Below, one piece after another: positions 1 through 39,735 of a stretch of DNA of 39,735 bases. Every line of letters begins with the position of its first letter. Within the stretch, counting starts at the first letter, position 1. A program made the position numbers and the translations under genes. Source of the stretch: Rhodospirillaceae bacterium (lineage in GTDB: Bacteria; Pseudomonadota; Alphaproteobacteria; SHVZ01); contig JAEULB010000111.1 of NCBI GenBank assembly GCA_016792585.1, positions 1 through 39,735 of the forward strand, given 5' to 3'. The notes under the pieces were generated by a model. That model searched no databases, was not told where the DNA came from, and worked only from the letters and a program-made list of their open reading frames with translations.

Positions 1-719
1 CCGTCGTTACGCCGGCCACGGGGCATCGGGACCTGCCCCGTTGCTGTGCCTCGGTCATGGCACAGACCTATCCTTCTATCGATTACTACGTCGTCGTCGA
101 CGGCGCGGAGCGGGCTGCGACGGCGGCCGAGGGAATCCGCGCGGTACGCGATTGGCCGGCGACAAGTATGGTCGTGCTGCCGCACCGGACAGGCAGCGGC
201 GGCTACAACGGCCACCGCATTTACGGGGCCTTCTCGTTTCTGGTGCCGGGCGACGTCGTCGTCTTTCTCGACGAAGACAATTGGATCGAACCGGATCACG
301 TCGAAAGTCTCGTCCGCTTGATTGCCGATGAAGGTCTCGACTGGGCCCACTCCCTCCGGCGGATCTGGTCGAAGGACGGGGATCTGGTTTGTGAGGATGA
401 CTGCCAGAGCCTCGGCCGCTGGCCCGTCTACCACGATCCTTCCCTGCATCATGTCGACCTGAACTGCTACGCTCTGACACGGAAAGCGGCGATGGCGCTC
501 GCCCACGTCGTCGCGCAGCCTTATGGCGGCGCGTTCACCACCTCGTCCGACCATCTGCTCTGCCAGGCACTGCTGAAGCAGTTTCCGCGCTTCGCCACTA
601 CCGGCCTCTCGACCGTCAACTATGTCGCCGGCGGGTCGGTCCCACCCGAGTACTTCCTCATCGGGAACGAGCAGATGAGGGCGCGTTACCCCGACGGAAT
701 GCCCTGGCGCAAGCGCTAG
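1..719 (+). CDS. GT2-type glycosyltransferase, 5' end cut by the window edge (probably C-terminal half of a fusion)
   Basis: The frame is open from base 3 (codon GTC) to the TAG at 717-719, giving 238 visible residues. The first residues read VVTPATGHRDLPRCCASVMA, the classic beginning of a GT-A family 2 glycosyltransferase. The ATG at 57 therefore lies inside the domain and is not the start. A DxD-like metal/nucleotide motif is visible in FLDEDNW, as expected for a family that transfers sugar from a nucleotide donor. The domain ends about 40 residues after a conserved aromatic/aspartate stretch, which is short for GT2. Joined to the right edge of the window, this frame continues the TPR-GT41 gene that begins at 37668. 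Its stop shares the palindrome CTAG with the stop of the convergent aldo/keto reductase gene. The GT2 call is firm; donor and acceptor are unknown. Confidence 0.85.
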   Translation, partial: VVTPATGHRDLPRCCASVMAQTYPSIDYYVVVDGAERAATAAEGIRAVRDWPATSMVVLPHRTGSGGYNGHRIYGAFSFLVPGDVVVFLDEDNWIEPDHVESLVRLIADEGLDWAHSLRRIWSKDGDLVCEDDCQSLGRWPVYHDPSLHHVDLNCYALTRKAAMALAHVVAQPYGGAFTTSSDHLLCQALLKQFPRFATTGLSTVNYVAGGSVPPEYFLIGNEQMRARYPDGMPWRKR

Positions 720-1636
720 TCCCTCCGCGGCCACTGCCGCGGATCGACGAGGACGGGATCCTCGCTCGCCAGCGCCGCCGCGTCCGACGGATCGACCGAC
801 GGTGTCCGAGCGAGCGAGGCGACAAGCGCGTCGAGCTGCGTCGATCCCGTGACGCCGACGATGACGGCCTCGACCTCCGGCCTTGCAAGGACGAATCGTA
901 GGCACGCGCCCTCGGCCTCCCAGCCCTTGGCGAGGACGGCCGCTCTGAATGCGGCAAGGGCGTCCCGCCAGCGCGCCATCCCGAGCGGCACTGCGGCCGG
1001 ATCCGCGATCAGCAATCCCTGGAGGAAAACCGATCGGACGTGCACGGCGATCCCTCGTCGGCCGAGTTCGTCAAGCAAGCCGGACATGATCGGCCGTTGA
1101 TCGAGCAAACTCATGGGCAGCTGCACCACGTCGGGTGCCAGTTTCGCCGCAGCGGTCTCGAACTCGGGCTTGTCGTAGATCGAGATCCCGATCCGGCCGA
1201 CCTTGCCGCTCGCCTTCAGGTCACGCAGCACGGCCACGATGTCGCCCGCGTCCGCCCGGAGCAGGTCCGAAACATGATGAATCATGAGCACGTCCAGCTG
1301 CCCTCGCCGGAGCCGCCGAAGGGACTCCGCGACTCCGGCCTGGATCTGCGCCGCCGCACCTCCTTCGGGAGTTCGCGAAAGACTTGCCGTCTTGGTCACG
1401 ACCCGCAACGACGAAGACGCGAGGCCGGCCAGCCCGATCGCCTTTTCGCTTTCGCCATACTCCGGTGCGGTGTCGATCCATCCCATGCCTGCCTCGACGG
1501 CACGCGTGAAGATGCGCTCGATCTGGTCTTGCGGAACCCTTCCGACGGGATTGGTCACGCCGTAGTCGAGGCCAAACTGCGCGCCACCAAGGCCCAGCCG
1601 CGCCGCAGTCGCCGGATCGAGATCAGGTTCCGCCAT
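716..1636 (-). CDS. Aldo/keto reductase
   Basis: A 306-residue NAD(P)H-dependent oxidoreductase of the aldo/keto reductase superfamily (TIM barrel, cytosolic). The catalytic tetrad is visible: Asp55 and Tyr60 in IDTAPEYGE, Lys82 in VVTKTA and His120 in DVLMIHH. The start ATG overlaps the end of the upstream acetyltransferase gene by 14 bases, so the two are probably translationally coupled. It is the last gene of the minus-strand run pseB-pseA-hisH-hisF-GNAT-AKR. Such reductases occur in sugar-nucleotide loci, and it may reduce a keto-sugar intermediate or modify the nonulosonic acid, but the substrate cannot be read from the sequence. The stop codon shares CTAG with the convergent gene on the plus strand. 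Confidence 0.9.
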   Translation of the reverse strand: MAEPDLDPATAARLGLGGAQFGLDYGVTNPVGRVPQDQIERIFTRAVEAGMGWIDTAPEYGESEKAIGLAGLASSSLRVVTKTASLSRTPEGGAAAQIQAGVAESLRRLRRGQLDVLMIHHVSDLLRADAGDIVAVLRDLKASGKVGRIGISIYDKPEFETAAAKLAPDVVQLPMSLLDQRPIMSGLLDELGRRGIAVHVRSVFLQGLLIADPAAVPLGMARWRDALAAFRAAVLAKGWEAEGACLRFVLARPEVEAVIVGVTGSTQLDALVASLARTPSVDPSDAAALASEDPVLVDPRQWPRRD

Positions 1637-2165
1637 CGGCGATCCGGGCGACCCGCATCCCGTCTTCCCATTGGCCTTCGACGAGGAAGTGCTGCTTCAG
1701 CCGGCCTTCCTCGAAGAACCCGAGCTTGGTGAAGATGCGCGCCGAGCCCTTGTTGGCGGCGATGTAGCCAGCGGTAATCTTGTGCAGGCCGAGCGCCGAG
1801 AAGGCGTGGCGGCAGACCAGCTCGACCGCCTCGCTGCCATAGCCTTTGCCCCAGCTCGCCCGTTCTCCGACCATGAAGCCGACTTCGCCGCGCCGGTTCG
1901 GCCGATCGATCGGTCCGAGCTTGATATTGCCGATGTGCCGGCCGTCCGCCTTAAGGAACATGCCGAGGAGCAGGTTGTCCGAGCTTCCGTTGGCGTCGCG
2001 GATGAAGCAACGCAAGGACTCCGCATCGTGCGAGCCGTGACGCGCCTCCAGGTAGCGAAGCACGTCCGGATCACGCATCCAGTTTAGGTAGGCGCCGCTG
2101 GCCGCGGACTCGTCCAGCGACGCGAGCCTGAGGTTGGACCCGACGAGATCGGCTTCGAGCCGCAC
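1623..2165 (-). CDS. GNAT-family N-acetyltransferase (PseH candidate)
   Basis: A 180-residue RimJ/RimL-like GNAT acetyltransferase. The acetyl-CoA binding region is visible as ERASWGKGYGSEAVEL (the R/Q-x-x-G-x-G/A type loop), followed by HKITAGYIAANKGSARIFTK, the usual helix with an Asn next to the C-terminal GFFEEG strand. The start is GTG at 2165, supported by a strong AAGGAG ribosome binding site 8 bases upstream; it lies 3 bases after the hisF stop. In the pseudaminic acid pathway PseH acetylates the 4-amino group of the UDP-sugar after PseC. This is the only N-acetyltransferase of that type in the window, and it sits in an operon with pseB and pseA, so it is the natural PseH candidate. 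The specific substrate is inference; the family is certain. Confidence 0.85.
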   Translation of the reverse strand: MRLEADLVGSNLRLASLDESAASGAYLNWMRDPDVLRYLEARHGSHDAESLRCFIRDANGSSDNLLLGMFLKADGRHIGNIKLGPIDRPNRRGEVGFMVGERASWGKGYGSEAVELVCRHAFSALGLHKITAGYIAANKGSARIFTKLGFFEEGRLKQHFLVEGQWEDGMRVARIADGGT

Positions 2166-2168
2166 CGC

Positions 2169-2936
2169 TCACGCTCCTTCGAGCCGGCGGACCTGATGGC
2201 CGCGCCGGTCGAGATACTGCTTCAGCTTGAAGATATTGTTGTCCGAGAAGACCAGCATGGTTCCGAGGCCGACGGCCTCGACCCCGGCCTTGAAGGCGTC
2301 GTCCAGGTGAGCGAGCGAACCGGCGCCGCCTTCAAGGATGATCGGCACCGACACGTGTCGCGCCGCCTCCTCGTAGAGCGCGAGATCGAAGCCCTTGCGT
2401 GCGCCTTCGCGGTCGACCGACATCAACCGAATTTCTCCCGCCCCTTCGCCGACGGCGCGCTTGAGCCACTCGACCCATTCGCCAGTGCCCGCCGTGCTCC
2501 CGGCGAGATGATCGTAAAGGAGCACCCTCCCATCCTCGCGCATCACATCGATGCCGACTACGACGGCCTGCACTCCCAGCGCCCGCGCGAGCTCGCCGAC
2601 CAATGCCGGCCGGTTAAGTGCGGTGGCCGTCACCATCACCTTGTCGGCGCCTCCGGCTATCCCAGCCTTGCCGATATCGGCGGACGTGATGCCCCCTCCG
2701 ATCGTCAGCGGAATGAAGCTGACGGCCGCAACTGCCTTCAGCATCTCGAGATCGGGTCCGCGCCCTTCCCGGGCCGCGTCGATATCCAGGATCACGATCT
2801 CGTCGGCGCCTTGTGCGTTGTGCGCCCGGGCGGTTCCGACCGGGTGACCGGCGTCGCGATGGGCGGCGAAACGAACGCCTTTGACCAGACGTCCTTTCCG
2901 CAGCAGCAGGCTCGGTATGAGACGCCTTCTGAGCAT
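2169..2936 (-). CDS. hisF: HisF-like ammonia-channel subunit of a glycan amidotransferase
   Basis: 255 residues with the (beta/alpha)8 HisF fold throughout (VVVGID, LTIGGGI, IILEGGAGS phosphate-binding segments). True HisF uses Asp11 and Asp130 to cyclise imidazole glycerol phosphate. Here the first is replaced by Leu11 in the segment RLIPSLLLRKGRL, while Asp130 remains. Loss of the first aspartate is typical of the HisF2 proteins that pair with HisH and WbpG/PseA to feed ammonia into glycan amidination rather than histidine synthesis. The start ATG overlaps the hisH stop as TGATG; a longer frame reaching to 3206 is only read-through of the hisH region. Location between hisH/pseA and the acetyltransferase supports the glycan role. 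Confidence 0.9.
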   Translation of the reverse strand: MLRRRLIPSLLLRKGRLVKGVRFAAHRDAGHPVGTARAHNAQGADEIVILDIDAAREGRGPDLEMLKAVAAVSFIPLTIGGGITSADIGKAGIAGGADKVMVTATALNRPALVGELARALGVQAVVVGIDVMREDGRVLLYDHLAGSTAGTGEWVEWLKRAVGEGAGEIRLMSVDREGARKGFDLALYEEAARHVSVPIILEGGAGSLAHLDDAFKAGVEAVGLGTMLVFSDNNIFKLKQYLDRRGHQVRRLEGA

Positions 2937-3562
2937 CACGGCGCCCAGGCGGAGAAAGCCTCGATCAGCCGGGACCCGTTGGCGTGGCTTCGCTCGGGAT
3001 GAAACTGCGTGGCGAAGACCGTGTCGAAACGGATCGCGGCGACGATATCCAGGCCGTGCGAGGCCGTAGCCGCAACGCGATCGGCCTGAGGGGTCCGCAA
3101 CGTATAGGAATGGCAGAAGTAGAAGCTGCGTTCCCCGCGCGGCTTGCCGAAAAGCGTCTCGCTGTCCGGCACGACCTCGACCGGGTTCCAGCCCATGTGC
3201 GGACACCTCCGGTCAAAACCGTCGAGCGAGGAGAGCGACACGACGTCGCCTTCGATCCAGCCGAGCCCGCGATGCTCTCCGAACTCGAACAGCCGCTCGG
3301 CGAGCATATGCATGCCGAGGCAGACGCCCAGCAAAGGCCGTCCTTTCCGTCGAACCGACTCTTCGAGCGCCTGGTCGAGCGAGCGCTCGCGCAGACGCGA
3401 CAAGGCTTCGAACGCCGCGCCGACGCCCGGAAGGATCAGGCGTTCGGCCGATGCGACCTGTTCTGGTGTCGTGGCGACCTCAACCTCGTGCCCGGCCTGA
3501 CGGACGGCATTGCATACCGATGTCAGATTGTTCACGCCGCAGTCAATCACCGTCAGACGCAT
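2936..3562 (-). CDS. hisH: HisH-like glutamine amidotransferase (glutaminase)
   Basis: A class I glutaminase of 208 residues that releases ammonia from glutamine for delivery through HisF. The catalytic triad is visible: Cys81 in LLGVCLGMHML, and His188 and Glu190 in FATQFHPERS. The N-terminus MRLTVIDCGVNNL aligns with the usual HisH beginning. I therefore place the start at the ATG at 3562, 5 bases after the pseA stop, with AAGGG about 12 bases upstream. A TTG three codons earlier (3571) would overlap the pseA stop and is an alternative. Position between pseA and the degenerate hisF indicates a role in sugar acetamidino formation, not histidine synthesis. Confidence 0.9.
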   Translation of the reverse strand: MRLTVIDCGVNNLTSVCNAVRQAGHEVEVATTPEQVASAERLILPGVGAAFEALSRLRERSLDQALEESVRRKGRPLLGVCLGMHMLAERLFEFGEHRGLGWIEGDVVSLSSLDGFDRRCPHMGWNPVEVVPDSETLFGKPRGERSFYFCHSYTLRTPQADRVAATASHGLDIVAAIRFDTVFATQFHPERSHANGSRLIEAFSAWAP

Positions 3563-3567
3563 CGTCG

Positions 3568-4755
3568 TCAATCGCCCTTAGCCGTTTCCCTGCCGGCACG
3601 CGACCAGAGCTCATAGTCCCAGGTCCGCCAGTTCTGTGCCGAAGCACGCGCCTCTTCGAGAGTAGGCATCTCGTGCGGATGCACGACGTGCGGCTCGACC
3701 ACTTCCATGAACCGCTTTTCGTCGATGCCGAGGAAGTCGAGGAATAGATCGAGCGATGGAGGGCGGCGGCCGTCATAGGCGGCGACGAGACGGGCGCCTT
3801 CTTCGCGCGACAGGCGCCCGTTCCGGATGTCGATCGATGCCAGATGCGCCGTCCGCCCGAAGCCGCGCTTCAGATACTTGATGTAGTCGCGAACGCCCTG
3901 CATGAAGCACTCGATCTTCTCGTAGTCGTACTCCGGCGGGACGCCTTCGACCTGGTCACCCTTCCAGTTGAGGTCCTTCTTGATGATATCGACCTGCTTC
4001 TTCACGTCCCACGGGATGTAGTTCCCGAGGAACATCTGCCTGACCTGCTTGTCCTTGAGCAGCTGCATGGACGGCATGGTGTACGGCTTGAGGTCGCGCA
4101 CGGTGACCGGGTAGTCCGAGATCGTGTCGTCGAGCATGCCTGCCATGTCCTCGGGATTGATGCCGAGGTTGATGATCAGGTTGTAGCGTTCCTCGTCGTG
4201 AACCTCGATCTCGTCGTACTTGTAGAACGACGCGTATTCGGCCGATGGTTCTCCCCAGATGATCAGCGGGATCGACTGCCAGATCGAGACCCACATCGGG
4301 TACGAATAGATGCCGGTGTGGCAGTGCCAGCAGAAGTCGCCGCGCCGGCGCAGGGACTCGAACATCAGCTTGCGCACGACCTGCCAGTTCGGCGTGAAGT
4401 GTTGCACGTCGACACCCAGCATCCGGAAGGTCTTCAGGCTGTTGTCGATGACGGTCGGCCTGAGGAAGCCATGGTCGAAACGGACCACCAGGGGCCTCAG
4501 CTTCAGCTCCTTCACCACGTACCAGAGAGTGAAAGTCGAGTCCTTGCCGCCCGAGAACGGGACGATGCAGTCGTAGTCACCGACACCGCGGACCGATGCC
4601 GCGATCCGATCGAGCTCGACGCGACGATCCGTCCAGTCGATGACGTTCTGCTTGACCTCGATCTGGCGGCACACCGAACAAACACCGCGATCGTCGAAGG
4701 AGAGACTCTCCGCCGTCTCCGGCATCACGCAACGGGCGCAGCTATGCATGCTCAT
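3568..4755 (-). CDS. pseA: N-acetyl sugar amidotransferase (PseA/WbpG family)
   Basis: A 395-residue ATP-dependent enzyme of the WbpG/PseA family, which converts an N-acetyl group of a sugar into an acetamidino group with ammonia supplied by HisH-HisF. The adenylating PP-loop SGGKDS lies at residues 68-73. Two cysteine pairs at the N-terminus (Cys6/Cys9 and Cys26/Cys29) and CWHC at 142-145 look like zinc ligands, all typical of the family. The start ATG has GAGG 9 bases upstream; a second ATG lies two codons downstream. With pseG and pseI in the same window, the likely product is an acetamidino form of pseudaminic acid, as known for Campylobacter PseA. In other species the same trio acts on other acetamido sugars, so the exact substrate is inferred. 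Confidence 0.9.
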   Translation of the reverse strand: MSMHSCARCVMPETAESLSFDDRGVCSVCRQIEVKQNVIDWTDRRVELDRIAASVRGVGDYDCIVPFSGGKDSTFTLWYVVKELKLRPLVVRFDHGFLRPTVIDNSLKTFRMLGVDVQHFTPNWQVVRKLMFESLRRRGDFCWHCHTGIYSYPMWVSIWQSIPLIIWGEPSAEYASFYKYDEIEVHDEERYNLIINLGINPEDMAGMLDDTISDYPVTVRDLKPYTMPSMQLLKDKQVRQMFLGNYIPWDVKKQVDIIKKDLNWKGDQVEGVPPEYDYEKIECFMQGVRDYIKYLKRGFGRTAHLASIDIRNGRLSREEGARLVAAYDGRRPPSLDLFLDFLGIDEKRFMEVVEPHVVHPHEMPTLEEARASAQNWRTWDYELWSRAGRETAKGD

Positions 4756-4774
4756 CGGTCAAATCCTCAACGTA

Positions 4775-5782
4775 TCAGCTGACCAGCTTCGACAGATCCT
4801 CGGGCGTCATCCACTGATCGTTTGTATCGCTCGCGTACCGGAAGCCCTCCGGGAGGCGGTCTCCCTTCGACCACAGGTCCTGGCGAGCCTCCTCGTGCGA
4901 CGGAAGCACGACATACATGTCGGGCAGCGCCAACGTGTTGCGCGCCTCGTCCTCGGACAGAAGGGCTTCATGCAGCTTCTCGCCCGGTCGGATGCCGATG
5001 ACCTCCACCTTGCAGTCCGGCGCGACCGCCTTCACCAAGTCGGTGATCCGCATGCTCTTGATACGGGGGACGAAGATCTCGCCGCCCTGCATGTGCTCGA
5101 GACAGCGAAGGACGAAGGCAACGCCTTCGTCCAGCGTCAGCCAGAAGCGCGTCATGCGCTCGTCGGTGACCGTGACCCGTCCGGTGCGACGCTGTTCCTG
5201 GAAGACCGGCACAACGCTGCCGCGGCTTCCGATCACGTTGCCGTAGCGCGAGCAGGCGAAGCGGGTGCTTTTCTCGCCGTATCCCGCATAGGCGTTCGCC
5301 TGGGTGATCAGCTTCTCGGCGCAGAGCTTGGTCGCGCCGTAAATGTTCACCGGATTGACTGCCTTGTCGGTCGAAAGCGCCAGGACCTTGGCGACGCCCT
5401 GGTCGACCGCGGCGTCGATGACATTGCGCGCGCCGATGACGTTGGTCATCACCGCTTCGAAGGGATTGTACTCGCAGGCCGGAACCTGCTTGAGGGCTGC
5501 AGCGTGCACGACGATGTCGACGCCGTGGAAGGCGCGCTGGAGCCGGCTGGCATCGCGGACGTCGCCGATGAAGTAGCGCATGACGTCGTCATGCACTTTC
5601 GGCAGGGCCTGGCGCAGTTCGTACTGCTTCAGTTCGTCGCGGCTGAAGACGATCAGCTTCTTGGGCCGAGCTACTGCGAGAACATGCTCGATGAAGCGGC
5701 GGCCGAAGGAACCGGTGCCTCCGGTAACCAGGATTGTCTTGTCGTCCAGGAGGTGGCCCTGGCGAGCGGCAGGAGTGGTCAT
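4775..5782 (-). CDS. pseB: UDP-N-acetylglucosamine 4,6-dehydratase (inverting), PseB
   Basis: The first enzyme of pseudaminic acid synthesis: it removes water from UDP-GlcNAc and inverts C5, producing the 4-keto-6-deoxy sugar. It is an extended short-chain dehydrogenase. The NADP-binding glycine motif GGTGSFG is at residues 21-27, the STDK segment at 137-140, and the YxxxK pair is Tyr148/Lys152 in NIYGATKL. The motif order and the SRYGNVIGSRGSV segment match the PseB/FlaA1 group. I chose the ATG at 5782 (335 residues) because it gives the usual family length and places only ten residues before the first beta strand. Upstream ATGs at 5815 and 5854 would add a tail without family support. It precedes pseA by 19 bases. 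Confidence 0.92.
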   Translation of the reverse strand: MTTPAARQGHLLDDKTILVTGGTGSFGRRFIEHVLAVARPKKLIVFSRDELKQYELRQALPKVHDDVMRYFIGDVRDASRLQRAFHGVDIVVHAAALKQVPACEYNPFEAVMTNVIGARNVIDAAVDQGVAKVLALSTDKAVNPVNIYGATKLCAEKLITQANAYAGYGEKSTRFACSRYGNVIGSRGSVVPVFQEQRRTGRVTVTDERMTRFWLTLDEGVAFVLRCLEHMQGGEIFVPRIKSMRITDLVKAVAPDCKVEVIGIRPGEKLHEALLSEDEARNTLALPDMYVVLPSHEEARQDLWSKGDRLPEGFRYASDTNDQWMTPEDLSKLVS

Positions 5783-6062
5783 ATGCCTGATCTGATCAAG
5801 GGTTGCGGCATTCATATGGCGTGGACAGGGTGCCGGGTCCATGCCTTTTCGCAAGCCGCCCGCCGCCCGGGCCTGCCCGAACGCCGGACCAGATACCCGG
5901 TCATGGCGCCGAACCGTTCCAGGAACCCTCGAAAGCGGGGGCTTGCATCAGAAGGCCCGCCTTGAAGGCGTGCCGACCGGCATGGGTCGCCGCCTGGATG
6001 GCGGTGACGAGTCGCTCGCGACCGGCGCGACAAGCAGCATATACGCGGCACCGGCGGCCGCG
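5783..6062 (-). other. Non-coding spacer upstream of pseB
   Basis: About 280 bases between the stop of the oxygenase gene and the pseB start. I see no convincing gene in either strand; the open frames here are short, arginine-rich and lack family features. The short imperfect palindrome CGCCTTGAAGGCG near 5960 could form a small hairpin. It is the only sizeable gap in the minus-strand run, so a promoter for pseB-pseA-hisH-hisF may lie here, but no clear -35/-10 pair is visible. Confidence 0.35.
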
Positions 6063-6665
6063 TCAGCCGAAGTCGATCTCGTGGAGATGCGTGCCGATCC
6101 TGCCTCGGAGCCGGGTGTTGAAGCTGACGGACATCCGCGCAAGATTCGACCGGTTCGCCGTGACGCTGTGCTCGATCCTCGACGGGAAGAGCAGCAGCAG
6201 ACCGGGCTGGGGCGCCTGCTCGACGACATCCGAAGTAAAAGGCGACGGCGACGCCCGGTCAGGTTCGACCTCGAGCACCCACGGGCGATGGAAAATGATC
6301 GACCCGCACTCAGGCGGTGCCTCCAGATAGTAGACCCCGCTGACGAAACTGTTCGGATGGTGGTGGCGGTGATGGCGATCGCCCGGCCGGTTCACGTTCA
6401 GCCAGCATTGCGTGATCTCGATCGCCGGGATCTTGTAGCCAAGTCCGCCGACGAAGGTGGTGATCGACTCTTCGAAGAACCGGCGGAGCCCGGTCATGCA
6501 CGGCTGCAGATGAAGGCGGAATTCGTCGTAGGTGAGATTGCTCTCGTTGGTGACGAACCGTCGCCCTTCGCCTCCGAGAAAACCTAGGACGCTGGCCAGG
6601 TCTTCTGCCGCCGACGGATTGGTCGCCACGCCGAGCGGCAACGGGAACATGGCTTCGAGTCTCAT
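6063..6665 (-). CDS. 2-oxoglutarate/Fe(II) oxygenase-like protein (TIGR02466 type)
   Basis: A 200-residue protein of the small 2OG-Fe(II) oxygenase group that often neighbours TPR proteins. The expected metal and cosubstrate residues are visible: His101-His103 in HHHPNSFVSGVYYL (an H-x-P/S-type first ligand), His166 in LLFPSRIEHSV, and Arg177 in ARMSVSFN for the 2OG carboxylate. The start ATG at 6665 lies one base after the stop of the TPR-GT41 gene, so the two are surely co-expressed. By family it should hydroxylate something; coupling to a protein O-glycosyltransferase suggests it acts on the acceptor protein or on the attached sugar, but that is inference. A longer reading upstream merely runs through the neighbour. 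Confidence 0.8.
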   Translation of the reverse strand: MRLEAMFPLPLGVATNPSAAEDLASVLGFLGGEGRRFVTNESNLTYDEFRLHLQPCMTGLRRFFEESITTFVGGLGYKIPAIEITQCWLNVNRPGDRHHRHHHPNSFVSGVYYLEAPPECGSIIFHRPWVLEVEPDRASPSPFTSDVVEQAPQPGLLLLFPSRIEHSVTANRSNLARMSVSFNTRLRGRIGTHLHEIDFG

Positions 6666-6666
6666 C

Positions 6667-8586
6667 TCAGCTCCTGCGTTGCTGGTCTCTGACTGCCCGG
6701 ACGAGCGCCTCGGTGAACGCGCCGGCAAAGGCCGCACCGTCACATAGAGGCGATGCCAGCATCTGCGCTCTGAGCGACGTTCGATAGCTGCGCCGGCGCT
6801 CTGGGTCCAGGGCCAGCATGCGCGCCGTCGCGAGATAGCCCTCCTCGCTGTCCGCGACGAGATCCCCCGCGCCGATCGCACGCAGGATGGCGGCGCTGAT
6901 CCGTCCGGCCATCGCGTTGCCCGCAAGCGTTACGACTGGCACGCCCATCCACAAGGCGTCGGCTGTCGTGGCACCCCCCGAGAAGGGGAAGGGGTCGAGG
7001 GCAACGTCGATCTCTCCGTAACGCTTCAGGTAGTCCGGATGAGGTTCGGCGCCTCGACACGTGACGCGATCCGGCCGGATGCCTGCGGCGACCATGCGGC
7101 CAAGGATGTCGGCCTGGTTGAAGGGAACGTCCAGGCCGACATACATCAGGTACAGGCGGCTCTCCGGCAACACCGCGAGGAGGCAACTCCACAAGTCGAG
7201 GACGTCGTCGTTGATCTTTGCCGGATTGCAGAAGCAGCCGAACCGGATCCCTGGGCCGCGTCCGGATCCCGACAGGATCGGCGGTCCATCGGCGGGAGGC
7301 TCGTAGCACCACCCTATGGTCGGCAGGCGCAGGAGCCGCTCTCCGAACCCCGCCTCGAGCGACGGCGGCACCATCTCGCCGTCGGTGATGATGCAATCGA
7401 TCTGCGGAAGGCCGATCGTGGACGGAAAGCCGATCCACGACATCTGCAGCGGTGCCGGCCGACGCGCCACGACACCCAGGCGATTGCCGGCCGTGTGGCC
7501 GGCCATCTCCACCAGAACGTCTATGCGATCGCCGTCGATCTGCGCCGCAAGGGCGTCGTCGTCGAGGCGACCGACGTCCCGCCACGCCGGTGCCATGCCG
7601 CGCATCCTCCTTGTCTCGTCGTCGTCCGTCCGACGATCGGAGTAGCAGACGAGCTCGATCCGCCGCCGGTCGGCATGCGCCAGAAGAGGCGTGCAGAACC
7701 TGGCCACCGGATGTCGCCCGAAATCGGGCGACAAGAGTCCAACCCGGATCGGCATCGAAGCCGGGGCGCCCAATCGCCGCGCCGGACGCATGCTCGGGCC
7801 GTAGGCCGCTGCCGCGTGACGCCCGACCGCACGTTGCGCCTGGGCCGAGGTGCCCGGACGATAGGTCTCGGCAAGGCATCGGGCGGCGACCCACTCTCGG
7901 CCCGCGTCCCCGGCGGCGCGCGCCCGCTCGAGGAGAATGACCGCTTCCGCGGGGCGACCGAGGCACTGCTGGAAGTAGGACAGGCTGCGCAGGGATCGGG
8001 CATCGATCGGCCGGAGCGCCAGCGCGCGGCGGCAAAGGGCGCGCGCCCCGCCGAGATTGTCGTCTCGAAAATACGCCTGACCGAGGTTGAACAGCGCATC
8101 GACGTGATGAGGATCGATCGTAAGTGCCCGCGCATAGGCGCCCCGCTCGATCGATCGCTCCGCGCCTCCGCAAGCTGCGAGGTTGAAATGGAGATCGGCA
8201 CGCGACGGCGCGACCGCCGTCGCCGCCGCGAATGCCGCCGCGGCACGAGTTGGAGATCCCCGGTCGCCGAGAGCGACGCCGAGATTGCTGAGCACTTCCG
8301 GATCGGTTTCGCCGGCGGCAATCGCCGTCGCGAGAACCGCGACGGCTTCTTCAACACGTCCGGTTGCGCGAAGCGCTTCTCCGAGATTGGCCCTGAACCG
8401 CGCTTCGGTCGGCTGCAGCGACAAAGCACGCGCGAAGCCGGCGGCTGCAGTTCCCTTTTGACCGGAGGCGTAGGCGAAGGCGCCGGCCATGTTCCAGGCG
8501 GCGGCATTGTCGGGCTCAATCGACAGCCTCCGGCGCAGGTCGATTTCCGTCTCCTGCCGCGCCGCGGAGGTTGCCGCCGATGCCAT
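6667..8586 (-). CDS. TPR protein with GT41 (SPINDLY/OGT-like) glycosyltransferase domain
   Basis: A 639-residue protein. Residues 1 to about 245 are tetratricopeptide repeats; the rest is a GT-B fold of family GT41, the O-GlcNAc transferase/SPINDLY type. Key positions match the eukaryotic enzymes: His292 in LSPDFGRHPV, Lys457 in FGCFCNPAKI, and the donor-loop segment DPFPFSGGATTADALWMG at 531-548. The TPR part probably recognises the acceptor protein. In Caulobacter the related FlmG binds flagellin through its TPRs and transfers pseudaminic acid, so a similar role is plausible beside pse genes. It is the most canonical of the four GT41 copies here, and is followed one base later by the oxygenase gene. 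Confidence 0.92.
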   Translation of the reverse strand: MASAATSAARQETEIDLRRRLSIEPDNAAAWNMAGAFAYASGQKGTAAAGFARALSLQPTEARFRANLGEALRATGRVEEAVAVLATAIAAGETDPEVLSNLGVALGDRGSPTRAAAAFAAATAVAPSRADLHFNLAACGGAERSIERGAYARALTIDPHHVDALFNLGQAYFRDDNLGGARALCRRALALRPIDARSLRSLSYFQQCLGRPAEAVILLERARAAGDAGREWVAARCLAETYRPGTSAQAQRAVGRHAAAAYGPSMRPARRLGAPASMPIRVGLLSPDFGRHPVARFCTPLLAHADRRRIELVCYSDRRTDDDETRRMRGMAPAWRDVGRLDDDALAAQIDGDRIDVLVEMAGHTAGNRLGVVARRPAPLQMSWIGFPSTIGLPQIDCIITDGEMVPPSLEAGFGERLLRLPTIGWCYEPPADGPPILSGSGRGPGIRFGCFCNPAKINDDVLDLWSCLLAVLPESRLYLMYVGLDVPFNQADILGRMVAAGIRPDRVTCRGAEPHPDYLKRYGEIDVALDPFPFSGGATTADALWMGVPVVTLAGNAMAGRISAAILRAIGAGDLVADSEEGYLATARMLALDPERRRSYRTSLRAQMLASPLCDGAAFAGAFTEALVRAVRDQQRRS

Positions 8587-8646
8587 TGGTTCCGTCTGTC
8601 CGTTCGAGCCGGCCCCTCTTAGCGCCGCTGACGGGCTACGCCAAGC

Positions 8647-9819
8647 TCATGCTGCCTCGACCCCGACTTCCGCGAGCAGGCGGTCGATCTGGGCGGGCCA
8701 CGTCATCGGCGCCAGCAGCGCAGCACCGAGCTTCCCGCGGCGCCGGGCTTCTTCCCGATCCGAATAGATACGCTCGAACGCGGCGACCATCTCGTCGACA
8801 TCGCTTTCGCCCCAGCCCTCCGTACCCAGCGACGACTTCGCCGCGACCGGCCGCTGGTGCTGCAGAGGGAAGCAGGTATCGGCACCGATGAGATCGAGAT
8901 GCCCGGTATTGGCCGAAAGGATCGTCGGCACGCCGGCTGCCATCGCCTCCATCGCCATCAGGTTGGTGCCGCCTTCGCAGCGGCTGGCGAAGACGGCGGC
9001 ATCGACTTCTGCCATGACCGGTGCCAGCAGCGCGTTCGGCTTCATCTCCAGCGCGACGAAGGCGTTCTCCGGAACACCATTGTCGACGAGCCAGCGGCCG
9101 ACATCGACTCGGCCCCTCCCATCGATCCCCGGTACTGTGACGTGGCCGGCATCGGCAACGCCGGCGGCCGTTGCCGGCCAGAGATTCTGCCAGGCGACCG
9201 CCAGCAGGGCGTCGGGCCGGCGTTCGCGGAACTTGCGAAAGGCAGCGACGACGATGTCCTGTCCCTTGCGGTACTCGAGCTTGCCGCCGGAGAAAATCGT
9301 GAAGCGCCCGGGCAGCAGCCCGATCCTGGACGAGGGGCGGAAGAGCCGCGGATCGATCCCTTGCAGCACCGTGGCGACGTGATCGAGTCCGTGACCGCGA
9401 AGAACCTCCGCCGCCCAGGACGATCCGGCGATCAGGCGACGATACTGCCGTCCCCGCTCCACGCCTCCGGGACTGAGCGAGGAGCCTTCGAGGAACACGA
9501 CGCCGACCTCATGCCGGCCGCGACGCATGTAAGGGGCGGCAATGCCGAGATCATCGCCGAGCGCCACCAGCACGTCGAAATCGAGCAGTCCGTCTCCCAT
9601 TTCCGACAACTCGCGGCGATAGCGTTCGGAGGCCTGCATCACCGGCAGCAGCAGCGCCTGCTGAAGCGGATCGACGACGATCTCGGACTCCGCATTTCCG
9701 TCACAGAGAAGAACGGGCATGACGCGGCCGGACGTGATCATCCGGGTCGTCGCCTGGATGCCGAACTGGCCCCAGCCGGTGAAGCTCGACAGCTGCCACG
9801 ACAGCCCGATGTGGATCAT
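8647..9819 (-). CDS. GT-B glycosyltransferase (family 4-like)
   Basis: A 390-residue cytosolic glycosyltransferase. The C-terminal half shows the usual GT4 donor site: FASRCEGGTNLMAMEAMAAG, with the two glutamates of the E-x7-E motif, followed by VPTILS. The phosphate-side strand TIFSGGKLEYRKGQD holds the typical K/R. The start ATG at 9819 begins MIHIGLSWQL, where homology should start; the frame continues upstream as a proline/arginine-rich tail without family support. It lies 60 bases upstream of the TPR-GT41 gene in the same direction, and diverges from the plus-strand glycosyltransferase at 10109 across a hairpin-rich spacer. Donor and acceptor are not readable. Confidence 0.85.
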   Translation of the reverse strand: MIHIGLSWQLSSFTGWGQFGIQATTRMITSGRVMPVLLCDGNAESEIVVDPLQQALLLPVMQASERYRRELSEMGDGLLDFDVLVALGDDLGIAAPYMRRGRHEVGVVFLEGSSLSPGGVERGRQYRRLIAGSSWAAEVLRGHGLDHVATVLQGIDPRLFRPSSRIGLLPGRFTIFSGGKLEYRKGQDIVVAAFRKFRERRPDALLAVAWQNLWPATAAGVADAGHVTVPGIDGRGRVDVGRWLVDNGVPENAFVALEMKPNALLAPVMAEVDAAVFASRCEGGTNLMAMEAMAAGVPTILSANTGHLDLIGADTCFPLQHQRPVAAKSSLGTEGWGESDVDEMVAAFERIYSDREEARRRGKLGAALLAPMTWPAQIDRLLAEVGVEAA

Positions 9820-10108
9820 GCGCCCCCGCAGTCGGGACGACCCGATCAGGGGCCGGCCCGAGCAATTCGCCGGGGACCATAGTGGGGAAACTGGGGCTGG
9901 GAAACGAGCCAGAGACACGAACGGGAGGGTCGGAGACCCTCCCGCCGGGCGTGTCGCCTTCACGCATCAACGAAGCGCCGGAGGGCGCTTGCCCAAGAAA
10001 TGGGCATTCCTGGGACGTGGACAAGGGGGCGCGGAGGATTCGGCTTGTCGCCGCTTGGCCGACCCCACATGGTGCCGACCGCCCCGGGCGAGGACCGTTC
10101 GCGCTTCG
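9820..10108. promoter_or_regulatory. Divergent spacer with three consecutive hairpins
   Basis: A 289-base region between two divergently transcribed glycosyltransferase genes, so it should hold both promoters. It contains three adjacent perfect inverted repeats: a 10-bp stem with loop GGA at 9922-9944, a 7-bp stem AAGCGCC/GGCGCTT with loop GGAG at 9973-9990, and a 6-bp stem TGCCCA/TGGGCA with a 5-base loop at 9990-10006. There is no T-rich tract after any of them. The region could be a leader RNA, a small RNA, or a copy of an interspersed palindromic element; I cannot decide from one copy. Frames running through it read as low-complexity Arg/Gly-rich protein and are not genes. Confidence 0.5.
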
Positions 10109-11314
10109 ATGCTCTACATCCTTGATACTGCGCTCGTAAGGCGGGTGGGACATCCGTACCATTTCAACCAGGGCTTGATCGCCTGGCTGGAGCGGTACCG
10201 GATCGCGCACCGGGTCGTCTGCGTCGCTGGTGCAGAGCCCGGCCTGGTCTCCGAGCTCGGCGCCATCCCCCTGTTCCGTCACCCGCCCGGGACGGTCCTC
10301 TCCGACGATCCGCGGGTGGGGCAGCTCGAGAACTACATCGCCCTCAATCGCGATCTCTATCTCGACCTCCTCGGCTTCGAGACGGATCACGACCTCGCCG
10401 GAGCGGCGTTGCTGTTCCCGAACGTCAATCCCTTCTCGCTTCTCGGCATCGCCGACTGGCTTCATGAAGCGAGCCTGCCGGCCGGGACCGACGTGACGCT
10501 CGTCTTCCAGGCCTGGTCCGGGCTGGTCGGGTCACCGCCGACCGACACCTGGAGATCCAGCCTCTTCCGTCACGGGTTCCTCCGCCTGCGTCAGTGCACA
10601 TCGCCGCGCCTGCGCCTGTGGGCGCTCGACCAGGCCGCAGCCGAGGAATACGCCGCCCTCTCGTCCTGCCCGATCGAGGTTCCGCCCTATCCGACGGCGG
10701 TCGATCGGCCCGGTTTGTCCCCGGTCACGCCCTCGGCATCCCCGCACCCGACCTTCGCTTTCCTCGGCGACGGCGGATGGCGGAAGGGCTACCACCTGCT
10801 CCCCGAGATCATCCGACGTTCGAGCGCGCACCGAGCCGACCTGCGCTTCATGGTGCAGGCTCTCGATGCCGTGCCTGCCGCGGACGGGTTCGAGGCGGTT
10901 ACCGCCGACCTCGCCTCGCTGCCGAACGTCACGCTGATTCCAGGCTTCCTCTCCGACGAACGCTACATGCAGACGATCGGCGAGGCCGACGCGATCCTGC
11001 TGCCCTACCAGTCGCTCGAGATGTACGGTGCCGGGACTTCGGCCGTCTTCGAGGAGACGCTTTTCCTCGGCCGCGCCGCGATCGTGCCGCCGGACACGAC
11101 CATGGCCCGCCACCTCCGACGCGAGCCTGACTCCGGCGTGATCGCGGAGACGGCGGAGGCGCCAGCCTTCGCCGAGGCGGTTCTCGCCCTGGCCTCAGAC
11201 CTGCCGCGCTTCCGCGCGGGCGCGGTCGCCGCCGCCGGACGCCGGCGGTCGGCGACGGGCCTCGAACGCTTCGTTCGCTCGATGTGCCGCCACGAGGGAC
11301 CCGCCCCTGCCTGA
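10109..11314 (+). CDS. GT-B glycosyltransferase
   Basis: A 401-residue glycosyltransferase of the GT4/GT1 type. The C-terminal donor half is recognisable: FAFLGDGGWRKGYHLLPEI (glycine-rich turn then basic residue), ADAILLPYQSLEMYGAGTSAVFEETLFLG (E-x7-E-like donor site) and AAIVPPDT. The start ATG at 10109 gives MLYILDTALVRRVGHPYHFN, a sensible beginning for the N-terminal acceptor domain; the open frame continues about 130 codons upstream through a hairpin-rich spacer but without protein character. It converges on the next glycosyltransferase gene with only three bases between the stop codons. Specific substrates are unknown. Confidence 0.82.
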   Translation: MLYILDTALVRRVGHPYHFNQGLIAWLERYRIAHRVVCVAGAEPGLVSELGAIPLFRHPPGTVLSDDPRVGQLENYIALNRDLYLDLLGFETDHDLAGAALLFPNVNPFSLLGIADWLHEASLPAGTDVTLVFQAWSGLVGSPPTDTWRSSLFRHGFLRLRQCTSPRLRLWALDQAAAEEYAALSSCPIEVPPYPTAVDRPGLSPVTPSASPHPTFAFLGDGGWRKGYHLLPEIIRRSSAHRADLRFMVQALDAVPAADGFEAVTADLASLPNVTLIPGFLSDERYMQTIGEADAILLPYQSLEMYGAGTSAVFEETLFLGRAAIVPPDTTMARHLRREPDSGVIAETAEAPAFAEAVLALASDLPRFRAGAVAAAGRRRSATGLERFVRSMCRHEGPAPA

Positions 11315-11317
11315 TCG

Positions 11318-12532
11318 CTACCTCGGCAGGTGAGCGAGCCAGCGCCCGAAAACGTCGAGCAGGCGGGACGTGAATGACGGCCGTGCGTGCCGCTCGAGCG
11401 CGACGCGCTGGATCCGCCCGATCTCCTCGGCAAGGACCGGGGTCGGCATGGCCAGAACCTTCTCGACGGCGCCCTCGATCGCAGGCGCGGTGCAGGCGTC
11501 GAGATAGGCACCCGCCCCTTCGGGAAGATCGATGCCCGACGTCCGGCTGATGATCGGGTAGAGACCGATTTGCAGACAGTGCGCGACGGAGCCCGACATC
11601 CCCTCGCTCGCACTCGGGTGCAGCACGGCGACCGATCGTCCGAATACTTCGGCCAGGCGAGGGTCGTCGCCGCGCAGGAATCCATGACGGCGGATGCGCG
11701 GGTGGCCATCGAGCTCGGCGTGGTAGATGTTGAGGAAATCTTCCTCACGTTCCACCGAGCCGATCACGTGCAGCGTCGGGAACCGGCGCGCGGCGAAAAC
11801 ATCCAGCACCAGATCGAGTCCCTTGAGCACCGCGCCGCTGGATGAATACCAGACGAACTCCCGGCTCGGCGGCACGAACCCGGTGGGATCCTTCGGTGCG
11901 TGGACGCCGGCGGCGGATACGGCGATGAGCTCCATCTTCCGATGCCAACCGGCTGGATATGTGGACAATGTGGTTGCGTTGCCGACGAGAAGGCATCGAT
12001 CCGCGAGCTCTATCGCCGCGAGCTCGCCTGGGACGTTCGCGATCTGGCGCTTCGGCTCATACACGCATCCCCGCCGCTCCTCGAGCCGCTGGATCCGCTC
12101 CATCTCGGCCGAGTTCTGGAATGCCGGATGGCTCCCCGTCATCCACATCATCTTGACTGCGTTAGGAGCCAGGACCGGCCCGACCTTCAGCAGATGGTCG
12201 TGCAACGTGAGCGAGGCGGCATAGGGCCGCTCCGTCGCCGGTGGCGGGGACCCGATGTCGATGACGTCGACATCGAAGCCGAGCGCGACGAGGACCCGGC
12301 AGATCTCCCGGCTTTCCCAATGGATGCTGTGGCCCAGTAGCATCGGATCGTCGCCGAGCGCCCTGGCGGCATGCCTGAGGAAGCCGACAAGGATGCTGGC
12401 GCTGCTTTGGCGGCCGTCGATGCGAAGGCATGTCCGGTCCGGTAGATCCTGGATCAGAAGCCTTGCGACAGAGGCGGCGCCTCCCGTCATTTCGGGCAAT
12501 CGAATGCCGAAAGGCGCATTCGCCTGAGCCAA
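11318..12532 (-). CDS. GT-B glycosyltransferase (family 4-like)
   Basis: A 404-residue glycosyltransferase if the TTG at 12532 is used, or 390 residues from the ATG at 12490. The C-terminal half carries the GT4 pattern: VWYSSSGAVLKGLDLVLDVF (sugar-phosphate side), RRHGFLRGDD and the donor-site stretch HPSASEGMSGSVAHCLQIG followed by YPIISRTSGID. Neither start has a strong ribosome binding site. The TTG choice leaves only 46 bases to the divergent membrane-protein gene, which is tight for two promoters and slightly favours the later ATG. It is convergent with, and resembles in size, the glycosyltransferase at 10109-11314. Donor and acceptor are unknown. Confidence 0.8.
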   Translation of the reverse strand: MAQANAPFGIRLPEMTGGAASVARLLIQDLPDRTCLRIDGRQSSASILVGFLRHAARALGDDPMLLGHSIHWESREICRVLVALGFDVDVIDIGSPPPATERPYAASLTLHDHLLKVGPVLAPNAVKMMWMTGSHPAFQNSAEMERIQRLEERRGCVYEPKRQIANVPGELAAIELADRCLLVGNATTLSTYPAGWHRKMELIAVSAAGVHAPKDPTGFVPPSREFVWYSSSGAVLKGLDLVLDVFAARRFPTLHVIGSVEREEDFLNIYHAELDGHPRIRRHGFLRGDDPRLAEVFGRSVAVLHPSASEGMSGSVAHCLQIGLYPIISRTSGIDLPEGAGAYLDACTAPAIEGAVEKVLAMPTPVLAEEIGRIQRVALERHARPSFTSRLLDVFGRWLAHLPR

Positions 12533-12578
12533 AAGGCCCGTGCTAGCTTCCGCATGACCGACCGTTCAATCACCGAGC

Positions 12579-14831
12579 ATGAACAAGTATCTGAAGGCAC
12601 GACAAGTCAAACCGGCGGCGACCACCCGTTCCGCTGCCGGAAGCGCGGCCATCGCCGCCGGCCTGATCGCCGCACTCGCGATTGTCTACGCAACGGTGGC
12701 CTCGCTCGACCAATGGCGGTCCGGTTTCTACAGCACAGGCACGGGCCTGATCCTATACAATTTTGCCCGCCTCGCCCTTCTGCTCCTCCTGATCGTCTGC
12801 TGCCGCGGCACCGGGACGATCTTCCGGCTCGACGCGCTGGCGCCATTCGATCGCTTCATCGTCGGATCGTTCGGTGGCTTCGCCATACTCACCTTCGTCG
12901 GCGTAGCGCTGGGCACGGCAGGCCTCCTTCGCGCCGAGATCGCCTTCGTCGTCCTCGCCGCCTCTCTTGCCGCGGCCGCCTTCCGGCAGCCATTTCTCGA
13001 CGGTATTTCGCGGCATGTCGCCGACGCGGACTGGATCTCGCGCGCCGCGTGGACGGCGGCGATCGTCGTAGCCCTCGCCTATGTCGTTCTCGTCGTCCTG
13101 CCACCAGGCATCAGCGACAACGACTACACCCACTATTACCCGTGGTTCGAGCAGATGCGTCGGCGCGGCGATCTCTCGCCTTCGACGTTCTTCATCACGC
13201 ACTTCTATCTGAAAGGCTCGGGCCTGGCCCACCTCGTCGCGGCTCTCGCCGACACGCTGAGCATTCAGAACCTCGGCGGACTGCTCGTGCTGTTGATGGC
13301 GTTGCTCGTCTATCGCATCTGCGAACGTCTCTCGGGCGGCAATCGTGTGATAGCCGCCCTTGCCGCGATCGCCTTGCTGGCGGCGCCGCGCGTGGTGTTC
13401 GCCGGCATCTTCAAGCTCCAGCACCTCGGTAGCTCCGCGGTCGTCGCCTTCATCGTCTACTGGACGTTCGCCCGGCGCGAGAGCGCGGCCGCCGCCGATG
13501 CCATTCGCCTCCCGATCCTCCTTCTGGTGGGCGCCGGCGCCCTCATCACGCCGGTCAGCACGCCTTTCGCCATGGCTGCCCTGGCGGGGGCTGCGCTGAT
13601 CGCCTTCGCCGAACGCGACGGTCCCGGATTGAGAGATGCGCTGACCGTCGCCGCCGTTGCCTTCGGTGCCGCCATCCTCGTGCTCGCCTGGACTCACCTC
13701 TCGACCGGAATATTCGACTACACGCCGATCCGCCTTCAGCTGGCCTGGCGCGACGACGGTCGCCTGAATGCCTGGACCAGCACGCTTGCCATCGCATCGC
13801 ACATGGAGGCTCTGGCGGCCTGGACCATCGCGCATGGCGGCGGCGAGAACTTCGGGGGATTCAGCCTTTCGAGGATCTTCGCGCCCCTGGGAATCGGCAG
13901 CGTCGCCGTCTCCGCACTCGCCCTCTGCGCCGCGATCCTTCTCCGGCGGTCCGCCCGTCCGCTGCCCGGCGGCGACGCCACCGCGGTGCTCACCCCGTAT
14001 GTCGCGGTCATGGCCTTCGCCTTCGTCGCCGAGTCCCTGGTTCCGGCGCAGGCCTCCGACATCGGCCGGTTCACGCTGTTCCGCTGGATCCTGCTGCCGG
14101 CCTGCGGCGTCGCTTTGCTGACCGCCGTCGTGCGCTTCGCTAGCCGGTCCAACACCTCCGGCGACAAGCCTGGTCTCGGTACCGTCGCGACCGCGATCGT
14201 GCTCGTGCCGCTCGTCGTTGCAGGCTTCGCAGCGCTCAACGAGCTGCGCGGCCTATGGCCGCGGGCAGCGATGTTCGCGGGCAACCGCAGCATTGCCGAC
14301 GAATTTCACGTCTTCAAGGATCCGTCCTGTACCCACCTGTCGACCACCCTTCCAGCCGGCACGCGGGTTCTGCCCGTCTTCTTCGAACCCGGCTGCTACG
14401 CCTTGCCTCGGGTCGAGTTCCTTCGCGGTGACATGAACGACATGAACCGTGACCTTGCCGTCCTGCTCTACGGCAGCGCCGACGAGCAGGCCGCCGCCTA
14501 TCGAACCCATCGTCTTCGGCACTTCGTCATTCACGTCAGCCGCCGGTACAACAATTTCCTCTATCCGCACCTGCACGGCGCCCTCTTCGCCGAGGAGGGC
14601 CTGAAGCGATACTTCCGGGCCCGCGTCATTCCCGGCGGGGCGATCCTGCTGACGCTCGATGGGTCCGACGCGGACGGCGTCGTCGCCGACGACCGCGACC
14701 TGCTTTCGGTCATCCGCACGATCCGCGAGGAACAGAAGACGCAGAGCTACGGCGTGGCGAGGGAGCTCCTGGCGCCGCTCGTCGAACGCATGCGTCAGGA
14801 TCCGGCCGCCCTCGATCGCGCCTATCGATGA
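12579..14831 (+). CDS. Large polytopic membrane protein, GT-C-like
   Basis: A 750-residue protein with roughly ten to twelve hydrophobic membrane segments between residues 20 and 540, followed by a soluble C-terminal domain of about 200 residues. An acidic cluster, SDNDYTHYYPWF at 179-190, sits just after a membrane helix. This is the position and type of motif expected for the catalytic loop of GT-C glycosyltransferases that use polyprenyl-phosphate sugars (PMT/ArnT-like). I do not recognise a specific family, so GT-C is a reasoned guess. Its stop overlaps the next gene as ATGA, and the partner GT2 at 17618-18481 could supply the lipid-linked sugar. Confidence 0.7.
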   Translation: MNKYLKARQVKPAATTRSAAGSAAIAAGLIAALAIVYATVASLDQWRSGFYSTGTGLILYNFARLALLLLLIVCCRGTGTIFRLDALAPFDRFIVGSFGGFAILTFVGVALGTAGLLRAEIAFVVLAASLAAAAFRQPFLDGISRHVADADWISRAAWTAAIVVALAYVVLVVLPPGISDNDYTHYYPWFEQMRRRGDLSPSTFFITHFYLKGSGLAHLVAALADTLSIQNLGGLLVLLMALLVYRICERLSGGNRVIAALAAIALLAAPRVVFAGIFKLQHLGSSAVVAFIVYWTFARRESAAAADAIRLPILLLVGAGALITPVSTPFAMAALAGAALIAFAERDGPGLRDALTVAAVAFGAAILVLAWTHLSTGIFDYTPIRLQLAWRDDGRLNAWTSTLAIASHMEALAAWTIAHGGGENFGGFSLSRIFAPLGIGSVAVSALALCAAILLRRSARPLPGGDATAVLTPYVAVMAFAFVAESLVPAQASDIGRFTLFRWILLPACGVALLTAVVRFASRSNTSGDKPGLGTVATAIVLVPLVVAGFAALNELRGLWPRAAMFAGNRSIADEFHVFKDPSCTHLSTTLPAGTRVLPVFFEPGCYALPRVEFLRGDMNDMNRDLAVLLYGSADEQAAAYRTHRLRHFVIHVSRRYNNFLYPHLHGALFAEEGLKRYFRARVIPGGAILLTLDGSDADGVVADDRDLLSVIRTIREEQKTQSYGVARELLAPLVERMRQDPAALDRAYR

Positions 14832-16066
14832 CCGAAGCCGGCGCTCGCCACGCCATCGTCACCGGCGCCAACGGCTATATCGGCGCCGCGGTCGTCGACC
14901 GCCTGATCGCTTCCGGCTGGCATGTCACAGTTCTCGGCCGCGCCACCACCCGGCACATCTCGGTCGCCAGCATCGCCTGGCGGCTCGGCGAGGCGATGCC
15001 GGATCGCCTGTTTCCGGCCGATGCGCTGATTCACCTTGCGCACGACTGGTCCGAGGCAGCCGAGGGGAACATTGGCGGCTCCCTCCGGCTGATCGATGCT
15101 GCGCGGCGCGCATCGGTCGGCCGCATCGTCTTCGCCTCGACGATTTCGGCGCGCGCAGACGCGAACAACCGGTACGGCCGCACCAAGGCGGCGATCGAGG
15201 CCTTGCTCGACCGTCCCGGCGAGACCTCGGCGCGCATCGGGCTCGTCTATGGCGGACCTCCGCTCGGTCTCTGGGGCACCATCCGGTCGCTGACGAAGCT
15301 TCCGGTGCTACCGATGGTGCAGCCGCATCAGCAGGTGCAGCCCATCGGACTCGACGAAGTGGCCGAGGCCGTGGCCCGCCTCGCCGCCGGGGCCTGCGCC
15401 GACCGCCGCGTCGTCGTTCTTGGCGCCTCGACTCCCATGAGCTTCGGCTGCTTCCTTAGCCTCGCCGCCGCGGTCGAGGGCCGGCGGCTCGCAATCCTGC
15501 CGTTGCCGGCGGCGCCCATCGTCGCCAGTCTCGATCTGGCGGGCCGCGCCGTCCCACGCCTTGCCGGCATGGCCGAGCGGGTCCGCGGTCTGGTCGGGCT
15601 ACCGTTCCTTCCCTCGGACGACGACCTCGGCGCCCTCGGCCTGCGCCTGGTCGATCCGGTGCGCGGCCTCGCCCGAGCATCGCGACGGCGGATCCTCGGC
15701 GAGGCCTGGCTGCTGTTCCTGTCTCTCGGGGTGCGCCGCCCGCCGCTGGCGGCGCTGGCGGCCTATGCGCGAGCGGTCGAACGTCTCGGCGACGGCGCTC
15801 CGATCGGGCTTCCCCGCCTGGCCCAGGCATGGCCGCCGCTGATCCGGATCTACGAGCCTCTGTCCGAAGCCGCCGGCGACGGCCGCCGCGACACGTTGAA
15901 GCGTCGTCTCGCCACCGCGGCGCACATCGCCGACGCAGCTGGCCTGCTGCCCGTCTATGACTACACGGCGCGCCCGGCCGCTGTGCGCCTGATGCGCGCC
16001 GTCGGCGTCCTGGCGCTCGAGGTGGCGATCCTTCCCTTCCGCCTCGTGCTCGGTCGGCACGGATGA
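14828..16066 (+). CDS. NAD(P)-dependent epimerase/dehydratase (extended SDR) with long C-terminal extension
   Basis: A 412-residue protein. Residues 1 to about 215 are an SDR Rossmann domain: TGANGYIG at 12-19 binds the dinucleotide, ALIHLAHD is the usual fourth strand, and the YxxxK pair is Tyr116/Lys120 in NRYGRTKAAIE. The remaining 190 residues are rich in Ala, Arg and Leu and I do not recognise them. Typical sugar epimerases are about 310 residues, so there is an extra tail of roughly 100. It overlaps both neighbours by ATGA and is thus co-translated with the membrane protein and the GMC-like oxidoreductase. It probably acts on a sugar nucleotide or lipid-linked sugar of the same pathway. 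Confidence 0.8.
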   Translation: MTEAGARHAIVTGANGYIGAAVVDRLIASGWHVTVLGRATTRHISVASIAWRLGEAMPDRLFPADALIHLAHDWSEAAEGNIGGSLRLIDAARRASVGRIVFASTISARADANNRYGRTKAAIEALLDRPGETSARIGLVYGGPPLGLWGTIRSLTKLPVLPMVQPHQQVQPIGLDEVAEAVARLAAGACADRRVVVLGASTPMSFGCFLSLAAAVEGRRLAILPLPAAPIVASLDLAGRAVPRLAGMAERVRGLVGLPFLPSDDDLGALGLRLVDPVRGLARASRRRILGEAWLLFLSLGVRRPPLAALAAYARAVERLGDGAPIGLPRLAQAWPPLIRIYEPLSEAAGDGRRDTLKRRLATAAHIADAAGLLPVYDYTARPAAVRLMRAVGVLALEVAILPFRLVLGRHG

Positions 16067-17628
16067 GCCGCCGGGAGGTCGTCGTCATCGGCAGCGGCCC
16101 GGCCGGCATCGCCGCGTCATGGCCATTGGTGCAGGCGGGACACGCCGTCCGCATGCTCGAAGCCGGGACCGGCTTTCCGGCCGGCGAACCATGGGCTCTC
16201 GCCGACCGCCGCGCCGGCGGCCGCCCCGGCATCGAGGCGCTGCTGGGACCCGGGCTTCGCGGACTGGCGGCGTCAGCCGACGTGTCGCCCAAGCTCCGGC
16301 TCGCCGCCGACCCTGACGGCGTCGACTCCTATACGCGCGGCCTCGGCCTCGACGCCGACGGTGCGATAATCGTCGGCCTCAACGTCACCGGCGGCCTCTC
16401 GACGGTCTGGGGAGCCATCAGCCCGACCTTTTCCGACGCCGACGTGGCGGGCTGGCCGATCGATGCGGCGGCGCTCGCTCCTTCCTACCGCGACGTCGCC
16501 GCCCGCATCGGCCTCAGCGGCTCCATGGATGACGACCTCGCGGCCTTCCACGGCGACGGCGTACCGGTGCAGCCGGCGCTGCCACCCTCGCCGAACGCCG
16601 CGGCGCTGCTTTCACGATACCGGAGCAGCGATGACTTCCGCCTCGGCCGGCCACGGCTCGCCGTCCTCTCGACACCGCTCGGCAGTCGCGCCGCCTGCGA
16701 TCTCGGCGGCAGGTGCATGTGGGGCTGCGCCCGCCGATCGATCTATTCGGCCGCCGACGAGATTCCGGATCTTCTGGCGACCGGACTATTCGCGCTCGAG
16801 ACCGCGTCCGAGGTCCGGCGGATCGACCGGCTGGCCGATGGCGGCCTCGTGCTCGCCTTCACGCCCGAGAGTGGCCGCGAGCCGCTCCGGGCGGCCCAGG
16901 TCGTCCTTGCCGCCGGAGCGCCTGCCAGCGCCCGTCTGGCGCTCGCCAGCCTGGGCCAGACCGAAGCGCGGCCCCTTGCCCTCACTCCCGCCTTCACCTT
17001 CGCCCTGCTGCGCCCGGCAGCGCTGGGAGAGGGGTTGCCGCGGCTCGGCTTCGGACTGGCCCAACTGGCTTTCCGCGTGCCGGCCGGGTCCGGCGGCTAT
17101 GCGTATGGCTTGCTCTACGACGCGGGAGCCCTGGCGGCGCCGGATCTGGTCCGACGGACGATGCTGACCGCTGCAGGCGGGCTCCGCCTGCTCGGCGCCC
17201 TGCTGCCGTCGCTGATGATCGGCCTCGTCTACCTGCCGTCCTCGGTCTCCTCCGCATCCTTGCGCCTCACAGGCGATCCGGAGCGGCCGCGCCTGGCCGT
17301 ATCGGCCGCGACCTCGGCCGCGGCATTGGCGCTTGCACGCGATGCCAGGCGGCGGATCGCACCGGCCCTGCGCCGCCTGGGCGGCTGGATGCTGCCCGGC
17401 TCCTTCCGGATGCTCGCTCCGGGTTCGGAGGTGCACTACGCCGGGCCGCTCGCCATGGGCGATCTCGTCAGCGCGAAAGGCGAAGTCCACGGCATCCCCG
17501 GCCTGACCGCCGTGGATGGCGCGGTCCTGCCGAGCCTGCCGGCCAAGCATCACACCTTCACCGTGATGGCGAACGCCGATCGCATCGGCCGGTCGCTCGC
17601 GACCCGCCTGCGCTCTGCTACTTCTTGA
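16063..17628 (+). CDS. FAD-dependent oxidoreductase, GMC type
   Basis: A 521-residue flavoprotein. The N-terminus has the ADP-binding GSGPAGIA at residues 10-17, followed by an acidic MLEAGTG that binds the ribose. The C-terminus has the GMC signature GLTAVDGAVLPSLPAKHHTFTVMAN, with the catalytic His in HHTF and the conserved final helix. There is no signal peptide, so it acts in the cytosol or at the inner face of the membrane. The family oxidises alcohols (sugars, polyols). It is the third gene of the ATGA-coupled set starting at 12579, and its last 11 bases overlap the convergent GT2 gene. The substrate may be a hydroxyl of the glycan made here, but that is inference. Confidence 0.85.
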   Translation: MSRREVVVIGSGPAGIAASWPLVQAGHAVRMLEAGTGFPAGEPWALADRRAGGRPGIEALLGPGLRGLAASADVSPKLRLAADPDGVDSYTRGLGLDADGAIIVGLNVTGGLSTVWGAISPTFSDADVAGWPIDAAALAPSYRDVAARIGLSGSMDDDLAAFHGDGVPVQPALPPSPNAAALLSRYRSSDDFRLGRPRLAVLSTPLGSRAACDLGGRCMWGCARRSIYSAADEIPDLLATGLFALETASEVRRIDRLADGGLVLAFTPESGREPLRAAQVVLAAGAPASARLALASLGQTEARPLALTPAFTFALLRPAALGEGLPRLGFGLAQLAFRVPAGSGGYAYGLLYDAGALAAPDLVRRTMLTAAGGLRLLGALLPSLMIGLVYLPSSVSSASLRLTGDPERPRLAVSAATSAAALALARDARRRIAPALRRLGGWMLPGSFRMLAPGSEVHYAGPLAMGDLVSAKGEVHGIPGLTAVDGAVLPSLPAKHHTFTVMANADRIGRSLATRLRSATS

Positions 17629-18481
17629 GGATCTGCCTGAGCAGGTCGGACAGCAGACCGAGGCAGAAGACGAAGATCGCGGCCAGGATCGACGCCACGC
17701 CCATCATGAAGCCGGTCGCCATCTTGAAGACGATGCCGATGGCGATGCTTATGGCGGCGAGCAGCACGCAGCCTGCGCTGAGCGCGAAGAAGATCGTCAT
17801 CGGCGAGTGGTAGAGCGCCGTCTTCAGGATCACCTTCACCGTCCGCCAGGAATCCTTGAGCAGGCGGACTTTCGTCGTTCCCGAGCGTTCGCCGTAGGCG
17901 ATCGGATGGTAGTGAACGAACCGTCCATTGATCATGTAGGCAAGCGTGATCGAGGTGGTGAAGCTGAAGCCGTCGGAAAGATGGATCAGGAACGGACGGG
18001 TCGTCGTCCGGGAGAACACGCGAAGGCCAGAGTTGATGTCGGGGATCGGCCGGCCCGCGACATGCTCGACGAGGCGCCTCAACGCGATCCGCAGAGGCCA
18101 CTTGATCCATGACTCGCGATAGTGGCTGCCTGTCCGCTCGCCGACCACCATGTCGAAGCCCCGCCGATACTGCGCCAGAAGCGCCGGTATTTCCGCGATC
18201 GGATATGTCCCGTCGGCGTCGGTGATGACGATGGTGTCGTTGGCGGCGACCTCCATCCCGGTCTTGATCGCGCGGCCATATCCGATGTTGTGGGGATGCC
18301 GGGTGACGCGGGCGCCCGCCGCCTCCGCCTGGGCGGCGGTGTCGTCGGAGGAGCCGTCGTCGACGACGAGAACCTCTCCGCCGACGATGCCGGCCGCCGA
18401 CAGTGCTGCGAGCGCCTGTCGCACCGTGCCTGCGACCGACGGCCCCTCGTTGAAGGCCGGGATGACGATCGAGACCGTCAT
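17618..18481 (-). CDS. GT2 polyprenyl-phosphate-type glycosyltransferase with C-terminal membrane segments
   Basis: A 287-residue family 2 glycosyltransferase of the DPM1/GtrB type. The N-terminal GT-A domain begins SIVIPAFNEGPSV, with DDGSSDD and the metal-binding DADGTYP. The segment INSGLRVF and the later basic KDSWRTVK are typical of enzymes that charge polyprenyl phosphate. Two hydrophobic helices at about 228-250 and 255-280 anchor it to the inner membrane. The start ATG overlaps the stop of the asparagine-synthase-like gene as ATGA. It likely makes the lipid-linked sugar used by a GT-C enzyme such as the membrane protein at 12579. The sugar is unknown. Confidence 0.88.
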   Translation of the reverse strand: MTVSIVIPAFNEGPSVAGTVRQALAALSAAGIVGGEVLVVDDGSSDDTAAQAEAAGARVTRHPHNIGYGRAIKTGMEVAANDTIVITDADGTYPIAEIPALLAQYRRGFDMVVGERTGSHYRESWIKWPLRIALRRLVEHVAGRPIPDINSGLRVFSRTTTRPFLIHLSDGFSFTTSITLAYMINGRFVHYHPIAYGERSGTTKVRLLKDSWRTVKVILKTALYHSPMTIFFALSAGCVLLAAISIAIGIVFKMATGFMMGVASILAAIFVFCLGLLSDLLRQILKK

Positions 18482-20400
18482 GCCGCCACTCCCGGCACCA
18501 TGGGCGTCGTCGTCCGGTCCCGCACCTGGCCGAGCCACAGCGCGAGGCATGTGAGGCTGAACAGCCTCAGGCCGTTGTCCCTCCGGCGCGCGTCGTGATC
18601 GGCCCATAGCCGCTCGATCGCGGCGCGATCGAACCAATCGTCGAGCACCGTCGATCGCGTGAGATCCCCGGCCATCGCCCGAAGCCCGCCGGCCAGCCAG
18701 TGCGACACCGGGGCGTTGAACCCCAGCTTGCGTCCGGCGACCACGCGGGCCGGCAGGCGCCTGCGCTGGCTCTCGCGCAGGATCGCCTTCGTCGTCGTTC
18801 CGCGCAGCCGCCAGGACGGCGGGAGACTGGCGGCGAACTCCATCAGCCGATGGCTCAGGAGCGGCGCGCGCGCTTCGAGGCTGTGCGCCATCGTCGCCCG
18901 ATCGACTTTCACCAGGATGTCGTCCGCGAGCCAGGTCTTGGTATCGACGTACATCGCGCGGTCGAGCGGATGAAGGCCGGAGACGGCCCGGTCATGCACC
19001 CTGAACGCCTCGAAGGGATCGGCGGCCAGGACATCGGCATGAGCGTCCATCCGGAGCACATCGGTGCGTTCCGCCGGGTCGAAGATCATGCGCCAGTATG
19101 CATGTGCATCGCCGTCGGACAGGCGGTGAGCGCCGAGAAAGCGGCGGAGCTTGTAGTCGAAGCTGACTTTGCCGAAGGTCGTGGGGACCGCCCGCTCGGC
19201 GATCCAGCGCGCAAGACCGACGAGGCCATCCGGCATGCGCGCGAGGATCCGGTGCAGGCGGTCGGCGACATAGGTGGTGTAGCCGGCGAACAGCTCGTCG
19301 CCGCCGTCGCCCGAGAGGGATACCGTGACCTGCTCGCGGGCAAACCGCGCCAGATAGTACATCGGCACGATCGAGGTATCGGCGATCGGCTCGTCGGCGT
19401 GCCAGACGATCCTCGGCAGGTCGTTCACCAGATCGCCCGTGACTTCCCGGTCGGAATGGGCGACGCCGAAATGATCGGCCGTCTGCCGCGCCGCCGCCAC
19501 TTCGCTGTAGCCGTCCTCGGCGAAGCCGGTGCTGAAGGTCTTCACCAGAGCCGCGGGCATTGCCGCCGTCATCCCGCCCACGACCGTCGCTGAATCCAGT
19601 CCGCCGCTGAGGAAGGCACCCACCGGAACGTCCGCGACCAGGCACGACTTCACCGTCTCGTCGATCAGCGACGACAGCTCTGCGGCGGCATCCAGGTACG
19701 AGCCGCCGCGCTTGCGGTGGAACGCCGGGACCAGATCCCAATAAGGGCGCGGCTCCTCGATGCGGGCTCGGCTCGCACACATCGCATGGGCCGGCGGCAG
19801 CTTCCGCACCCCGCGGATCAGGGAGCCGCCCGGCACGTAGCCGTGCGACAGGAACAGGCCGAGCGAGGCCGGTGCGATCTCGGCCTGCACTTCGGGATGT
19901 GCGAGCAGCGCCTTGGTCTCCGAGGCGAAAATCAATCCGCCGTCGGCGAGACGCGCATAGACCATAGGCTTTTCGCCTGCGCGGTCGCGCGCGAGAAGGA
20001 GCTCCTGGCGTTCCTTGTCCCAGAGGACGAAGGCGAACATGCCGTCCATGCGTTCGACGGCTTCGCGTCCCCACCGCCTGTACGCCTCGACGATGACCTC
20101 GGTGTCACCGTTGGTGCGAAAGCGTGCGCCTTCGGCTTCCAGCGTGCGTCTCAGTTCGCGGAAATTGTAGATCGCGCCGTTGAAGACGGTGACGAAGCGT
20201 CCGGAGACGTCTTCGAGCGGCTGGTTGGCACCGGCGGAAAGATCGATGACCGAGAGCCGGCGATGGCCGAGGACGAGAGGGCCGAGATCGGTGACGGCGC
20301 CGTGGTCGGGTCCTCGATGCGCCAGCGTCCCGGTCATCGCGGCCACCACCCGAGGGTCGGGCCGCCGACCGAACGAGAGCCAGCCGCTGAGTCCGCACAT
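18478..20400 (-). CDS. asnB: Asparagine-synthase-like glutamine amidotransferase
   Basis: A 640-residue enzyme with the two domains of glutamine-hydrolysing asparagine synthase. Cys2 (MCGLSGW) is the glutaminase nucleophile, with RGPD, NGAIYNF and GDTEV substrate-binding segments in the first 110 residues. The synthetase domain holds the PP-loop SGGLDS and later SGDGGDELFAGY. It uses ATP to activate a carboxylate and adds ammonia. In glycan loci such proteins often amidate uronic acids or cell-envelope polymers rather than aspartate. Its coupling to a polyprenyl-phosphate GT2 by a 4-base overlap supports this here, but metabolic asparagine synthesis cannot be excluded. Confidence 0.9.
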   Translation of the reverse strand: MCGLSGWLSFGRRPDPRVVAAMTGTLAHRGPDHGAVTDLGPLVLGHRRLSVIDLSAGANQPLEDVSGRFVTVFNGAIYNFRELRRTLEAEGARFRTNGDTEVIVEAYRRWGREAVERMDGMFAFVLWDKERQELLLARDRAGEKPMVYARLADGGLIFASETKALLAHPEVQAEIAPASLGLFLSHGYVPGGSLIRGVRKLPPAHAMCASRARIEEPRPYWDLVPAFHRKRGGSYLDAAAELSSLIDETVKSCLVADVPVGAFLSGGLDSATVVGGMTAAMPAALVKTFSTGFAEDGYSEVAAARQTADHFGVAHSDREVTGDLVNDLPRIVWHADEPIADTSIVPMYYLARFAREQVTVSLSGDGGDELFAGYTTYVADRLHRILARMPDGLVGLARWIAERAVPTTFGKVSFDYKLRRFLGAHRLSDGDAHAYWRMIFDPAERTDVLRMDAHADVLAADPFEAFRVHDRAVSGLHPLDRAMYVDTKTWLADDILVKVDRATMAHSLEARAPLLSHRLMEFAASLPPSWRLRGTTTKAILRESQRRRLPARVVAGRKLGFNAPVSHWLAGGLRAMAGDLTRSTVLDDWFDRAAIERLWADHDARRRDNGLRLFSLTCLALWLGQVRDRTTTPMVPGVAA

Positions 20401-20489
20401 GGGGCGCCGCCGATCCTTCCGCCGCCGGCTACGGCGCTGTAACGCTCAAGGCCGTGCGCGCCGAAAGGGGCGGCGCACGGCGAGGCGCG

Positions 20490-20765
20490 TCAGGTGATGT
20501 CGCTGATGTCGACCGGACCGTGCCGGAAGACGATCCACTTCTTCGTGTCCGGCCGGAACTCGATGCCGTAGGCCGTCTTGAGGAAGATGCGAAGCGGGGG
20601 CACGCCGCCGCCCTCGCGCTGCGTCCTGTCCGCGTCGAGCATCGGGGTCTTGCCGAAGACGTTCGCCCACGCCTTGGGAGGATCCCCGTCGACGTAGCCT
20701 TCCTCGTCGTTGTTCACCTGGTCGCAGAGCTGCCAGGCGGCTTCCACGTCGTCCCAAGCCGTCAT
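20490..20765 (-). CDS. Small protein of unknown function
   Basis: A 91-residue acidic protein starting MTAWDDVEAAWQLCDQVN and ending with RIFLKTAYGIEFRP and a short VFRHGPVDISDIT tail. A strong ribosome binding site, GAGGAG, lies 7 bases upstream of the ATG at 20765 and settles the start; a reading that begins 17 codons earlier has none. There is no signal peptide or membrane segment. I do not recognise a family. It lies alone between the TPR-glycosyltransferase operon and the asparagine-synthase-like gene, with about 90 bases on each side, and may be transcribed with either. No function can be given. Confidence 0.7.
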   Translation of the reverse strand: MTAWDDVEAAWQLCDQVNNDEEGYVDGDPPKAWANVFGKTPMLDADRTQREGGGVPPLRIFLKTAYGIEFRPDTKKWIVFRHGPVDISDIT

Positions 20766-20872
20766 ACCCGTCTCCTCATCAGTCGCCGGACAGGGCCGGC
20801 ACGAGAACCGAGCCACCGCAGGACAGGCGGCCTTCTCTCAATCGTTGACGTAACTTAGCGTATGCAGGCGCG

Positions 20873-22774
20873 TCAAGCCTTCCCCCCTCCGGCCGGCGCC
20901 AGGACGGAGCGATATGCGGCCTCGACCGAGCGGGCGTAGGCGACCTTGTCGCACAGGACGGAGGCCTGCAGTCGAGGGCGAAGAGAGGTGCGCAGCGCCG
21001 CCCGACGCCCGACCTCGCCGGCAAGCGCGACCGCCCGATCGGCGTACTCACCCGGCGTGGCGGCAACCAGATCCCCGAGGCCGACCCTGGGCAGCATCGT
21101 GGCGCCCATGCGGCCGATGAAGCGGCGGCCGGCGAGGCAGACGACCGGAACCCCCATCCACAACGCCTCGAAAGTCGTCGTGCAGCCGTTGAAAGGAAAG
21201 GGATCCAGAGCGACGTCGATCTCCCGGTAGAGCGCCAGGTGACCGGTCCGCTCCAGGGTGCCCGAACGAAACTCGATGCGGCTTTCGGCGATGCCGGCAT
21301 TGCCCAGGACCTGCACCAGATGATCGCGGGTCGCCGGGTCGTCGGTCAGGCGCTTGTAGCGCAGAACAAGCCGGCTATTCGGCACCCGGCCCAGGATCTC
21401 CGCCCACAGCCGTGCAACCTCCGGCCCGAGTTTGACCGGATTGTTGAAACACCCGAACCGGACGATGCCTGTCTCGCTCGAAGGCACGGGTCCCGGATCC
21501 GGCGCATCCGCCGGCGGCTCGTGCAGCATCATCGACGGGAGCCGGAGAGGGCGCTCGGTCATTCCCTCCTCGCTGTCCGACGGATGCAAGATCGCGTCCG
21601 TCATCCAGTAGTCGACGGTCCAAAGCCCGGTCGTCGATATGTCGTGGAAGGTGATCTGGACGTCGGCGCAACGCTCGGCGACCACGCCGATCCGATTGCC
21701 CGTGTGCCCGGCGAGAAGTACGAGCACGTCGAGTCCGTCCCGTCGAATCTCCTCTATCACGGCGGCGTCACTCGATCCGTTGAGCCGTCGCCAGTGATCG
21801 GCGCTGCGCCTCAGGCGTCGGGTGACGTCGTCGACCCGCTGCTCTTCCGCATAGCAGAACACCTCGACTGCCTGTCGGTCGTGAGCCGCGATGAGCCCGA
21901 CGACGTTGTAGGCAACAGGATGGCTGTAGAAGTCCGTCGACAGGTAGCCGACCCGGAGGCGGCGCTTGCTCTCGCCAGCCGGCCTCTGCGGACGCCAGGG
22001 CTTCGCCTCGGCAAAAGACCTTCTCCGCGCCCACTCCTGATAGGCCGCGAACAAAGATGCCGAGGTGGTCGAGGCGCTGTAGCTCAGACACAGCAGCAGG
22101 TTGCTGCCGCTCGCTTGCCGGCCCGGCTCAACCGCGAGTGCCCGGCGGAATGCCGCGATCCCTTCCTCGAGTTTGCCAATTGCGACCACGGCCTCGCCGA
22201 AGGCGTCGAGAGCCTTTGTATCATTAGGCTGCAGCGCCAGGGCGGTGCGTGCGAGGTGACGGGCCTCGCTTCCTTGTCCCGTCTCCCTGGCGATCCGCGA
22301 GAGTCCCACGCGTGCGGCGATCGACTCGACGTCCAGTTCCAGCGCCAATCCGAACGACTGCGTGGCCAGATCCCGCGCACCCCGTCGCTGATGGATCAGT
22401 CCGAGATTGATGTGAGCTGCGACCTGTGTCGGCACGATCACTATCGACCGCCGGACCAGCCGCATCCCCTCCTCATCCGATCCCAGCTCGATCGCCGCCG
22501 ACGCGCCGTTGCCGATCGCCGAGGCGCTTCCTGGATCGATCGCGACGGCTCGGCGCAGCGTCCTTGCCCCGCGCCGACGCGCGCCGGTCATCAGGAGCGC
22601 GCCCCCCAGATCGACGAGAATGTCCGATGACAGCGGCTCGATCACCGCCAGGCGCCCCAGCACGACAGTCGCCCGGCCGATGGCCCCGCCGGCAAGCGAC
22701 GACGCTGCCAGCGAGCGCCACTCGTCGCCGGAACACGGATGGTGCGCGAGCGCGCGGCGAGCGGTTGCGCTCAT
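20873..22774 (-). CDS. TPR protein with GT41 (SPINDLY/OGT-like) glycosyltransferase domain
   Basis: A 633-residue protein: TPR repeats to about residue 225, a linker with the SPINDLY-type motif NLLLCLSYSAS, then a GT41 catalytic domain. His285 in LSTDFYSHPV, Lys448 in FGCFNNPVKL and the donor loop ALDPFPFNGCTTTFEALWMG all match the OGT family. The start ATG at 22774 overlaps the stop of the preceding TPR-GT9-like gene as ATGA; longer readings run into that gene. It is the last of three TPR-glycosyltransferases in one operon. Likely role: O-glycosylation of a protein such as flagellin using the sugar made on this replicon, by analogy with Caulobacter FlmG. Confidence 0.92.
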   Translation of the reverse strand: MSATARRALAHHPCSGDEWRSLAASSLAGGAIGRATVVLGRLAVIEPLSSDILVDLGGALLMTGARRRGARTLRRAVAIDPGSASAIGNGASAAIELGSDEEGMRLVRRSIVIVPTQVAAHINLGLIHQRRGARDLATQSFGLALELDVESIAARVGLSRIARETGQGSEARHLARTALALQPNDTKALDAFGEAVVAIGKLEEGIAAFRRALAVEPGRQASGSNLLLCLSYSASTTSASLFAAYQEWARRRSFAEAKPWRPQRPAGESKRRLRVGYLSTDFYSHPVAYNVVGLIAAHDRQAVEVFCYAEEQRVDDVTRRLRRSADHWRRLNGSSDAAVIEEIRRDGLDVLVLLAGHTGNRIGVVAERCADVQITFHDISTTGLWTVDYWMTDAILHPSDSEEGMTERPLRLPSMMLHEPPADAPDPGPVPSSETGIVRFGCFNNPVKLGPEVARLWAEILGRVPNSRLVLRYKRLTDDPATRDHLVQVLGNAGIAESRIEFRSGTLERTGHLALYREIDVALDPFPFNGCTTTFEALWMGVPVVCLAGRRFIGRMGATMLPRVGLGDLVAATPGEYADRAVALAGEVGRRAALRTSLRPRLQASVLCDKVAYARSVEAAYRSVLAPAGGGKA

Positions 22775-24138
22775 GAGGCGAGAGCACGCAGGTCTCGAGC
22801 GACCCGCTCGATCGCCGGACCCCAAGCTCCTCGTGTGGCCTGACGATAGAGGCGGGCGCTTGGATACCACGGACTGTCGTCCCGCCCGACCATCCAGCGC
22901 CAGTCCGGCGCATGGCAGAGCAAGATCCAAACCGGCCGGCCGAGTGCCCCGGCGAGGTGGGCGACCGACGTGTCGCTGGTGATCACGAGATCAAGATTGG
23001 CCAGGACCGCCGCGGTCTCCGAAAAATCGCGGAGATCCGGCCCCCCGTCGAGCGCGAGACGCGAGGTGTCTTCGCCGGGTGCCGGTTGCTTGACCAGTCC
23101 GATCAGGGAAACGTTGTCGACATCGAACAGCGGTCTCATCGTTGAAAGCCCGGGCGATCGACGAACGTCGCTGGCCTGCTGCGGATTGCCGCGCCAGCAG
23201 AGACCGACACGGAGCCCCGCCTGCGGCGCCAGTCGCCCTCGCCACACGGCCACCCGATCCGCTGGCGGGCTCATATAGGGCATGGGCCCGGGAAGATCCG
23301 ACAACAACGTGCCGAAGATCGACGGCAGGCTGGTCATCGGGACATGCCAGACGCAGTCAACGGACGGCTCCTCAGGCTCGACCGTGCGCGCCACTCCCGG
23401 AACGGTCGCAACGAGACCTGCGAGCTCCTGTCGGCTTTCGGCGACCACGATGCCGCCCCGCCTCGCGACTCCGTCGGCGAACCGAGCGAACTGCAGCGTG
23501 TCACCGTAACCTTGCTCCGCAAGCAATCTTATCGCCGCTCCGTCCAGAAGCTCGCCGTTCCACAGGCGTCCCGGCGCGCGTCGCGCCGGCGTCGCCTCGG
23601 AAAGGAACAAGCGCCACTCATACTCCCGCCATCCCAAGGCATAGTCGCCCGCCGCGAGAAGCGTCCAAGACAGATTGAAGTGCGTCTCGGCGTCTGCCGG
23701 ATCCACCGCTATTGCGCGTCGGGCCCAACGTTCAGATTCGCTGAGAGCCAATACTTCGCTGAGGGCATCCGCAAGGCTCTTGAGCCACGCGACACTGGCC
23801 GGATCGAGTACGATCGCGCGGCGGAGCGATCTCGCTCCCGCCTCCAACCGTTCGAACACGATTTCGGCCAGCCCGAGATTGCCGTGCGCCTCGGCGAGCA
23901 TCGGTGCGAGCCTGGTTGCCATCGAAAGCTGCGCAACGGCTGCGGCCGTCGCTCCGGATCTCCGTAACGCCTCCCCGAGATTGGCGCGAACCGCTCCGGC
24001 CCCAGGGTCGATCGCGGCGGCGCGCGTGAGCCAGCCGAGTGCTCCGGCAGTGCCCTCATTCAAGGCCTCTGCCCCCAATACGGACCAACCGTCCGTCGTC
24101 CCGGGATCGAGCGCGATGCGTCTGCGGATCTCTCGCAT
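22771..24138 (-). CDS. TPR protein with GT9 (heptosyltransferase-like) domain
   Basis: A 455-residue protein. Residues 1 to about 165 are TPR repeats; the rest has the GT9-like GT-B fold seen in many TPR proteins of alphaproteobacteria. Recognisable pieces are EQGYGDTLQFARFADGVARRGG (start of the first domain), VGLCWRGNPQQ (domain 2 start) and the donor-site stretch DLVITSDTSVAHLAGALGRPVWILL, followed by WRWMVGRDDSPWYPSARLYRQ. The start ATG at 24138 lies 4 bases after the stop of the upstream GT41 gene, and its own stop overlaps the next start. It is thus the middle gene of a three-gene transferase operon. Whether it glycosylates protein or lipid is unknown. Confidence 0.85.
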   Translation of the reverse strand: MREIRRRIALDPGTTDGWSVLGAEALNEGTAGALGWLTRAAAIDPGAGAVRANLGEALRRSGATAAAVAQLSMATRLAPMLAEAHGNLGLAEIVFERLEAGARSLRRAIVLDPASVAWLKSLADALSEVLALSESERWARRAIAVDPADAETHFNLSWTLLAAGDYALGWREYEWRLFLSEATPARRAPGRLWNGELLDGAAIRLLAEQGYGDTLQFARFADGVARRGGIVVAESRQELAGLVATVPGVARTVEPEEPSVDCVWHVPMTSLPSIFGTLLSDLPGPMPYMSPPADRVAVWRGRLAPQAGLRVGLCWRGNPQQASDVRRSPGLSTMRPLFDVDNVSLIGLVKQPAPGEDTSRLALDGGPDLRDFSETAAVLANLDLVITSDTSVAHLAGALGRPVWILLCHAPDWRWMVGRDDSPWYPSARLYRQATRGAWGPAIERVARDLRALAS

Positions 24139-24142
24139 CGTT

Positions 24143-25930
24143 CTAGCTCGGGGGTTGGCCGCACCACTCGCGCCACATCTCGCGGTAGGCCCCCTCGAGC
24201 TCCCTAGCCATCCGCGCACCGTCGCAGATCGGCGAGGCCAGAAGCCTGGTGCGCAGGGTTCCCCGCAGCTCTTTGCGGCGCTCGACATCGGCGGCGAGCT
24301 CGATCGCAATCCGAACATAGTCGCGATCCGATGCGGCAGCGAGGTCATCCAAGCCGAGCGTCGCGAGGAACATGTAGCCATAACGTCCGAGCACGCGATC
24401 TCCGATCTGGGACACGACCGGAACGCCCATCAAGAGCGCCTCGAGTGTCGTCGTCGCACCGCCGTACGGGACCGTATCCAGCGCGACATCGATCTGGTCG
24501 TAGACCGCGAGGTGATCCTGGTAGGTCGACCGCCAGGGTTCGAACTCGATCCGGTTGCCGGCGATCCCGCGATCGGCGAAGCGAGCGCGGATCCTTTCGA
24601 CGACTGCCGATCCGGCCTGGACCTCCGCCTTCAGCAGCAGTCGCGACCGGGGAGCCGCAGCAAGTATCCTCGCCCACAGATCCAGCGTCCGCTCCGACAG
24701 TTTGGCGAGTTGATTCAGGCTGCCAAAGGTCACCGGTCCGTTCCGTCGCTGAGAAAGCGGCGGCGGCGGCAGCGGCAGCAGCGGTTCGCATACATAGCCG
24801 CAACTGACGCGAACGACCTTCTCGTCGAAGCAGCGGTCGGCGTCCGGCGGGACAAGAAGGTTGTCGGCCACCGCATATCCGACGGCGCGCATTCCAAACG
24901 ACCCCATCGCCATCCAATTGACCTGGACCGGAGCGGGGCGCCGGCCCAATGCGAGAAGCCGACTGCCCGCGGCAAAACCGAGAGAGTCGACAAGAACGTC
25001 GATCCGATCTTCCCGGATCAATTGCGCCAATCCGGCATCATCCAGCGATCCCGTTACCCGGAAGGTAGACGCATGAGACCGAAAAAGATCGGTGACATGA
25101 TCCTCGTCCTGCTCGAGGACATCCGAATAGCAGAAGACCTCGACCTCGCGCCGATCATGGTTTCGAAAGACCGGGAGGAGGACCATTGCGGTCGTGTGCA
25201 TGCGGAAGGCGTTGCCTGAAACGTATCCAATCCGAAGCCGTCTATCCGGCTCGCGTGACCTTTCGACGTATCCGAGCTGGTTTTCCGACGTGACGTAGCG
25301 CCTTTCGAACTCGCGCGCCAATCGCAAGGTCGTTTCGGGCGGCTCCTCGTCCAGAAGGAGGGAGATCGACACCCGTCGCGCCAGAAGACCCGGGCCGCCG
25401 TCGCCTATCGGCGACGCGTCAAGCAGCTGTCGAGCGCGCCGCGCCTCTCCGCACCGGAGGTAGATTGCCGTAAGGTTATCCACAGCGTCGGGGAAGCCGC
25501 GCTCCAAGGCGATCGCGCGCTGGAGCTCAGCGATCGCCGCATCGAAGTCCCCGGCCAAGCGAGAGGCGACGCCCTTCCCATTCCATGTCCCCGCGCTCGA
25601 CGGTGCCAGGGCCACGCTTCTCCGCAGCGCCAAGTTCGCTGCCTTCACGAGCCCCTTCTTGGCGAGGATGCCGCCGACGCTTCCGAGCAGCTCCGGGCTT
25701 CCGGATGGAAGCGACGCCGCCCTCAGTAGAACGCACGACGCTGCTTCACTGGCGCCCCCGTCGATCGCCAATGCCAGAAGCTGCCACGCCTCTATCGTGC
25801 CAGGCGCTTTTGCGAGGACGCGGCGATACCCCTGTGCCGCAATAGCAACTTCGCCTAGACGATGATGGGTCAGCGCTTCGTTCAACTCGGCGGCGGTCGC
25901 CGCATGTTCGGTGCTTTCGGGCGCCGTCAT
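24143..25930 (-). CDS. Divergent TPR-GT41 glycosyltransferase
   Basis: A 595-residue protein, TPR repeats to about residue 160 and a GT41 domain from about 230. Lys410 in FGSLNQLAKL, equivalent to the donor-binding lysine of OGT, is kept. Other sites differ from the paralogues: the LSxDFxxHP motif becomes VSGNAFRMHTT (His245, with one extra residue), the AGHTxxNR segment is SLGFAAGSR, and the DPFPFNG loop is DTVPYGG. A proline-rich stretch PLLPLPPPPL at 384-393 is unique to this copy. It is the first gene of the transferase operon and starts 54 bases from the iteron-like palindrome upstream of repA. It may use a different sugar or acceptor from its neighbours. Confidence 0.85.
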   Translation of the reverse strand: MTAPESTEHAATAAELNEALTHHRLGEVAIAAQGYRRVLAKAPGTIEAWQLLALAIDGGASEAASCVLLRAASLPSGSPELLGSVGGILAKKGLVKAANLALRRSVALAPSSAGTWNGKGVASRLAGDFDAAIAELQRAIALERGFPDAVDNLTAIYLRCGEARRARQLLDASPIGDGGPGLLARRVSISLLLDEEPPETTLRLAREFERRYVTSENQLGYVERSREPDRRLRIGYVSGNAFRMHTTAMVLLPVFRNHDRREVEVFCYSDVLEQDEDHVTDLFRSHASTFRVTGSLDDAGLAQLIREDRIDVLVDSLGFAAGSRLLALGRRPAPVQVNWMAMGSFGMRAVGYAVADNLLVPPDADRCFDEKVVRVSCGYVCEPLLPLPPPPLSQRRNGPVTFGSLNQLAKLSERTLDLWARILAAAPRSRLLLKAEVQAGSAVVERIRARFADRGIAGNRIEFEPWRSTYQDHLAVYDQIDVALDTVPYGGATTTLEALLMGVPVVSQIGDRVLGRYGYMFLATLGLDDLAAASDRDYVRIAIELAADVERRKELRGTLRTRLLASPICDGARMARELEGAYREMWREWCGQPPS

Positions 25931-25980
25931 CCGCCGAAGCCTCTATTATCAGTCGCCGATCCGACATACTCGCGAAGTGC

Positions 25981-26152
25981 CACGCTGAATCTGTGATAGG
26001 ATTCAGAATGAGGCCGTCGCTTCACAGTTGTTCCCGACATTCAAAGTCATTCACGTCACAGCAAAATCGGGCGCGCGCTGAACCTGTTGTAAGCTCACAT
26101 GCGATCCGCGCTGACCTGCTAACACGAGCGCGACTATCCACGCTGATCTGCT
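25981..26152 (+). repeat. Iteron-like direct repeats upstream of repA
   Basis: Copies read CGCTGAATCTGTG (25983-25995), CGCTGAACCTGTTG (26076-26089), CGCTGACCTGCT (26109-26120) and CGCTGATCTGCT (26141-26152). The last two agree over 14 of 16 bases when the preceding TCCRCG is included. A fifth copy on the other strand, CACAAATTCAGCG at 26259-26271, matches the first copy at 12 of 13 bases. The repeats lack coding character and are likely binding sites of the RepA protein. Confidence 0.65.
25985..26006. promoter_or_regulatory. Inverted repeat CTGAATC-N8-GATTCAG, operator candidate
   Basis: A perfect 7-bp inverted repeat with an 8-base centre. Its left half is the core of the first iteron-like copy. 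In well-studied iteron plasmids the Rep operator is an inverted repeat sharing part of the iteron, so this may be where RepA autoregulates. It lies 54 bases from the start of the minus-strand transferase operon, whose promoter it would overlap. Confidence 0.5.
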
Positions 26153-26376
26153 CCGCTGTATCCTATATATGAACCTCTTACCGATTGTAGCTTAGGGGTG
26201 CCGGGTCCGATCGAGACAGCGGCGACAGCCATCGGATTTGCTCGCCAAGACCCATCATCACAAATTCAGCGCAGGAAGATAAGGATATCGGGAATTAGGG
26301 ACCGGACCGGGAAACATCCAGGTTACATCCCTCCGACGCCCCGATAATCTCGGCTCACGAAAATAACGTTAGCGAC

Positions 26377-27354
26377 ATGGCGGAAATCCACGAACAACTG
26401 ATGCTGCGCGGCTTTGCTGCGATGCTGCGCGAGGCGTCCTCCCGGAACGCTCCGCGCTCCGACATTCGCCGTATCGAGGCCGCACACGAGATCATGTCCT
26501 CCCTCGAGGACGAGATCTCCTATCTCCATTCGGGATTCTGCCTCGCCGGCCTGCCCCACCAGAAGCCCGAGAACGACGAGGCCAGGTGGCTCCGCAGCAA
26601 CGGACGCTTCCATCTGATCATCACGCCCGGCGCCATCATGAGCGAAGGCGTCATGCGCACCGTCGGCGTCCCCTACGGTGCCAAGGCCAGGCTCATCCTG
26701 GTCTACCTGATGAGCGAGGGGGTGAAGTCGCGCAACGTCTCGCTCGGCAAGTCGATGACCGCCTGGATACGCAGCCTGGGGATTTCGGTCACCGGCGGCC
26801 CTCGAGGCAGCATCCGGGCGATCCGCGAGCAGGCACTGCGGATTTCCCGGTGTTCCTTCACCTTCCAGTGGGACGACCTGGAGGCGCAGGAATCCATCAT
26901 CCACGACCAGCATCTCGTCGAAGGCGGGCTTCACCTCTGGGCGGCCGAGGAAGGCGGTTTCTTCCCCAAGGCGATCACCTTGACGCCTCAGTTCTACGAC
27001 CATCTCCGCAATCATGCGGTTCCGCTCGACCCGCGAGCGATCGCGTACCTCAAGGCGTCTCCCCTCTGCCTTGACCTTTATGTCTGGCTGGCGCACCGCC
27101 TGCCCAGGCTGAACCGCCCGATACAGCTGCCCTGGGCCGTCCTGGCGCAGCAGTTCGGATCCGCCTACCGGACGACCGCCGCCTTCGCCTATCGGACCAA
27201 GGCCGCCCTCGCCGACGTCCTTGCGGTCTATGACGGCAGCAAGGTCGAGGTCGGTGCCAAGGGCCTCACGATCTACCCGTCGCCGCCGGCAGTCCGCAGC
27301 ACCAAGATGTTCGTCAGCAAGGCGCTGCCCGAGACACGCACTGCATCGTCCTGA
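26377..27354 (+). CDS. repA: Plasmid replication initiator RepA (PF04796 family)
   Basis: A 325-residue protein of the plasmid-encoded RepA family found on alphaproteobacterial replicons. The core block is clear: VGVPYGAKARLILVYLMSEG, then SLGKSMTAWIRSLGISVTGG and REQALRISRCSFTFQW, the order typical of the family (a winged-helix-type DNA-binding region). A second conserved block is ITLTPQFYDHLRNHAVPLDPRAIAYLKAS. The protein should bind the iterons in the adjacent region and start replication. The ATG has no strong ribosome binding site. It is the only replication, partition or transfer gene in the window; both neighbours are glycan genes, so the origin sits inside the glycosylation island. 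Confidence 0.9.
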   Translation: MAEIHEQLMLRGFAAMLREASSRNAPRSDIRRIEAAHEIMSSLEDEISYLHSGFCLAGLPHQKPENDEARWLRSNGRFHLIITPGAIMSEGVMRTVGVPYGAKARLILVYLMSEGVKSRNVSLGKSMTAWIRSLGISVTGGPRGSIRAIREQALRISRCSFTFQWDDLEAQESIIHDQHLVEGGLHLWAAEEGGFFPKAITLTPQFYDHLRNHAVPLDPRAIAYLKASPLCLDLYVWLAHRLPRLNRPIQLPWAVLAQQFGSAYRTTAAFAYRTKAALADVLAVYDGSKVEVGAKGLTIYPSPPAVRSTKMFVSKALPETRTASS

Positions 27355-27385
27355 TGCCCTGCGGCAGCCGTCAGGGGCGCCGCTG

Positions 27386-28258
27386 ATGCCATTGCCGAAG
27401 ATCCTGCTGCTGGGAGCGACCGGACTGGTCGGACGCGCCCTCCTTCGCGTCGCGGGCGCGCGAGGCATCGCGATCGTCGGAGCCGCACGAACCGGTGCTG
27501 ACATCATGGTCGACGTCACGAGAGATGAAGATTTGGCAGCGGTGATCGAACGCAGCGGCTGCGGCTTGGTCGTCAACGCGACCATGTCAGGCGGGATAGA
27601 GGCATGCCATCGCGACCCAGGCGGAACCTATCTCGTCGATGGTCGTGCCGTGCGCATTCTTACGGAACTCTGCCGGCGTCGCGGCATGCCTTTCGTGCAT
27701 CTCAGCACCGATCACTTCTTCACCGGAGACGGTGCGGCACGTCACGACGAGTCGGCCCCGGTGGTGCTCGTGAACGACTATGCCGCCGGCAAATACGCGG
27801 GCGAGCGCTTTGCGCTGACCTACCCTCGATCCCTCGTCATCCGAACGAACGTCGCCGGTCATCGCGGCTGGGCCGGGCGGCCGACCTTCGCCGAGTGGGC
27901 GGTTGCGGCGCTCGCGGGAAATCAGGAGATCACCGGGTTCTCCGACTACCATTGTTCGACCATCGACAGTGACAGCCTGGCTCACGCGATCCTCGACCTG
28001 ACTTCCGGCGGGGCAAGCGGCCTTCTCAACGTCGGCGCAACCGAGGTCGCAAGCAAATACGCCTTTCTCGATGCGCTGGCTCGACGCCTCGGTCTCCCGG
28101 ACAGGTGCCTGGTAGAGGGATCCGTCGCCGGTCTGGTGCCGAGGCGGGCCGAGAGTCTGGGACTCGATGTCTCGAAGGCCGAGGGCCTTCTCGGCAGACG
28201 CTTGCCGACGCTGGAAGAAGTCGTGGATCACCTTGCGCGAAGCATCGCCGGCGCCTAG
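27386..28258 (+). CDS. RmlD-like NAD(P)-dependent sugar-nucleotide reductase
   Basis: A 290-residue short-chain dehydrogenase of the RmlD group (dTDP-4-keto-sugar reductase type). The dinucleotide motif GATGLVG is near residue 12, LSTDHFF corresponds to the family's STDYVF, and Tyr/Lys of the YxxxK pair are in NDYAAGKYAGE. The later segment RTNVAGHRGWAGRPTFAEWAV matches the substrate-loop region. The start ATG follows an AGGGG ribosome binding site, 31 bases after the repA stop. No other dTDP-rhamnose genes (rmlA, B, C) are present, so the product need not be rhamnose; another deoxysugar is equally possible. Confidence 0.85.
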   Translation: MPLPKILLLGATGLVGRALLRVAGARGIAIVGAARTGADIMVDVTRDEDLAAVIERSGCGLVVNATMSGGIEACHRDPGGTYLVDGRAVRILTELCRRRGMPFVHLSTDHFFTGDGAARHDESAPVVLVNDYAAGKYAGERFALTYPRSLVIRTNVAGHRGWAGRPTFAEWAVAALAGNQEITGFSDYHCSTIDSDSLAHAILDLTSGGASGLLNVGATEVASKYAFLDALARRLGLPDRCLVEGSVAGLVPRRAESLGLDVSKAEGLLGRRLPTLEEVVDHLARSIAGA

Positions 28259-28288
28259 GTCGGCGATCCACATGATTGATCGGCGGAT

Positions 28289-28320
28289 AGGCAGCGCCTA
28301 TGTAGGGGCTACCGCTGCCT
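28289..28320. promoter_or_regulatory. 8-bp inverted repeat AGGCAGCG-N16-CGCTGCCT
   Basis: A perfect 8-bp inverted repeat with a 16-base centre in the 107-base gap between the RmlD-like gene and the carbamoyltransferase gene. It lacks the T-run of an intrinsic terminator. It could act as a weak hairpin or as a binding site for a dimeric regulator of the downstream gene. Confidence 0.35.
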
Positions 28321-28365
28321 GCGGGTGACCGCCGGCTGCTCGTCCTCCCGTTTGCGTGGGTACGA

Positions 28366-30066
28366 ATGAACATCCTGGGTATCGGCTTCCTGTCGGAAGC
28401 CTCAGTCGCGGTTGTCCGGGACGGACGTCTGGTCGTAGCGATCAGCGAAGAGCGTCTGAACCGCGTGAAGCTGTGGTACGGAATTCCCAGGCTGGCGATC
28501 GATCGCGCCCTGGCCCTGGCCGGGCTGACGCTGGATCAGATCGATGTCGTGGCGACCCATGGTGCGGCACCCCCCGAGCCGGATGGCGAGCCTTACAAGG
28601 CCAAGGAAGCCGCGATCCTTGCCTCGGACCTTCCCCAAGACAGGAAAGAGGACCTCATCCAGCAGCTGCGCGGACGGCTCGCGCATGAGCGGAAAGTCCT
28701 GGCCGAGCGTACGCCGGCTTACCTTCGCGAGATCGAGTCGCTTGGCCGGCCGATCATGCTCTTCGGACATCACGAGTGCCACGCGGCGACAGCTCATTAC
28801 GGTAGCGGCTGGAAGGAAAGCGACGTCCTGACCATCGACGGCTGGGGCGAGGATGGTTCCTCGTCGTTCTGGCACGGCAACGGCGTCGAGATGACCAGGC
28901 GCGGCAAGTCCCATACCTTCGACTCGGTCGGGTACTTCTACGGCAGTATCACCAAGGCGCTGGGATTCATCCCGCATCGCCACGAAGGCAAGGTGCTGGG
29001 CCTTGCCGCCTTCTGCGCAGAGCCGAAGTCTTACGGCACCATCTCCGAGATGATCGACTATGCGCCGGGTGAGTATCGGTTCGTCGGCCGTCCCGATCGC
29101 GGCTACTACGTTCCCCGCATGGAGAACCTGCCGCTGAAGCGTTTCGTCGAGGGATTCACGCGCGAGGACGTCGCAGCGGCAGCTCAGCGCCGGCTCGAGG
29201 AAGTGGTGACGTCGCTGATCCGCGATCTCGGCGGCAGCGACCGCCGCATGGCACTGGCGGGCGGCGTCTTCGCCAATGTGAAGCTCAATCAGCGCGTCGC
29301 CGAATGCTCGAACGTGGCGGAAGTGTTCGTCTATCCGAACATGGGCGACGGCGGACTCTCGGTCGGAGCCGCCTGGCTAGCGCATGTGCGCAAGACCGGA
29401 ACGTTGCCGAAGCCCCTGGATACAATGCTCCTCGGTCCGGCGCCGACGGAACAGGAGATCGGGTCGCTGCTGGCGACAAGCGGCCTCAAATATCGGAAGA
29501 GCGCTAACATCGACGACGAGGTTGCCGGTCTGCTCGCGGACGGCCAGATCGTCGCCCGATGCTCAGGCGCGATGGAATTCGGTCCCCGGGCCTTGGGAAA
29601 TCGCAGCATTCTTTACCGCGCGACCGAGCCGGACGTGAACAACTGGCTCAACAAGCGCCTGCGACGCTCGGAGTTCATGCCGTTCGCGCCGTCGGTCCTG
29701 GCCGAACGCGCTGACGAACTGTTCGAGGGCATCGACGCGGGAACGTCGCCGGCGCGTTTCATGGCGATCACGTTCGACTGCACTGCGAAGATGCGGCGGG
29801 AAGCGCCGGCGGCGGTGCATGTCGACGGAACGGCCAGGCCGCAACTGGTGTCGCCACAGGACTACCCGGCTTTTCATCGCATCCTGACCGGCTACCGGGC
29901 CCGGACCGGCCTGTCCGCCGTGATCAACACGAGCTTCAACATGCACGAGGAGCCGATCGTCTGCACCGCGGATGACGCGATGCGGGCCTTCAAGGACGGT
30001 GGCCTGCCCTATCTGGTCCTTGGCGACTTCCTGGTCGAGGGCGAGAAGGTCGACTTGCGCGGCTGA
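28366..30066 (+). CDS. Carbamoyltransferase (NodU/CmcH family)
   Basis: A 566-residue O-carbamoyltransferase that would transfer a carbamoyl group from carbamoyl phosphate to a hydroxyl, here probably of a sugar. The Kae1-like domain has the metal ligands His135 and His139 in FGHHECHAATA and Asp158 in TIDGWGEDG. The C-terminal half has CSGAMEFGPRALGNRSIL and VINTSFNMHEEPI, both highly characteristic. Near the N-terminus the family's usual G-x-x-HDAS segment reads GFLSEAS, so the His-Asp pair is replaced by Ser-Glu. The gene follows the RmlD-like gene in the same direction. Its last 58 bases overlap the convergent acyltransferase gene. Confidence 0.9.
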   Translation: MNILGIGFLSEASVAVVRDGRLVVAISEERLNRVKLWYGIPRLAIDRALALAGLTLDQIDVVATHGAAPPEPDGEPYKAKEAAILASDLPQDRKEDLIQQLRGRLAHERKVLAERTPAYLREIESLGRPIMLFGHHECHAATAHYGSGWKESDVLTIDGWGEDGSSSFWHGNGVEMTRRGKSHTFDSVGYFYGSITKALGFIPHRHEGKVLGLAAFCAEPKSYGTISEMIDYAPGEYRFVGRPDRGYYVPRMENLPLKRFVEGFTREDVAAAAQRRLEEVVTSLIRDLGGSDRRMALAGGVFANVKLNQRVAECSNVAEVFVYPNMGDGGLSVGAAWLAHVRKTGTLPKPLDTMLLGPAPTEQEIGSLLATSGLKYRKSANIDDEVAGLLADGQIVARCSGAMEFGPRALGNRSILYRATEPDVNNWLNKRLRRSEFMPFAPSVLAERADELFEGIDAGTSPARFMAITFDCTAKMRREAPAAVHVDGTARPQLVSPQDYPAFHRILTGYRARTGLSAVINTSFNMHEEPIVCTADDAMRAFKDGGLPYLVLGDFLVEGEKVDLRG

Positions 30067-30746
30067 CCCGCGCGCCCGTCGAGCCGCTCGAGAGAGGCGG
30101 GGACGTCGTCGAAAGGCAGGCCGCTAAGGTCGGTCACATCCCGCTTCCACCAGGCCGACCGCAGAAGCCGCGCGATCGTCTTCTTGTCGAAGCGATAGCG
30201 AAGGATCTTCGCCGGTGCTCCGGCGACGATCGCATAGGGCGGAACGTCCTTCGTGACGATCGCCCCGGCGCCGATCACCGCTCCGTCGCCGATCTTCACG
30301 TCCGGCATGACGACCACGTTGTTTCCGATCCAGACGTCGTTTCCGACCGTCACCTTGCCTCGGATCGCGAATCCGGCTTCGACCCGCCCGAAGTCCTTCA
30401 TGGCGTCGACGAAGGCCCACGTCCTCGAATGGAACTGGAAAAGGTGCGTGCTGAGCCAGCCGAGCGGATGCCCGCCGGCGTTGATAAGGACGTTGCTGCC
30501 GATCGAGCAGTAGGCGCCGAGCTCGGCATCATGGCAGTTGAAGAAGTCCTCAGCCGCAGTGAAGGCACCGATCGTGCAGCGACGGACCAGGCCGAAGCGG
30601 CCGAACTGCGCAGGCCCCGCCAGATGGACGGCCTCGATCAAAGCGCCGGCCCGGAGGCGGACGAGCTTCTTGTAGTGCTTGTCGGAAAGACCACGGTTCT
30701 CTGCGCGAGCGACGAAGAACGGACGGAATGTCGGGCGGGAAGTCAT
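30009..30746 (-). CDS. Hexapeptide-repeat acyltransferase (CatB/LbH type)
   Basis: A 245-residue acetyltransferase with a left-handed beta-helix. The hexapeptide pattern is visible in GKVTVGNDVWIGNNVVVMPDVKIGDGAVIGAGAIVTKDV, followed by PPYAIVAGAPAKILRYRF, the standard ending of the xenobiotic/CatB-like group. An earlier stretch has the likely catalytic His in INAGGHPLGWLSTH. The start ATG overlaps the stop of the Maf gene as ATGA, so they are co-translated. It probably O- or N-acetylates a sugar on the modified protein or its precursor. The last 20 residues are low-complexity, basic and overlap the carbamoyltransferase gene tail-to-tail by 58 bases. Confidence 0.88.
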   Translation of the reverse strand: MTSRPTFRPFFVARAENRGLSDKHYKKLVRLRAGALIEAVHLAGPAQFGRFGLVRRCTIGAFTAAEDFFNCHDAELGAYCSIGSNVLINAGGHPLGWLSTHLFQFHSRTWAFVDAMKDFGRVEAGFAIRGKVTVGNDVWIGNNVVVMPDVKIGDGAVIGAGAIVTKDVPPYAIVAGAPAKILRYRFDKKTIARLLRSAWWKRDVTDLSGLPFDDVPASLERLDGRAGQPRKSTFSPSTRKSPRTR

Positions 30747-32737
30747 GCGACGGCCAAGCTTTCGATGTCCTGCCTCATCCTGTCCACCGCTTGATGAAAG
30801 GCCTGGTCGATCGCCGACAGAAGACGATCGAGTTCGCCGCCGTCGGCGGCCATAAGACTGCGTTGGACCGCCACCTGAAAGAAGCTGAACAAGGTGCCGC
30901 CGAGCAGCTCGACCACCCCGGGCGCCTGCGCCAGCAGCGAGCCGAGAAGAAGGTGATTGGTTCGTTGCGAGGCAACCAGGAGTTCGGCCCGGGTCCGGGG
31001 CGCGGGCGTCATGATGGCATGAAGGATCGTCGAGATTTCCCGAAGTTGCCGCAGGGTGAGGTCGAACGCCGCTCGATATCCGGGGATGAGCGTCGGCGGC
31101 TGCTCGAACCGCGAACGCATCATCGCCAAGGCGCCGGTGCGGGTGCCCCGATAGATGCGGCGGTCCACCTGGTCGACCGTGAGATTGAGGGCGCCCGCGA
31201 TAGCCGCGCCGTCGCTGCACTGGAGAATGGCTCCGGCGTCCTTCGAGGCGGAGATCAGGGTCTCGAGCGAGCGGATGCCGTAGAGAAAGAGGTCGTTGGT
31301 CGTGATCGTCTCGCCGGTTACGGCGGTGATCGGGTGGTAGCCGGTCTTGTCGTCGAAGCCCAACATGGGCATTTCGAGGCCGATATGCTTGAAGTCGGTC
31401 CGTACTTCGCCGGTATCGTCATCGATGTAGACGGTGTTGTCGGCGTGGTGCCGCTTCACGTCCCGGAATCCGAGATCCATGCCCACGAGGGTCACGCGGG
31501 AGAATCCGAGGGCGAGGCCGAGGGCCGCGCCGGAGTTGCCGACAGTCGGGTCGCTGTAGTTCAGGGCCTCAGCCGCGTGGGCGAGCATGGTCGTGCAGGT
31601 GACGCCGATCCGCGGATAGAGAAACGCCTCCGAGAAGAGATCCAGCATCTCGGGATATACGCCGGCCGATCCGATGCAGGCGATCGAGCGCAGGACATTC
31701 GGGTCGTCGAGGGACCGGAAGAACGCCATCGCCTCGGGTGCGGTTTCGAGTTCCAGGTGGAAATCTGGAAGGATGCCGCCGCGCAGGACCGGCCGGATGG
31801 CCGAGCCGCAGGTCATGACGACGCACCGTTCGCGGATCTCCCGGATCAGCTTGATGCTGTCGTTGAGAGAGGGTCCGCTGCCGACGACGACGAGGTCGGT
31901 ATCCGGCACGACCGGCCAGCGCCGGGCTATCCAGCCCGTTGCCTTGGCGAGGTTCTGATGGGTGTGGAGGATCTGGCGCCGCTGGTCCTTGTAGTAGCCC
32001 CGTGGCGTCAGGATGATCGGCATTGCGCGCTGGATGGCTGCCGCCGCCTCCGACATGTCGGGCGTGTCGTAGTGAAGCAGGGCTCGCGCGCCGTGGATGT
32101 GGCTCTGGGCCACCTGGCGAAGCAGGCCCACGAGCGCGTCGCCCCCCTGCTTCCCTCCGAGATTGTTGACGACGCCGAAGGTCCGGCCCGGCCGGAGCAG
32201 GCGGTCGCCGAGGCTGGCCCAGTCAAAGGTCGCCAGGGAAATGGAGAAAAGCGTCTCGGACGGCTCGTAGATGAACAGGTGGTGGATGTCGACGAGCTCC
32301 AGGAGGCGTTGGACGTGGTAGCCGAGACCGATGCCGAAGACGACCACGGTGGGGCCGTAGCCATCGGGAAAGGCATAGGGCGCAGGCTGGGCGACGAGTG
32401 GACGGTCGCTCGCGGCGTCGATCGTCTGTCCGGCTGCGTAGAGGATCTCGTCGTCCGGCGGAATGATCTGGATCGGCGCCTTCAGGCGCGGAGACGTCCC
32501 GAGGAAGTCGTCCACCTGGCGCTGGGCCGCGACCCGCGCCGGTTCGGGATAGAGCAGGCCTTCGGCAGTCCGGATGTTGACCGGCTGTCCGGTCGCAGGA
32601 TCGCGGACGATCAGCTCCTCGATGCCGGGGGCCGGCTCGGCGGAGATGACATAGTCAGGATTCAGGCGCCTGAAGAACTCGATGTTCCGGCGATGGATCC
32701 GGACCGGATCGTACAGATCGGGAATGGCTCCCGTCAT
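30743..32737 (-). CDS. Maf-type motility accessory glycosyltransferase (DUF115)
   Basis: A 664-residue protein of the Maf family, cytosolic enzymes that attach nonulosonic acids to flagellin before export in Campylobacter, Helicobacter, Aeromonas and others. The central MAF/DUF115 domain is clear: VVVGSGPSLNDSIKLIREI, then FHLELETAPEAM, TCTTMLAHAAEAL, NSGAALGLALGF and LVGMDLGFRD. The N-terminal part, with VVFGIGLGYHVQRLLE, is the usual Maf N-domain. It is followed by the acyltransferase with ATGA overlap and preceded by a methyltransferase in the same direction. Its presence with pseG and pseI strongly supports flagellin as the target of pseudaminic acid. Confidence 0.92.
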   Translation of the reverse strand: MTGAIPDLYDPVRIHRRNIEFFRRLNPDYVISAEPAPGIEELIVRDPATGQPVNIRTAEGLLYPEPARVAAQRQVDDFLGTSPRLKAPIQIIPPDDEILYAAGQTIDAASDRPLVAQPAPYAFPDGYGPTVVVFGIGLGYHVQRLLELVDIHHLFIYEPSETLFSISLATFDWASLGDRLLRPGRTFGVVNNLGGKQGGDALVGLLRQVAQSHIHGARALLHYDTPDMSEAAAAIQRAMPIILTPRGYYKDQRRQILHTHQNLAKATGWIARRWPVVPDTDLVVVGSGPSLNDSIKLIREIRERCVVMTCGSAIRPVLRGGILPDFHLELETAPEAMAFFRSLDDPNVLRSIACIGSAGVYPEMLDLFSEAFLYPRIGVTCTTMLAHAAEALNYSDPTVGNSGAALGLALGFSRVTLVGMDLGFRDVKRHHADNTVYIDDDTGEVRTDFKHIGLEMPMLGFDDKTGYHPITAVTGETITTNDLFLYGIRSLETLISASKDAGAILQCSDGAAIAGALNLTVDQVDRRIYRGTRTGALAMMRSRFEQPPTLIPGYRAAFDLTLRQLREISTILHAIMTPAPRTRAELLVASQRTNHLLLGSLLAQAPGVVELLGGTLFSFFQVAVQRSLMAADGGELDRLLSAIDQAFHQAVDRMRQDIESLAVA

Positions 32738-32825
32738 GGCGTCGAAGGCCTTATCGGTACCGGCGGTGCCGGGGCTGGATAGCCGGTGTCGACCGGTGAG
32801 ACAAGGCCGTAGGCCCGCGGATGTC

Positions 32826-33428
32826 TCACTCGGGGAAATGCTGCATCACGAGCTCGCGAACCGCCCCCTCCGGCAGGGGCGATACCGTCGCAAGCGCCCA
32901 GATGTCATAGAACGGAGCGGCGCGGCGCGCCATCGCGACCCGGGTGAAGCCGGCCTCATGCAGCGCCTGCGTCAGAACGCGCTGCGTGAATCCCGTGCGA
33001 TGCGCCATGTGGAGGTTTCCGCCAGCGAGCGCCGGACGATAGCCATAGAGCATATCGAGCGGGGAGATCGGTCCGGCGGGCGACAGATAGGCCTCTTCCG
33101 TCAGCTTGTCTTCGGCGACGAGCGCGGCAATCGACTGGAGATCGGGGCAGGTCACGACGACGAAGCCGTCTGGCGCCAGCACTCGCACGAACTCCGACAG
33201 CGCCTTCGGCACCTCGTGCGGGTAGAGATGCTCGATGTTGTGACTGGAGAAAATCGCATCGACGCTTCCGTCGCGGACCTCGGCCATGTCGGTCATCGTG
33301 CCGACGATATCGGGCGTCACGCCTTCATCGATGTCGAGGCGGAGCTCCGACCAGCCCGGGTCCGCGAAGCCGCGGGTCGGACGGCCGTTTCCTTTCGGTC
33401 CGCATCCGACATGGAGGAAGGTCTTCAT
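32826..33428 (-). CDS. Class I SAM-dependent methyltransferase
   Basis: A 200-residue methyltransferase. The SAM-binding motif I is HVGCGPKGNG, the acidic strand is RLDIDEG, and FSSHNIEHLYPHEVPKAL followed by LAPDGFVVVTCPDL are motifs II and III of the Methyltransf_11/12 type. The start ATG at 33428 gives MKTFLHVGCG; the frame continues upstream as a basic, low-complexity reading that is not a protein. It is the first gene of the set with Maf and the acyltransferase, and diverges from pseG. The likely substrate is a hydroxyl or amine of the nonulosonic acid or of the glycan on flagellin, but this is only context. Confidence 0.85.
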   Translation of the reverse strand: MKTFLHVGCGPKGNGRPTRGFADPGWSELRLDIDEGVTPDIVGTMTDMAEVRDGSVDAIFSSHNIEHLYPHEVPKALSEFVRVLAPDGFVVVTCPDLQSIAALVAEDKLTEEAYLSPAGPISPLDMLYGYRPALAGGNLHMAHRTGFTQRVLTQALHEAGFTRVAMARRAAPFYDIWALATVSPLPEGAVRELVMQHFPE

Positions 33429-33562
33429 GCGATCACTGGTCCGTTCGGATCGTCGCTGTATGCTCGGGACTGACAAGAGGTCGAAGGCCGGCAGCCGGTG
33501 AAGATCGATAACCCAATCGGCCGGGAGCGAGAAGCATTCATCGCCGGCAGGATCTAGGCGCG
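33429..33562. promoter_or_regulatory. Divergent promoter region between the methyltransferase and pseG genes
   Basis: A 134-base gap between divergent genes, so it must hold promoters for the methyltransferase-Maf-acyltransferase set and for the pseG-pseI-SpsF set. I do not see a clear -35/-10 pair or a sigma-54 (GG-N10-GC) site. No hairpins of note. Confidence 0.45.
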
Positions 33563-34615
33563 ATGGCGGGGAAGCTCGCGATCTTCCGTTTCGACGCCGG
33601 CCCGTCGATCGGCCTCGGACATGCGGTTCGCTGCGGCGCACTGGCGGATGTTCTGGCCGCGGCCGGCTGGCGGATCGGGCTGGCCCTGGGGCCGGAAAGC
33701 CTCGCGGCTGCACCGAGACTGTCGGAAAGCGGATACGACATCGAGACGCTCGACGGCGCCGACGAAACCCGCGCGCTGATCAATCGGTGGCCGGGGGGCT
33801 GCGACCTCCTGGTGGTCGACCACTACGGCCGAAGTGCCGCCTTCGAAAGAGAGGCCAGACCCTGGGCCCGACTGGTTCTCGCCCTTGACGACTCGCCCAA
33901 CCGCCAGCACGACTGCGATCTCCTTCTCGATCCGGCGGCACGACCGGAGGAGCGCACCTACGAACCCTTGTCGGCGCGCGGGACGAGGCTTCTGCTCGGT
34001 CCCCAATACGCGCTGCTGCGTCGGTCCTTCATCGAGCGCCGGGAGGCATCGCTGGCACGTCACCGGACTGCCGGGAAGGTTCGCCGGATGCTCGTTGGTC
34101 TCGGCGCCACGGACCCTGCCGACCTGACGTCGCGCGTGATCGAAAGCGTGGCCGCCGCCGTGCCGGGGGCGGCGATCGACATCCTGCTCGGCAAGGCAGC
34201 GCCGCATCTCGATCGAGTCCGAAGCCGGATAGCCGGCCGGCCCGGAATGCGCCTGCTTCTTGATCCGCCTGACGTCGCCGACATCATGGCCGCGGCCGAT
34301 CTCGCCGTGGGTGCCGCGGGGTCGACCAGTTTCGAGCGCGCCTGTCTCGGCCTTCCGGGCGTCTCCCTCGTCGTCGCGAGCAACCAGGAGAGCATCGCCG
34401 GCCTTCTGCACGAGCGGGGCGCGGCTTGCGTGATTGACGGCCGGTCGGGCGATCCGGCGCCGGAGATCGGCCGTGCCCTTCGCGAGCTTGCGGGCGATGA
34501 CGCACGTCGCCGGCGGATGAGCGAAGCCGGCGCGTCGATCGCCGACGGTCAGGGCGCCGAACGGGTGCGCGTGGCGGTCGAGGCGGCCATCATCGCCCGC
34601 CATCCGGAACCCTGA
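33563..34615 (+). CDS. pseG: UDP-2,4-diacetamido-2,4,6-trideoxy-altrose hydrolase, PseG
   Basis: A 350-residue enzyme that releases the 6-deoxy-AltdiNAc sugar from UDP, the step before condensation by PseI. It has the GT28-like GT-B fold. The family N-terminus is clear: FRFDAGPSIGLGHAVRCGALADVL, with the catalytic His at residue 20 (His17 in the Campylobacter enzyme). Later blocks are LLVVDHYG, DDSPNRQHDCDLLLDP, LLGPQYALLRRSF and GAAGSTSFERACLGLPGVSL. The family hallmark ASNQESIAGLLHERG lies close to the C-terminus. It is the first gene of a plus-strand set with pseI and the SpsF-type fusion. Confidence 0.93.
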   Translation: MAGKLAIFRFDAGPSIGLGHAVRCGALADVLAAAGWRIGLALGPESLAAAPRLSESGYDIETLDGADETRALINRWPGGCDLLVVDHYGRSAAFEREARPWARLVLALDDSPNRQHDCDLLLDPAARPEERTYEPLSARGTRLLLGPQYALLRRSFIERREASLARHRTAGKVRRMLVGLGATDPADLTSRVIESVAAAVPGAAIDILLGKAAPHLDRVRSRIAGRPGMRLLLDPPDVADIMAAADLAVGAAGSTSFERACLGLPGVSLVVASNQESIAGLLHERGAACVIDGRSGDPAPEIGRALRELAGDDARRRRMSEAGASIADGQGAERVRVAVEAAIIARHPEP

Positions 34616-34627
34616 ACCCCAATGCCT

Positions 34628-34639
34628 TGATCGCGATCA
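34628..34639. promoter_or_regulatory. Perfect 12-bp palindrome TGATCGCGATCA
   Basis: Lies in the 71-base gap between pseG and pseI. It could bind a dimeric regulator, but GATC-containing palindromes are common by chance in this DNA, so the call is weak. Confidence 0.25.
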
Positions 34640-34686
34640 GCGCGCGGGGCACATTGCCCGCTTCCTAGCTCGGAGACGAATGCCGC

Positions 34687-35736
34687 ATGCCACAGGCCTT
34701 GACCATTGCCGGCCGCAAGATCGGCCAGGGTCAGCCGCCTTTCGTCATTGCCGAACTCTCCGGCAATCACAATGGCGACATCGGACGGGCGAAGCAGTTG
34801 ATGCGCGCCGCCAAGGATGCGGGGGCCGACGCGGTCAAGCTGCAGACCTACACGGCCGACACGATCACCATCAGCCATGACGGGCCCGAGTTCCGGATCA
34901 CCGGCGGCCTCTGGCACAACCGATCCCTGCACGATCTCTACCGCGAGGCGCATACGCCCTGGGAGTGGCATCCGGAGCTGTTCCAGCTCGGCCGGGACCT
35001 CGGCATCCCCGTCTTCAGCTCGCCTTTCGACGAGACGGCGGTGGATTTCCTCGAGGAACTCGGCACGCCGGCCTACAAGGTCGCATCCTTCGAGCTGATC
35101 GATCTGCCCCTGATCCGCAAGATGGCGTCGACGGGCAAGCCGATGATCATGTCGACTGGCCTCGGAAGCCTAGGCGAGATCTCCGAGGCGATCGAGGCGG
35201 CCCGCGGCGCCGGCTGCAAGGAGCTGGCGGTTCTCCATTGCGTCAGCGCGTATCCGAGCCCGGTCGAGGAAGCGAACGTGCGGACGATGACGCACCTCGC
35301 CGAGGCCTTCGATGTCGTCGTCGGGCTTTCCGATCACAGCCCGGGCTCGGCAGTGCCTGCCGCAGCGGTCGCACTCGGCGCGTCGGTCGTCGAGAAGCAC
35401 ATGACGCTGGCGCGCGCCGATGGCGGGCCGGACTCGGCTTTCTCGCTCGAGCCCGACGAGTTTCGCGAGATGGCGGAAACCTGCCGGCTGGTCCAGAAGG
35501 CGGTAGGGCGAGTCAGCTACGAGACGACCGAAAGCGAGAAGGGAAACCTGATCTTCCGTCGGTCCTTGTACGTCGTCGCCGACATCGCCGCCGGCGAGGA
35601 GTTCACCGCGTCGAACGTTCGCTCCATACGTCCGGGCAAGGGTCTGCCGCCGAAGCATCTGCCCCAGGTGCTGGGCCGGGCGGCGCGCCGCGCCATCAAG
35701 CGCGGCACGGCATTGTCTTGGACGGATGTCGACTGA
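34687..35736 (+). CDS. pseI: Pseudaminic acid synthase, PseI
   Basis: A 349-residue enzyme that condenses the PseG product with phosphoenolpyruvate to give pseudaminic acid. It has the NeuB-type TIM barrel followed by the SAF antifreeze-like domain. The PseI-specific pattern is clear: IAELSGNHNGDIGRAKQL, KLQTYTADTITIS, YREAHTPWEWHPELF, FSSPFDETAVDFLEEL, then EKHMTLARADGGPDSAFSLEPDEF, and the SAF domain from RRSLYVVADIAAGEEF to RGTALSW. These features separate it from legionaminic or sialic acid synthases. The start is ATG at 34687, about 12 bases after GGAG; an ATG 7 bases earlier is in another frame. It precedes the SpsF-type fusion by 45 bases. Confidence 0.95.
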   Translation: MPQALTIAGRKIGQGQPPFVIAELSGNHNGDIGRAKQLMRAAKDAGADAVKLQTYTADTITISHDGPEFRITGGLWHNRSLHDLYREAHTPWEWHPELFQLGRDLGIPVFSSPFDETAVDFLEELGTPAYKVASFELIDLPLIRKMASTGKPMIMSTGLGSLGEISEAIEAARGAGCKELAVLHCVSAYPSPVEEANVRTMTHLAEAFDVVVGLSDHSPGSAVPAAAVALGASVVEKHMTLARADGGPDSAFSLEPDEFREMAETCRLVQKAVGRVSYETTESEKGNLIFRRSLYVVADIAAGEEFTASNVRSIRPGKGLPPKHLPQVLGRAARRAIKRGTALSWTDVD

Positions 35737-35781
35737 CCAGGCGCAGGCCCTGACCGGAAGCGGCGACACCTCGGCTTCGCG

Positions 35782-37671
35782 ATGACCGCCGTCGCCATCA
35801 TCCAGGCCCGCATGGGCTCGTCCAGGCTGCCGGGGAAGGTTCTCATGGACCTTTCCGGCCCCTGCTCGCTCGAGCGAACCGCGCGGGCCGCTGCTGCGGC
35901 GCGCGGGGTCGATCGCGTCGCCATCGCGACATCCCGGGCAGCCGGCGACGACGCGATCGCGGAGTGGTGCGCCAGCCGGGGTATCGCCTGCCATCGTGGT
36001 CCCGAAGATGACGTGCTGGCGCGCTATGTCGTGGCTGCCCGCGCCGAGAACGCGGGGATCGTCCTTCGCATCACCGCCGACTGCCCCTTTCTCGACCCCG
36101 AGGTCGTGTCGTCGGTGCTGTTGCTGTTGAAGCTCTCGAAAGCGGACTACGCGGCGAACACGGATCCGCCCAGCTGGCCCGACGGCCTGGATTGCGAAGC
36201 GATGCTCGCGAGCGCGCTGTTCGACGCTGACCGGGAGGCCGAGCGCCCGAGTGACCGCGAGCATGTCACTCCGTTCATCCGCCACAATCGCGGCCGGTTC
36301 CGGGTCGAGAACCTGATCGGCCCGTGGACCGGGCTCGCCGACGAGCGCTGGACCCTCGACACGCCCGCCGATCTCGCCTTCCTGCGCGCCGTGGCCGCGC
36401 ATTTGCCCGTCGACCGTCCAGCGGTCCTGTCGGAGGTCCTCGAGGTTCTGGAGCGGCATCCGGAGCTTCGCCGGCTCAACGCCGGTCAGATCCACAATGA
36501 AGGCTTGGCCCTGTCGATCCGCAAGGAGATCGGCCGTCCAGTCTCGACGAAGGCCGGGCGCAGCGCAGCGCTTCGGACCCGCTTCCGTTCGCTGGCGAGC
36601 GATGAGGGTCCGGTTCTTACCCATGGCGACGGCGCTCTCGTCTGGGACGCGGACGGGAACGAGTATGTCGACCTGACCGGAGGCGACCCGCCGGCCTTGC
36701 TCGGGCACCGGGCGCCGGCTGTGGACCGCGCCATCCGCCGCCAGCTCATCGAAGGCGTGTCCGTCGGGTCGGCCAACAGGCTGTTCGGCGAGCTCGCCGA
36801 GGAGCTGGTCGCGATCCTGCCTGCGATCGAGACGATCCGTTTCGGCAGATCCCGCAGCGAGGTGCTGGCCGACGCTGCCGGGACGGCGCGGGCGACGACC
36901 GGCCGGCGGCAGGTGCTTTGGGTAGGGCCTGCCGGCCTGGGCATCCCGGGCGCGACGACCGTCGACGGCGCGGCCGCTGAGGCAGCGTTGCAGGGAGACG
37001 ATGTTGCCGCCGTCATGATCGACGGCCTCGCTCTTTACTCGGCGCCCGGCGATCCGGCCGGCCTTGCGGCCGCGGCCCGCCGAGCCGGTGCGATCGTCGT
37101 TCTCGACGAGAGCATGACCTGGCCGCGTACCGGGTTTGGAGGCGCACACGGTGCTCTCGGTGTCGGATGCGACTTGATCTGTCTTGCCGGCGCGCTCGGC
37201 GGCGGGTTGTCGCTTGCCGCTCTCGGCGGAGCCCGGCGATTGATGGCCGCCGTGCATGAGCATCGATCCGGCGGCGGTGACGGCGCAGCGGCAGCAGCCG
37301 GCTTGGCGTCCTTGCAGGTGGCGCGTGTGAACGATGTCCCGGCTCGCCTCGCCCAGGCCGGCACCCGACTCGAGGCCGAGCTGGCGAAGCTCGGCGGGTG
37401 GGAATCGGCGTCCAAGTTCATTCGCTTTGCCGGCCCCCCGGCATGGCGCACCTTGGTCACGTCGGATCATCCGGCGATGAACAAAGTCGAGCTGGCTGCG
37501 ATCATCGTCACCGGCCTCAGGGAGCATGGCGTGCATCTGCGCGCGGCACATGGCGTGACGGCGGCCCACGGCGAGAACGAAATCGGCCGCGTGCTCTGGG
37601 CCTACGAGCAGGTTCTGACCCGGATCGAGCAGCTCGGTGCGGGGGGGTCGTCGAAGGCCGGACGGGGATGA
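35782..37671 (+). CDS. SpsF-type cytidylyltransferase fused to a degenerate class III aminotransferase domain
   Basis: A 629-residue two-domain protein. Residues 1-235 form an SpsF-like nucleotidyltransferase, with IQARMGSSRLPGKVL at 7-21, the metal site RITADCPFLDP and YPDGLD/REHVTP-type segments. It replaces PseF, activating pseudaminic acid with CTP. Residues 240-629 align with glutamate-1-semialdehyde aminotransferase-like PLP enzymes, from DGALVWDADGNEYVDLTGG to the end. Asp442 (DESMT), the PLP-nitrogen ligand, is kept. The PLP lysine of the expected CLGKxxGGG motif is Gly470 in LICLAGALGGG, the SGTEA motif is SRSEVL, and the YHG segment is missing. The second domain therefore looks catalytically dead as a transaminase. 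Its stop overlaps the start of the next gene (ATGA). Confidence 0.88.
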   Translation: MTAVAIIQARMGSSRLPGKVLMDLSGPCSLERTARAAAAARGVDRVAIATSRAAGDDAIAEWCASRGIACHRGPEDDVLARYVVAARAENAGIVLRITADCPFLDPEVVSSVLLLLKLSKADYAANTDPPSWPDGLDCEAMLASALFDADREAERPSDREHVTPFIRHNRGRFRVENLIGPWTGLADERWTLDTPADLAFLRAVAAHLPVDRPAVLSEVLEVLERHPELRRLNAGQIHNEGLALSIRKEIGRPVSTKAGRSAALRTRFRSLASDEGPVLTHGDGALVWDADGNEYVDLTGGDPPALLGHRAPAVDRAIRRQLIEGVSVGSANRLFGELAEELVAILPAIETIRFGRSRSEVLADAAGTARATTGRRQVLWVGPAGLGIPGATTVDGAAAEAALQGDDVAAVMIDGLALYSAPGDPAGLAAAARRAGAIVVLDESMTWPRTGFGGAHGALGVGCDLICLAGALGGGLSLAALGGARRLMAAVHEHRSGGGDGAAAAAGLASLQVARVNDVPARLAQAGTRLEAELAKLGGWESASKFIRFAGPPAWRTLVTSDHPAMNKVELAAIIVTGLREHGVHLRAAHGVTAAHGENEIGRVLWAYEQVLTRIEQLGAGGSSKAGRG

Positions 37672-39735
37672 CGGCGCCGATATCGTCGGCGGACATGTCG
37701 CCGCTGGAAGCAGCGCTGGATCTGCACAGGTCGGGCCGCCTCGTCGATGCCGTCGTGGCTTATCGGCGGATCCTCGCCTTCCAGCCCGGCGCCGTCGAGC
37801 CGCTCGATCTGCTAGGCGTCGCGTCGCACCAGCTCGGTCGCAGTGCCCACGCGATCGCATTGCTGCAGCGGGCCGTCGCCTGCGCCAAATCTGCGGCATC
37901 TGCGCATCTCAACCTGGCGCTGGTTCAGCAGGCACAGCCGGGGGCGGCAGCCGGCCGGAGCTTTCGGCGCGCCCTGGCCCTGGGACCCCAGGTAGCGAAA
38001 GCCCTGCTGGGCCTCGGCACCTCGGCCGCCGTACCGACGCAAGCCCTTTCCTTCTACCGACGGGCGGCGGCAGCCGATCCCGGATACATGGAGGCGCATT
38101 ACAACGCTGCTGATGGCCTTATCGCATCGGGAGACCGACGACGCGGCACGCGGGCGTTGCGTCGGACCCTGGCATTGGCGCCAGCCCTTCAGCGAGGCCA
38201 CGACGCGCTTGCGATGACCACGCTTCCGTCGGACCCCGAGGCGGCGAGCCGGCGCATCGATCGGGCAATGGCGTCGGCGCCTCCATCGCCCGGCGTCCTT
38301 TCGAACGCGGCGCTCGTCCGAAAGGAGCTCGGCGCGTTCGAGCAGGCCTGCCGGCTGTTGAGGCGGTCCATCTGCCGGGATCCGTCCGCACCCTCCGCGC
38401 TCGGCAATCTCGGCAACGCACTGAAGGACGTCGGCCGAGCCGGAGCGGCCCAGCCGTATCTTGCGCGGTGCGTCGCCATCGCGCCGCTGACGATCCATTG
38501 GAACAACCTTCTTCTCTGCAAGTCGTACGACCCGGACACGACGCGGGAGGAGTTCTTCGGTACCGTCCGCCGATGGGCGCGCCGGCTTCCGCTCATCGCC
38601 GCCAGGTCGACGCCGCCGCGTGGCCGCGGCGATCGCATTTCGATCGCGTACCTGTCGGCGGACTTTCGCAGCCATCCGCTGGCGCGGAACATCGCACCTG
38701 TCTTCGATCGGCACGATCGAACGTCCTTCCGTATCGTGGGCTACACCGACGCCCAGCCTGCCGATGCGATGACGGTGCGCCTTCAGAGGCGATCCGACGA
38801 CTGGGTGCGGATCGACGGCATGTCCGATGCTGAGGTGGCCACGCGGATCCGGACGGACGGGATCGACGTCCTGGTCATTCTGGCAGGCCGGATCGGAGCC
38901 AACCGTCTCGAGGTCGCTTGTCACCGTGCGGCACCGGTACAGGCGACGATGTATGACCTCGACGCGAGCGGTCTGCCAGAAATCGACTGCTGGCTGGCGG
39001 ATGAGTGGTTGGTGCGGCCGGATGATCCCTATGCCGACCGGGTGGCACTGCTTCCGTGCTATGCGGTTCATGAGGCTCCGGAGGAGGTCCCGGAAGAAAT
39101 TTTGCCTGCCGAGATCTTGTCTGGAGACGTCACCTTCGTCTCGTTCAACAATACCGCGAAGCAGGGACCGAGCATGTATCGGCTCTGGGCCGAGATCCTG
39201 CAGCGGGTTCCTGGTTCCCGGTTGCTTCTGGGATTCCTCAATCGCTACGGGTCTTCCTCGCTCCGAGCCGAGGTTCTGGGAGCGATGGCGGCGGCCGGCG
39301 TGAATCCGAGCCGCATCGAGTTCGATACCGTGGCGCGCAGCGGGCGCGATCATTTCATGCGCCTCGGCCGTGCCGACATTGCGCTTGATCCGGCACCGTT
39401 CAACGGCTCGACGGCGACCTTCGAGGCGCTCTGGATGGGCCTGCCGGTGGTGAGCCTAACGGGGCCGCTGGCCGCCGGGCGCATGGGAGCGTCGATCTTG
39501 CCGCATGTCGGGCTCGGCCATCTGGTAACGGAAAGTCCGGATACCTATGTCGCCGCCGCCGCAGCGCTTGCCGCCGACAGGGCCGGTCGCGCGGAGCTTC
39601 GTCGCGATCTCAGGCGGCGTCTCGTGGCATCCGCGCTGATGGATGCGGCGGGATACACGCGAGCGCTTGAAGGGCACTATCGACGCCTGGTGGACCAGGC
39701 CGAGGCGGCGCGCCCGAGTACGGCGCGCGCTTTAA
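37668..39735 (+). CDS. TPR-GT41 glycosyltransferase, 3' end cut by the window edge (probable GT2 fusion)
   Basis: An open frame of 689 codons with no stop before the window end. Residues 1 to about 275 are TPR repeats; the linker holds NNLLLCKSYDPD, and a GT41 domain follows. His336 in LSADFRSHPL, Lys498 in SFNNTAKQG and the donor loop ALDPAPFNGSTATFEALWMG at 572-591 match the OGT/SPINDLY family. The start ATG overlaps the stop of the SpsF fusion. The last complete codon is Leu (TTA) and base 39735 is A. With bases 1-2 (CC) this makes ACC (Thr), and the frame continues exactly as the GT2 domain at 3-719. The joined product would be 928 residues. If the edge is not a circle, the gene simply continues beyond the window. 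Confidence 0.9.
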   Translation, partial: MTAPISSADMSPLEAALDLHRSGRLVDAVVAYRRILAFQPGAVEPLDLLGVASHQLGRSAHAIALLQRAVACAKSAASAHLNLALVQQAQPGAAAGRSFRRALALGPQVAKALLGLGTSAAVPTQALSFYRRAAAADPGYMEAHYNAADGLIASGDRRRGTRALRRTLALAPALQRGHDALAMTTLPSDPEAASRRIDRAMASAPPSPGVLSNAALVRKELGAFEQACRLLRRSICRDPSAPSALGNLGNALKDVGRAGAAQPYLARCVAIAPLTIHWNNLLLCKSYDPDTTREEFFGTVRRWARRLPLIAARSTPPRGRGDRISIAYLSADFRSHPLARNIAPVFDRHDRTSFRIVGYTDAQPADAMTVRLQRRSDDWVRIDGMSDAEVATRIRTDGIDVLVILAGRIGANRLEVACHRAAPVQATMYDLDASGLPEIDCWLADEWLVRPDDPYADRVALLPCYAVHEAPEEVPEEILPAEILSGDVTFVSFNNTAKQGPSMYRLWAEILQRVPGSRLLLGFLNRYGSSSLRAEVLGAMAAAGVNPSRIEFDTVARSGRDHFMRLGRADIALDPAPFNGSTATFEALWMGLPVVSLTGPLAAGRMGASILPHVGLGHLVTESPDTYVAAAAALAADRAGRAELRRDLRRRLVASALMDAAGYTRALEGHYRRLVDQAEAARPSTARAL

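Follow-up and report, generated by a model that had tools for sequence, protein, structure and literature searches.

Gene content of the contig

The stretch of DNA analysed here (the window, 39,735 bp) is the whole of contig C58, positions 1-39735, of a 236-contig draft genome, and its bases 39735 and 1 are therefore contig edges. Judged from its genes, the region is predicted to make sugars and attach them to flagella (Table 1).

Table 1. Annotated features of the window, with the models or alignments on which each assignment rests.
Positions	Strand	Feature	Basis
3..719	+	Stand-alone GT2, likely without just its first residues	PF00535; alignment with P0123
716..1636	-	Aldo/keto reductase, convergent with the GT2 gene	PF00248
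1623..2165	-	GNAT acetyltransferase, possible PseH role	PF13302; TIGR03585 PseH under cut-off (35.2 vs 93.1)
2169..3206	-	HisF/WbuZ-like, possible amidotransferase partner	PF00977; TIGR03572 best model but under cut-off (212.4 vs 299.7)
3568..4755	-	WbuX-type N-acetyl sugar amidotransferase	TIGR03573 (333.8 bits vs cut-off 203.2)
4775..5854	-	PseB, UDP-GlcNAc 4,6-dehydratase (inverting)	TIGR03589 (476.2 bits vs cut-off 407.75)
6667..8586	-	TPR-GT41 protein	PF13844
20873..22930	-	TPR-GT41 protein	PF13844
22771..24381	-	TPR-GT9 protein	PF01075 and TPR
24143..25930	-	TPR-GT41 protein	PF13844
26377..27354	+	RepA_C replication protein	PF04796 (118.6 bits vs cut-off 26)
27587..28273	-	Small conserved gene beside carbamoyltransferase	No Pfam; 33% identical to the G004:C33 stretch adjoining carbamoyltransferase there
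28366..30066	+	Carbamoyltransferase	PF16861, PF02543
30743..32737	-	Maf-like flagellin glycosyltransferase	PF20157 Maf_flag10_N and PF01973 MptE-like, over cut-off
32826..33713	-	Methyltransferase	PF08241
33563..34615	+	PseG, UDP-sugar hydrolase	TIGR03590 (204.5 bits vs cut-off 153.55)
34687..35736	+	PseI, pseudaminic acid synthase	TIGR03586 (493.7 bits vs cut-off 340.25)
35782..37671	+	Cytidylyltransferase fused to class-III aminotransferase-like domain	PF02348, PF00202
37668..39735	+	TPR-GT41 protein (OGT/SPINDLY-like), complete or nearly so	Pfam TPR, PF13844; P0003/P0004 alignment; solved relatives SPINDLY 7y4i, 5djs

The pathway genes found in this genome comprise PseB, PseG and PseI, all scoring over their model cut-offs, together with a PseH-like protein under its cut-off and a PseF-like domain; no PseC was recognized among the scanned frames. 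The aminotransferase-like domain fused to the cytidylyltransferase seems to lack the PLP lysine. The Maf-like gene links the same island to the Maf flagellin glycosyltransferases. Its product, of a different protein family from the TPR-GT41 proteins, gave no match to GT41 in Pfam and scores far under the cut-off of the NCBIfam PseD model (28 against 670).

A similar cluster lies on G004:C33, a contig of 35,773 bp from a related genome, where homologues of ten of the 26 hand-listed window genes fall within 2.6-16.1 kb. The likeness extends to PseB (51% identical), the amidotransferase, the HisF-like protein, the GNAT acetyltransferase, the carbamoyltransferase, PseG, PseI, the cytidylyltransferase and the aldo/keto reductase. 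Gene order differs, however, and the two parts of the fused gene, cytidylyltransferase and aminotransferase, have their matches at separate positions on G004:C33. Neither the TPR-GT41 nor the GT2 gene at the window's edges has a match on this contig at 1e-8.

The gene at the right edge encodes an array of tetratricopeptide repeats followed by a GT41 domain. Ten TPR models match the protein, six of them over cut-off, with the best stretches at residues 21-273, and the GT41 domain (PF13844) scores 122.3 bits against a curated cut-off of 25. GT41 enzymes adopt the GT-B fold. SPINDLY (7y4i) aligns with residues 19-674 of the window protein and pairs its Lys665 with Lys498, which we take to be the conserved catalytic lysine. 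The protein thus resembles SPINDLY and OGT (CAZy GT41) in domain order and in this aligned lysine, but it is bacterial and would likely use another donor and target. Its ATG overlaps the TGA of the upstream cytidylyltransferase/aminotransferase-like gene (ATGA, 37668-37671).

TPR-GT41 genes form an unusually large set in this bacterial family, with dozens per genome, some of them adjoining flagellin genes. The source genome has at least 30 GT41 places and nine Flagellin_N places, and on one 11,177-bp contig (C195) two Flagellin_N places flank four GT41 matches. The control genome, Caulobacter vibrioides, also matches PF13844.

Besides the window itself, no close homologue of the left-edge GT2 was found in seven genomes of the family (the same seven were all those covered for the order), where one weak match reached about 30% identity. 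For this GT2, searches of genome contigs and viral contigs returned 23 relatives at up to 46% identity and 48 at up to 47%, respectively. The right-edge GT41 has no relatives in the viral contigs.

The edge genes and their apparent fusion

The reading frame that begins at 37668 runs without a stop through 689 codons and one further base to the right edge; at the left edge, the GT2 frame enters open at base 3 and ends with a stop at 719. As the preliminary description of this DNA had pointed out, joining base 39735 to base 1 keeps the frame (2068 + 719 = 2787 bases, or 929 codons including the stop) and reads ...TARAL-T-VVTP... across the join. Pfam likewise places TPR and Glyco_transf_41 domains in the right piece and Glycos_transf_2 in the left. 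From this the description had proposed a single TPR-GT41-GT2 chain that would add one sugar and extend it.

To gauge chance, we closed random pieces of the window of at least 10 kb on themselves, in 20,000 trials per strand with both strands summed. An open frame spanned the join in about 70% of closures at a threshold of at least 100 codons on each side, in 23% at 200/200, in 7% at 400/200 and in about 2% at 600/200. The actual join carries an open frame of 818 + 238 codons and is therefore uncommon by this control, which counts in favor of a real fusion, as does the plausible GT2 beginning that the join creates. Where both edges lie in long plus-strand genes, a frame is kept by chance about one time in three, a line of reasoning that agrees with the preliminary description.

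The closest relatives of the two halves, however, are two separate proteins. The right-edge protein is 96% identical to P0003, its closest relative among the matches listed, which has 683 residues and ends in ...AEAARR; P0004, 64% identical and also 683 residues long, likewise ends at the GT41 C-terminus. The end of P0003 corresponds to window base 39716, so that its stop would fall at codon 39717-39719, and the last 19 bases of the window are the sole part of the right-edge gene that P0003 leaves unmatched. Those 19 bases hold no in-frame stop in the window itself, and the frame may read through for a short distance past the contig end. At the other edge, the closest GT2 relative among the matches listed is P0123 (99% identical, differing at 3 of 238 residues), a protein of 246 residues that starts MSADMRVSVVTP. 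It has its own methionine, and eight residues (MSADMRVS) precede VVTP, before the window's first full codon; the residue just ahead of VVTP is Ser in P0123 and Thr in the direct join. The P0123 cluster, which comes without listed sources, may contain this organism's own gene. Since P0124, 83% identical to the GT2, begins 18 residues inside the window's GT2, start calls vary among these relatives. With the stop of P0003 and the start of P0123 both read off predicted proteins, the contig runs on for 16 bases beyond the expected stop at its right edge and begins about 22 bases into the GT2 gene at its left.

We then turned to domain architecture among homologues. Of the best 120 of 217 GT41 homologues, 117 reach query residue 640, and in these 117 measurable proteins the C-terminal tail has a median length of 10 residues. 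Just one has a tail of 100 residues or more, which holds a methyltransferase domain, and none has a GT2 tail. Among 74 GT2 homologues, 57 carry merely 4-12 extra N-terminal residues; in a further 12 the GT2 is fused behind TPR domains, which shows that GT2s of this family can occupy such a position and lends the fusion some plausibility. Five longer GT2-bearing proteins (about 511-1624 residues; 2708 scored) were found, none with a GT41 match in Pfam. The preliminary description had called for a search for long proteins with the order TPR, GT41, GT2, and none turned up among the measured homologues. Nor do the three domains occur together in one contiguous gene of the window, where they lie at opposite ends.

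A direct join requires the first gene to be without its stop and the second to be without its start and first residues. Weighing the near-identical separate relatives, the absence of the architecture from the measured homologues and the position of the join between contig edges, we regard a genuine fusion protein of 928 residues as very improbable. Most likely, two genes at the opposite edges of a draft contig merely happen to be in frame when those edges are joined: a TPR-GT41 gene that overlaps the end of the pseudaminic-acid-type operon, and a separate GT2 gene.

Replicon type and contig closure

The preliminary description had further taken the window for a probable complete circular plasmid. 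Its repA is real: RepA_C scores over cut-off, the protein is related to plasmid and megaplasmid RepA, and the replicon of which C58 is part carries a plasmid-type RepA. Joined or overlapping ends were not found. The contig ends show no suffix-prefix overlap at lengths of 8 to 299 and above 75% identity, and the first and last 1000 bases share no word longer than 12 bases. The left 900 bases have no copy elsewhere in the assembly (best 40 of 225 candidates), and for the right 836 bases the only matches are paralogous GT41 stretches, none of which extends into the last 149 bases (best 40 of 174 candidates). At E values up to 10, no other contig matches the first 50 bases (best 40 of 109 candidates). 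The last 60 bases joined to the first 50 gave only short partial matches in the assembly, all but one inside the right-end part (best 40 of 109 candidates).

The ends may nonetheless be neighbors separated by a small gap, because they lie near the expected stop and start and because their join unites the split halves of the pathway. The ten genes with homologues on G004:C33 sit at the window's two ends, with none in the middle, and their span falls from 24 genes to 14 once the circle is closed, an arc that only 0.3% of random orders match, although the test measures clustering and not circularity. With an eleventh gene included, the GT9 gene, which matches G004:C33 outside 2.6-16.1 kb, the arc is 17 genes (2.7%). 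Together with repA, these observations suggest a complete circle of about 40 kb in which a short unassembled stretch, perhaps a few dozen bases, holds the GT41 stop and the GT2 start, leaving the two genes adjacent in one operon and unfused. We consider such a circle possible, though doubtful. Besides the missing terminal overlap, what may count against it is a 121,020-bp contig, the longest listed for the 96% relative P0003. (Contigs listed for P0003, P0004, P0123 and P0124 were set aside as adjacency evidence, as their counts are ambiguous; the 121,020-bp contig is the only one used.)

Comparison of repA with known replicons also bears on size. The protein is 51% identical to a Roseomonas plasmid RepA and 46-47% identical to RepA on Azospirillum replicons of 1.75-2.05 Mb. 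It matches 919 of 72,556 plasmid records, all below 60% identity, and the best 20 of these 919 range from 60,772 to 2,048,375 bp, with none near 40 kb. A RepA of 75% identity lies on G006:C8 (40,726 bp), the one further contig with repA that turned up in the genus. This contig too shows no terminal overlap, is unclosed as it stands, and ends inside two TPR frames that point outward in opposite directions. In a search for partition genes of the AAA_31 (ParA) type, six places were found in the genome and none on C58, which may count against a self-contained circle. Repeats near repA were considered as iterons and rejected, as only two-copy families were present and none was convincing. A single plasmid record, from Azospirillum, has DNA similar to positions 30000-39735; the similarity covers 7% of the query and falls in the region of pseI.

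It is somewhat more likely that C58 is a fragment of a larger megaplasmid or chromid with repA, its ends having different true neighbors. The 121,020-bp contig, the ends without overlap and the megabase-sized Azospirillum replicons all favor this reading, and the GT41-rich contigs C155, C195, C49, C88 and C205 could belong to the same molecule. Against it stand the position of both ends at a gene boundary and the split pathway, which suits ends that adjoin.

Discussion

Our analysis suggests how the island could decorate flagella. PseB, PseG, PseI and the PseF-like domain would make a CMP-activated sugar of the pseudaminic-acid type, to which the WbuX/WbuZ-like pair perhaps adds an acetamidino modification. 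The TPR-GT41 protein might then act in the manner of FlmG, its TPR domain binding flagellin in the cytoplasm while its transferase domain places the sugar. The Maf-like protein is another candidate for the transferase role. The GT2 would work independently, with either the glycan or a different acceptor as its substrate. That flagellin is the target of the TPR-GT41 protein we infer from gene neighborhood only. Taken as a whole, this explanation, comprising a chance join of two separate genes and the proposed flagellin-sugar mechanism, appears to us quite probable.

FlmG of Caulobacter crescentus is described as a pseudaminic-acid-dependent flagellin O-glycosyltransferase with a TPR domain and a GT-B domain (PMC7591256). 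The window protein is likened to it by architecture and context: both pair an N-terminal TPR domain with a C-terminal transferase, and both genomes contain genes of the pseudaminic-acid type as well as several flagellin genes (PMC7591256). Unlike FlmG, the window gene overlaps the end of a sugar operon, lies on a repA contig and belongs to a set of at least 30 GT41 places in its genome.

With these results, a probable false enzyme is removed from the record, since the supposed chain that attaches a sugar and then lengthens it most likely corresponds to two ordinary proteins. What is left is an island for glycosylation that carries a plasmid-type repA and comes from a little-known lineage where TPR-GT41 genes are unusually many. 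Such an island could suit the study of how TPR domains choose their targets. It is unlikely, on present evidence, that this is a circular repA plasmid of about 40 kb dedicated to flagellin decoration, with a pseudaminic-acid-type pathway, a Maf-like transferase and several TPR-GT41 proteins; if it were, strains could exchange their flagellar sugar coat as a single unit.

The two edge pieces most likely encode separate proteins

The window corresponds exactly to bases 1-39735 of contig C58 in a draft genome of 5,085,089 bases (236 contigs, 88.8% complete), with bases 39735 and 1 as the contig edges. The preliminary description had joined these two bases, reading a TPR-GT41-GT2 fusion on what was probably a complete circular plasmid. 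Both open edge frames are real and the joining arithmetic is right, as read from the sequence; the fusion itself was not borne out. The best database match of the right-edge TPR-GT41 protein, P0003 (96% identical over 99%), is a separate protein of 683 residues that ends in LVDQAEAARR, and the second match, P0004 (64% identical), also has 683 residues. Window residue 683 corresponds to 39714-39716 and the P0003 stop would equal 39717-39719, with the window continuing 16 bases beyond. The left-edge GT2 piece is 99% identical (3 of 238 residues differ) to P0123, likewise a separate protein, of 246 residues with the N-terminus MSADMRVSVVTPATGH; the P0123 cluster may take in this organism's own gene. 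The first full codon of the window encodes the first V of VVTP, and eight residues relative to P0123 are missing or split. The residue before VVTP is Ser in P0123 and Thr if the edges are joined directly.

Our search found 217 GT41 homologues, of which 120 were listed; 119 of these 120 gave a BLAST alignment, and 117 extend to at least query residue 640. Among the listed homologues reaching residue 640, C-terminal tails have a median length of 10 residues, with the second longest at 41 and the longest, which contains a methyltransferase domain, at 289; no GT2 tail occurs among the measured homologues. Before the query's first residue, 57 of 74 GT2 homologues have 4-12 residues, 12 have 124-149 and one has 49, while four begin within the query. 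Nor did proteins of about 930 residues combining TPR, GT41 and GT2 emerge when we used the GT2 part as query against proteins 0.55 to 1.75 times 928 residues long: of 2708 candidates scored, five were kept, and by Pfam all five show GT2, two also methyltransferases, and none GT41.

As a chance control for the open frame over the join, we closed random window pieces of at least 10 kb on themselves (20,000 trials per strand, strands summed). Open frames of at least 100 codons on each side of the join arose in about 70% of closures, those of 200/200 codons in 23%, 400/200 in 7% and 600/200 in 2%. The actual 39735/1 join has 818 and 238 codons; by this control a frame so long is uncommon, a point in favor of the earlier claim. 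We reason that, as each edge falls within a long gene on the plus strand, a join would keep the frame about one time in three. Overall, the separate relatives, the tail and N-terminus counts and the long-protein search indicate that the fusion is most likely not real, and most likely an artefact of the contig edges.

TPR models are present in all 12 GT2 homologues with 124-149 extra N-terminal residues (P0127-P0132, P0134-P0136, P0140, P0142 and P0144); their TPR-GT2 arrangement is not that of the fusion claimed earlier. Relatives of the edge GT2, at up to 47% identity, are encoded on 48 viral-collection contigs (L092-L139).

Contig ends and the repA replicon

C58 has no suffix-prefix overlap at lengths of 8 to 299 bases and >75% identity, and between its first 1000 and its last 1000 bases the longest shared word has 11 bases in direct and 12 in inverted orientation. 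Searched against the genome's own assembly, the left 900 bases gave only the self-match (best 40 of 225 candidates); the right 836 bases gave, besides self, only paralogous GT41 stretches ending at or before query base 687 (best 40 of 174 candidates); and the last 60 plus first 50 bases, at E up to 10, gave self and short partial matches only (best 40 of 109 candidates). With no overlap, and no other copies of the edges among the candidates scored, nothing seen in the assembly joins or extends the C58 ends.

The contig encodes a RepA (PF04796, 118.6 bits against a cut-off of 26) that is 51% identical to a Roseomonas plasmid RepA and 46-47% identical to Azospirillum megaplasmid RepA. It matches 919 of 72,556 plasmid records, and because the best 20 of these 919 spread from 60,772 to 2,048,375 bp, RepA gives no size for the C58 replicon. 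Among 21 genomes searched (our own and 20 others), RepA_C occurs in two, our own and G006, another species of the same genus. A G006 contig of 40,726 bp (G006:C8) carries the second repA at 32024-33031, encoding a RepA 75% identical to ours, together with TPR-GT41 and TPR-GT9 homologues; its gene order is not conserved relative to C58. It has no terminal overlap and ends within two TPR-match frames that point outwards in opposite directions.

Of the closed repA plasmid proposed earlier, repA stands and the evidence on circularity points both ways. We consider a closed circle possible but somewhat improbable. At each end of C58 the stop or start expected for the edge gene is no more than about 25 bases away, which fits one short gap between neighboring genes, but the ends do not overlap, a 121,020-bp contig is listed for P0003, and C58 has no ParA-type (AAA_31) gene. 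Also in keeping with a circle, 10 of 26 window genes (a hand-made list omitting doubtful frames) have homologues within 2.6-16.1 kb of G004:C33, a contig of the same family, and these lie at both C58 ends and are absent from the middle. An arc this small occurs in 0.3% of random orders, and adding the GT9 gene, which matches G004:C33 at 21-28 kb, gives an arc of 17 genes and 2.7%; both figures test clustering, not circularity.

A TPR-GT41 gene at the end of a pseudaminic-acid-type gene run

The 37668 protein scores 122.3 bits with PF13844 (cut-off 25) and matches ten TPR models, six above their cut-offs. Its residues 19 to 674 match SPINDLY (7y4i) by sequence, and Lys498 aligns with SPINDLY Lys665, which we take to be the catalytic lysine. 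The ATG of its gene overlaps the TGA of the preceding gene (37668-37671), which suggests translational coupling. PseC was not identified among the frames scanned.

Features of the window around the sugar pathway
Feature	Coordinates	Strand	Observation
GT2 frame	3-719	plus	left edge
PseB	left side		above cut-off
WbuX-type amidotransferase	left side		above cut-off
WbuZ/HisF-like protein	left side		below cut-off
GNAT	left side		below PseH cut-off
Aldo/keto reductase	left side
TPR-GT9 (heptosyltransferase-like) protein	22771-24381		between two TPR-GT41 genes; homologues on G006:C8
Maf-like protein	30743-32737	minus	PF20157 above cut-off; NCBIfam PseD model far below cut-off
PseG, PseI			precede cytidylyltransferase gene; both above NCBIfam cut-offs
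Cytidylyltransferase + class-III aminotransferase-like domain, one gene	35782-37671		directly before TPR-GT41 gene
TPR-GT41 frame	from 37668	plus	right edge

The cytidylyltransferase and aminotransferase-like parts of the preceding gene match two separate places on G004:C33. Its product has no lysine at what we take to be the PLP-lysine position of glutamate-1-semialdehyde aminomutase; the G004:C33 match has lysine there.

TPR-GT41 expansion and a proposed role in flagellin glycosylation

PF13844 matches 31-59 stretches per genome in all seven genomes of the family, figures that are not gene counts, since one gene can give two stretches and the best 41 candidates per genome were taken in six genomes of the genus. 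Elsewhere in the class, 14 further genomes were searched and gave 0-6 stretches each; in a set of 14 control genomes, two have the domain. With the 37668 protein as query, each of the best 30 places in its own genome reaches the GT41 domain; the window holds four of these places. Among the papers that our literature searches listed, none was on this expansion, which is not proof of absence.

According to a study of Caulobacter FlmG, this protein binds flagellins by its N-terminal TPR domain, has a C-terminal GT-B type transferase, and modified flagellin only in strains making pseudaminic acid (PMC7591256); a laboratory E. coli strain that makes this sugar is reported there for FlmG. In our genome the TPR-GT41 gene overlaps the end of a pseudaminic-acid-type gene run. 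Flagellin_N matches nine places in the genome. On another of its contigs, C195 (11,177 bp), flagellin matches at 844-1257 and 10665-11078 stand on either side of four GT41 matches (1859-9262). These matches share the plus strand, and a further TPR match lies on the minus strand at 9880-10410. The comparison with FlmG, the pseudaminic-acid-type genes and this flagellin/GT41 neighborhood together suggest a flagellin role. The edge GT2 is predicted to be a separate enzyme, and the 37668 protein likely acts in the cytoplasm, where it would O-glycosylate flagellin using a pseudaminic-acid-type sugar.
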